Origin: a bacterium
GTDB taxonomy: Bacteria > Elusimicrobiota > Elusimicrobia > Elusimicrobiales > UBA9959
Length of the DNA stretch: 36,266 nucleotides
Assembly (NCBI GenBank): GCA_021847485.1
Contig: JAJZRA010000015.1
Location: forward strand, 1-36,266
Direction: 5' to 3'
The translations under genes and the position numbers were made by a program. Position 1 is the stretch's first letter. Each line of letters opens with the position of its first letter. Below the pieces are notes generated by a model. The model saw only the letters and a program-made list of their open reading frames with translations. It ran no database searches and was not told the origin of the DNA. This document shows positions 1 to 36,266 of the stretch, in pieces.

Positions 1-366
1 ATAAGCCGCATAGCGGCTTTCCGCGACCCCAGCTCGGCAATTTTTCGCTGAAAAAATTGCCTGCGCTCTTGCGGCCGGGACGCGAAGCATGATTATGCTT
101 CGCTCTTCGCCCGGCCTCACACCGTGCCCGCCCCTTGTTCGCTCAGGCCCGGCGCTGGCCTATGGCCGTGCCGCATCAAGCGCTATGCGCGTCAGGCGGC
201 CTTACGCAAGCCGACCACGCATAAGCCGCAGAGCGGCTTTGCGCGGCCCCACCTCGGCGGTTCCGCTTACGCAGGGAACCGCCTCCGGTCTTGCGGCCCT
301 GCACCGCAGGGCCTCACCTTCCGCGACATCCCTCGGAAATCATACCTCCGGAGGCTTTAGGGCCCT
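1..366. repeat. Gene-free, hairpin-rich intergenic element (element 1)
   Basis: No credible gene is present; the short open frames here have no ribosome site and no family resemblance. The stretch is a chain of hairpins separated by conserved linkers. Perfect stems: 3-8 with 14-19, 37-45 with 52-60, 82-90 with 95-103, 223-229 with 233-239, 256-264 with 275-283 and 295-302 with 306-313. Positions 1-40 and 221-260 are a direct repeat with about 6 mismatches. Linker 118-144 matches 10424-10450 at 25 of 27 positions, and the 12-mer GCGACATCCCTC (323-334) recurs exactly at 10521-10532. It lies downstream of the minus-strand aminotransferase gene. It looks like a copy of a dispersed palindromic element; whether it is mobile or only structural cannot be told from one window. 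Confidence 0.6.
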
Positions 367-402
367 TGCCGGGTCCCGGGCGGCCCTGGTCTCAATTGTC
401 CT

Positions 403-1578
403 TTATCCGACCCGGCTCCAGTCCAGGGCTTTCAGGCGGTGTATCGCCTCGTCCAGGCGGGCGTCGGGCTCGGTCAGCGAGAAACGCACGAAGCCTTCCC
501 CGTATTTGCCGAAGCCGGAGCCCGGCGCGGTGAGGATATGCGCCTTCTCCAGCATGAAGTAGACGGCCTCGAGAGAAGTGCAGCCGGCCGGCGGCCGCGC
601 CCAGACGAAGCAGCTGCCCTTCGGGTCGGGGAAATGCCAGCCGGTCCCGTGCAGCGCGGCGCAGAAGCGCCGGGCCCTTTCCTTGAAGCGCGCCCTGATC
701 GGCGGGACTATCTTCTCGTGGTGCTTCAGGCCGTAGGCCACGGCGTTCTGGATCGCGTTGAAGGGCCCGGAATCGATGTTCTCCTTGAGCTGGTTCAGCG
801 CGCAGACCAGCCTGGAATTGCCGACCACCCAGCCTATGCGCCAGCCGGCCATGCAGTAGGTCTTGGACGAGGAGTAGAACTCCACCGCCACGTCCCTGGC
901 GCCCGGCACCTGGAGGATGCTCGGCGCCGGCCTGTCGAAGTAGATCTCGCAGTAGGCCGCGTCCTGCGCTATGACTATGCCGTGTTTCCGGGCCCATTTC
1001 ACCAGGTCCCGGTAGAAGTCCAGCGTCGCGTCGGCGCCGGTAGGGTTGTTGGGGTAGTTCAGGAAGAAGAGCCTGGTGCGGTCCACCACCTTCCGGGGGA
1101 TCTTGCCCAGGTCCGGCAGGAAGCCGTTCTTCTCCAGCAGCGGAACGTCGTGGATCCGCCCTCCCGAGAGGATCACGCCGGTGCGGTAGGTGGGGTAGGT
1201 CGGGTCCGGGATCAGGCAGTAGTCGCCCTCGTTCATTACCGTGAAAGGCAGGTGGGCTATGCCTTCCTTGGACCCGATCAGCACGGAGATCTCGTCGTGC
1301 GGATGGAAGGTCAGGCCGTGGCGGCGCTTGTGCCAGGCGGCGGCCTCGCGGCGCAGGTTCTCGTTGCCCTTGGTGTTGGGATAGCGGTGGTTGCGGCCCA
1401 GCCGGACCTCCTTCACGGCGTCGGCCACGATGCGGCGGTCGGTGGGGATGTCCGGGTCGCCCACCGCCAGGCTGATGATGTCCCTGCCTTTGGCGCGCTC
1501 GGCCCGCTCCTTGCGGTAGAGCTCCTCGAAGAGGAAGGGTTTGAAGGATTTCAGTTTATCGCTAAGTTCTATCTTCAT
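403..1578 (-). CDS. dapL: LL-diaminopimelate aminotransferase-like class I/II aminotransferase
   Basis: A 391-residue PLP-dependent fold-type I aminotransferase. Family hallmarks are visible: NYPNNPTG (174-181), the PLP-contacting D206 and Y209, and the Schiff-base lysine K239 in SSSKTYCMAGWRIG. The N-terminal signature LAVGDPDIPT and the segment LIGSKEGIAHLP fit the DapL branch, which makes LL-diaminopimelate directly from tetrahydrodipicolinate for lysine and peptidoglycan. Length is normal for the family. A TATAAT-like -10 lies on the minus strand at 1610-1605, and a GGAG-type ribosome site precedes the ATG. The gene is monocistronic. A closely related aminotransferase with another substrate (alanine or aspartate) cannot be excluded from sequence reading alone. 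Confidence 0.75.
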   Translation of the reverse strand: MKIELSDKLKSFKPFLFEELYRKERAERAKGRDIISLAVGDPDIPTDRRIVADAVKEVRLGRNHRYPNTKGNENLRREAAAWHKRRHGLTFHPHDEISVLIGSKEGIAHLPFTVMNEGDYCLIPDPTYPTYRTGVILSGGRIHDVPLLEKNGFLPDLGKIPRKVVDRTRLFFLNYPNNPTGADATLDFYRDLVKWARKHGIVIAQDAAYCEIYFDRPAPSILQVPGARDVAVEFYSSSKTYCMAGWRIGWVVGNSRLVCALNQLKENIDSGPFNAIQNAVAYGLKHHEKIVPPIRARFKERARRFCAALHGTGWHFPDPKGSCFVWARPPAGCTSLEAVYFMLEKAHILTAPGSGFGKYGEGFVRFSLTEPDARLDEAIHRLKALDWSRVG

Positions 1579-1604
1579 GATGGGGCCGCTCCGTCGGCAG
1601 ATAA

Positions 1605-1610
1605 ATTATA
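1605..1610 (-). promoter_or_regulatory. -10 element for the aminotransferase gene
   Basis: The minus strand reads TATAAT, about 27 nt upstream of the ATG at 1578. No good -35 is seen 17 nt further up, so only the -10 is supported. Confidence 0.45.
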
Positions 1611-1636
1611 ACACAATCCCCGGCGGGGGCAGAAAA

Positions 1637-1645
1637 TGCTAGAAT
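1637..1645 (+). promoter_or_regulatory. Extended -10 before the TauE/SafE gene
   Basis: TGCTAGAAT is an extended -10 (TGn plus TAGAAT). It ends 13 nt before the ATG at 1659, which predicts a very short leader. No clear Shine-Dalgarno sequence is present in that leader. Confidence 0.4.
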
Positions 1646-1658
1646 CATTCCAGCAGCT

Positions 1659-2495
1659 ATGCCCGTGCTCCTCTTCACCTCCATCGTCGCGCTCGGCGCT
1701 TTCGCGGCCGGCTTCCTGGGCTCCCTGACGGGCCTGGGCGGCGGCGTGGTCATCATCCCGCTGCTCACGGTGGGCTTCGGCGTGGACATCCGTTACGCGA
1801 TAGGGGCCTCGCTGGTCTCGGTCATCGCCACCTCCTCCGGCGCCGCAGCGGCCTACGTGCGCGAGGGCTTCAGCAATATCCGCGTGGGCATGTTCCTCGA
1901 GATCGCCACCACCCTCGGCGCGCTGCTGGGCGCTTTCCTCGCGCTGCGCCTGCCGACGGCCGCCATCTCGCTGATCTTCGGCCTGGTGCTGGTGCATTCC
2001 GCCTGGGTCTCCAGCCGCCCCCGCGAGGACGGGACGGCCGTCCGCGGGCCGGACCCGCTGGCTACCCGCCTGCGCATGAACGGCTCCTACCCCGCGAAGG
2101 ACGGCGTGAAGCATTACAACGTGGCCTCGGTGCCGTCGGGTTTCAGCCTGATGTTCGTGGCCGGCACGCTGTCGGGCCTGCTCGGCATAGGCTCCGGCGC
2201 GGTCAAAGTGCTCGCGATGGACCAGGCGATGAAGCTGCCGTTCAAGGTCTCCACCGCCACCAGCAATTTCATGATAGGCGTGACGGCCGCGGCCAGCGCG
2301 GGTATCTACCTGAAGCAGGGCTACATAGACCCGGGCCTCGCGATGCCGGTGATGCTCGGCGTGCTGGCCGGCTCCACGCTCGGCGCGCGCCGGCTCTACG
2401 CCGCCGACACCGCCACGCTGCGCAAGGTGTTCGGCGCGGTGATCTTCGTGCTCGCGCTCGAGATGATCTATACCGGCGTAAAGGGGCTGCTATGA
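1659..2495 (+). CDS. TauE/SafE family (TSUP) anion permease
   Basis: A 278-residue polytopic inner-membrane protein of the TauE/SafE (formerly DUF81) family, whose members export sulfite, sulfoacetate or related organosulfonate anions. The two half-repeats each carry the Gly-rich signature: GFLGSLTGLGGGVVIIPLL near the N-terminus and GTLSGLLGIGSGAVKVLAM in the middle. Hydrophobic segments continue to the C-terminus. The start at 1659 is the first ATG and sits just behind an extended -10. The gene overlaps the next one by four bases (ATGA), so the two are translationally coupled. The partner is DUF1634, a common neighbour of TauE proteins. The substrate is unknown. Confidence 0.85.
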   Translation: MPVLLFTSIVALGAFAAGFLGSLTGLGGGVVIIPLLTVGFGVDIRYAIGASLVSVIATSSGAAAAYVREGFSNIRVGMFLEIATTLGALLGAFLALRLPTAAISLIFGLVLVHSAWVSSRPREDGTAVRGPDPLATRLRMNGSYPAKDGVKHYNVASVPSGFSLMFVAGTLSGLLGIGSGAVKVLAMDQAMKLPFKVSTATSNFMIGVTAAASAGIYLKQGYIDPGLAMPVMLGVLAGSTLGARRLYAADTATLRKVFGAVIFVLALEMIYTGVKGLL

Positions 2496-2875
2496 GGCGC
2501 ATGGCCCGCCGGCTGATGGACCAGGAGATAGAGGTCACGATAGGCCAGCTGCTGCGCGCCGGCGTGCTCTCGTCGGCCGCGGTGGTGGCCGCGGGCGGTC
2601 TCCTCTACCTGGCGCGCCACGGCCTGGCCGCCGCGGAGTATTCCGTTTTCGTGCGCCAGCCGCCGGAACTCTCCGGGCCCCGGGGCATACTCGGCCACGC
2701 GCTGTCGCTGCACGGCAGGGGGCTCATCCAGCTCGGCCTGCTGATGCTGATAGCCACGCCGATAGCGCGCGTGGTCTTCTCCGTCTTCGGCTTCTTCAAG
2801 GAAAGGGACTGGCTCTACGTCGGGGTCACCCTCGTAGTCCTCGCGATACTCCTCTATAGTCTTTTCAACGGCTGA
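2492..2875 (+). CDS. DUF1634 family membrane protein
   Basis: A 127-residue membrane protein with three hydrophobic segments: about residues 23-41, 80-99 and 107-124. It has the DUF1634 layout, with the IGQLLRAGVLSSAAVV start of the first helix, an intervening periplasmic loop and the GLIQLGLLMLIATPIARV second helix. The family has no proven activity but usually sits next to a TauE/SafE permease, as here, where the ATG overlaps the permease stop. It may be an accessory subunit. It converges with the TRAP permease genes, whose stop is only 20 nt away, and no terminator is visible between them. Confidence 0.8.
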   Translation: MRRMARRLMDQEIEVTIGQLLRAGVLSSAAVVAAGGLLYLARHGLAAAEYSVFVRQPPELSGPRGILGHALSLHGRGLIQLGLLMLIATPIARVVFSVFGFFKERDWLYVGVTLVVLAILLYSLFNG

Positions 2876-2895
2876 GCGCCTTCCCCCGCGTCGCC

Positions 2896-4155
2896 CTATT
2901 TCACCGCCAGCAGGCTGAGGTCCGGCAGGTAGGTGATCAGCGCCAGCATCGCCAGCAGGATCAGCAGGAACGGCCCGATGGAACGGTAGAGGGTCGGCAG
3001 CTTCTTGCGGAAGCGCGAGCTCGCCAGGAACAGGTTCAGGCCCAGCGGCGGCAGCATGTAGCCTATCTCCAGGTTCAGCAGGAAGATCACGCCGAGGTGC
3101 ACCGGGTCCAGGCCGTACTGCGCGGCCACCGGCACGATGATCGGCACGACGATGATGATCGCCGAGAAGATCTCGATCATGTTGATGACCAGCAGGAAGG
3201 CGTTCAGCAGCACGAGGAACAGGACCTTGCTGGCCACGTAGGCGTGCAGCCACGCGAAGATGCGGTCGGGGATCTGCGCGTCGATCAGGTAATTGGTGAA
3301 GCCGAGCGCCGTGCCGAGCACCATGAAGATGGCGCCTACGAGCAGCATGCTCTTCACCGCGACGCGCGGGATGTCCCTGAAAAGGTTAAGGTCCTTGTAG
3401 ACGAAGACCTCGGTGACGATCACGTAGAACGCCATCACCGACGAGGCCTCGCTGGCCGTGAACAGGCCCCGGTAGATGCCGCCTATTATCAGGAACGGCA
3501 GCGGCAGTTCCCAGATTATGTCGCGCAGCGCTTTCTTCAGCGCGGCCCCCGAGAACGGGATGCGCCGTACGCCGGCCCTGCGGGCGGTGACGTAGGCGTA
3601 GACCGAAAGCGCCGCCAGCAGCAGCAGGCCGGGCAGCAGGCCGGCCTTGAAGAGCTTGTCGATGTTTATCTTGGCCACTATGCCGTAGAGGATGATGGGC
3701 AGGCTGGGGGGGAACAGCAGGCCGAGGCTGCCGGTGGTGGTCAGCAGGCCCAGCGTGAACTTCTCCGGGTAACCCTGCTTCTCGAGCATCGGGTACAGCA
3801 GGCCGCCGAGGGCGATGATCGTGACGCCGGAGGCGCCGGTGAAGGCGGTGAAAAGGGCGGTCGTGAACAGGGCCACTATGGCCAGGCCGCCGGGCATCGT
3901 GCCGAAGAGCGCCTCGGCCAGCGCGAGCATGCGCTGCGGGGCCTTGCTCTCGGCCAGGATGTAACCGGAGAACGTGAACAGCGGGATGGCGATCAGCGCC
4001 GGCAGCGAGGCCAGGCGCAGCATCTCGACGATGACCGCCGAGGAGTCTATGCCGGCGCTCGCGAACAGGAAGATCGCGCCGCCGCCTATCAGCGTGAAGA
4101 CCGGCGAGCCCAGGAAGGCCAGCAGCAGGATCAGCGCGCCTATCAGGAGGCCCAT
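2896..4155 (-). CDS. dctM: TRAP transporter large permease subunit, DctM family
   Basis: A 419-residue, highly hydrophobic protein with about 12 membrane segments, typical of DctM, the channel-forming subunit of sodium-driven TRAP transporters. Family features include FAAxG- and FTAFTGASGVT-like helices, the motif LLTTTGSLGLLFPPSLPIILYG and a C-terminal LNLEIGYMLPPLGLNLF. The start at 4155 is chosen because the ATG overlaps the dctQ stop (TGATG) behind a GGAG-like site; the open frame continues upstream as a shadow of dctQ. It works with DctQ and a periplasmic binding protein. The only binding-protein gene in the window is tatP (10672-11679), so the system appears split over two loci. Confidence 0.9.
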   Translation of the reverse strand: MGLLIGALILLLAFLGSPVFTLIGGGAIFLFASAGIDSSAVIVEMLRLASLPALIAIPLFTFSGYILAESKAPQRMLALAEALFGTMPGGLAIVALFTTALFTAFTGASGVTIIALGGLLYPMLEKQGYPEKFTLGLLTTTGSLGLLFPPSLPIILYGIVAKINIDKLFKAGLLPGLLLLAALSVYAYVTARRAGVRRIPFSGAALKKALRDIIWELPLPFLIIGGIYRGLFTASEASSVMAFYVIVTEVFVYKDLNLFRDIPRVAVKSMLLVGAIFMVLGTALGFTNYLIDAQIPDRIFAWLHAYVASKVLFLVLLNAFLLVINMIEIFSAIIIVVPIIVPVAAQYGLDPVHLGVIFLLNLEIGYMLPPLGLNLFLASSRFRKKLPTLYRSIGPFLLILLAMLALITYLPDLSLLAVK

Positions 4156-4655
4156 CAGAACGGCCCCTCCTCGTGGTCCTTCGGCCTGAAGATGCCGGCG
4201 AGGGTGTGAAGGCCTATCAGCGCGAAAGCGGCCGGGATGACGATCTCGGCCCAGCCGCCCTTCACGCCGAAGTCGCCTATGTAGAAGGCCACCGAACCGG
4301 CGGCGAACTCCTCCCGGATGAACTTCCAGGCGGCGTAGAACAGCAGGCCGGCCGCGGCCGCGGTGAACAGCGAGGCCAGCACCTCCAGGGGGCGGTGCAG
4401 GCGGCGCGGCGCGAACTTGAGGAAGGCCTCCAGCGCGAAATGCTGGGAGTAGCGGGCGGCCAGCGCCGAGCCGGTCAGGCCCGCCCACAGCACCATGTGC
4501 CGCAGCAGCGGGTCCAGCCAGACTATGCCGGAATGGAACAGTATGCGCAGCAGCACCTGCAGGAACGACAGCGCCACCATCGCGAAGATCAGCGAAACGA
4601 CGGCCGCTTTCTCCGCCTTTACGAGATATTCTTCCGCCCTGAACACCGGCTTCAT
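4155..4655 (-). CDS. dctQ: TRAP transporter small permease subunit, DctQ family
   Basis: A 166-residue protein with four hydrophobic segments, the standard DctQ topology. The family motif around WLDPLLRHMVLWAGLTGSALAA is clear, followed by a basic loop (FAPRRLHRP). DctQ binds the large permease and is needed for substrate uptake. The stop overlaps the dctM start by one base. The minus strand has TAGAAT at 4670-4665, only 9 nt before the ATG, so the leader would be only a few bases long. Confidence 0.88.
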   Translation of the reverse strand: MKPVFRAEEYLVKAEKAAVVSLIFAMVALSFLQVLLRILFHSGIVWLDPLLRHMVLWAGLTGSALAARYSQHFALEAFLKFAPRRLHRPLEVLASLFTAAAAGLLFYAAWKFIREEFAAGSVAFYIGDFGVKGGWAEIVIPAAFALIGLHTLAGIFRPKDHEEGPF

Positions 4656-4768
4656 GCCCTTATTATTCTAAATGTGCGCCCCGCACCGCAAGCGGCGGCA
4701 TTTTTTGTATCATAGTCGCAGGGGAGACACTTCTCTATCCGCCGCAATTCGGTCACGGAGGCCGCATC
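4656..4768. promoter_or_regulatory. Divergent promoter region between dctQ and ferritin
   Basis: The minus strand carries TAGAAT at 4670-4665 for dctQ. The plus strand carries TTGTATCAT, with TATCAT at 4708-4713, as a candidate -10 for the ferritin gene. A GGAGG ribosome site lies seven bases before the ferritin ATG. No convincing -35 boxes or iron-box palindrome are seen. Confidence 0.4.
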
Positions 4769-5299
4769 ATGAAGATAAACAAGAAAGTAGAGGAAGCCAT
4801 AAACAAGCAGATCAACGCGGAGCTCTATTCCGCCTACCTGTACCTCGGCATGTCGTCGAAGTGCGTGGAGACCAACCTGAAGGGCATAGCCAACTGGCTC
4901 TACGTGCAGGCGCAGGAAGAGATGACGCACGCTATGAAGTTCTACCGCTTCGTGCTGGACCGCGGCGGCCACCCGGTGATGCCCGCCATAGAGGGCGTGC
5001 GCACCGACTGGAAGGACCCGCTGGAGATGTTCGAGGCCGCCTACGAGCACGAGAAGAAGGTGTCGGCCATGATCAACGCCATCATGGACGTCGCCATCGC
5101 CGAGCGCGACCACGCCACCTCCAGCATGCTGAACTGGTTCGTGGACGAGCAGGTGGAGGAGGAGGCTAATTCCTCCGAGATCGCCGAGAAGCTCAAGCTG
5201 ATCGGCGCGTCCAAGGACGGCCTGCTGATGCTCGATAAGGAGCTTTCGACGCGCGTGTTCGTGGACCGCACGCAGCCGGCCGGCGGCGCGCAGGCTTAA
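4769..5299 (+). CDS. ftnA: Bacterial non-heme ferritin (FtnA type)
   Basis: A 176-residue four-helix-bundle ferritin, which oxidises Fe(II) and stores iron as a ferric mineral in a 24-subunit shell. The ferroxidase ligands appear in order: E18, Y25, E51 and H54 (ExxH), E95, Q128 and E131. That is a constant one-residue offset from E. coli FtnA. The MKINKKVEEAINKQINAELYSAYLYL start is typical. The last ten or so residues (RTQPAGGAQA) are a disordered tail. The gene stands alone between a divergent promoter region and a terminator at 5309. Confidence 0.93.
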   Translation: MKINKKVEEAINKQINAELYSAYLYLGMSSKCVETNLKGIANWLYVQAQEEMTHAMKFYRFVLDRGGHPVMPAIEGVRTDWKDPLEMFEAAYEHEKKVSAMINAIMDVAIAERDHATSSMLNWFVDEQVEEEANSSEIAEKLKLIGASKDGLLMLDKELSTRVFVDRTQPAGGAQA

Positions 5300-5308
5300 A
5301 GGTTCTCG

Positions 5309-5345
5309 GAGGGGGCGGGCCGCCGCACGGCGCCCGCCCTCTTTG
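5309..5345 (+). terminator. Intrinsic terminator after ferritin
   Basis: A GC stem (5313-5320 with 5332-5339, extended outward by a G-T wobble and two further pairs) is followed by CTCTTTG. It lies 10 nt after the ferritin stop and before the ribosome site of the next gene. Confidence 0.6.
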
Positions 5346-5359
5346 TTACTGGAGGGGAA

Positions 5360-7033
5360 ATGCCTACGGATATAGAGATAGCCAGGAAAATAAAACTTTC
5401 GCATATCAGGGACATCGCGGCCAAGCTGGGCGTCGCCGAGGACGACCTGAACTACTTCGGCAAGTACAAGGCCAAACTGCCGCTGAAGCTGATCGACCTT
5501 GAAAAGGCGAAGAAGAACAAGCTGATCCTCGTGTCGGCCATCTCTCCCACTCCGGCCGGCGAGGGCAAGACCACCGTCTCGATAGGCCTGACGCTCGGCC
5601 TCAACAGGATAGGCAAAAAGACCGCCGTAGTGCTGCGCGAACCGTCGCTGGGCCCGGTGTTCGGCATCAAGGGCGGCGCCACCGGCGGCGGCTGGTCGCA
5701 GGTGCTGCCTATGGAGGACATCAACCTGCATTTCACCGGCGACTTCGCCGCGATAGAGAAAGCGCACAACCTGCTGGCCGCGGTCATCGACAATAATATC
5801 CAGAACAAGAAGAACAACCTGGGCCTGGACCCGCGCACCGTCACGTGGAAGCGCGTGATGGACATGAACGACCGCTCGCTCAGGAAGATCATCGTGGGCC
5901 TGGGCGGCACGATGAGCGGCGTGCCGCGCGAGACCGGCTTCGATATCGTGGCCGCCTCCGAGGTCATGGCCATTTTCTGCCTTGCGAACGACCTCAAGCA
6001 CCTCAAGGAGAAGCTCGGCAGCATCTTCGTCGGCTACACCTACGACCGCAAGCCCGTCTATGCGCGCGACCTCAAGGCGCACGGCGCGATGGCCGCGCTG
6101 CTGAAGGACGCGCTGATGCCGAACCTCGTGCAGACCAGCGAGGGCACGCCGGCCATCATCCACGGCGGGCCCTTCGCCAACATCGCGCACGGCTGCAACT
6201 CCATCATCGCCACGCGCATGGGCCTGTCGCTGTCGGATTACGTCGTGACCGAGGCCGGCTTCGCCTTCGAGCTCGGCGCCGAGAAATTCCTCGACATCAA
6301 ATGCCGCTACGCCGGGCTCTGCCCGAGCGCGGCCGTGCTGGTGGCCACCGTGCGCGCGCTCAAGTACCACGGCGGCGTGGGGCTGAAGGAATTGAACAAG
6401 CCCGACCCGGCCGCGGTGAAGAAGGGCCTCGAGAACCTCGAGAAGCACGTGGAGAACATGAAGCAGTTCGAGCTGACGCCGGTGGTGGCCTTGAACAGGT
6501 TCACGTCCGACACCGAGGAGGAGATCGCCGTGGTCAAGGCCAAGTGCGAAGGTCTCGGCGTGCCGGTGGCCGTGGCCGACGTGTGGGGCAAGGGCGGCGA
6601 AGGCGCCGTGGAGCTGGCGGAGATAGTGGCCAAGGCGGTGGACTCCAGGGCCTCGTGCGGCTTCAAGCCTGTCTACGAGTGGGAATGGCCCGTGGAGAAG
6701 AAGATCGAGGCCATAGCCTCCAAGATGTACGGCGCGGCCCACATAGACTATACCGCCCGGGCGAAGAAGGACCTGGAGAAGATCTCCAACCTCGGCCTGG
6801 ACAAGCTGCCGGTCTGCATCGCCAAGACGCAGAAGTCGCTTTCGGACAACCCGGACCTGATCGGGCGCCCGAAGGACTTCGTCGTGACCGTGCGCGAGAT
6901 AGAGGTGGCCGCCGGTGCCGGCTTCGTGATCCCGATCACCGGCGACATCATGCGCATGCCCGGCCTGCCGGAGCACCCGGCGGCGGAGAACATCGACATC
7001 GACGAGGGCGGCAGCATCACCGGCCTGTTCTGA
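5360..7033 (+). CDS. fhs: Formate--tetrahydrofolate ligase
   Basis: A 557-residue enzyme that makes 10-formyl-THF from formate, THF and ATP. It is central to one-carbon metabolism and to the methyl branch of the Wood-Ljungdahl pathway. The P-loop TPAGEGKTT (64-72) and the family stretch REPSLGPVFGIKGGATGGG are plain. So are HFTGDFAAIEKAHNLLAA and, near the C-terminus, MPGLPEHPAAENIDIDEGG. Length is normal. A GGAGGGG ribosome site precedes the ATG. No other Wood-Ljungdahl gene is in the window, so a role in purine or fMet synthesis or in formate assimilation is equally possible. Confidence 0.96.
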   Translation: MPTDIEIARKIKLSHIRDIAAKLGVAEDDLNYFGKYKAKLPLKLIDLEKAKKNKLILVSAISPTPAGEGKTTVSIGLTLGLNRIGKKTAVVLREPSLGPVFGIKGGATGGGWSQVLPMEDINLHFTGDFAAIEKAHNLLAAVIDNNIQNKKNNLGLDPRTVTWKRVMDMNDRSLRKIIVGLGGTMSGVPRETGFDIVAASEVMAIFCLANDLKHLKEKLGSIFVGYTYDRKPVYARDLKAHGAMAALLKDALMPNLVQTSEGTPAIIHGGPFANIAHGCNSIIATRMGLSLSDYVVTEAGFAFELGAEKFLDIKCRYAGLCPSAAVLVATVRALKYHGGVGLKELNKPDPAAVKKGLENLEKHVENMKQFELTPVVALNRFTSDTEEEIAVVKAKCEGLGVPVAVADVWGKGGEGAVELAEIVAKAVDSRASCGFKPVYEWEWPVEKKIEAIASKMYGAAHIDYTARAKKDLEKISNLGLDKLPVCIAKTQKSLSDNPDLIGRPKDFVVTVREIEVAAGAGFVIPITGDIMRMPGLPEHPAAENIDIDEGGSITGLF

Positions 7034-7062
7034 ACGCCGGTCCGCATCACCGAGGAGACAAC

Positions 7063-8139
7063 ATGAAGAGGGATACCGCGGCCTGTCCGCATTGCGGACG
7101 TTCAGGGAAGAAAGCCGCCGCTAAGCCGGCCTATCTGGCCGTCTCGGCCCTTATGCTGGCGGTTTCGGTCTATTTCTGGTATCTGCCGCCGCGCGGCAGA
7201 GCGGCCGGAGCGCCGGCCGCCGGCCGGGACCCTTACGGCGGGCTCAGCGCTGAGGCGCAGGCCTACATCCTTTCGCCGGAAGCCGCCCCCGCCTGCGGGG
7301 CCTGCATGGCCTCCGCCGGTGATTTCATGAAGCGCAGACGCCGGGAGGCGCTGGCGGCCAGGACCGGCGGGATGGCCCTGGTGCCGGCCGGCGAATATCC
7401 CATCGGCTCTCCCGAGGGGGTCGGCGATCCCGACGAGCATCCGCTCCACCTGGTGCGGCTGGCCGCCTTCTATCTGGATACGAAGGAGACTACGATAGCC
7501 GAGTATATGCAATTCGCGGGTTCGGCCCGGGCGCATTACCCGGAATGGAGCGCGCCCGGGGGGAAGTTCAACGTGGAGACGGGGACCTATACGTATTACC
7601 GCCGCCTTTCGGGGCTGATAACTTCCTGCCCCGACTGCCCGGTCTTCGGCGTGACGGCCGGCGACGCCGCCGCCTACTGCGCCGCCCGCGGCAAACGCCT
7701 GCCGACGGAGGCCGAGTGGGAGGCCGCCGCCCGCGCCGGCTCCTCGGAAGCTTTCAGTTTCGGCGCCGCCTCGGGGATAGGGGACTACGCGTGGTACGCC
7801 GGCAACTCGGCCGGAGTGCCGCACGCGGTCGGGACCAGACGCCCCAACGCTTTCGGCCTCTACGACATGCACGGCAACGTCTGGGAGTGGACCTCCGATC
7901 TTTACGATAAGAAGTACTACGCGGAAAGCCCCGCCGTCGCTCCGGCTGGGCCCCCGGCCGGCCGCGAGCACGTCCTGAGAGGGGGGTCCTGGGATTTCGA
8001 CGCGGACTCCCTCCGTTCCGGCAACCGCGCCAGCAGTCTCAAGGCCAACGACGACATAGGGTTCAGATGCGCCGCCGGTCTGGCGGAACTGGAAGGCCTG
8101 GCCGAACGGGACGTCTCCGGTCCCGGAGAGGGGACCTGA
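7063..8139 (+). CDS. Membrane-anchored SUMF1/FGE-fold protein without the FGE cysteines
   Basis: A 358-residue protein. The N-terminus has a CPHC knuckle (8-11), then a membrane anchor at about 24-42. A linker with CGAC (78-81) leads into a formylglycine-generating-enzyme-like domain (about 101-337). Fold markers include MALVPAGEYPIGS, RLPTEAEWEAAARAG, NAFGLYDMHGNVWEWTSD, VLRGGSW and IGFRCA. True FGEs carry two catalytic cysteines between the RGGS motif and the final GFR; here that stretch (DFDADSLRSGNRASSLKAND) has none. It is therefore probably a binding or other non-FGE member, exposed on the periplasmic side. It starts 29 nt after fhs. A ribosome site GAGGAG precedes the ATG. Confidence 0.85.
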   Translation: MKRDTAACPHCGRSGKKAAAKPAYLAVSALMLAVSVYFWYLPPRGRAAGAPAAGRDPYGGLSAEAQAYILSPEAAPACGACMASAGDFMKRRRREALAARTGGMALVPAGEYPIGSPEGVGDPDEHPLHLVRLAAFYLDTKETTIAEYMQFAGSARAHYPEWSAPGGKFNVETGTYTYYRRLSGLITSCPDCPVFGVTAGDAAAYCAARGKRLPTEAEWEAAARAGSSEAFSFGAASGIGDYAWYAGNSAGVPHAVGTRRPNAFGLYDMHGNVWEWTSDLYDKKYYAESPAVAPAGPPAGREHVLRGGSWDFDADSLRSGNRASSLKANDDIGFRCAAGLAELEGLAERDVSGPGEGT

Positions 8140-8142
8140 ATA

Positions 8143-8173
8143 AGGAAGGCCCGGTCTCCCGGGCCTTCCTTTT
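8143..8173 (+). terminator. Intrinsic terminator
   Basis: A 12-bp perfect stem (8143-8154 with 8159-8170) with a four-base loop is followed by TTTT. It begins four bases after the stop of the SUMF1-fold gene and closes the ferritin/fhs/SUMF1 block before the convergent FkbM gene. Confidence 0.85.
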
Positions 8174-8193
8174 AACGCCGCGCGCGGTCCGCC

Positions 8194-9159
8194 TCAAGTC
8201 CAGAAGACGAAATTCGGGTCGCCCCGGGTCTCCAGGACGCTCTTGTATTCCGGGACCAGTTCGTGGACCAGCCGCGGGATCTCCTCCAGGTCCCCTTTCA
8301 GGTGGTAGGCGGAGCAGGTGATGACCGGTTTGAACTTCCTGATGGTGCCGGCGGCGCCGCGCAGGATCTGCTTCTCGTAACCTTCCGTGTCTATCTTTAT
8401 AAGGTCCACCCTGGACAGGCCGTTCTTCCGCGCGAAGAGGTCAAGCGTGGTCATCTCGGTTTGCTGGACGCCTTTATAGTCGGCCTCCCGGCCGGCGGCG
8501 AACTCGCTGTCGACGACGACGTTGCTGAGGCCGGCCCCTTCCCTGACCACGTTCAAGCCTACCGTCCTTTCTTCCTGGCCCAGCGCCGCGTTCACGGGGA
8601 AGACGCTGTCCGAAAGACCGTTGCGCTCCACCGCTTTCCGGAGCAGGCCGCAGGTATAGGCCGAGGGCTCGAAAGCGTAGATCCTGGCGGCCGGGTTCAA
8701 GGCGTGCGCGTAGAGGGAAAAAACGCCCATGTTCGCCCCGCAATCCATGACGACGGGCTCGCCGCGGCGCAGGGTGTTCGCCGTGACCTCGCCGTACTGT
8801 TCCCGCAGGAAGATCTCGTTCAGCATGCTCAGCAGGTTGAACAGCAGCACCACGTGCCTGTTGCCGCGCCTATCCTCGAAGAGATAGTCGAAGGAATAGC
8901 CGAGGAAGGAAAGCGAGCCCGTCCCGAAGAGATGCGGCAGTCTCCGCTCTAGGATCTTCTGGTCGGCCGAATATTTCAGCTCCAGGCCGCGGTCCCGGCC
9001 GCCCGGATACAGGCGCAGCGGCAGCAGGGCGGCGGCCAGCTCCGCCGCCGAGATCTCTCCGGCCAGGCCGGCGCGGGCTTTTTCGGCGAGCTTCGTGAGC
9101 CTGCCGGAGGCGTACCTCTCAAAGAACCTGAATTCTTCGGCGTAATCTTCAGCTTTCAT
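8194..9159 (-). CDS. FkbM family SAM-dependent methyltransferase
   Basis: A 321-residue protein with a class I methyltransferase core of the FkbM type in its C-terminal two thirds. SAM motif I is VVMDCGANMGVFSLY (136-150), the acidic strand 2 end is YAFEPS (161-166), and the FkbM hallmark LIKIDTEGYEKQILRGA is at 253-269. FkbM enzymes O-methylate sugars, polyketides or lipids. The N-terminal 100 residues are alpha-helical and not recognised. The start at 9159 is the ATG that opens the MKAEDYAEEF N-terminus; no strong ribosome site precedes it. The substrate is unknown and no glycan cluster is nearby. Confidence 0.85.
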   Translation of the reverse strand: MKAEDYAEEFRFFERYASGRLTKLAEKARAGLAGEISAAELAAALLPLRLYPGGRDRGLELKYSADQKILERRLPHLFGTGSLSFLGYSFDYLFEDRRGNRHVVLLFNLLSMLNEIFLREQYGEVTANTLRRGEPVVMDCGANMGVFSLYAHALNPAARIYAFEPSAYTCGLLRKAVERNGLSDSVFPVNAALGQEERTVGLNVVREGAGLSNVVVDSEFAAGREADYKGVQQTEMTTLDLFARKNGLSRVDLIKIDTEGYEKQILRGAAGTIRKFKPVITCSAYHLKGDLEEIPRLVHELVPEYKSVLETRGDPNFVFWT

Positions 9160-9218
9160 AATGTGCGCGTCCCGCAATCTTAACAAAAAAAGCCGCGGAG
9201 GCGGAACCGGGGCCCGGC

Positions 9219-10352
9219 CTAGGCCAGGTCCTCGTCCGCCGCGGGCGGGAACCATTTCTGCGCTATGAAAGTGGGGATGACGGCGCTGGCCATCAGCACG
9301 CTGGTCAGCACCGAGTACTGCGCCCCGTCCAGGAAGCCGCCCTCCAGCCCGAACAGCGCGGCCATCAGGCCGAAGGTGAGGCCCGTGGACATCAGCAGCG
9401 TGAAATAGCCGCGGTTCTCCGGGAAATACCGGCCGGCCAGGAAATACACGCCGGCCAGCTTGGCCAGCTGCTTGGCCGCGAACAGCCCGGCGAACAGGGC
9501 GAACGAGCCCAGCAGCGCGCCCGGCGAGACCTTCATGCCGGCCACGAGGAAGAAGAAGGGGGTGATGAAGGCGTAGGAGACGGTGCGCAGCCTGGCCTTC
9601 ACCGGCGCGGTGGCGCGGCCTTTCTTGAAGTGCCGCGCCATCACCAGGCCGAACAGGAAGGCGGGCAGCATGGCCTGGCTGGAGCCCAAGGCCGCCAGGT
9701 AGACGAAGGCCAGCAGCACGAAGAAGATGTACTTGATCTCCGGCTCTATCACCTTGCCGGCGAGCGCGGGATGGCGCAGCACGCCCAGCGAGAAGCGCCC
9801 GGCGAAAGCGAGGAAGCCGCCCGAGACGGCCAGGAACAGCAGCGTGTAGAGGTTGGGCCTGAGGAAGGCCGCGCTGAGGGCGAGGGCGGTCAGCGTGTTG
9901 GTCAGGAACGTGCAGGCCATCAGCACCTTGCCGGTGCGGGTGCGGCTGAGGCCGGTCTCGGTCAGGACCGAGTAGACCACGGCGAGCGAGGTCTCGGAGA
10001 GGGCCACGGCGGCCACGAGCGAGGCCTTGAGCGGCCAGTGCGCGGCGTAGCGGCAGAAGAGGTAGCCGGCGGCGAACGGGGCGAGGAACGAGAAGAAGCT
10101 GAGGATGCCGGCGGAGCGGAAGTTGTCCTTGAGCAGCTTGTAGTCCACCTCGGCGCCGGCGAGGAAGGTGAGCACGATGCCGCCGAAGCCGGCGACGTAG
10201 GTCATCCACGGCTCGGGCTTCAGGCCTGCGGCGCCGGCGGCCAGGCCCAGCAGCATCTCGAAGATGGCCACGGAGACGCCGAGCCGCAGGCTCAGCACGC
10301 TGGCCGCGAAGATCAGCAGTCCCGCGATCAAAGGTATCCTGTCAGGTGTCAT
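9219..10352 (-). CDS. Cation:proton antiporter, CPA2 (KefB/NapA-like) membrane domain
   Basis: A 377-residue polytopic membrane protein with about 11-12 hydrophobic segments and no C-terminal TrkA domain. CPA2 features include the opening IAGLLIFAASVLSLRLGVSVAIFEMLLGLAAG, the mid-protein ETSLAVVYSVLTETGL and the late FITPFFFLVAGMKVSPGAL. Members exchange Na+ or K+ for protons. The start at 10352 has GAGA shortly upstream; longer in-frame readings run into the palindromic element at 10386-10554 and are rejected. The gene lies between the FkbM gene and that element. Confidence 0.85.
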   Translation of the reverse strand: MTPDRIPLIAGLLIFAASVLSLRLGVSVAIFEMLLGLAAGAAGLKPEPWMTYVAGFGGIVLTFLAGAEVDYKLLKDNFRSAGILSFFSFLAPFAAGYLFCRYAAHWPLKASLVAAVALSETSLAVVYSVLTETGLSRTRTGKVLMACTFLTNTLTALALSAAFLRPNLYTLLFLAVSGGFLAFAGRFSLGVLRHPALAGKVIEPEIKYIFFVLLAFVYLAALGSSQAMLPAFLFGLVMARHFKKGRATAPVKARLRTVSYAFITPFFFLVAGMKVSPGALLGSFALFAGLFAAKQLAKLAGVYFLAGRYFPENRGYFTLLMSTGLTFGLMAALFGLEGGFLDGAQYSVLTSVLMASAVIPTFIAQKWFPPAADEDLA

Positions 10353-10385
10353 AGTCTCTCCGATGCTCTTCAGTTGTCCGTCCCC

Positions 10386-10554
10386 CTCCGCGAGAGGTGT
10401 GCGGCCATCGGGTCGGTGTCTCGCACACCGTGCTCGCACCTTGTTCGCTCGGCCCTTGAGCGCTGAATTGTGTCGCCTGCTACGCAGGCTCCACCCGCGC
10501 TTACGTAAGCTCGGGCCTGCGCGACATCCCTCCTGCCGCACACCTCTCGCGGAG
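10386..10554. repeat. Palindromic intergenic element (element 2) with 20-bp perfect inverted ends
   Basis: A perfect 20-bp inverted repeat (10386-10405 and 10535-10554) encloses smaller palindromes. GCCTGC-TAC-GCAGGC spans 10475-10489, and GCTTACGTAAGC spans 10499-10510. Internal linkers match element 1: 10424-10450 with 118-144 (25 of 27), and 10521-10532 with 323-334 (12 of 12). The rest of the stretch 10353-10671 holds no gene. Confidence 0.75.
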
Positions 10555-10568
10555 GCGGCCCTTAAACA

Positions 10569-10600
10569 AATGACCTCTACCTTGCCAGGTAGAGGTCATT
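10569..10600 (-). terminator. Hairpin terminator for the malQ-tatT-tatP operon
   Basis: A perfect 14-bp stem with loop TGCC (10569-10582 with 10587-10600). Read on the minus strand it is followed by TGTTTAA, a modest U-rich tail. It lies about 70 nt beyond the tatP stop. It could act in both directions but has no T-run on the plus side. Confidence 0.6.
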
Positions 10601-10671
10601 AGTCCCTGAGGACGGTTCCCCCGGTCTTTCACGGGGCGGCGGACTTCATCGCCTCGGCTATATTATAGCAG

Positions 10672-11679
10672 TTACTTCTTCTTGGGCGCGCGGTACTCCT
10701 TCAGCGCGGCCTCCACCTTGTCCAGCAGGCTCTTGGGATAAAGCTTGCCCACCAGCGCCAGGCGGGCGGTCTCGCCGGCCTTCTCCAGTTCCGCTACCAC
10801 GGCCGGCCCCGCGGGCTCGGTGAAGATCAGGCCCTTCTTCTTCAGGACGGCCACCGATTCGGCGTTCTCCTTGCGGCTCTGCAGCGTCAGCGCGCGGAAG
10901 TCCTTCTCGCCGAGTTCCAGCATGGTCTTCTGGTCCTCCGCGGAGAGCTTGTCGAAGGCCTTCTTCGCCACCACCACCGCGCCGGAGGCGTTGGTGAGCG
11001 GCAGGCCGAAGACGTACTTCATCCGGGTGAACCACTGCATCGCTATCACCGACAGCGGCGAGCCGTAGACGCCGTCGATCATGCCGGTCTGCAGCGAGGT
11101 CTGCACGTCGGTGATTGAGAGCGGGATCGGCTTGATGCCGAGCGCCTCGAAGGTGGCCTCGGCTATCGGGTCGCCTTCCCAGATCCACATCTTCACCTTC
11201 CTGAGGTCCTCGGGCTTCGTGACCGGCGTGTTGGAGAACACGTAGACGTTGCCGACCTCGGCCCAGCCGAGCAGCACGTAGCCGCGGCTCTCGAAGATCT
11301 TCCTGAAATCGCCGTCCAGCGCCTTGTAGACGTGGTCGATCTCGCCGGCGTTCTTGAACAGGAACGGCGTGTCCAGGATGCGGGCCTCGGGGGCGATCTC
11401 GCCTATGCCGACGCCGGTGAAGCCGCCGGCCTGCAGCTGTCCCAGGCGGATCTTGCGCACGACGTCCTTCTCGTCGCCGGCCACCCCGCCGGGGTAGATC
11501 TTGAACTTGACGCGGCCCGCGGTCTTCGCGGTGACCTCGTCGGTGAACCGCTTCATCGACTTCATCCACGTGGAGCCGTCCGGCGCCAGCGTGGCGAACT
11601 TGACCACGGTCTGGGCCCGGGCGGGCAGGGCCAGGGAGGCCAGCAGGACGGCGAGCGCGAGCTTCTTAGAAAAGTTCAT
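10672..11679 (-). CDS. tatP: TRAP transporter substrate-binding protein, DctP/TatP type
   Basis: A 335-residue periplasmic binding protein of the DctP family. The signal peptide is residues 1-22, with likely cleavage after ARA. The mature start TVVKFATLAPDGSTWMKSMKRF is typical, and the ligand-site region DVQTSLQTGMIDGVYGSPLSVIAM is present. It delivers its ligand to the DctQM permease. The start lies inside the end of tatT (14-nt overlap), so the two are coupled. Pairing with a TatT-type TPR lipoprotein marks it as a TPAT system of the kind described in Treponema (TatP/TatT). The ligand is unknown; hydrophobic ligands have been proposed for that class. Confidence 0.88.
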   Translation of the reverse strand: MNFSKKLALAVLLASLALPARAQTVVKFATLAPDGSTWMKSMKRFTDEVTAKTAGRVKFKIYPGGVAGDEKDVVRKIRLGQLQAGGFTGVGIGEIAPEARILDTPFLFKNAGEIDHVYKALDGDFRKIFESRGYVLLGWAEVGNVYVFSNTPVTKPEDLRKVKMWIWEGDPIAEATFEALGIKPIPLSITDVQTSLQTGMIDGVYGSPLSVIAMQWFTRMKYVFGLPLTNASGAVVVAKKAFDKLSAEDQKTMLELGEKDFRALTLQSRKENAESVAVLKKKGLIFTEPAGPAVVAELEKAGETARLALVGKLYPKSLLDKVEAALKEYRAPKKK

Positions 11680-12472
11680 CTTTTTTCTCCAGCAGTTTTT
11701 TGGATTTCAGTTTGGCCACTTCGTCGGCCAGGCGGGTGGCGCCGTCGCGCGGCTCGGCCTCGAGCACCGAGTTCAGCAGCCGCTCGAAGAGCTCCGGGTC
11801 CTGCGCGGCCACGGCGGCCATCCTGGCGTACAGGTACCGGTTCAGCAGGAAATTCTCTCCCGCGCCCTTCAGCGAGGCCTCGAAGTAGGTCCTGGCCTTG
11901 TCGGGGTCGCCGCCGAACAGCCGCGGGCGGATGGCGTAGTAGGCGCCCATCAGCGTCTGCGGGCCGTTGTAGTAGAAGGAGGGGTCCAGCTCCAGCAGGC
12001 GCCTGGCGGCCGGCTCTATGGCGGGCAGCTCGGCCACGGCCTCGGGCTTGTCGCGGTTGACGTTGATGTAGAGCGCTTTGCAGAAGGTGTCCCAGAAGAG
12101 CGGCGGCACGTCCTTGCGGCCGGCTTTTTCCGGCGTCCGTCCGTCCAGCGCCCGGGCCGCGTAGGCCTCGCCCTTGGCGTAGAACTCCGAAGCGCGGGCG
12201 GGGGCATCGTCCTCCAGGAACAGCAGCCCGTAGCCGCAGAAGCCCTGCGCGGCGTTGACGAGCAGCGACTTGTTGCCGGGGTCGCTGGCCAGCAGGATCT
12301 CCATCAGCTGCAGGTTGGCCGGCAGCGCCTCTTTAACGTACTGCACGTCGGACTGGCTGAAGACGGCGGGCAGGCCCTTGTCTACGACGCCGGCGGTGAC
12401 GCGGGCCGCCGTGCGGTTTAGCGAGCAGGCGCCGAGCGGCGTCAGCGCCAGCAGCAAAGCGAGCTTCTTCAT
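11666..12472 (-). CDS. tatT: TatT-type TPR lipoprotein of a TPAT TRAP system
   Basis: A 268-residue lipoprotein: lysine-rich start, hydrophobic core and lipobox LGAC with C16 as the lipidated residue. The mature part is all-helical with degenerate TPR units, and the family features VFSQSDVQYVKEALPANLQLMEILL, AAQGFCGYGLLFLED and RLFGGDPDKARTYFEASLKGAGENFL. In Treponema pallidum TatT forms a complex with the binding protein TatP, and tatP is the next gene here. The start at 12472 overlaps the malQ stop by four bases (ATGA). The longer upstream frame is a shadow of malQ. Confidence 0.85.
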   Translation of the reverse strand: MKKLALLLALTPLGACSLNRTAARVTAGVVDKGLPAVFSQSDVQYVKEALPANLQLMEILLASDPGNKSLLVNAAQGFCGYGLLFLEDDAPARASEFYAKGEAYAARALDGRTPEKAGRKDVPPLFWDTFCKALYINVNRDKPEAVAELPAIEPAARRLLELDPSFYYNGPQTLMGAYYAIRPRLFGGDPDKARTYFEASLKGAGENFLLNRYLYARMAAVAAQDPELFERLLNSVLEAEPRDGATRLADEVAKLKSKKLLEKKDELF

Positions 12473-14028
12473 GCGCGTTTCTCCCTGACCAGCGCCGAGA
12501 AGGCCTCGGCGGTGTCGGCGTGCTTCTTGGCGAAGTCCTCGGCGGGGGTGGGGAAGCGGTAGGTCCAGTTCTGGTCCCCCAGCGTGCCCGGCGTGTTGAC
12601 CCTGTCCTTCGTGCCGAAGATGTCCTGGATCGGCAGGATCACTATCCGCGAGCCGGCGCCGAGCAGCGAGCCCAGGGCCTTCTCGCGCGCCTTCGCGTAG
12701 AGCGGCGGCTTGGAATCCTCTCCGGAGACCAGCTTCCAGAACAGCTTCTTCTCCACCGGGTCCACGGTGTCCCACCAGTCGGCCAGCGGCTCGTTGTCGT
12801 GCGTGGAGGAGGTGGCCAGGGAGACGGGCGCGTAGGTGGCCGGGTCGGTGTAATTGCCGTCCTTGTTCTTCTCCCAGCGCATCACCTTGTAGCCGGGGAC
12901 GCACAGCTCCTGCAGCACCTCGCGGACGTAAGGCGGGATCACGCCCAGGTCCTCGGCCACGGGCAGCATCGGGCTGGCGGAGGCGACGGCCTCGAGGAAG
13001 CGCCGGCCGCGCAGCCGCTGGCCGTGCTCGTCCCTGATGTCGAAGTCCGGCTTCTGCGAGACGTCGCGCGGGATGATCCACGTGCGGAAGAAGCCGACCA
13101 TGTGGTCGATGCGGAACAGGTCGTAGAACTCGGAGGCCTTCTTCACCTTGGTGCGCCACCAGTCGAAATTGTTCTGCTCCACGGCGTGCCAGTTGTAGGC
13201 GGGCAGGCCCCAGCGCTGGCCGGTCTCGCTGAAGGCGTCCGGCGGCGCGCCGATCTCGCGGTCGATGTCGAACTCGCCCTGGCGGCTCCAGACGTCGGCG
13301 CTCTCCTGGTTGACCATGAACGGCAGGTCCCCCAGCAGCTTGATGCCCAGCTCCGAGGCGCGCCTGCGGGCCGCGGCCCACTGGCGGTGGATGGTCCACT
13401 GCAGGTACTTGAAGAACAGCACCTGGTTCTCCTCGCCGGCGTGCAGGCCGCGGAGGGCATCGTCGTGCCGGCGGCGCAGCGGCTCCTCCCAGTGGGTCCA
13501 CGAGGTCCAGTTGTGGGTGTCCTTGAGGCGGCGGAAGGCGGCGTAGTCCTCCAGCCAGCCGGCGTTGGCGCGGCAGAAGGCCCGGAACTCGGCGGCGAGG
13601 GGCGTGTCCTTGAGGACGTGGCGCTGGTGGAAGGCCGTGTAGATCTTCCAGAGCGCGGTGAACTTAAGATGCCGCACTTCGTTGTACATCACCGACTTGG
13701 CCGCGCGCAGCTGCCTGAGGCCGGCCTGGAAGCGGCGGGAATTCAGCTCTTCCAGGATCTCGGGGAAGTCCTTGAGCTCCGGGATGTCCTCCACGGCGAT
13801 GTAGATCGGGTCCAGCGCGAAGGCGGACAGCGCGGTGTACGGGCAGGAGACGCCGGGCGGCATCTCGTTGATGGGCAGGACCTGCAGCAGGTCGAGGTTC
13901 AGCGCTTTCATCGCGTCGAACCAGAGGGTCATGGCGCGGGTGTCGCCGATGCCCCAGTCCTTCTTGGAGCGCATCGAGAAGAGGGGGAACAGCGTGCCTG
14001 TGTGCTTCTTTTCCAGTAAAGGGTGCAT
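12469..14028 (-). CDS. malQ: 4-alpha-glucanotransferase (amylomaltase, GH77)
   Basis: A 519-residue GH77 enzyme that transfers alpha-1,4-glucan segments in glycogen, starch and maltodextrin metabolism. The catalytic nucleophile is D308 in FRIDHMVGF, the acid/base is E359 in AEDLG, and the third acidic residue is D411 in HDNEP. The length matches the short bacterial amylomaltases. The N-terminal MRSKKDWGIGDT and SCPYTALSAFALDPIYI are standard. Its stop overlaps the tatT start, so a cytoplasmic glucan enzyme heads an operon for a TRAP binding complex. Upstream lies palindromic element 3. Confidence 0.95.
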   Translation of the reverse strand: MHPLLEKKHTGTLFPLFSMRSKKDWGIGDTRAMTLWFDAMKALNLDLLQVLPINEMPPGVSCPYTALSAFALDPIYIAVEDIPELKDFPEILEELNSRRFQAGLRQLRAAKSVMYNEVRHLKFTALWKIYTAFHQRHVLKDTPLAAEFRAFCRANAGWLEDYAAFRRLKDTHNWTSWTHWEEPLRRRHDDALRGLHAGEENQVLFFKYLQWTIHRQWAAARRRASELGIKLLGDLPFMVNQESADVWSRQGEFDIDREIGAPPDAFSETGQRWGLPAYNWHAVEQNNFDWWRTKVKKASEFYDLFRIDHMVGFFRTWIIPRDVSQKPDFDIRDEHGQRLRGRRFLEAVASASPMLPVAEDLGVIPPYVREVLQELCVPGYKVMRWEKNKDGNYTDPATYAPVSLATSSTHDNEPLADWWDTVDPVEKKLFWKLVSGEDSKPPLYAKAREKALGSLLGAGSRIVILPIQDIFGTKDRVNTPGTLGDQNWTYRFPTPAEDFAKKHADTAEAFSALVREKRA

Positions 14029-14053
14029 AAATAGTCAGCGTAGATTCCCTGCT

Positions 14054-14178
14054 GGGCCGGCCGGGGTCTTGTCCCGAACACCCTTTGGGGAAGGGAGGCT
14101 CCGGCCGCTTAGGCCGGAGGGGAACCGCGCAACGGTTCCCTGCAGTCAGGGTGGGCGGGATAAGACCCCGGCCGGCCC
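14054..14178. repeat. Palindromic intergenic element (element 3) with nested hairpins
   Basis: Outer inverted repeat 14054-14076 with 14156-14178: 23 bp with one G-T type mismatch, and 17 of these bases are perfect. Inside are two clean hairpins, 14099-14106 with 14112-14119 and 14120-14127 with 14133-14140. The design, a long outer stem with two inner stem-loops, is the same as in element 2, but the sequence differs. It sits between the ridA stop and the malQ start, where it could also end the ridA transcript. Confidence 0.7.
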
Positions 14179-14194
14179 TTGAGCGAAAACGGTG

Positions 14195-14572
14195 CTAACG
14201 GGCGGCGACGGCCTCGATCTCCACCAGCGCGGCCTTCGGGAGGGCTTTGACCTCTATCGTGGCGCGGGCGGGCGGGTTCTCGGCGAAGAACTTCCCGTAG
14301 ACTTCGTTCATCTGCGCGAACTGGCCCAGGTCGGCCATGAAAACGGTGGTCTTGAGGACGTTCGCCAGCGAAAGCCCCTCGGCCTTGAGGATCGCCTCGA
14401 TGTTCTTGATGACGGCCTCGGTCTGCGCCTTGATCTCGGCCGGGGCCATATTGCCGGTGGCCGGGTCCACGGGCAGCTGCCCCGAGATGAAGACGAGCCC
14501 GCCGGCCTCTACGGCCTGGGAGTAGGGGCCGATGGCGGCCGGGGCGTTCTTGGTGGCGATGATCTTCTTCAT
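14195..14572 (-). CDS. ridA: RidA family enamine/imine deaminase
   Basis: A 125-residue RidA (YjgF/UK114) protein that hydrolyses reactive 2-aminoacrylate and related imines. Signatures are IGPYSQAVEAGGLVFISGQLPVDP near the N-terminus and the C-terminal PARATIEVKALPKAALVEIEAVA, where the Arg of PARAT is the carboxylate-binding residue of active members. Length is normal. A GGAG ribosome site precedes the ATG. It starts 3 nt downstream of the DUF6485 gene and is cotranscribed with it. Confidence 0.95.
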   Translation of the reverse strand: MKKIIATKNAPAAIGPYSQAVEAGGLVFISGQLPVDPATGNMAPAEIKAQTEAVIKNIEAILKAEGLSLANVLKTTVFMADLGQFAQMNEVYGKFFAENPPARATIEVKALPKAALVEIEAVAAR

Positions 14573-14574
14573 GG

Positions 14575-14778
14575 TCAGCTCCTTTTTGACGTGCGCAGGA
14601 AATTGGACATGGACCGGTCGTAGGTCCGCTCGGCCTCGGCCGTGAAGAAACAGCCGGGCAGTTCGCCGTTGCGGCGGTGGTAGGCCACGCAGTCGCAGCA
14701 GAAGCCCTTGCGGGGACAGGGCTCGTAGGTACAGGTACAATCCGTCCGGTTGACGGCTTTCTTGCAGTCCATCGCCAT
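14575..14778 (-). CDS. Small Cys-rich protein, DUF6485 type
   Basis: A 67-residue protein with seven cysteines: C5, C14, C16, C21, C27, C28 and C30, plus C43 in the second half (eight in all). The core [21 protein letters not shown] matches the DUF6485 pattern and suggests a metal-binding knuckle. No function is known. It heads the operon with ridA; the ATG lies just after an A/T-rich TAATAT stretch that may be its -10. Confidence 0.75.
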
Positions 14779-14832
14779 ATATTACAAAAATAGGCTTCGG
14801 CTTGCCCACGTCCCGCGATTTAATGAATAATA

Positions 14833-16191
14833 ATGGGCGTGAAAGATATCATACACTTTTCAGGCATCGGCGGGGTGGGCATGAGCGCGCTGGCCCAGGT
14901 GGCGGCCATGGAGGGCCGCGGCGTCAGCGGTTCCGACCGCGACTTCGACCGCGGGCGCAACCTCGGAGTGAAGGCCGCTCTCGAGAAGCTCGGCGTGAAG
15001 ATCTTCCCGCAGGACGGCTCCGGCGTGAACGGCGCCACCGCCGAGCTCGCGCTGTCCACCGCGATAGAGGACACCAACCCCGAGGTGGTCAGGGCCAAAG
15101 AGGCCGGCATAAAGATCAGCCACCGCTCAGAGCTGCTGGCGGCCTACGTCAACGGCTTCGACACGGTCGCCGTGGCCGGCACGAGCGGCAAGTCCACCGC
15201 GGCCGCGATGGCCTTCGCCGTGCTGGAGGCCGGCGGCCTCGGGCCGTCCATCATCACCGGCGGCGCGCTCGGCGCGCTGAAGGAGCGCGGACTTATCGGC
15301 AACGCTTTCCGCGGGAAGGGCCGCGTCCTCGTGGTGGAGGCCGACGAGTCGGACGGCACCATCGTCCGCTACCGGCCCCGCGTCGGCGTGCTGCTCAATA
15401 TCAGCAAGGACCACAAGGAAGTCCCCGAACTCAACAGGATCTTCACCGAGTTCGCCGGCAACTGCGGCCGCGTCCTCGTGAACGCCGACGACCCGGCCGC
15501 CTCCGCCCTGCTGCCCGGCGCGGAGCGCTTCGGTTTCGACGCCGGCGGCTGGAAAGTTACGGACGTGAAGGCCGGTCCTTTCTCCTCCGAGTTCAAGGTC
15601 AACGGCGTGCCTTTCCGGCTGCCCGCCCCCGGGCGCTACAATGTCGAGAACGCCCTGGCGGCCTGCGCGGCCGGCGCGGCCTGCGGCGTTGGCCTGGAAG
15701 CCGCCGCCGCCGGCCTGGCCGGTTTCCGCGGAGTGGAGCGCCGCTTCGTGCTGGTGGGGGAGAAGAACGGCGTCACCGTGATAGACGACTACGCCCATAA
15801 TCCCGCCAAGATAGCGGCTGTCCTGAGCGCGTTGCACCAGGCGCCCGGCCGCCGCGTGATCGCGGTCTACCAGCCGCACGGCTTCGCCCCGACGCGGCTG
15901 CTCAAGAACGAGCTGATAGAGAGCTTCGCCGCCGGCCTGAACCCGGAGGACCGCCTGCTGATGCCGGAGATCTATTACGCCGGCGGCACGGTCAACAAGA
16001 ACATCTCGTCCAAGGACATCGCGGACGCGGTGGCCGCGCGCGGCAGGAACGCCGCCTTCTACGAGGACCGCTCGGTCATACCGGGCGCGGTGGCCGGGCT
16101 GGCCGCTCCCGGCGACATAGTGGCCGTGCTGGGCGCGCGCGACGCCACGCTGGCGGACTTCGCCGGGCAGATCCTGGCCGCTCTGCCCTGA
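14833..16191 (+). CDS. MurC-like Mur ligase (UDP-N-acetylmuramate--amino acid ligase family)
   Basis: A 452-residue protein with all three Mur ligase domains. The Rossmann start is IIHFSGIGGVGMSALAQV, as in MurC/Mpl. The ATP P-loop is GTSGKST (116-122), then VVEADESDGT, the ISKDHKE segment, and a C-terminal domain with VIDDYAHNPAKIAAVL and VYQPHGFAPTRLL. MurC normally has GTHGKTTT, so this P-loop is atypical (H to S, T to S). Candidates are MurC itself, an Mpl-like recycling ligase, or a ligase for another polymer. No mur or ddl genes are adjacent. There is no Shine-Dalgarno before the ATG. Confidence 0.75.
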   Translation: MGVKDIIHFSGIGGVGMSALAQVAAMEGRGVSGSDRDFDRGRNLGVKAALEKLGVKIFPQDGSGVNGATAELALSTAIEDTNPEVVRAKEAGIKISHRSELLAAYVNGFDTVAVAGTSGKSTAAAMAFAVLEAGGLGPSIITGGALGALKERGLIGNAFRGKGRVLVVEADESDGTIVRYRPRVGVLLNISKDHKEVPELNRIFTEFAGNCGRVLVNADDPAASALLPGAERFGFDAGGWKVTDVKAGPFSSEFKVNGVPFRLPAPGRYNVENALAACAAGAACGVGLEAAAAGLAGFRGVERRFVLVGEKNGVTVIDDYAHNPAKIAAVLSALHQAPGRRVIAVYQPHGFAPTRLLKNELIESFAAGLNPEDRLLMPEIYYAGGTVNKNISSKDIADAVAARGRNAAFYEDRSVIPGAVAGLAAPGDIVAVLGARDATLADFAGQILAALP

Positions 16192-16201
16192 AGGCTTTTG
16201 A

Positions 16202-16207
16202 TAGAAT
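16202..16207 (+). promoter_or_regulatory. -10 element close to the moaD-like ATG
   Basis: TAGAAT ends six bases before the ATG at 16214. If it is used, transcription would start at or next to the ATG (leaderless). No Shine-Dalgarno sequence is present. Confidence 0.35.
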
Positions 16208-16213
16208 ATCCGT

Positions 16214-16492
16214 ATGGCCCGTGTCACGGTGATGATCTACACAACGCTGCGCAAGCGGCTCGGCATCTCCAAGCTGGAGCTGGAGGGCCGCAGCGTCCGC
16301 GAGGTGCTGGACGGCCTCTGCGCTTACAGGAAGCCGGAGGTGGAGAACATCATCCTGGACAAGGAAGGCCACGTCCGCCAGCATTTCGTGCTGACGCTCA
16401 ATTCCGAGATACTGGACAATAAGCGCACCGCCGGGGTGCCGGTGAAGGACGGCGACATACTGCACGTCTTCCCGCCGGTCTCCGGGGGCTAG
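16214..16492 (+). CDS. MoaD/ThiS-like ubiquitin-fold sulfur carrier
   Basis: A 92-residue beta-grasp protein ending in Gly-Gly (PPVSGG), the residue pair that is adenylated and thiocarboxylated in MoaD, ThiS and other sulfur carriers. The middle LTLNSEILDNKRTAGVPVKDGDILHVFPPVSGG matches the MoaD/ThiS pattern. The partner E1-like enzyme is not in the window, so molybdopterin, thiamine, tungsten cofactor or another sulfur transfer remains open. The next gene starts 13 nt later. Confidence 0.85.
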   Translation: MARVTVMIYTTLRKRLGISKLELEGRSVREVLDGLCAYRKPEVENIILDKEGHVRQHFVLTLNSEILDNKRTAGVPVKDGDILHVFPPVSGG

Positions 16493-16505
16493 CGCGGGAG
16501 GAACC

Positions 16506-17699
16506 ATGAAACCCTCGAAGATAACCGAAGGCGTCTACTCGCTGCGCGTCAACCATTTCAACCGCCGCCTGTTCGACTCGCTGATCCCGCTGCCGCAGGG
16601 CACCAGCTACAACGCCTACCTCGTCAAGGGCTCGGAGAAGACCGCCCTGCTGGACACGGCCGATCCGGAGAAGGCGGAAGTCCTCTTCGATTTCCTGAAG
16701 GACGAGAAAGTGGATTACATAGTCGCGCACCACGCCGAGCAGGACCATTCCGGCTCCATCCCGCGAGTGCTGGAGAAGTACCCGCAGGCCAAGGTCGTCA
16801 CGAACCCCAAGTGCAGGGAGTTCCTGATGACGCACCTGCACCTCCCCGCCGACAAGTTCATCGAGGTCAAGGACGGCGAGACCCTTTCGCTCGGCGGCAA
16901 GACGCTGGAGTTCGTCTACCTGCCGTGGGTGCACTGGCCCGAGACTATGGGCACCTACCTGCGCGAGGACAAGGTCCTCTTCTCCTGCGATTTCTTCGGC
17001 TCGCACCTCGCCACCGGCGAGCTGTTCGCCGAGGAGCACCTGGTCTACGAGCCGATGAAGCGCTATTTCGCCGAGATCATGATGCCGTTCCGCTCCAACA
17101 TCAAGTCCAACCTGGAGAAGCTGGCCAAGTACCGGCTGGAGTTCATCGCCCCGAGCCACGGCCCCGTGCACTCCGACCCCAAGTTCGCGCTGGACGTCTA
17201 CCGCGACTGGGCCGTCTCCGACGCCAAGAACAAGGCCCTCGTGGCCTATATCTCGATGCACGGCAGCACCTACGCGCTGGTCAACCGCCTCGTCAGCCGC
17301 CTGCAGGAGCGCGGGGTCTGCGTCGAGAAGATCAACCTGGACCAGTTCGACGAGGGGCGCGTCGCGATGGCCCTCGTGGACTCGGCGACCGTGGTCATCG
17401 GTACGCCCACCGTGCTGACCGGGCCGCACCCCAAGGTGGTCTACGCGGCGCACCTGGCCAACCTGCTGCGCCCCAAGACCAAGTACGTTTCCATCATCGG
17501 TTCTTTCGGCTGGGCGGGCAGGGCCGTGGAGACGCTCTCCGGGCTGATCCCCAACCTCAAGGTGGAAGTGCTCAAGCCGACGCTGGTCAAAGGCCTGCCT
17601 ACCGAGGCGGACCTTAAGCAGATGGACGAGCTGGCCGACCTGATAGCCGAGAAGCACAAGGGGCTGGCCGCCTGCTGCGCCGACGGCTGCCTGGCCTGA
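16506..17699 (+). CDS. fprA: Flavodiiron protein (A-type flavoprotein, FprA)
   Basis: A 397-residue, two-domain enzyme that reduces O2 to water and/or NO to N2O, protecting anaerobes. The N-terminal lactamase-like domain keeps the diiron ligands: H76-x-E78-x-D80 (HAEQDH), H143, D162 and H218. The C-terminal flavodoxin domain begins near VAYISMHGSTYALV and contains GTPTVLTGPHP and GSFGWAGRAVE, which bind FMN. There is no rubredoxin or flavin-reductase extension, so an external electron donor is needed. The tail is CCADGC. A GGGAGG ribosome site precedes the ATG. Confidence 0.95.
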   Translation: MKPSKITEGVYSLRVNHFNRRLFDSLIPLPQGTSYNAYLVKGSEKTALLDTADPEKAEVLFDFLKDEKVDYIVAHHAEQDHSGSIPRVLEKYPQAKVVTNPKCREFLMTHLHLPADKFIEVKDGETLSLGGKTLEFVYLPWVHWPETMGTYLREDKVLFSCDFFGSHLATGELFAEEHLVYEPMKRYFAEIMMPFRSNIKSNLEKLAKYRLEFIAPSHGPVHSDPKFALDVYRDWAVSDAKNKALVAYISMHGSTYALVNRLVSRLQERGVCVEKINLDQFDEGRVAMALVDSATVVIGTPTVLTGPHPKVVYAAHLANLLRPKTKYVSIIGSFGWAGRAVETLSGLIPNLKVEVLKPTLVKGLPTEADLKQMDELADLIAEKHKGLAACCADGCLA

Positions 17700-17720
17700 A
17701 GGTTGGGCCTTTTTTGGGCC

Positions 17721-17749
17721 TTGAAATTCCGGGTTTCGTCTGCTAAACT
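17721..17749 (+). promoter_or_regulatory. Sigma-70 type promoter of gene A
   Basis: TTGAAA (17721-17726), a 17-nt spacer and TAAACT (17744-17749), with TGC before the -10. The core GTTTCGTCTGCTA (17733-17745) recurs upstream of gene B with one change. The leader that follows holds the 14-bp palindrome TTCCCCGCGGGGAA (17779-17792). Confidence 0.65.
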
Positions 17750-17836
17750 CTAATTAGCGAATTACCTGTTTTTTCAGTTTCCCCGCGGGGAAGGGTGAAA
17801 AAGCAGGATTTCATGTCGTTTTGCCAGGGGGCAGCT

Positions 17837-19117
17837 ATGACGGACAACTCTAAAGCCAGGAAGAAAGCGCTGATCGTCAGCGTCCTGCTTTTCCTGGCGG
17901 CGGGCGGCGGCGTCTTCCTCTTCTTCGTCATACAGGGTTCCAACGACCTTACCGGCGCCAACAAGAAGAACTCCTTCACCTTCGGCGGGGCGGCCCGCGA
18001 CGCGGCCACCTCCTTCTTCAAGTTCGTGGGCTTCGAGGACGTGGATTCGATAGCCAAGGAAGGGCCTAAGGACAGGCCGCGCATCAAGGAGTACGAGGCT
18101 GCCGGAATGATCGACTCGGCAGGCGCTGGGGCCGCTTCTTCTTCCGGCGGGGAAATGCCTTGGGCTTCATCTGCCGGCGGCGGCCGTTCTGCTTCTCCTT
18201 CGTATGTGCCCAAGATGGCCGGCCGCGGCGGCTCGTCCGTGGGCGGCCTGGGCGGCGCCGGCACGCGGTCCTCGGCGGAGGTCTCGCGCTTCGGCGGCGG
18301 GGGGGACGCCGGTAATACCCGGGTCACCACCGCCAAGCCGCACGAGGCGGCGGACGGCATAAAGGGCAGCGGGACCCTGACGGCGCTGGCCAAGAGCCGC
18401 GCCATGCTGGGCGACGGCCTGCGCAGCGGCTCGGCCATGACGGCCAAGAGCAAGTGGGACGCCAGCTTCGGCGTGGGCCGCACCGGCGCCTCCGGCGGCG
18501 GCGAACTGGCCTACGGCAAGACCGGCCTGGTGAACCTCGACAAGATAAAGAAAGGCGAGGTGGACAACCTCAAGACCACCGACCCCAAGTCCCTTAAAGT
18601 GCCGGAGGTGGGGAAGCCTGAATATGCGGGCGACGGCAAAGGCGGGGACGGCAAGGGCGATAAGGAAAGCGCGGCAGATGCGATGAATAAGAGTATGGCC
18701 GCGTCCATGTTCGGCGCCATGGGACAGGGGCTAAGCAAGCCTCTTGTCAGCGATAAGGGCGGCGGGGACATGCGCAGTTTGTCCGAGGATCCCGCGGGGG
18801 GGTCTTCTCCCGGATTGAACGGGTCCTGCCAGGCGGGATCGACCGCTCCCTTGTGCAACCATGTGGACGGGATGAAGGTTAATACGGACACAAATATATC
18901 TTATAGACAGATAGGGACTACGGCGGATGGGCCGGTCGTGCAGATAACCTATTCCGGAAGCGGGCCCGGGATCACCCCGGAATATAAAAGTAACCCCGAC
19001 GTGCAGGTGGATTACCACGATACCGTTAACGCCGTTGTCGATCCCAAGACAGGGGAGATTAAAAAGATAATAGGTTGGTTCGACCCGATAGAGAAGCCTT
19101 CCCCCGGCGGCTCTTGA
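17837..19117 (+). CDS. Gene A: unknown bitopic membrane protein, Gly/Ser-rich
   Basis: Not recognised. It has 426 residues from the ATG at 17837, chosen because AGGGGG lies just upstream; an in-frame GTG at 17795 and an ATG at 17813 also exist. A basic N-tail (KARKK) precedes one membrane helix (about 10-32), so the rest should be outside the cytoplasm. Residues 95-160 are Gly/Ser-rich. A helical stretch, TLTALAKSRAMLGDGLRSGSAMTAKSKWDASFGVG (180-214), has counterparts in the neighbours. LKTTDPKSL (245-253) resembles LKKSDPNLS in B. AASMFGAMGQGLSKP (288-302) resembles MFGSLAGGLTG in B. The last 110 residues, with two Cys, are predicted beta-rich and show different codon use. It is first of six related genes. 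Confidence 0.75.
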   Translation: MTDNSKARKKALIVSVLLFLAAGGGVFLFFVIQGSNDLTGANKKNSFTFGGAARDAATSFFKFVGFEDVDSIAKEGPKDRPRIKEYEAAGMIDSAGAGAASSSGGEMPWASSAGGGRSASPSYVPKMAGRGGSSVGGLGGAGTRSSAEVSRFGGGGDAGNTRVTTAKPHEAADGIKGSGTLTALAKSRAMLGDGLRSGSAMTAKSKWDASFGVGRTGASGGGELAYGKTGLVNLDKIKKGEVDNLKTTDPKSLKVPEVGKPEYAGDGKGGDGKGDKESAADAMNKSMAASMFGAMGQGLSKPLVSDKGGGDMRSLSEDPAGGSSPGLNGSCQAGSTAPLCNHVDGMKVNTDTNISYRQIGTTADGPVVQITYSGSGPGITPEYKSNPDVQVDYHDTVNAVVDPKTGEIKKIIGWFDPIEKPSPGGS

Positions 19118-19142
19118 CAAGTCAAGTTTTGTCTGCTATAAC
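19114..19142 (+). promoter_or_regulatory. Consensus promoter of gene B, overlapping the gene A stop
   Basis: TTGACA (19114-19119), an exact 17-nt spacer and TATAAC (19137-19142). The gene A stop codon (19115-19117) lies inside the -35. GTTTTGTCTGCTA (19126-19138) matches the gene A promoter at 12 of 13 positions. Confidence 0.85.
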
Positions 19143-19161
19143 ATATTGAAAATTAGCTTTG

Positions 19162-19190
19162 CCTTGAACGCCCCGGGGGCTGTGTCAAGG
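19162..19190 (+). promoter_or_regulatory. Hairpin in the gene B leader
   Basis: CCTTGA (19162-19167) pairs with TCAAGG (19185-19190) around a GC-rich palindrome, in the 5' leader between the promoter and the ATG at 19242. It is not followed by a T-run, so it is more likely to stabilise the mRNA or bind a regulator than to terminate. Confidence 0.4.
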
Positions 19191-19241
19191 AAAGTTTAAA
19201 CTTATTTTATATCTTGAGGGCGGGGTTTTAAGGGCGGGGTT

Positions 19242-20195
19242 ATGATAAAGATCCAGAGCAGAAAGTCCAAAACGACGCAGTACGCGATAGGCGCGGCCGT
19301 CGCGGTCGTCATAATCGGGCTGTGGATATCTCTGCCGCTGATGAACAACTCCTCGATGGACGCCTCGGTGGCGGCCGGCAACCCGTTCCGCTCCAAGGTG
19401 GCGGACATCTCCATGCTGGGCAGCGATATCCCCTCCGAGGGCGGCGCTCCCGGCTCCCCGTTGAGCGGCGAGATGATCAACAATCCCGCCACCTCCGGGG
19501 AAGAGGTGGCCTCCGCGCTCTTCCAGTCCGGTTTAGAGGAGGATCAGCCTCTCGCAGACGCTACGGCCGACGCTTCGGCCTCCGCCCCTTCCGGCTCGGC
19601 CTCCGTTTCCGCTCCCGCTCCAGCCCCGGCCCCGTCCGGGATGGGCGCCAAGCTCAACATGATGCCCTCCATCACCGGGGGCAACGCCAATTCCATGACC
19701 GCTGGCGGCGTGCACAACAAGTTCTTCGGCTCCGCCGGCCAGAAGGCGGAGTTCGCTCCCAGCACCGGCCCGGACCTGAAGAAGCTGGCGTCCCCGCAGG
19801 AGAAGCGCTCCGCCCTGGTGGCCATGCTCAATAACGCCGCCGACAAGAGCGAGTTCGCCGCAAAGGCCGGCTCTATAGACGCCGCCAAGGGCGGCGCCAC
19901 CGCCGCCTTCACGAATTCGGCCAAAGCCACCGGGTCCGACCTGAACGAAAAGTTCGAGGCCCAGGCCAGCGCTTCCGGCCTGCAGCTGGGGCAGACCGCC
20001 CAGGACCTCAAGAAGAGCGATCCCAACCTCAGCAAGCATAAGGTCAACATCCCCGAGCCCAAGGTCGACAAGGCCAAGGAAGAGGATGAAGAGATGAAGA
20101 AAATGATCATCCAGATGATAATTCAGAACGTGCTGGGGCCGATGTTCGGTTCCCTGGCCGGCGGACTTACGGGCGCCACGCCCGCGGCGAAGTAA
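19242..20195 (+). CDS. Gene B: unknown bitopic membrane protein, Ala/Ser/Pro-rich
   Basis: Not recognised. 317 residues. A basic tail (MIKIQSRKSK) is followed by one membrane helix at about 14-34, then an acidic, Ala/Ser/Pro-rich linker (95-135). Next comes a helical region, KRSALVAMLNNAADKSEFAAKAG (188-210), leading into AAFTNSAKATGS. LKKSDPNLSKHK (256-267) is shared with gene C. The end is a charged helix (EEDEEMKK) and a hydrophobic helix MIIQMIIQNVLGPMFG (288-303), then SLAGGLTGATPAAK. It has its own strong promoter and a GGGCGGGG-type ribosome site. C follows 20 nt later, so B, C, D and probably E form one transcript. Confidence 0.75.
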   Translation: MIKIQSRKSKTTQYAIGAAVAVVIIGLWISLPLMNNSSMDASVAAGNPFRSKVADISMLGSDIPSEGGAPGSPLSGEMINNPATSGEEVASALFQSGLEEDQPLADATADASASAPSGSASVSAPAPAPAPSGMGAKLNMMPSITGGNANSMTAGGVHNKFFGSAGQKAEFAPSTGPDLKKLASPQEKRSALVAMLNNAADKSEFAAKAGSIDAAKGGATAAFTNSAKATGSDLNEKFEAQASASGLQLGQTAQDLKKSDPNLSKHKVNIPEPKVDKAKEEDEEMKKMIIQMIIQNVLGPMFGSLAGGLTGATPAAK

Positions 20196-20215
20196 GAGGA
20201 TATCGCGGAGGATAT

Positions 20216-21886
20216 ATGAACGACTATAACGAGAAGAAAGAAAAGAAGGGCGGCTTCCTTTCCGCTCTTTCCGGCCTGCTCCGCGGCGGCGGCTCGGCCG
20301 CGGGCGGCGCTTCGGGCTTCGGCGGCGCGGGCGGCGCGGCCGGCGGCCTGGGCGGCCTCTTCGCCACCAAGGCCGGCGTGGTCGGCCTGGTGCTGGGCGG
20401 CGCGACCATAGCCGCCGGCGTCGGCGTGGTCTACAACTTCATCGGGCCCTCCTCCAAGCCCGCTTATTCGCCCGAACTCTTCCAGAACAGCTACTACGAG
20501 GAAGAAGCCTCCAAGGCGGGCATGGAGCGCGCCCAGGCGCGCGACGCCTCCGCCGCTTCCGCTTCGACGCTGGATATGTTCAGGGAGCAGGCCAGGAAGG
20601 ACGGCCTGGGGCTGGGGGGCGAATCCGCTTCGGGCGAGGCCCCGGACGCCAACGCTAACGCTAACGCCTCCGCCGAGGCTCCTTCCGCGGACGGCGCGGC
20701 CCCCGGCGCCCCTGGCGCCGACGCAGCCGCTGGCGGCGGCGGTCCCAGGCTACAGGCGGCCGCGGGCTTCGGTTCCAAGGGCGGCGGCAGCAGCGGGACC
20801 TCTATCCCGCGCATGCAGGGCGGCGGCGGCCTTTCGGGCGGCATAGGCGGCCAGTTCGCCTCCGTTTACAGGCCCCCCGTGCAGAACACCGGCAAGCTTT
20901 CCAATATGTCCGCCTCGGCCGCGCGCGTGAAGAGCTCGCCGCGCTACGCCGTGCCTAACTTCAACAGGAAGGGCGCCTTCGGCCAGGCCAAGGCCGCCAA
21001 GAAGATGGGCGGCATGGCCAGGTACTCCAGCGACTCCGCCGCCAAGGGGCAGGCCGGCATACCGTTCGACTCTTCCGAGCAGGCCGGCAGCGGCGACGTG
21101 GGGACTCCCGCCACCGGCTCCGGCCTGGGCGGCGCGGGCGTCTCCAACGGGGCCAACCTCAAGAGCAGCGACCCCAACCTCAGCTCCAACGAGTCCACCC
21201 CTCCGAAGCCGCCGGAGCCGACCAACGTCTCGCCCTGGCAGAAGTGGGTGGACATCGCGATGTACGCCATGCTCGCCGCGGCGGCCCTGATCCTGATAAC
21301 CAAGATCCTGGCTAACGTGGGCAAAGCCAACCCGCTGGCGCTGAAAGCCGCGATGATAACCGCTTACCTGGCTATGGCGGCCGCCAGCATGGTGGTGCTC
21401 GCCGGTCTCATGCTGATGAGCAAGTTCGGCCAGAAGTGGTCCGGCATCATGTACATGATCACCGGCGCCGGCCTTATCTACGCTGCTTATCAGGCCCTGC
21501 AGGGGGTGGGAGAAGCCGCTACGAAAAACAAGGTCGACCTTGGCGGAATGGGCAAGGCATGTCCAAACTATGACGCTCCTAAAGCTTTCCAGGGGCAGTT
21601 GGCCGATGCCGGCGGCGACCCCACCAAGATGAGCGGGTTCGTAGATAGTTCGAGCGGCACTCCTAAGGTGGACCCTCCTGAAGGAGTGGTGAAAGCAGGT
21701 GACAATTATGCCATACAAGGCGCGGACGGAAAGCCCGGCACGCTTATAGACTCCAAAGGCGCTACTGTCCCTAACAGTGATGTTTCGCCTAAAGGGCAGA
21801 TATCCATCAACAATAAGCCTTATGGGAACATAGCGGACGGCAAGTTCACCGCCGAGGCGGCCGCTGAGGGGACTACCGGCCATTGA
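20216..21886 (+). CDS. Gene C: unknown multi-pass membrane protein, Gly/Ala-rich
   Basis: Not recognised. 556 residues. The N-terminus MNDYNEKKEKKGGFLSAL resembles that of gene D. Gly-rich 24-50; membrane helix about 52-76; STLDMF (117-122); Ala-rich 140-175; IPRMQ (197-201), also in F; helical KGAFGQAKAAKKMGGMARYSSDSAAKG (252-278); LKSSDPNLSSN (315-325), shared with B. NVSPW (337-341) leads into three hydrophobic helices: about 344-365, 377-402 and 408-427. The last 125 residues, with only C449, have weaker GC bias and look like a separate soluble domain. The ribosome site is GGAGGA. The Gly/Ala-rich linkers and shared motifs mark it as a paralogue of D. Confidence 0.8.
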   Translation: MNDYNEKKEKKGGFLSALSGLLRGGGSAAGGASGFGGAGGAAGGLGGLFATKAGVVGLVLGGATIAAGVGVVYNFIGPSSKPAYSPELFQNSYYEEEASKAGMERAQARDASAASASTLDMFREQARKDGLGLGGESASGEAPDANANANASAEAPSADGAAPGAPGADAAAGGGGPRLQAAAGFGSKGGGSSGTSIPRMQGGGGLSGGIGGQFASVYRPPVQNTGKLSNMSASAARVKSSPRYAVPNFNRKGAFGQAKAAKKMGGMARYSSDSAAKGQAGIPFDSSEQAGSGDVGTPATGSGLGGAGVSNGANLKSSDPNLSSNESTPPKPPEPTNVSPWQKWVDIAMYAMLAAAALILITKILANVGKANPLALKAAMITAYLAMAAASMVVLAGLMLMSKFGQKWSGIMYMITGAGLIYAAYQALQGVGEAATKNKVDLGGMGKACPNYDAPKAFQGQLADAGGDPTKMSGFVDSSSGTPKVDPPEGVVKAGDNYAIQGADGKPGTLIDSKGATVPNSDVSPKGQISINNKPYGNIADGKFTAEAAAEGTTGH

Positions 21887-21929
21887 TAGCGATGAGGTGA
21901 ACTTGTGAGCTTTAGTGTAGGGAGGCGTT

Positions 21930-23387
21930 ATGAACGACAATCTGCCTGACATAGGTTTTAAAGAGAAGAAGGAGAAAAAGCGGGGCGTGCTCGGCTGGCT
22001 GAAGAGCCGGCTGGGTATAGGCTCCCGCGGCGCCATGGGCGAGGCCGGCATCAACCCGTCCGTCATGAACGTCGGCAAGGCCGCCTTCGGCGGCGGCGCC
22101 AAGTTCGGCGCCTCCACCGGTATAGCCGGGCTGCTGGCCGGCAAGGCCAGTATCATAGCTACCGTGGCGGCGCTGGCCGTGGGCACCGGCGTGTACCTGG
22201 CCAACCAGGCCCCGTCGCCTTCCGGCGGCAACAGCGCCTTCACCTCGGGCAAGGTCCAGCAGCAGGGCGAATACGTGCCCGCCATCCTGCGCAGCCAGGC
22301 CGCCAACCAGGGCTCCTCGCTGGACATGTTCAAGGATACCAATAAGAACGCAGGTCTCTCCATGGAGGAGGACCTCTCCAAGAAGGCGGCCAAACCCGCG
22401 GAAGAGAGCCCGGCTCCTTCCCCGGAGGAGCAGGCTTCCCAGGACCAGGAGCAGCCCGCTCCCGGCCAGGGCGACATGGCCCAGGCCATGGCCGGCAAAC
22501 TGCAGGGCGCATCCATAGGGTCGCTGACCAGCTCGCTCGGCGGCGGCTCCAATAAGTTCTCTGCTATGGGGGGCTTCGGCAACAAGTTCAACCAGGGGCA
22601 GACCGGCGCCAAGACAGGCTTCTCCAATAACATCGGCTCCGGCTTCCAGGCCATGCCCAAGTTCGAGGCCCGCAAGGCCAAGCTCGGCGCCATGAGGGCC
22701 TCCTCCCGCCCCGTCTTCACCAAGGGCAGCGCCGGCAAGAAAGGCAAGTTCGGCACCGGCGCCTTCGCCCAGGCGAAAGGCATGAAGAAGGTGCAGCAGT
22801 CCTACGGCGGCAAGAACGCCGACACCCTGGCCGCTACCCAGAACGAGGCCTGGACCGGCTCCACGCCCGACGGCAGCGCCACCGGCGGCACCGGCGTCAG
22901 CGACGGCGGCGCCGGCATCATGAGCTCGCCCTCCCTAGATAACGCCGGCGGCAGTTCCGGCGGCGGCGGCGGCAGCAGCGCCGATGAGCCCGTAGTGCCG
23001 GAAGCGTCCGGTCCTGCCGACGTCAGCCCTTGGGCCTCGCTCATCAGCAACGCCATGATGATGCTGATGATAGCCTGTATGCTGATAGGCCTGGCCGCGC
23101 TGGCGGCTAAGCTGCCCGCCCCGTGGGGCAAGATAATCGCCATAGCCCTGATCGTCATAGCCATAGCGATGGCCGCCATGGCGCTGATGATGGCCGTCAA
23201 GCTCATGGGCACGCAGAAACTGATGGGCACCTTGTACATGGTAGGCTCCATTATGGTGATAGCCGGCGGCGTTATGGCCATAAGCGGCATAGACAAGTTC
23301 ATGGGCGGCAGCTACCTGACGCCGCTGTGGCTGGCGGCCGGCGCCGGCATCATCTCCATGATCGGCAGCATGCTGGGCGGTAAGTAG
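21930..23387 (+). CDS. Gene D: unknown multi-pass membrane protein, paralogue of C
   Basis: Not recognised. 485 residues. The basic start FKEKKEKKRGVLGWLKS is followed by a membrane helix at about 71-92 and SSLDMFKD (129-136), which is LDMF as in C. A Pro/Glu/Gln-rich linker spans 152-182. Then come Gly/Phe/Asn-rich repeats, GGFGNKFNQGQTGAKTGF (214-231), and helical GAFAQAKGMKKVQQSYGG (277-294). AWTGSTPDGSATGGTG (307-322) is close to a motif in E. DVSPW (364-368), like NVSPW of C, opens a block of four Met/Ala/Ile-rich helices running to the C-terminus (about 369-482). There are no soluble C-terminal domain and almost no Cys. A GGGAGG ribosome site precedes the ATG. Confidence 0.8.
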   Translation: MNDNLPDIGFKEKKEKKRGVLGWLKSRLGIGSRGAMGEAGINPSVMNVGKAAFGGGAKFGASTGIAGLLAGKASIIATVAALAVGTGVYLANQAPSPSGGNSAFTSGKVQQQGEYVPAILRSQAANQGSSLDMFKDTNKNAGLSMEEDLSKKAAKPAEESPAPSPEEQASQDQEQPAPGQGDMAQAMAGKLQGASIGSLTSSLGGGSNKFSAMGGFGNKFNQGQTGAKTGFSNNIGSGFQAMPKFEARKAKLGAMRASSRPVFTKGSAGKKGKFGTGAFAQAKGMKKVQQSYGGKNADTLAATQNEAWTGSTPDGSATGGTGVSDGGAGIMSSPSLDNAGGSSGGGGGSSADEPVVPEASGPADVSPWASLISNAMMMLMIACMLIGLAALAAKLPAPWGKIIAIALIVIAIAMAAMALMMAVKLMGTQKLMGTLYMVGSIMVIAGGVMAISGIDKFMGGSYLTPLWLAAGAGIISMIGSMLGGK

Positions 23388-23416
23388 CGGACGTAAGCGG
23401 CAACCGAGTTCCCGCT

Positions 23417-23441
23417 GCCGCCGGGTTATATCCCCGGCGGC
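23417..23441 (+). other. Hairpin between genes D and E
   Basis: GCCGCCGGG (23417-23425) pairs perfectly with CCCGGCGGC (23433-23441) around a 7-nt loop. There is no T-run, so it may be an RNA processing or stability element in a B-to-E transcript. The 142-nt gap 23388-23529 holds nothing else recognisable. Confidence 0.45.
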
Positions 23442-23529
23442 ATCGGGCGTAGTGGAGGAAGATTTTTTCGGAGCAGTAATGTGGTTAAGAGGTGCTTTCA
23501 CCCGCAGGCGGCGGCGCCGGGGAGGGTAT

Positions 23530-25149
23530 ATGGGCAGCAAATTCGTAGAAAAGCACAAACGCAAATCGATCCTGGCCGCCTTGCTCCTGATCTTCCAGGG
23601 CAGGGCCAAGTACGTCGCCATCCTGCTGGTGGTCGCCATCATGTCGGTGCCTTTCGTTATCTCCGGCGAGACGCTTGGCCGGATCATCGAGCTGCGCCCG
23701 GTGGCCTCCTTCCTGCGCTCGGTCGGCATGGGCAGCGTCGTCTCCGCCGTCAACCCGAAGTACTCCAACGACCTCATGCGCGCCGCCCTGGAGAAGGCCG
23801 CCGAGGACAGCAAGGCCGAATCCTTCTGGAACAAGTTCCTCAAGAGCGTCAACGCCACGCTGCCGCCCGCGGGCAGCCCGTCCTCCATGGCCATGATCCG
23901 CGGCGGCGCGGACCTCTTAGGCGAGCCCGAGCTGAAGGGCCCGGTGCCCAATAAGCCCGGCCAGGTCAAGGGCGTGGTGAACGAGCAGGAGCGCGAGCGC
24001 GGCGAAGCCCCCGAAGGGGTCGACCTGGAATCCATGCTCGCCGCCGGCCGGCCCGGCGGCGAGGGGGCCGGAGAAGGCTCCGGCCTCTACGGCGACCTGA
24101 TGGGCCAGAACCTCGCGGGGCGCTTCGAGGGCGGCGGCAGTTTCGGCTCCAATTCCCCTTACGTCGGCGGGGCGCTGTCGGGCGGCGGGCTTTCCGCGTC
24201 CGGCCGTTCTTCCGGCATGTTCAGCAGCGTCATGGACCAGGCTTCCGGAAAGGTGCCGGTGCCCGGCAAGCCGCAGAAGGTCAACACCAAGCGCATGGGC
24301 CGCGTCAGCGGCTTCACCTGGCGCAACGTCGGCTACAAGACGCAGAAGAACAAGATCGACGTGCAGATGGGCAACAAGAAGCCCATGTTCCAGCTGGCGC
24401 AGACCTTCGCGATGACGGCCTCGGCCTTCAAATCGCGCGACTCCGCGCCGGAATACCAGGCGGCCTACACCGGTTCGACCTACGACGGCAACGACGTGAA
24501 CGCCGAGGCTATCCAGACCGACGCCTCCGCCCCGGCGCTCCCGGACAGCTCCTATACCGGCGACCTGATGACCGGCGTGCAGGGCATGCAGGACGCCGCC
24601 CGGACCTGCTCCGACGCCCAGGGCACCCACGGCGCCAAGATGTCGGAGGACGGCAAGCTGATGGACGACACGGCCAAGACGCTGGGCAAGCCGCCCAAGT
24701 GCTGCAATCACGGCGCCGTGGACGCCTGGAACGGAAAGATAGACAGGATCATCTCGTATTGCAACGACTTCAACGTGCACGAGGCCCAGCTGGCCGCCGC
24801 CTGCCAGAACAAGAGCAGCCCGATGGACTGCAGCAGCTATAACGGCATGCATCAGCCTAAGTGCTCCAAATGGCGCTGCTGGCTCGGCATACTTGCCGCC
24901 CTTCTGATGATGCTTGCCGGCTTGCTGTTGCTGGGCACCGGCCTCGGCGTGGCCCTGCTGGCGGCCGGCATAGGCATGCTGGTCGCGCAGTTAGTCCCGG
25001 GCGTGCTGGGACAGATACTAGGCTTCGTGGCAGGTCTGATGATCCCCGGCCTGTTCTTCGCCAACGTGGCGGTATCCTTTATGGACAGGACGATAGCCGC
25101 CATAGTCTCCATAGGCAGCAATTCAGCCGGCGGCCAGGGCGGTGAATGA
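23530..25149 (+). CDS. Gene E: unknown membrane protein with Cys-rich region and C-terminal helices
   Basis: Not recognised. 539 residues from the ATG at 23530, which has GGAGGG five bases upstream; a longer GTG reading from 23452 adds an Arg-rich stretch with no ribosome site and is rejected. The basic N-terminus KHKRKS precedes a membrane helix at about 28-44. Gly/Ser-rich 175-230. Helical FQLAQTFAMTASAFKSRDSA (287-306) leads to YTGSTYDGND (313-322), like TGSTPDG in D. Eight Cys lie between 360 and 450 (C360, C391, C392, C411, C425, C434, C445, C450). They stop just before a hydrophobic block (451-530) of three or four helices with GLGVALLAAGIGMLVAQ. Disulfide bonding outside the cytoplasm is likely. 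Confidence 0.8.
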   Translation: MGSKFVEKHKRKSILAALLLIFQGRAKYVAILLVVAIMSVPFVISGETLGRIIELRPVASFLRSVGMGSVVSAVNPKYSNDLMRAALEKAAEDSKAESFWNKFLKSVNATLPPAGSPSSMAMIRGGADLLGEPELKGPVPNKPGQVKGVVNEQERERGEAPEGVDLESMLAAGRPGGEGAGEGSGLYGDLMGQNLAGRFEGGGSFGSNSPYVGGALSGGGLSASGRSSGMFSSVMDQASGKVPVPGKPQKVNTKRMGRVSGFTWRNVGYKTQKNKIDVQMGNKKPMFQLAQTFAMTASAFKSRDSAPEYQAAYTGSTYDGNDVNAEAIQTDASAPALPDSSYTGDLMTGVQGMQDAARTCSDAQGTHGAKMSEDGKLMDDTAKTLGKPPKCCNHGAVDAWNGKIDRIISYCNDFNVHEAQLAAACQNKSSPMDCSSYNGMHQPKCSKWRCWLGILAALLMMLAGLLLLGTGLGVALLAAGIGMLVAQLVPGVLGQILGFVAGLMIPGLFFANVAVSFMDRTIAAIVSIGSNSAGGQGGE

Positions 25150-25481
25150 CAGGTTTTTATTCGGTCCTTAAGCCCGCGGTTAAAGCCATGCAGGAGGGAG
25201 CAGGCGCGCCCGGTCGCCGGCTTGTGTCAGGCTTCTCGTGGTGCGGCGGCGCGGCCTGCGGCCCCTGCGGGAGCGTACAGGCGCTCCGGCTTTGCCGGCG
25301 GGATTTTTTATGCGGCGGCGGCTGGGCCTAAAGACCCAGAAATTTCGGGGACCAACGACACTTGGCCCCCGCGGCGGAATGAAGTAAATTATAGTCGGAG
25401 TGGTGCGACGCCGCGTCGGCGTATTTGTACGGATATATTGGGTATAATACATAGGTTAAACAGCAGGACCCGGAGGCAGTT
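25150..25481 (+). promoter_or_regulatory. 332-nt gap between E and F: terminator, hairpins and gene F promoter
   Basis: There is no credible gene here. After the candidate terminator there is a small hairpin CGACG-CCG-CGTCG (25406-25418) and a TATAAT (25443-25448) that should drive gene F. The -35 is poor. A GGAGG ribosome site (25472-25476) lies five bases before the gene F ATG. F is thus probably a separate transcript. Confidence 0.55.
25268..25309 (+). terminator. Possible terminator after gene E
   Basis: Two adjacent stem-loops, GGAGCG-TACAGG-CGCTCC (25270-25287) and CCGGC-TTT-GCCGG (25286-25298), are followed after five bases by six Ts (25304-25309). They lie about 120 nt after the gene E stop. 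The two stems share two bases, so only one can form fully at a time. Confidence 0.5.
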
Positions 25482-28400
25482 ATGAACTTCTACAACGAAG
25501 ACGAGAAGAAGGACGGGGCGGCCGGCGTGCCGCCTTTCAAGAAGACGGCCACCTTCGGCAGGGCCCCGCTTTTCTCCAGGACCGCGGGCGGCCTCATGGA
25601 ACGCCTTAAGAACCTTTCCCGCAAGGACATGGCCTTCGTCGGTATCGGCCTGAGCGTGCTGGTGATGGCGCCCGTCGCCGAGTACATGATGTCCAAGCCC
25701 TCCGCGGACAACCTGCTGACGCCCGGCTTCGGCTCCCGCGAAGGCTCGGCCGTCCCCGGCGGCGGCGTCTACGAGCCCGGCATTAACGCCCTCAGCCAGG
25801 GCTCGCCCGACGGCTCCGGCGAGGTCATCACCCCGCTTTCCTCGCGCGACCCGGCCTCGCTGATCCTCGGCTCGCAGCCCGCCCAGGCCGCCGCCCCGGC
25901 GCCGTACACGCCTCCGCCCACCACCTTCCGCGATTCCATGAAGGACGTGGCCCGCGAGTCGTTCTCGGCGGCCGCCAAGTCCGCGGGCGCGCCCACGCCC
26001 ATCCCCCGCATGCAGGCCGCGCTGCGCAGCTTCGGCTCGTTCTTCAGCGGCGGCGAGGGTACCCGCACGCAGGGCTCCATCGGCGGCGGCAAGATCCTGG
26101 AGGACGCCAAGTCCGCCTCCTCCAAGGCCGCCAAGCGCTCGATGGTGGGCCCGGTCGCCATGCCCGGCTATAAGGGAGTGGCCTCCAATACCCCCAACAG
26201 CTCCTCCAGGGACGCCTTCGAGAAGCTGCGCTCCGCGGCCGACAAGTCCGCCGGCAACTTCAACGGCGGCTCGGCCATCAGCTCGCTGGACAAGGCCGCG
26301 GCCGACGCCCCCCAGATAGGCAGCGGCGCCGGCGGCCTCGGCTACGGCCAGGACTCCGCCGCGACCACCAAGCCCTCCAACTCCAACAATAAGTACGAGC
26401 ACAACCGCTCCGGCGAGTCGCTCGAGGAGATGGCCGCCAAGCACCGCATGCAGAAGGCGCTCGAGTGGGAGGACTTCAAGAAGTACGAGATCCCCAAGCA
26501 GATCATCAACGCCATCGTAGAGGCCGTCGGCGGCGTAATGAAGGACCTGGTGGACGACAAGCTGCGCGGCATCCTGAACATGTATCCTGGTGCCTCATAC
26601 TGCTGGCAGCCGGCCGTCTGCCCCGACGGCGACTGCGCCGCTATGGTAAAGGCATATAAAAAGCGCGCCCCTGTGGACCTTTGCTACGACCCCGGTGCCC
26701 AGAAATTCGCCTGGGAGTCCGGTGGCAAGGATAAAACACAGGGCAGTCAGGTTAATTGTATCTGCGGTAAGGGTTCCGAACCGATAGGTAAGAAGCCATA
26801 CGAGCCCGGCGGCGCTCCTCCTCCCGACAACCCGCAAGTCGGCCCGGGCCCGGATAACCCGCAGGGCGGTGGCGGTGGCGGCGACGGGCATACCCCGGCC
26901 GCCGGTTCGCCGGAGGCCATCTCGCAGGACACCAACAAGCTCTTCGCCAAGTACGACGAGGTGCTCGGCCGCGTGATCGACAACGTGGTCTTCACCGAGA
27001 AGGCCCTCAACGATAACAAGAAGCCGGAAGAGGTCGAAGTCCAGGTGAAGGCTCTTGAGGACGTGGCTAAAGAAGCCGGCGGCGCCGCCAGCTCGGTCGT
27101 TCAGCCCACGCTGGCCAAGCTGGGCTCCGAGGCCAAGACCGCCCTTAGCCGGTACTTTAACAGGACCGACGCTATGGAGAAGAAGTACCGCGCGGCCAAG
27201 GCGGAGCACGATACTTACGTCAAGGCGGTCGCCGCTATCAAAGCCGATATAAAGAACCACACGCTGAAGATGAAGGATACCGTCCCGACCGCCAAGTCCG
27301 GAGAGCCTACGGCCGGGCGCAACAGCGAGTCGGAGATAAACACCAAGCCTATAGAGGAAATAATCGCCAAGTACGACCAGGGGATCACCGACAACCTGGG
27401 TACGGCCCGCGGCCAGATAGACTTCCATACCTACCGGTTCGGCGTCTTCTCGAGGCAGCTGGACCAGGTTACCGGTTCCATCGAGGGGCTGGTGCAGGCG
27501 CATAATACCGCTCTCGGGGCTATGAACTCGGCCCTGGCCGCGGCCGATACGCCCGCTTCCGAGCGTCTCGCCAAGGCTACCGGCAGGCCCGCGGTGGGCG
27601 GGAACGCCCCGGCCGCCACCGGCGACAAGACAATCGGCGCGGCCGTCGGGACTACCGTGAAGGGAGCTGCCGGCCAGGCGCTTAACGGTGACAACGCGGC
27701 CCCGTTGCAGCAGGCCGTGGCCTTGCGCGGCGTTAACTGGGACCTGCTGTGGCCCCAGAAAGAGGCCCGCAAGTTCGACAGCACCGCGGCCGCCGCCGAG
27801 GAGAAGAAACTGTGGGCCGCGTACCTGGAGAAGGTCAACGCCAAGCAGGAGGCCAATATCGCTCCTACCCACGACTTCGTGGCCAATGCCGCCCGCAGCG
27901 CGGCTATCCAGGGGGAAGTGGTCACCGTGGACTTCGGCAACCTGCAGGGCATAATAAATTCGGCCGTAGCCGACATGCGGATAGTCCAGCAGACCGTCCT
28001 TATGTCGGTGAACGCCTGCTACTTCGAGAACGCCGGCTGCTCGTCCGCCATAACTCCCTCCGGCTCTGCCGACGGCAACGCGACGGTGCTGATGGCCCAG
28101 GGGCTGGCCAACGGCGTTTATAAGGACTTCCACGCGGCGGACCAGAAGTATTCCCAGCTCAAGCCGGAGCAGAAAGCGGTCATATCTTCCGCCCACGGCA
28201 GCCTTCAGTCCGCGGCCGACCTGGTGGAGGAGAAGCAGCAGGCGCTGGATAAGCTGGTGAAGAGCAAGGCTCCGGCCGATCAGATAGCCAAGGCTACCGG
28301 CGAACTCGCGGGCGCCTCGAAGGAGTATACCAGGGTCCAGTCGGCTTACGACGCTTCCTATGACGCCGCCAGGAAGACCCTGACCGGGGCCCAGAGGTCC

Positions 28401-28658
28401 GCGTTGGCGGACTATCAGACCGTGCTCTCCTGCGACGACGCGGTGACCGGCTTCGTGCCGCACGGCTCCGGCATGTGCAGCAAGAGCCTGTCCACCCGCG
28501 TGGGCACCATCGGCAGCAGCGCCGACAGGGACTACGGCCTGATCATGAGCGACGACCCGGCCTCCGCTAACGCCGGCGCGCGCCTGGCCAACCAGAAAAA
28601 GACCGCCTGCACCTGGGCGTCCAAGTGCCTCAAGCAGCTGCCCGCCGGCTGTAAGTAA
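25482..28658 (+). CDS. Gene F: large unknown membrane-anchored protein with helical ectodomain
   Basis: Not recognised. 1058 residues. The N-terminus MNFYNEDEKKDG is basic further on (RLKNLSRKD); one membrane helix at about 49-69. A Gly/Ser/Pro-rich linker follows, with IPRMQ (174-178, as in C) and helical DAFEKLRSAADKSAGNFNGGSA (244-265). Then a charged helix (318-362) and a Cys patch (C374, C380, C385, C401, C426, C428), followed by a Pro/Gly hinge (440-470). From about 475 to the end it is mostly long helices with coiled-coil character, for example LVEEKQQALDKLVKSKAPADQIAKATGEL. Three Cys close the C-terminus (KTACTWASKCLKQLPAGCK). It is probably the large extracytoplasmic component of the A-F set. 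It ends in a strong terminator. Confidence 0.8.
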   Translation: MNFYNEDEKKDGAAGVPPFKKTATFGRAPLFSRTAGGLMERLKNLSRKDMAFVGIGLSVLVMAPVAEYMMSKPSADNLLTPGFGSREGSAVPGGGVYEPGINALSQGSPDGSGEVITPLSSRDPASLILGSQPAQAAAPAPYTPPPTTFRDSMKDVARESFSAAAKSAGAPTPIPRMQAALRSFGSFFSGGEGTRTQGSIGGGKILEDAKSASSKAAKRSMVGPVAMPGYKGVASNTPNSSSRDAFEKLRSAADKSAGNFNGGSAISSLDKAAADAPQIGSGAGGLGYGQDSAATTKPSNSNNKYEHNRSGESLEEMAAKHRMQKALEWEDFKKYEIPKQIINAIVEAVGGVMKDLVDDKLRGILNMYPGASYCWQPAVCPDGDCAAMVKAYKKRAPVDLCYDPGAQKFAWESGGKDKTQGSQVNCICGKGSEPIGKKPYEPGGAPPPDNPQVGPGPDNPQGGGGGGDGHTPAAGSPEAISQDTNKLFAKYDEVLGRVIDNVVFTEKALNDNKKPEEVEVQVKALEDVAKEAGGAASSVVQPTLAKLGSEAKTALSRYFNRTDAMEKKYRAAKAEHDTYVKAVAAIKADIKNHTLKMKDTVPTAKSGEPTAGRNSESEINTKPIEEIIAKYDQGITDNLGTARGQIDFHTYRFGVFSRQLDQVTGSIEGLVQAHNTALGAMNSALAAADTPASERLAKATGRPAVGGNAPAATGDKTIGAAVGTTVKGAAGQALNGDNAAPLQQAVALRGVNWDLLWPQKEARKFDSTAAAAEEKKLWAAYLEKVNAKQEANIAPTHDFVANAARSAAIQGEVVTVDFGNLQGIINSAVADMRIVQQTVLMSVNACYFENAGCSSAITPSGSADGNATVLMAQGLANGVYKDFHAADQKYSQLKPEQKAVISSAHGSLQSAADLVEEKQQALDKLVKSKAPADQIAKATGELAGASKEYTRVQSAYDASYDAARKTLTGAQRSALADYQTVLSCDDAVTGFVPHGSGMCSKSLSTRVGTIGSSADRDYGLIMSDDPASANAGARLANQKKTACTWASKCLKQLPAGCK

Positions 28659-28672
28659 CCGGCAGATCAGAG

Positions 28673-28712
28673 AAAAACCCCGCGGTCCGCAAGGCCGCGG
28701 GGTTTTGCTTTC
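28673..28712 (+). terminator. Strong intrinsic terminator after gene F
   Basis: AAAACCCCGCGG (28674-28685) pairs with CCGCGGGGTTTT (28695-28706), followed by GCTTTC. It begins 15 nt after the gene F stop. Confidence 0.92.
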
Positions 28713-28918
28713 TGGGACGAAAGGCCTATTAAATCGGGGGACTAACGGCTCTTACCAGGCGGCTCTGTTTCTGGTTGAATATAGGTGATTTCTTTGTAAT
28801 TCGGGGGATTGGCCCCGGAGTATCCACGACCCGGCCGTAACCGGGTGTATCCAGGGAAAGCAAAATTTTTTGCTTTCCCTTTTTGATTGTAACGAGATAA
28901 AGCGGCGTTAGGGGGATT
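28713..28918 (+). promoter_or_regulatory. Structured leader with internal terminator upstream of the Cys-rich secreted protein
   Basis: There is no gene between the gene F terminator and 28919. The stretch contains a repeat, CCGGAGTATCCA (28815-28826) and CCGGGTGTATCCA (28841-28853), and a stem ACCCGG-CCGTAA-CCGGGT (28829-28846). A 13-bp terminator hairpin (28853-28865 with 28868-28880) with a T-run ends only about 34 nt before the ATG. A terminator placed inside a leader suggests attenuation or a small RNA; no known riboswitch class was recognised. Confidence 0.5.
28853..28885 (+). terminator. Intrinsic terminator in the leader of the 28919 gene
   Basis: AGGGAAAGCAAAA (28853-28865) pairs with TTTTGCTTTCCCT (28868-28880), then TTTTTG. 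The pairing is perfect, with a two-base TT gap that would open slightly to form the loop. Confidence 0.85.
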
Positions 28919-29791
28919 ATGAAAAAGAGCATGCTTATGGTCGCGGCGTTCATCGCTTCGTGCTCTCTGGGCGCGAGCGCGCAAGAGATAAAGCCTGACT
29001 TCGAGGGCAGGGGCGCGTCCGCTCAGGAGATCAGCCTTAAAGAGACGGTGCAGGCGCAGGCCCCGGAGGTGATCACTGAAGGGATAAGGCCGGTAGCTCC
29101 TTCTTCCAGGGGCTATGCCAATAGTAATGTGTGCGAAACGTTCGTCTTCGATTCCCGTGATGGGGAAACGGTGCGCCGGGCGACGTATCTCAGCACGACT
29201 TTTCATTGGCGGGAATGCGACGAATATCATTATTGCCAAGATAATTCTCAAGACGAGAGTACGTACGTCGATCTTACCATCGGCCCCCGGCAGTTGCAGG
29301 CCAATGAAGAGGAGCGGATAGAGGTGTGCTACAACTTCCCCAAGGGAAAGCCCTCCTTCCGTATCCTCAAGAGCCCGTTCAAGTATACTTCCCGCGAGCG
29401 CGGCACCGGCTCGTATTTCCTCGAACTTACCCCTGTTGACCGCCTGCCGAAGGCCGTGGCTTCTCTCCGGGAGTTCAGCGTTTCGGCTCTCGGCTCGAAG
29501 AGCGGTGAGATCGGACGGTATTCCCCTCAATGGGACGAGAACGGGATGGGGTTTATCCCCTGCAAGGAGCAAGACCTGACCTGGCAGTCCACCGATACCG
29601 AATCCAAGATCATGAAAAGGGAAGGCAACGACATCTATGTCTGCGATTTCTCAGTCACCTGGGATTTCCGCTGGACCGGTTGTCGGGAGTCCAATCCGCA
29701 TACCAGCCCCGGTTGGTGTGCTTGCAAGGCCAAAGGCAGCAAGGGTACTCCTCAGAACACCGGTCGCTGTGCCTGGGAGGCCAGGGAATAA
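28919..29791 (+). CDS. Unknown secreted Cys-rich protein
   Basis: Not recognised. 290 residues. The signal sequence MKKSMLMVAAFIASCSLGASAQ has two readings: signal peptidase I after ASA, or lipidation at C15 (IASC fits a loose lipobox). After a short linker, the mature region from about residue 70 is beta-rich with paired Cys: CETFVFDSRDG, HWRECDEYHYC, IEVCYNFPKGK, FIPCKEQD, YVCDFSVTWDFRWTGC and PGWCACKAKG. This points to a disulfide-bonded periplasmic or surface domain. Codon use is less GC-biased in the first half. A GGGGG ribosome site precedes the ATG. It lies between two terminators, so it is transcribed alone. Confidence 0.7.
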   Translation: MKKSMLMVAAFIASCSLGASAQEIKPDFEGRGASAQEISLKETVQAQAPEVITEGIRPVAPSSRGYANSNVCETFVFDSRDGETVRRATYLSTTFHWRECDEYHYCQDNSQDESTYVDLTIGPRQLQANEEERIEVCYNFPKGKPSFRILKSPFKYTSRERGTGSYFLELTPVDRLPKAVASLREFSVSALGSKSGEIGRYSPQWDENGMGFIPCKEQDLTWQSTDTESKIMKREGNDIYVCDFSVTWDFRWTGCRESNPHTSPGWCACKAKGSKGTPQNTGRCAWEARE

Positions 29792-29811
29792 AGCGGATGA
29801 CGCGACCACAG

Positions 29812-29846
29812 AAAGCCCCGCGGGGAGACCCGCGGGGTTTTGCTTT
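29812..29846 (+). terminator. Intrinsic terminator after the Cys-rich secreted protein
   Basis: CCCCGCGGG (29816-29824) pairs with CCCGCGGGG (29829-29837) around GAGA, followed by TTTTGCTTT. It is 25 nt after the stop and closely resembles the gene F terminator in its stem and tail. Confidence 0.9.
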
Positions 29847-29866
29847 ATGGGGGGGCGGTAAAATCG

Positions 29867-29872
29867 TATAAT
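29867..29872 (+). promoter_or_regulatory. -10 element for the beta-barrel gene
   Basis: TATAAT about 84 nt upstream of the ATG at 29956. The -35 position falls inside the tail of the preceding terminator (TTTATG) and matches poorly. Confidence 0.45.
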
Positions 29873-29955
29873 ATACAGGGAGATTTCAAGGTGAGGAGGC
29901 GCCCGGGGCACCGGCGCGCCGACCGTTTTGGGAATACACGAACAAGGGGAGAAAG

Positions 29956-30819
29956 ATGAAAAAACTCATTGCATCCGTTACTCTGCTGGCGGGCTTAAGC
30001 CTCAACGCTTCCGCCTGGTACTTCGACGGCGGCCTGACCGGCACCACCGGCAAGGACTACAGCGGCTACAAGCTGAACCTGCGCGTCGGCGCGGACGACT
30101 TCGCCCTGGAGCCCACGCTGACCTCCTATAAATACGACACCGCGGCCCTCAAGAACAAGACCTACCGCACCTACGGCCTGCGCGGCGCGTGGGAGAAAGA
30201 GAAATACACGGTCGGAGCCGAGGCCGGTACTACCCCCGAGGTGAACGGCTATAAGAACATCTACGCCGGCGGCGACATCACCTTCTCGCTGATGCCCGGC
30301 ACCGGCGGCCATAGCCGCCTGGCCGGCCCCGGCGCGCACGCCGTCTCCGGCGGCGGCGAGGGCGTGGCCCGCATAGACGTGGGCGCCTCGCTGAAGCAGA
30401 TCCAGCACACCCAGGCCGTCACCGGCTCCTCCGACCTCAAGACCGCCCAGACCGAGGCCAGCCTGTTCGCCGGCGCCAAGGTGCTGATGCTCAACCTCTC
30501 GGCCTCTTACACCGGCTACTCCTACGGCGACGAGAAGGCCGTGCCGCAGGGCTTCATCCCCGGCCTGGACTTCGCCGTCATCGCCAAGCCGCGCTCCAGC
30601 GTGACCGCCCGCGTGGACATCCCGTCCACGATCCCGATGATCACGCCCTTCGCGGCCTACACGACCACCAAGTACAAGGGCGCCAAGGACAGCTCGGCCG
30701 TCACGATCGGCGGTTACGTCGACCTGAACATGGTCGTGGCCAACGTGGCCTACCAGAACTTCGACAACGGCAGCAGCAACAAGAGCTTCGTCTCCGTCGG
30801 CGCAGGCGTCAAGTTCTAA
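29956..30819 (+). CDS. Outer-membrane beta-barrel protein
   Basis: A 287-residue protein with a clear signal peptide (MKKLIASVTLLAGLSLNASA, then WYFDGG). The mature part alternates polar and hydrophobic residues in strands such as YKLNLRVGADDFALEPTLTSY, YTVGAEAG, ARIDVGASLKQIQ and SVTARVDIPS. It ends in VSVGAGVKF, and a C-terminal Phe is the usual barrel-assembly signal. It has no Cys. Family and ligand are unknown; it may be a small porin-like or adhesin-like barrel. A GGGGAG ribosome site precedes the ATG. Being next to the A-F block, it could be the outer-membrane partner of that system, but it is separated from it by terminators. Confidence 0.75.
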   Translation: MKKLIASVTLLAGLSLNASAWYFDGGLTGTTGKDYSGYKLNLRVGADDFALEPTLTSYKYDTAALKNKTYRTYGLRGAWEKEKYTVGAEAGTTPEVNGYKNIYAGGDITFSLMPGTGGHSRLAGPGAHAVSGGGEGVARIDVGASLKQIQHTQAVTGSSDLKTAQTEASLFAGAKVLMLNLSASYTGYSYGDEKAVPQGFIPGLDFAVIAKPRSSVTARVDIPSTIPMITPFAAYTTTKYKGAKDSSAVTIGGYVDLNMVVANVAYQNFDNGSSNKSFVSVGAGVKF

Positions 30820-30830
30820 GCGTTTTCCCC

Positions 30831-30856
30831 GCGGGGAGGCCGCGCGGCCTCCCCGC
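30831..30856. other. 26-bp perfect palindrome between the beta-barrel gene and dnaX
   Basis: GCGGGGAGGCCGC followed directly by its reverse complement. It lies just after the beta-barrel stop. There is no T-run on the plus strand, so termination would be weak or Rho-assisted. Confidence 0.6.
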
Positions 30857-30879
30857 CGTCGGTCACCCCAGGTCCCGCT

Positions 30880-32613
30880 ATGTCCTACGAAAATCTCGCC
30901 ACTAAATACCGTCCCGGCAACCTCGGAGAGGTGATGGGCCAGGAGACCGTCAAGCAGACCCTGCAGAACGCCGCCAAGCTGGGGCGCATAGCCCATTCCT
31001 ACGTGTTCTACGGGCCCCGCGGCTGCGGCAAGACCACGATAGCGCGCATCCTGGCCAAGACGCTCAACTGCCACCACCCCTCCAAGGACGGCGTGCCGTG
31101 CGGCAAGTGCCCGTCCTGCGTTGAGATAGCCGAGAGCAAGTCGCTGGACGTTATTGAGATAGACGCCGCCTCCAACACGCAGGTGGACAAGGTCCGCAGC
31201 GTGATCATCGACCAGGTGGACTTCGCCCCGTCGCGGGACAAGTACAAGGTCTACATCCTCGACGAGGTGCACATGCTGTCGGCCGGCTCGTTCAACGCGC
31301 TGCTGAAGACCGTCGAGGAGCCTCCCGCGCACGTGGTCTTCATCATGGCGACGACCGAGCAGAACAAGGTCCCGCCGACCATCCTGTCCCGCTCGCAGTG
31401 CTTCCGCTTCCGCCCGATCTCCGAGGCCGACATCGTGGCGCGGCTGGAGGCGGTGACCGCGGCGGAGAAGATCAAGGCCGAGCCCGAGGCGCTGCGCCTC
31501 GTGGCGCGTTCGGCCGGCGGCGCGCTGCGCGACGCGCTGACGATGCTCGACCGCGCGGCCTCTTTCGGCCGCGGCGAGATAAAGACCGGGGTCATCAACG
31601 AGCTGCTGGGCCATCCCGGCGCCGAGCTCGTTAATTCCCTGGCGCTGGCGCTGGTGAAGCGCGACGCCCCGGCGCTGCACGCCGCTTTCGACAAGCTCAA
31701 CGCCGAGGGCCACGACCCGCTGGCCGCGCTGCGCGACCTGCGCAACGGCTTCGCCGAGGCCTTCCTCGCGGCGCAGGGCTTCGGCGGCGGCGAGCCGCTC
31801 AAGGGCCTGCCCAAGGACGTGCAGCCCGGGACGCTGGCCCGCCTGTCGCGCAAGCTCAACGTCGTCATCGAAGAGGTCAAGTTCTCCGATTCGCTGCCGC
31901 TCGCGGCCGAGGTGGCGCTGTTCACGCTGATCGAGGTCCCGCAGGACCTGGAAGGCCTGGTGCGCAGGCTGGAGGGCATGGAGAGCCGCCTGGCCTCCGG
32001 CGCCGCCCCGTCCCTGCCGCCGGCCTCCGGTCAAAAAAAAAATGAGCCGCTAGCGGCCCCGGCCGCCCCCGCGGCCCCCGCTCCTTCGCCGGCCCGCGCC
32101 GTCCCGGCGGCCCCCGCCGCGGCCGCCGCCCCGGAACCGGAAGCGCCGCAGGCCGGCCCCGCCGGTTCGGCCGAGGCCTGGAAGAAGCTGCTGGGCCGGG
32201 TAGCCTCCAGGAAGCCGGCCCTCTACAATATCCTCCTTTCCGTCCGGATCGTGTTCTCCGACCCGCTGAAGTGGCGCCTGCTGAGCGGCAATAAGTTCGA
32301 GGCCGCCATGATAGAGCGGGCCAGGCCGGAGCTGGAAGAGCTGCTCGCGGCCGTCGCCGGCGAGCGGATAGCCCTGCTGCCGGAGTTCTCCGCCGCCCCC
32401 GCGGCCGCGGAGGAGACCGTGGCCGCCCCGGAGGGGCCGGCGGAGGAGACCGCCATGACCGAGGACATCGAGGCCGAGGCCGCCGCCGAGGCGCCCCAGC
32501 CCCATAAGCCGGCCGCCGGGCCCAAGGTCGTAGGGGCCGATTCCGAGCCCGAGCTCAAGCACCTGGCCAAGGTGTTCCACGGCCGCATCACCAGGATCAA
32601 CAAGGTAAAATGA
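30880..32613 (+). CDS. dnaX: DNA polymerase III subunit tau (and probably gamma)
   Basis: A 577-residue clamp-loader ATPase. Walker A is GPRGCGKTT (45-53), the zinc-binding Cys are C64, C74, C77 and C80, Walker B is VYILDEVHML, and the SRC-like region is ILSRSQCFRFR. The AAA+ and collar domains end at about residue 370. They are followed by an Ala/Pro-rich linker and a C-terminal tau-specific part. An A10 run (32033-32042) sits at codons 385-388, exactly at the start of the linker. One extra A puts TGA in frame at once, and one fewer puts TAG in frame after three codons. A truncated gamma form of about 387-391 residues is therefore likely. The recR start overlaps the stop by four bases. Confidence 0.96.
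   Translation: MSYENLATKYRPGNLGEVMGQETVKQTLQNAAKLGRIAHSYVFYGPRGCGKTTIARILAKTLNCHHPSKDGVPCGKCPSCVEIAESKSLDVIEIDAASNTQVDKVRSVIIDQVDFAPSRDKYKVYILDEVHMLSAGSFNALLKTVEEPPAHVVFIMATTEQNKVPPTILSRSQCFRFRPISEADIVARLEAVTAAEKIKAEPEALRLVARSAGGALRDALTMLDRAASFGRGEIKTGVINELLGHPGAELVNSLALALVKRDAPALHAAFDKLNAEGHDPLAALRDLRNGFAEAFLAAQGFGGGEPLKGLPKDVQPGTLARLSRKLNVVIEEVKFSDSLPLAAEVALFTLIEVPQDLEGLVRRLEGMESRLASGAAPSLPPASGQKKNEPLAAPAAPAAPAPSPARAVPAAPAAAAAPEPEAPQAGPAGSAEAWKKLLGRVASRKPALYNILLSVRIVFSDPLKWRLLSGNKFEAAMIERARPELEELLAAVAGERIALLPEFSAAPAAAEETVAAPEGPAEETAMTEDIEAEAAAEAPQPHKPAAGPKVVGADSEPELKHLAKVFHGRITRINKVK
32033..32058 (+). promoter_or_regulatory. Probable slippage/frameshift site in dnaX
   Basis: Ten As (32033-32042), then TG, a short spacer and the palindrome GCCGCTAGCGGC (32047-32058). 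Codons in frame 0 read CAA AAA AAA AAT GAG. Both shifted frames stop within four codons. Confidence 0.65.
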
Positions 32614-33203
32614 AAGCCCTCGAAAGGATCATCGGCGTTTTCCGCAAGTTCCCGGGCGTGGGGCCCAAACAGGCGGAGCGCTTCGCGCTCTACGTGGTGC
32701 GGGCCTCCGACCCCGAGATCGAGGACCTCGTGGAGGCGCTCCGGGCCGTCAAGGCTTCGGTCAACTACTGCCGCGAGTGCTACAATTACGCCGAGGGGGA
32801 CCTGTGCCCGGTCTGCGCCGACGCTCACCGCGACCGGTCCTCCATCTGCGTCGTCGAACGGCCGCAGGACCTCGCCGCGATAGAGAAGGCCAAGAGCTTC
32901 TCCGGCGTCTACCACGTGCTGCACGGCGCCGTCTCGCCGGCCGCGGGCGTCGCCCCGGAGCATATCAAGCTCAAGGAGCTGCTCGACCGCGTGCGCGCCT
33001 CCGACGGCGGCGTCAAAGAGGTCATCATCGCCACCAATCCCGACGCCGACGGCGAGGCGACGGCTATGTACCTGATCCGGCTGCTCAAGCCCTACGTCCA
33101 GAAGATCACCCGCATCGCCTACGGCGTGCCGCTCGGCGGCGACATCGACTATATGGACGAGGTCACGCTGGGCTACGCGCTCAAGGGGCGCATCAAGATC
33201 TGA
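32610..33203 (+). CDS. recR: Recombination mediator RecR
   Basis: A 197-residue RecR, which forms a ring clamp and works with RecO (and RecF) to load RecA on single-stranded DNA. An N-terminal helix-hairpin-helix (FRKFPGVGPKQAERFALYV) is followed by the zinc finger C54, C57, C66 and C69. The Toprim domain has VVERPQDLAAIE and ATNPDADGEATAMYL. The C-terminal Walker-like GVPLGGDIDYMDEVTLGYAL is typical. The length is standard. It overlaps dnaX by ATGA; the dnaX-recR pair is a widespread gene order, although the usual small ybaB gene between them is missing. Confidence 0.97.
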   Translation: MKALERIIGVFRKFPGVGPKQAERFALYVVRASDPEIEDLVEALRAVKASVNYCRECYNYAEGDLCPVCADAHRDRSSICVVERPQDLAAIEKAKSFSGVYHVLHGAVSPAAGVAPEHIKLKELLDRVRASDGGVKEVIIATNPDADGEATAMYLIRLLKPYVQKITRIAYGVPLGGDIDYMDEVTLGYALKGRIKI

Positions 33204-33270
33204 CCGCGGGCGGCCGCGGGGGCGGCCGCCGCTCTCCCATCCGCGTAAGGCTCCATCCCCGAAGGGGCTT

Positions 33271-35184
33271 ATGCGTCTTTCCTACTACCGGAGACCGCTG
33301 TTCCTGCTGCTGGCGCTCTACGCGGCGGGCCTTTACGTCTTCAGGGACCGGGTGCTGAGGCCGCCGGCCGGGCTGCCTTTCCCGCTGCCGCGCGCCGGCG
33401 TGCTGGTGACGGGGCGCGTGGCGGAGTACCCGGCCGCGGCCCGGGGCGGCTGGCGCTTCGCGCTGGAGACCTCCCGGGTGGGCGGGCGGCCGCTGGCGGC
33501 CGGGCTGATGGTCTACGCCCGCTCCACGGGCGGCGCCTCCTACGGCGACACGGTCTCTTTCCTCGCGGACCTCTCCGCCGCGCGCGGCGCCGACGTGCCG
33601 GGCGGGCTGGACTGGGCGGAGTATCTCTCCCGCCGGGGCATAGCCGCCGAGGCCGCGGCCGTGGACCTCGGCGTGGTCCGGCCGGCCAACCCCCTGGTCA
33701 GGCTGGCCCGGGCCGTCCGCGAACGCTCTCTCGCCGCTTTCTCCGCGGCGCTGCCGCCGGCCGAGGCGGGCGTGTTCGGCGGCGTGGTGCTGGGGGAGAA
33801 GCGCGCCGTGCCGCCGGACCTCAAGGAGGCTTTCAGGGATTCCGGCGCCATGCACCTGCTGGTGGCCTCCGGGTCCAACGTGGGCTTCGTCGTGGCGGTG
33901 GTCTATTTCCTCTGCTCCCGCCTGGGGCTGCGGCGCCGGTGGGCGGGCCTGGCCGCGCTGGCGCTGGCCGGCCTCTACGTGCTGGCGGCCGGCCTCGAGG
34001 CGCCGCTGGTGCGCGCCTACCTGATGTTCTCGGCGGGCCTGGCCGCCTGGCTGCTCGGCCGGGAGTCCGGCGCTTTCCACGCGCTGACCGCCGCGGCGCT
34101 GCTGATCCTGCTGTTCTCGCCGCGGTCCCTCTTCGACGCCGGCTTCCAGATGTCTTTCCTGGCGGCCTACGGCCTTACGGCCGGCATGGGGGCCTGGGGG
34201 AGCCGCCTTAAGCTTAAGGGGCCGGCCGGCTGGGCGGCCGGGCTGCTCGCGGTGAGCTTCTTCGCGCAGCTCTTCCTCTACCCGCTGCTCGCGGCCTATT
34301 TCCACAGGATCTCGCTGGTCTCGCCGCTCTCCAACATGGCGCTGGTGCCGGCCTCCGCCGCGGCCATGGGGCTGGGCTTCCTGCTCGCCGCGCTGTCGTG
34401 GGCGGGGCCGGTCTTCGGCTGGCTGGGGGCGGCCGCCGGATTTTTCATGGACGCGTTCATCAGGACGGTACGGTTCTTCGCCGGGCTGCCCTGGGCCGCC
34501 GTGAGCGTGACCGAGCCCTCCGCCGCTTTCATCGCCGGAGCCTTCGCGCTGGCTTTCGCGGCGGCGCACGCGCCGTTGCTGGGCTTCAGGCGGCCGCGCC
34601 TCTACGCGGCGGCCGCGGCCGGGCTGGCCCTGATGGCCGCCGGCCCGCTCCGCTCGGCGCTGGCCCCGGCGCCGCGGCAGGGGGCGCTGCTCTTCGGCGA
34701 CAGCGACACCCGCAGCGCGCTGCTGCGCTCCCGGTCAGGCGGGTTGTGCCTGCTGAACCCGGGCGTCGACGGCCGCAAGCTGGCCCTGGCCGTCCTGGAC
34801 AGGGGGGAGAAAGACCTGGAGGCCGTGCTGCTCTCCTCGCTGGAACGCAGGGACTACGCCGGCCTGGCGGAGCTGGCCGGGCAGGTGCGCGTGAAGCGCG
34901 TGCTGCTGCCTTACGGCCCCAGGCCTGAAGGCCTGAGGCTGGCGCTGGCCGCGCTGGAGAAAGGCGGGACGGAGGTGACGGCGCTCTGGCCGGGGGAGCC
35001 CGGGCCGGGCGGAGCGGTCTGCGGGTGGGACGGCTATCCGGCCGGCTATTCCGGGCGGGGGGACCGCTACAGCTGGACCGTGGGCGCCCTTAAGTTCAGC
35101 CGCGGCGGCGCCAGGGCGGAGCTGGGAGCGGAGACCGCCGAGGCGGCCAGGGGGGCGGTGGTCCCAATAGGCGCCCCCTTATAA
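33271..35184 (+). CDS. comEC: ComEC/Rec2 family DNA-uptake channel with a degenerate C-terminal domain
   Basis: A 637-residue inner-membrane protein. Two N-terminal helices, an OB-like extracytoplasmic domain (about 45-140), then the competence domain with HLLVASGSNVG (195-205). Several membrane helices follow (to about 460), including FDAGFQMSFLAAYGL. The C-terminus (about 466-600) aligns with the lactamase-like domain of ComEC. There the usual metal motif, of the type LSHxHxDHxGG, reads LSSLERRDYAGL (521-532): the Asp remains and every His is lost. The domain thus probably has no nuclease activity. A role in natural transformation is inferred from the family only. AAGGGG precedes the ATG, 67 nt after recR. 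Confidence 0.88.
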   Translation: MRLSYYRRPLFLLLALYAAGLYVFRDRVLRPPAGLPFPLPRAGVLVTGRVAEYPAAARGGWRFALETSRVGGRPLAAGLMVYARSTGGASYGDTVSFLADLSAARGADVPGGLDWAEYLSRRGIAAEAAAVDLGVVRPANPLVRLARAVRERSLAAFSAALPPAEAGVFGGVVLGEKRAVPPDLKEAFRDSGAMHLLVASGSNVGFVVAVVYFLCSRLGLRRRWAGLAALALAGLYVLAAGLEAPLVRAYLMFSAGLAAWLLGRESGAFHALTAAALLILLFSPRSLFDAGFQMSFLAAYGLTAGMGAWGSRLKLKGPAGWAAGLLAVSFFAQLFLYPLLAAYFHRISLVSPLSNMALVPASAAAMGLGFLLAALSWAGPVFGWLGAAAGFFMDAFIRTVRFFAGLPWAAVSVTEPSAAFIAGAFALAFAAAHAPLLGFRRPRLYAAAAAGLALMAAGPLRSALAPAPRQGALLFGDSDTRSALLRSRSGGLCLLNPGVDGRKLALAVLDRGEKDLEAVLLSSLERRDYAGLAELAGQVRVKRVLLPYGPRPEGLRLALAALEKGGTEVTALWPGEPGPGGAVCGWDGYPAGYSGRGDRYSWTVGALKFSRGGARAELGAETAEAARGAVVPIGAPL

Positions 35185-35189
35185 ATTGT

Positions 35190-35195
35190 TATAAT
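35190..35195 (+). promoter_or_regulatory. -10 element adjacent to glnS
   Basis: TATAAT ends seven bases before the glnS ATG. The intervening bases are T-rich and contain no Shine-Dalgarno, which suggests a leaderless message. No -35 consensus is seen. Confidence 0.45.
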
Positions 35196-35202
35196 TTTTT
35201 AT

Positions 35203-36266
<1,064 letters not shown>

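Follow-up and report, generated by a model that had tools for sequence, protein, structure and literature searches.

The six neighbouring genes A to F, confirmed as such and all on the forward strand of the window (the whole stretch of 36,266 nucleotides that was analysed), belong to a gene set whose genomic link to Tad pilus loci is well supported. Because members of this set lie behind pilus genes in distant relatives, the cluster appears to be an undescribed pilus add-on, and we hold with about even confidence that it is an accessory module, so far known only from Elusimicrobiota, of a pilus-type machine of the Tad/Flp (type IVc) class. The features are as follows.

A: 17837..19117, forward strand, 426 aa from the likely ATG at 17837 (440 aa from a GTG at 17795)
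B: 19242..20195, forward strand, 317 aa, single N-terminal membrane helix
C: 20216..21886, forward strand, 556 aa, paralogue of D
D: 21930..23387, forward strand, 485 aa, paralogue of C
Membrane helix of D: 22146..22208, forward strand, residues 73-93, predicted by the structure model (low confidence here) and hydropathy
C-terminal helical bundle of D: 23034..23378, forward strand, residues 369-483, four long helices predicted by AlphaFold
E: 23530..25149, forward strand, 539 aa from the likely ATG at 23530 (565 aa from a GTG at 23452)
F: 25482..28658, forward strand, 1058 aa, single N-terminal helix
H: 29956..30819, forward strand, 287 aa, by eye a putative secreted small outer-membrane barrel

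Hydropathy and composition bear out the anatomy described in an earlier note on this DNA, with a single N-terminal hydrophobic region in each protein, a stretch rich in Gly, Ala and Ser (together 33-43% of each sequence), and a multi-helix C-terminal block added in C, D and E, the only three of the six in which hydropathy finds further C-terminal hydrophobic regions. The ATG at 17837 is the likely start of A since conservation begins there; outside the window, genes were called with simple scripts, which leaves the gene sets of those loci approximate. In A, a short basic N-terminal tail is followed by a single membrane helix and then a Gly/Ser-rich region, with conservation up to about residue 260 (numbered from the GTG) and a variable C-terminus, while residues 66-97 of B form a nearly invariant segment. 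C has an N-terminal hydrophobic region at about 48-76, a Gly/Ala-rich middle and C-terminal helices from about residue 343. E runs from an N-terminal hydrophobic region (40-76, long enough for more than one helix) through a low-confidence middle and a helical segment, whose Cys is kept in the orthologue alignment, to C-terminal membrane helices. Residues 1-340 of F are conserved and Ser/Ala/Gly-rich, and its variable second half matches generic coiled coils. In the AlphaFold model of D, a single N-terminal helix leads into a middle of low confidence, and the C-terminus forms a confidently modelled helical bundle, with mean pLDDT of 85-93 in the ten-residue blocks of residues 371-450 and of 57-71 in later blocks. 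Over the whole models, mean pLDDT is 51.4 for D and 51.8 for E, mostly of low confidence, and the middle region of D is, judging by its model, probably disordered.

The earlier note had recognised no described family for these proteins, and profile searches agree, placing A to F in no family of Pfam, NCBIfam or PHROGs. Nothing rises above the curated cut-offs of the three collections; Pfam or NCBIfam give A, D and E weak matches that stay below cut-off, and PHROGs gives none. Foldseek searches with the D and E models gave no match at E<=1e-3 (for D, no PDB fold), and PDB sequence searches with the D, F and E profiles returned chance or generic coiled-coil matches only. No match to Pfam was found for H, a gene that members of the window's family keep downstream of F.

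Gene order, which the earlier note had proposed to check in relatives, is strongly kept: of 20 same-genus loci, 17 have all six genes in the same order and direction and three are interrupted by contig ends, and orthologues share 34-72% identity with the window proteins. In three of the 20 loci, D and E are separated by an additional ORF that looks by eye like a B12-binding radical SAM-like protein and has no profile relation to A to F, and the extra ORFs in loci L063 and L076 are copies of C. The alignments were made after dropping the partial B of L064, the partial F of L062, L074, L085 and L089, and the duplicate or partial H of L065, L067 and L069; that of F consists of 12 chosen sequences. 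The module is flanked in the window's family (f1) by a flavodiiron-type gene on one side and dnaX-recR-comEC on the other. Further afield, F is present in 107 of 334 Elusimicrobiota genomes (the phylum searches covered 340 or 334 genomes, depending on the search), a count in which G199 and G205 rest on short weak matches, and it has no match in any genome outside the class among the 334. A pattern scan for D across 84,980 genomes found 33 loci, 29 with Elusimicrobia-type titles and four titled only "bacterium". Going by this single pattern-based scan, the module would so far appear to be restricted to Elusimicrobiota; no D relatives were found in viral contigs by pattern scan, nor in plasmids.

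The six had been described as diverged paralogues, and this holds with certainty for C and D, as judged by sequence (hhalign 100%, E 1e-40, with genus-only alignments), and is indicated for B and C by motif and profile (hhalign 93.7%), the only two pairs to stand out in those alignments. The remaining links appear only after distant members are added, when, alongside B-C, the pairs A-F, B-D, C-E, D-E and A-B also score above shuffled controls, A-C and B-F are marginal, and A-D, A-E, B-E, C-F, D-F and E-F do not rise above shuffles; distant ORFs were given to the best-scoring profile in these extended alignments, which may mix families and inflate the comparison. A single uniform family of six paralogues is only partly supported, the links beyond C-D being partial. 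The short motifs proposed to connect the proteins fare unevenly. LDMF is well conserved in both C (18/21) and D (17/21), and LKxSDPNLS does occur at B256 and C315, but the exact string is found in only 1/19 B and 1/21 C sequences, a looser LKxxDPxL being present in 11/19 and 19/21. IPRMQ is found in 11/21 C and 8/17 F sequences and (N/D)VSPW in 5/21 C and 12/21 D, while TGSTxDG (1/21 D, 5/20 E) and MFGxxxxGL (1/19 A, 1/19 B) are hardly conserved and resemble chance. Words of four, five and six letters common to A to F number 178, 25 and 3, against maxima of 197, 28 and 7 in 200 block shuffles; the 25 five-letter words exceed the shuffle mean of 14.5 (sd 3.9), yet stay below the shuffle maximum. 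On conservation and shuffle counts, we reject the idea that all the listed motifs are shared signatures.

The tie to Tad comes from other Elusimicrobiota families, in which a Tad/Flp (type IVc) pilus locus is followed, on the same strand, by members of the B to F set. In G214, G230, G233 and G215, the order is RcpC, secretin, TadZA, TadB, TadC, TPR, regulators, TadG-like, TadE-like, FtsH-like and then cluster members; linkage to a Tad locus is also found in G203, and in G112 without a view of the secretin and RcpC. Pfam identifies the Tad genes of G233 as a T2SSE and CbiA fusion, two T2SSF, a secretin and RcpC, with the Flp-like and TadE-like genes below its cut-off; TadG-like genes were named by eye and position and have no match in Pfam or NCBIfam. 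By profile, the cluster members are B, C, D and F in G214; B, D and F in G230; D and F in G233 (E- and B-like ORFs seen by eye in G214 and G233 fall under the profile threshold and are left uncounted); C, D, E and F in G195 and G200; C, E and F in G192; B, C, E and F in G112, which has no FtsH-like gene there; and D only, on the Tad-linked contig, in G215. An FtsH-like gene with intact HEAGH adjoins the cluster in many distant loci, B-like genes come after it in G189, G214 and G230, and its HEAGH and AAA motifs are invariant in five aligned sequences. Of the 53 F-positive genomes outside f1, eight have TadZA and F on one contig, as judged by eye, about 24-41 kb apart (G112, G192, G195, G200, G203, G214, G230 and G233). 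Taking the best place per genome only, TadG-like and F share a contig in 16 of the 49 non-f1 genomes with both places listed, always at most about 28 kb apart (G187, whose TadG place is not listed, was left out).

Co-occurrence across genomes points the same way. TadZA, the Tad ATPase, is found in 104 of the 107 F-positive genomes (16/16, 78/80 and 10/11 by batch) and TadG-like in 99, with G134 the only one to have neither, and in a 45-genome test, 14 of the 15 genomes without TadZA were also without F, although these genomes are related and the counts are not independent events. The window's own genome carries its Tad locus on two other contigs. Within the Tad locus of f1, including that of the window's genome, lies a single-helix protein, A2, whose family profile matches A and B at 79 and 84, against 23 and 24 for shuffles; in the extended alignments, A is linked by profile both to A2 and to F. 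Physical linkage has its exceptions. By best places, 48 of 49 f1 genomes have TadG-like and F on separate contigs, the exception being G010, where they are about 49 kb apart; several f14/f15 genomes (for example, G184, G189, G190 and G219) have TadG-like beside F and TadZA on a different contig, and there are distant genomes where F has just the TadG/TadE-like end of the locus beside it. In f2, presumably a mainly gut lineage, most genomes have TadG-like and all 10 tested have TadZA, and F is found only in G111 and G112. Since Tad is present mostly without F in f2, Tad can do without the module.

The earlier note had suggested an inner-membrane complex with extended ectodomains, perhaps a secretion, adhesion or surface-appendage machine. 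The anatomy of the D model and the Tad tie in distant relatives lend this partial support, and neither outcome that the note had named as refuting it (placement in unrelated known families, or lack of conserved co-occurrence in relatives) was observed. That the six genes alone make a machine is not supported, as a motor, secretin and pilins are encoded in other parts of the genome. On our best reading, A to F are probably a scaffold in the inner membrane whose long, disordered arms extend into the periplasm. In such an arrangement, the predicted N-terminal helix would anchor each protein, followed by a long, mostly disordered Gly/Ala/Ser-rich stretch that we take as periplasmic; C, D and E are predicted to re-enter the membrane via their C-terminal helices, and the second half of F to be coiled-coil-like. 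The proteins may surround the Tad motor as a platform, with short conserved segments of the arms as docking points across the periplasm, and would in this way anchor, gate or localise the filament where it runs between inner membrane and secretin. We infer this mechanism, and a scaffold is one among several roles that such anatomy would permit. A bolder version, which we consider unlikely, is an undescribed envelope-spanning nanomachine in which a disordered-arm inner-membrane assembly coupled to the Tad motor gives a non-pilus device, with giant proteins encoded beside the distant loci as its effectors or adhesins; if true, the coupled device might serve, for example, contact-dependent delivery or sensing.

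Two other readings assign the proteins differently. A to F could be cargo or surface parts exported by Tad (tip, sheath or matrix) instead of scaffold, with a cytoplasmic factor recognising the conserved basic N-tails and the Gly/Ala/Ser-rich arms reaching the filament or cell surface. Extra proteins are known to customise Tad tips (PMC12075869), and N-tails with a basic cluster plus GG (22/40 C and 18/45 D; shuffle means 2.0 and 5.3) or a PxI(P)xLK-like pattern (21/45 D and 14/37 F; shuffles 1.8 and 2.9), both patterns being post hoc, speak for this reading, as does the variable copy number of C/D-like genes among distant genomes. However, no prepilin-like leader is seen by eye in the six window proteins, and the predicted C-terminal membrane helices of C, D and E would hold these three in the inner membrane, so we think the cargo reading improbable. 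Slightly less improbable, though still unlikely, is a separate envelope system, Tad-independent in f1 (such as a membrane-organising or cell-surface scaffold), for which Tad adjacency elsewhere would be historical. The f1 locus, which lies away from Tad with its own conserved neighbour H, the f2 genomes with Tad and no module, and the cluster and TadG-like lying apart from TadZA in some f14/f15 genomes argue for it; the near-universal retention of TadZA by F-positive genomes and the f1 Tad locus itself, which includes the A- and B-related A2, argue against it.

The neighbours of the cluster suggest two further roles. The dnaX-recR pair is a common one, which weakens what may be read from the order F, H, dnaX, recR, comEC in the window and its relatives, namely that a Tad filament with A to F feeds a ComEC encoded nearby as a DNA-uptake apparatus. 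A Tad-like locus has been suggested to permit DNA uptake in Endomicrobium (PMC8809381), but comEC was not noticed beside the cluster in the distant Tad-linked loci, and F has no match outside the class among the 334 genomes; we regard this reading as very unlikely. Least probable, and indeed highly improbable, is that A to F are membrane proteins held and turned over by the neighbouring FtsH-like AAA-M41 protease. The adjacency of TadE-like, FtsH-like and then B or C in distant genomes and the invariance of the protease motifs favour it, but several f1 genera with F carry no such gene at E<=1e-130, and out-of-class genomes, presumably Endomicrobia, have the protease gene without F. We therefore dropped the protease as a defining partner; it is a neighbour of the cluster, not a relative, and is neither necessary nor module-specific.

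Tad pili are widespread machines that serve adhesion, sensing and, in predators, killing. To our knowledge, no Tad locus with an A to F-type protein set has been described, and literature searches on the subject showed no account of the module. The likeness of the accessory module proposed here to Tad/Flp systems lies in the placing of cluster members behind RcpC, secretin, TadZA, TadB, TadC, TadG-like and TadE-like genes in distant relatives, and in the presence of such a locus elsewhere in the window's genome. In contrast, A to F themselves resemble no Tad component: A, A2 and B to F, compared with 11 profiles (the eight Tad components TadZA, TadB, TadC, TadG, TadE, RcpC, secretin and Flp, together with FtsH-like, TPR and porin-like), reach a best hhalign probability of 1.6%. 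Nor is the leader of type IV pilins and pseudopilins, a short segment that ends in G ahead of a hydrophobic helix whose position 5 is E, seen by eye in the six window proteins. Tad systems in Elusimicrobia were reported earlier (PMC6668835). The Kil system, a Tad-like predation pilus of Myxococcus with interchangeable tips, is similar in combining a Tad machine with lineage-restricted extras in several paralogous sets. Its tips consist of minor pilins of the TadE/F/G-like kind, which have a prepilin leader and a beta-stranded head (PMC12075869). This sets A to F apart, as they show no such leader by eye, are largely of low confidence in the two models (D and E) and in some cases have C-terminal membrane helices.

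How lineages modify Tad pili is little known, and A to F would be a multi-protein, lineage-restricted extension built mostly from low-complexity membrane proteins predicted to be disordered, yet with nearly invariant segments. Disordered scaffolds in the envelope machines of bacteria could be tested on such a case. In a phylum of which few members are in culture, the module would also give a first functional handle on several gene families that have no known relatives. Near the loci, four large or giant proteins are encoded, of which two have no match, one has a sub-threshold match and one has bacterial Ig-like matches just above the cut-off.

Six adjacent genes of the window, A-F, were described in an earlier note as diverged paralogs encoding membrane proteins, possibly parts of an envelope or appendage machine. 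Their reading frames, taken directly from the window sequence with the starts of A and E placed by conservation, are as follows:

17837-19117, + strand, gene A (start ATG 17837)
19242-20195, + strand, gene B
20216-21886, + strand, gene C
21930-23387, + strand, gene D
23530-25149, + strand, gene E (start ATG 23530)
25482-28658, + strand, gene F

The window's genome is an uncultured Elusimicrobiota draft (2.2 Mb, 122 contigs, 83% complete). Among 24 other genomes of its genus, D has strong matches in 20 and a weak match in one further, and F matches 22; neither gene matched in the 16 genomes of another family, f2, that were searched. Twenty same-genus loci were selected by their D match, one per genome. 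In 17 of these, A-F are complete, in the same order and on a single strand, and the other three sets (L064, L076, L080) are interrupted by contig ends, which bears out the description of six adjacent same-strand genes. An additional copy of C is present in L063 and L076. Upstream of the set are genes for a Mur ligase and a flavodiiron-type protein (ODP), and downstream, where the fetched stretch extends far enough, gene H (29956-30819 in the window), dnaX, recR, comEC, and gltX. In three of the 20 loci (L062, L067, L074) D and E are separated by an unrelated gene, whose product by eye resembles a B12-binding radical SAM protein. In one relative (L072:15687-16454) a protein built of tandem Cys/Gly repeats (CxQSQDGxMVxCGG) is encoded between F and H.

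Of our inferences, the firmest is that the A-F module serves the Tad (type IVc) pilus machine. When 340 genomes of the phylum were searched, 79 matched the D profile, often in multiple copies; many of these lie outside f1, the family of the window. Genes resembling B through F co-occur around the matches. Many such clusters have TadG-like, TadE-like, and FtsH-like genes ahead of them, and in some a Tad locus lies ahead of those. In G233, Pfam recognizes T2SSE with an N-terminal CbiA/ParA-like domain (a TadZ-TadA fusion, TadZA), two T2SSF, secretin, RcpC, and AAA plus peptidase M41, with Flp-like and TadE below the cut-off; its TadG-like protein has no Pfam match and was named by eye and position. 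The gene order of G233 is repeated in G214, G230, and G215. The cluster genes recognized by profile in these and other distant genomes are:

G214, behind the Tad locus: B, C, D, F
G230, behind the Tad locus: B, D, F
G233, behind the Tad locus: D, F
G215: only D on the Tad contig; F on another contig
G195 and G200, behind TadG-like: C, D, E, F
G192, behind TadG-like: C, E, F

The fullest distant set behind a TadG-like gene (B, C, three D, a second C, E, F) is that of G189, which has TadZA on another contig. In G112, an f2 genome of 2.2 Mb, TadZA, TadB, TadC, TadG-like, TadE-like, B, C, E, and F form one contiguous run that lacks the FtsH-like gene. TadZA and F are spaced by 25.5 kb in G233, 29.3 kb in G112, 32.3 kb in G214, 38.8 kb in G230, and 41.4 kb in G203. 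Several genomes have giant ORFs of ~2,400-4,700 aa, placed either close to the Tad locus or downstream of F (L194:11600-19900; L197:11745 on; L200:5659 on; L196:1 on; L161:12777-19901; L172:5324-13957); when three of these and one 870-aa protein were searched, one giant gave bacterial Ig-like matches just over the cut-off.

Counts were taken across 334 genomes, which are phylogenetically related and mostly drafts. The TadG-like profile matches 197 and the F profile 107, including two short weak matches (G199, G205). TadG-like is present in 99 of the 107 F-positive genomes (absent from G007, G020, G126, G134, G139, G178, G227, and G231), and TadZA in 104 (16/16, 78/80, and 10/11 by batch; absent from G024, G137, and G134, with only a partial match, 1e-68, in G186), so that G134 alone lacks both. 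Within a subset of 45 genomes TadZA is missing from 15, and F is also missing from 14 of those. Outside f1, F occurs in 53 genomes, 50 of them with TadG-like; the two share a contig in 16 of the 49 for which both places are listed, always within ~28 kb. TadZA and F share a contig, judged by eye, in eight of the 53 (G112, G192, G195, G200, G203, G214, G230, G233), and in others, among them G184, G189, G190, and G219, TadG-like and F stand together with TadZA on another contig.

Of 49 f1 genomes, 48 have TadG-like and F on separate contigs; in the other, G010, the distance between them is ~49 kb. The Tad locus of the window's genome occupies contigs C115 and C102 and comprises two Flp-like pilins, TadE-like, RcpC, secretin, TadZA, TadB, and TadC, then regulators, TadG-like, TadE-like, FtsH-like, and a single-helix protein, A2. 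Its TadZA is 60% identical to that of G230; the other gene names, FtsH-like excepted, were assigned by eye and from resemblance to the genes of G233. A2 also follows TadE-like in three f1 genomes without an FtsH-like gene there (L203-L205).

The proposed paralogy of all six members holds in part. With genus-only alignments the prominent pairs are C-D (probability 100%, E 1e-40) and B-C (93.7%) alone. With distant members added, nine of 21 pairs (A2 included) score more than 15 units above the highest of ten controls, nine of them block-shuffled and one reversed; since distant ORFs were allotted to the best-scoring profile beforehand, these scores may reflect some mixing of families.

Pair scores against the best control
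A-A2: 79 v 23; A-F: 84 v 33; A2-B: 84 v 24; B-C: 87 v 27
C-D: 377 v 95; C-E: 66 v 22.5
B-D: 51 v 27; D-E: 49 v 23.5; A-B: 44 v 26
Marginal: B-F, 39.5 v 30.8; A-C, 36.5 v 26.5; A2-C, 32.7 v 25.7

The remaining pairs score at or close to chance. Of the shared motifs proposed earlier, conservation is good for LDMF and a loose LKxxDPxL, partial for IPRMQ and (N/D)VSPW, and lacking for TGSTxDG and MFGxxxxGL. A basic cluster before GG occurs in the N-tails of 22/40 C (shuffled mean 2.0), 18/45 D (5.3), and 5/26 B sequences (0.4), and a PxI(P)xLK-like string in 21/45 D (shuffled 1.8) and 14/37 F (2.9); A (0/19 for both) and E (2/35 and 1/35) have no excess of either. Common simple patterns thus appear in C, D, and F N-tails more often than in shuffles, which is suggestive only, because the patterns were picked after the sequences had been read.

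Hydropathy agrees with the anatomy first described: a single N-terminal hydrophobic region in each protein, additional ones toward the C-terminus of C, D, and E, and a Gly+Ala+Ser content of 33-43% throughout. In alignments the low-complexity part is highly conserved, the C-termini of A, C, D, and F less so, and residues 66-97 of B and 99-130 of F are near-invariant. In the AlphaFold model of D (21 sequences, mean pLDDT 51.4), residues 73-93 form a helix and residues 369-483 a helical bundle, with a middle part of low confidence; blocks of the bundle from 371 to 450 average pLDDT 85-93. The model of E (20 sequences, mean 51.8) has a confident helical region at ~370 to 500 (numbered from 23479), which contains conserved cysteines and runs into the C-terminal membrane helices. 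Neither model matched a PDB structure at E<=1e-3; the second half of F matches generic coiled coils.

Some results count against the link with Tad. Most f2 genomes have TadG-like, and TadZA was found in all ten f2 genomes tested, but F in only two; the module is therefore dispensable for Tad. Profile comparison found no resemblance between A-F and any Tad component. From the anatomy, we favor, at about an even chance, a platform in the inner membrane whose disordered arms would extend into the periplasm and bind other parts through their conserved segments. The main rivals are that A-F are an independent envelope scaffold, or that they are cargo or tip proteins; the Kil system shows that Tad pili acquire lineage-specific tips (PMC12075869). 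Earlier work reports Tad systems in Elusimicrobia (PMC6668835) and mentions Tad-like regions for Endomicrobium and Elusimicrobium minutum (PMC8809381); judged from search listings, the literature searched on the subject holds no description of A-F.

With a threshold of E<=1e-130, the FtsH-like profile matches 170 of the 334 genomes. These include out-of-class genomes without F, perhaps Endomicrobia, and several F-bearing f1 genera give no match, so the FtsH-like protein was dropped as a specific partner. A short FtsH-like AAA-M41 protein is found in two out-of-class genomes, perhaps Endomicrobia (L215, L216); no Tad profile matched in the 20 kb around its gene, which suggests a separate role.

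Elsewhere the window contains two riboswitches:

28789-28859, + strand, 2dG-II class purine riboswitch (RF03165; 87.1 bits, gathering 60)
10583-10662, - strand, fluoride riboswitch (RF01734; 39.4 bits)

The former lies just after F, upstream of a gene (28919-29791) for a secreted-looking, Cys-containing protein of 290 aa that has no Pfam match and, among the fetched same-genus loci, a relative only in L082. The latter is upstream of a minus-strand gene (9219-10352/10541) whose product resembles, by eye, a membrane transporter or antiporter. At 2896-4655 and 10672-13501 (- strand), with other genes in between, are parts of a TRAP transporter (DctM) together with a TAtT-type TRAP-associated protein.
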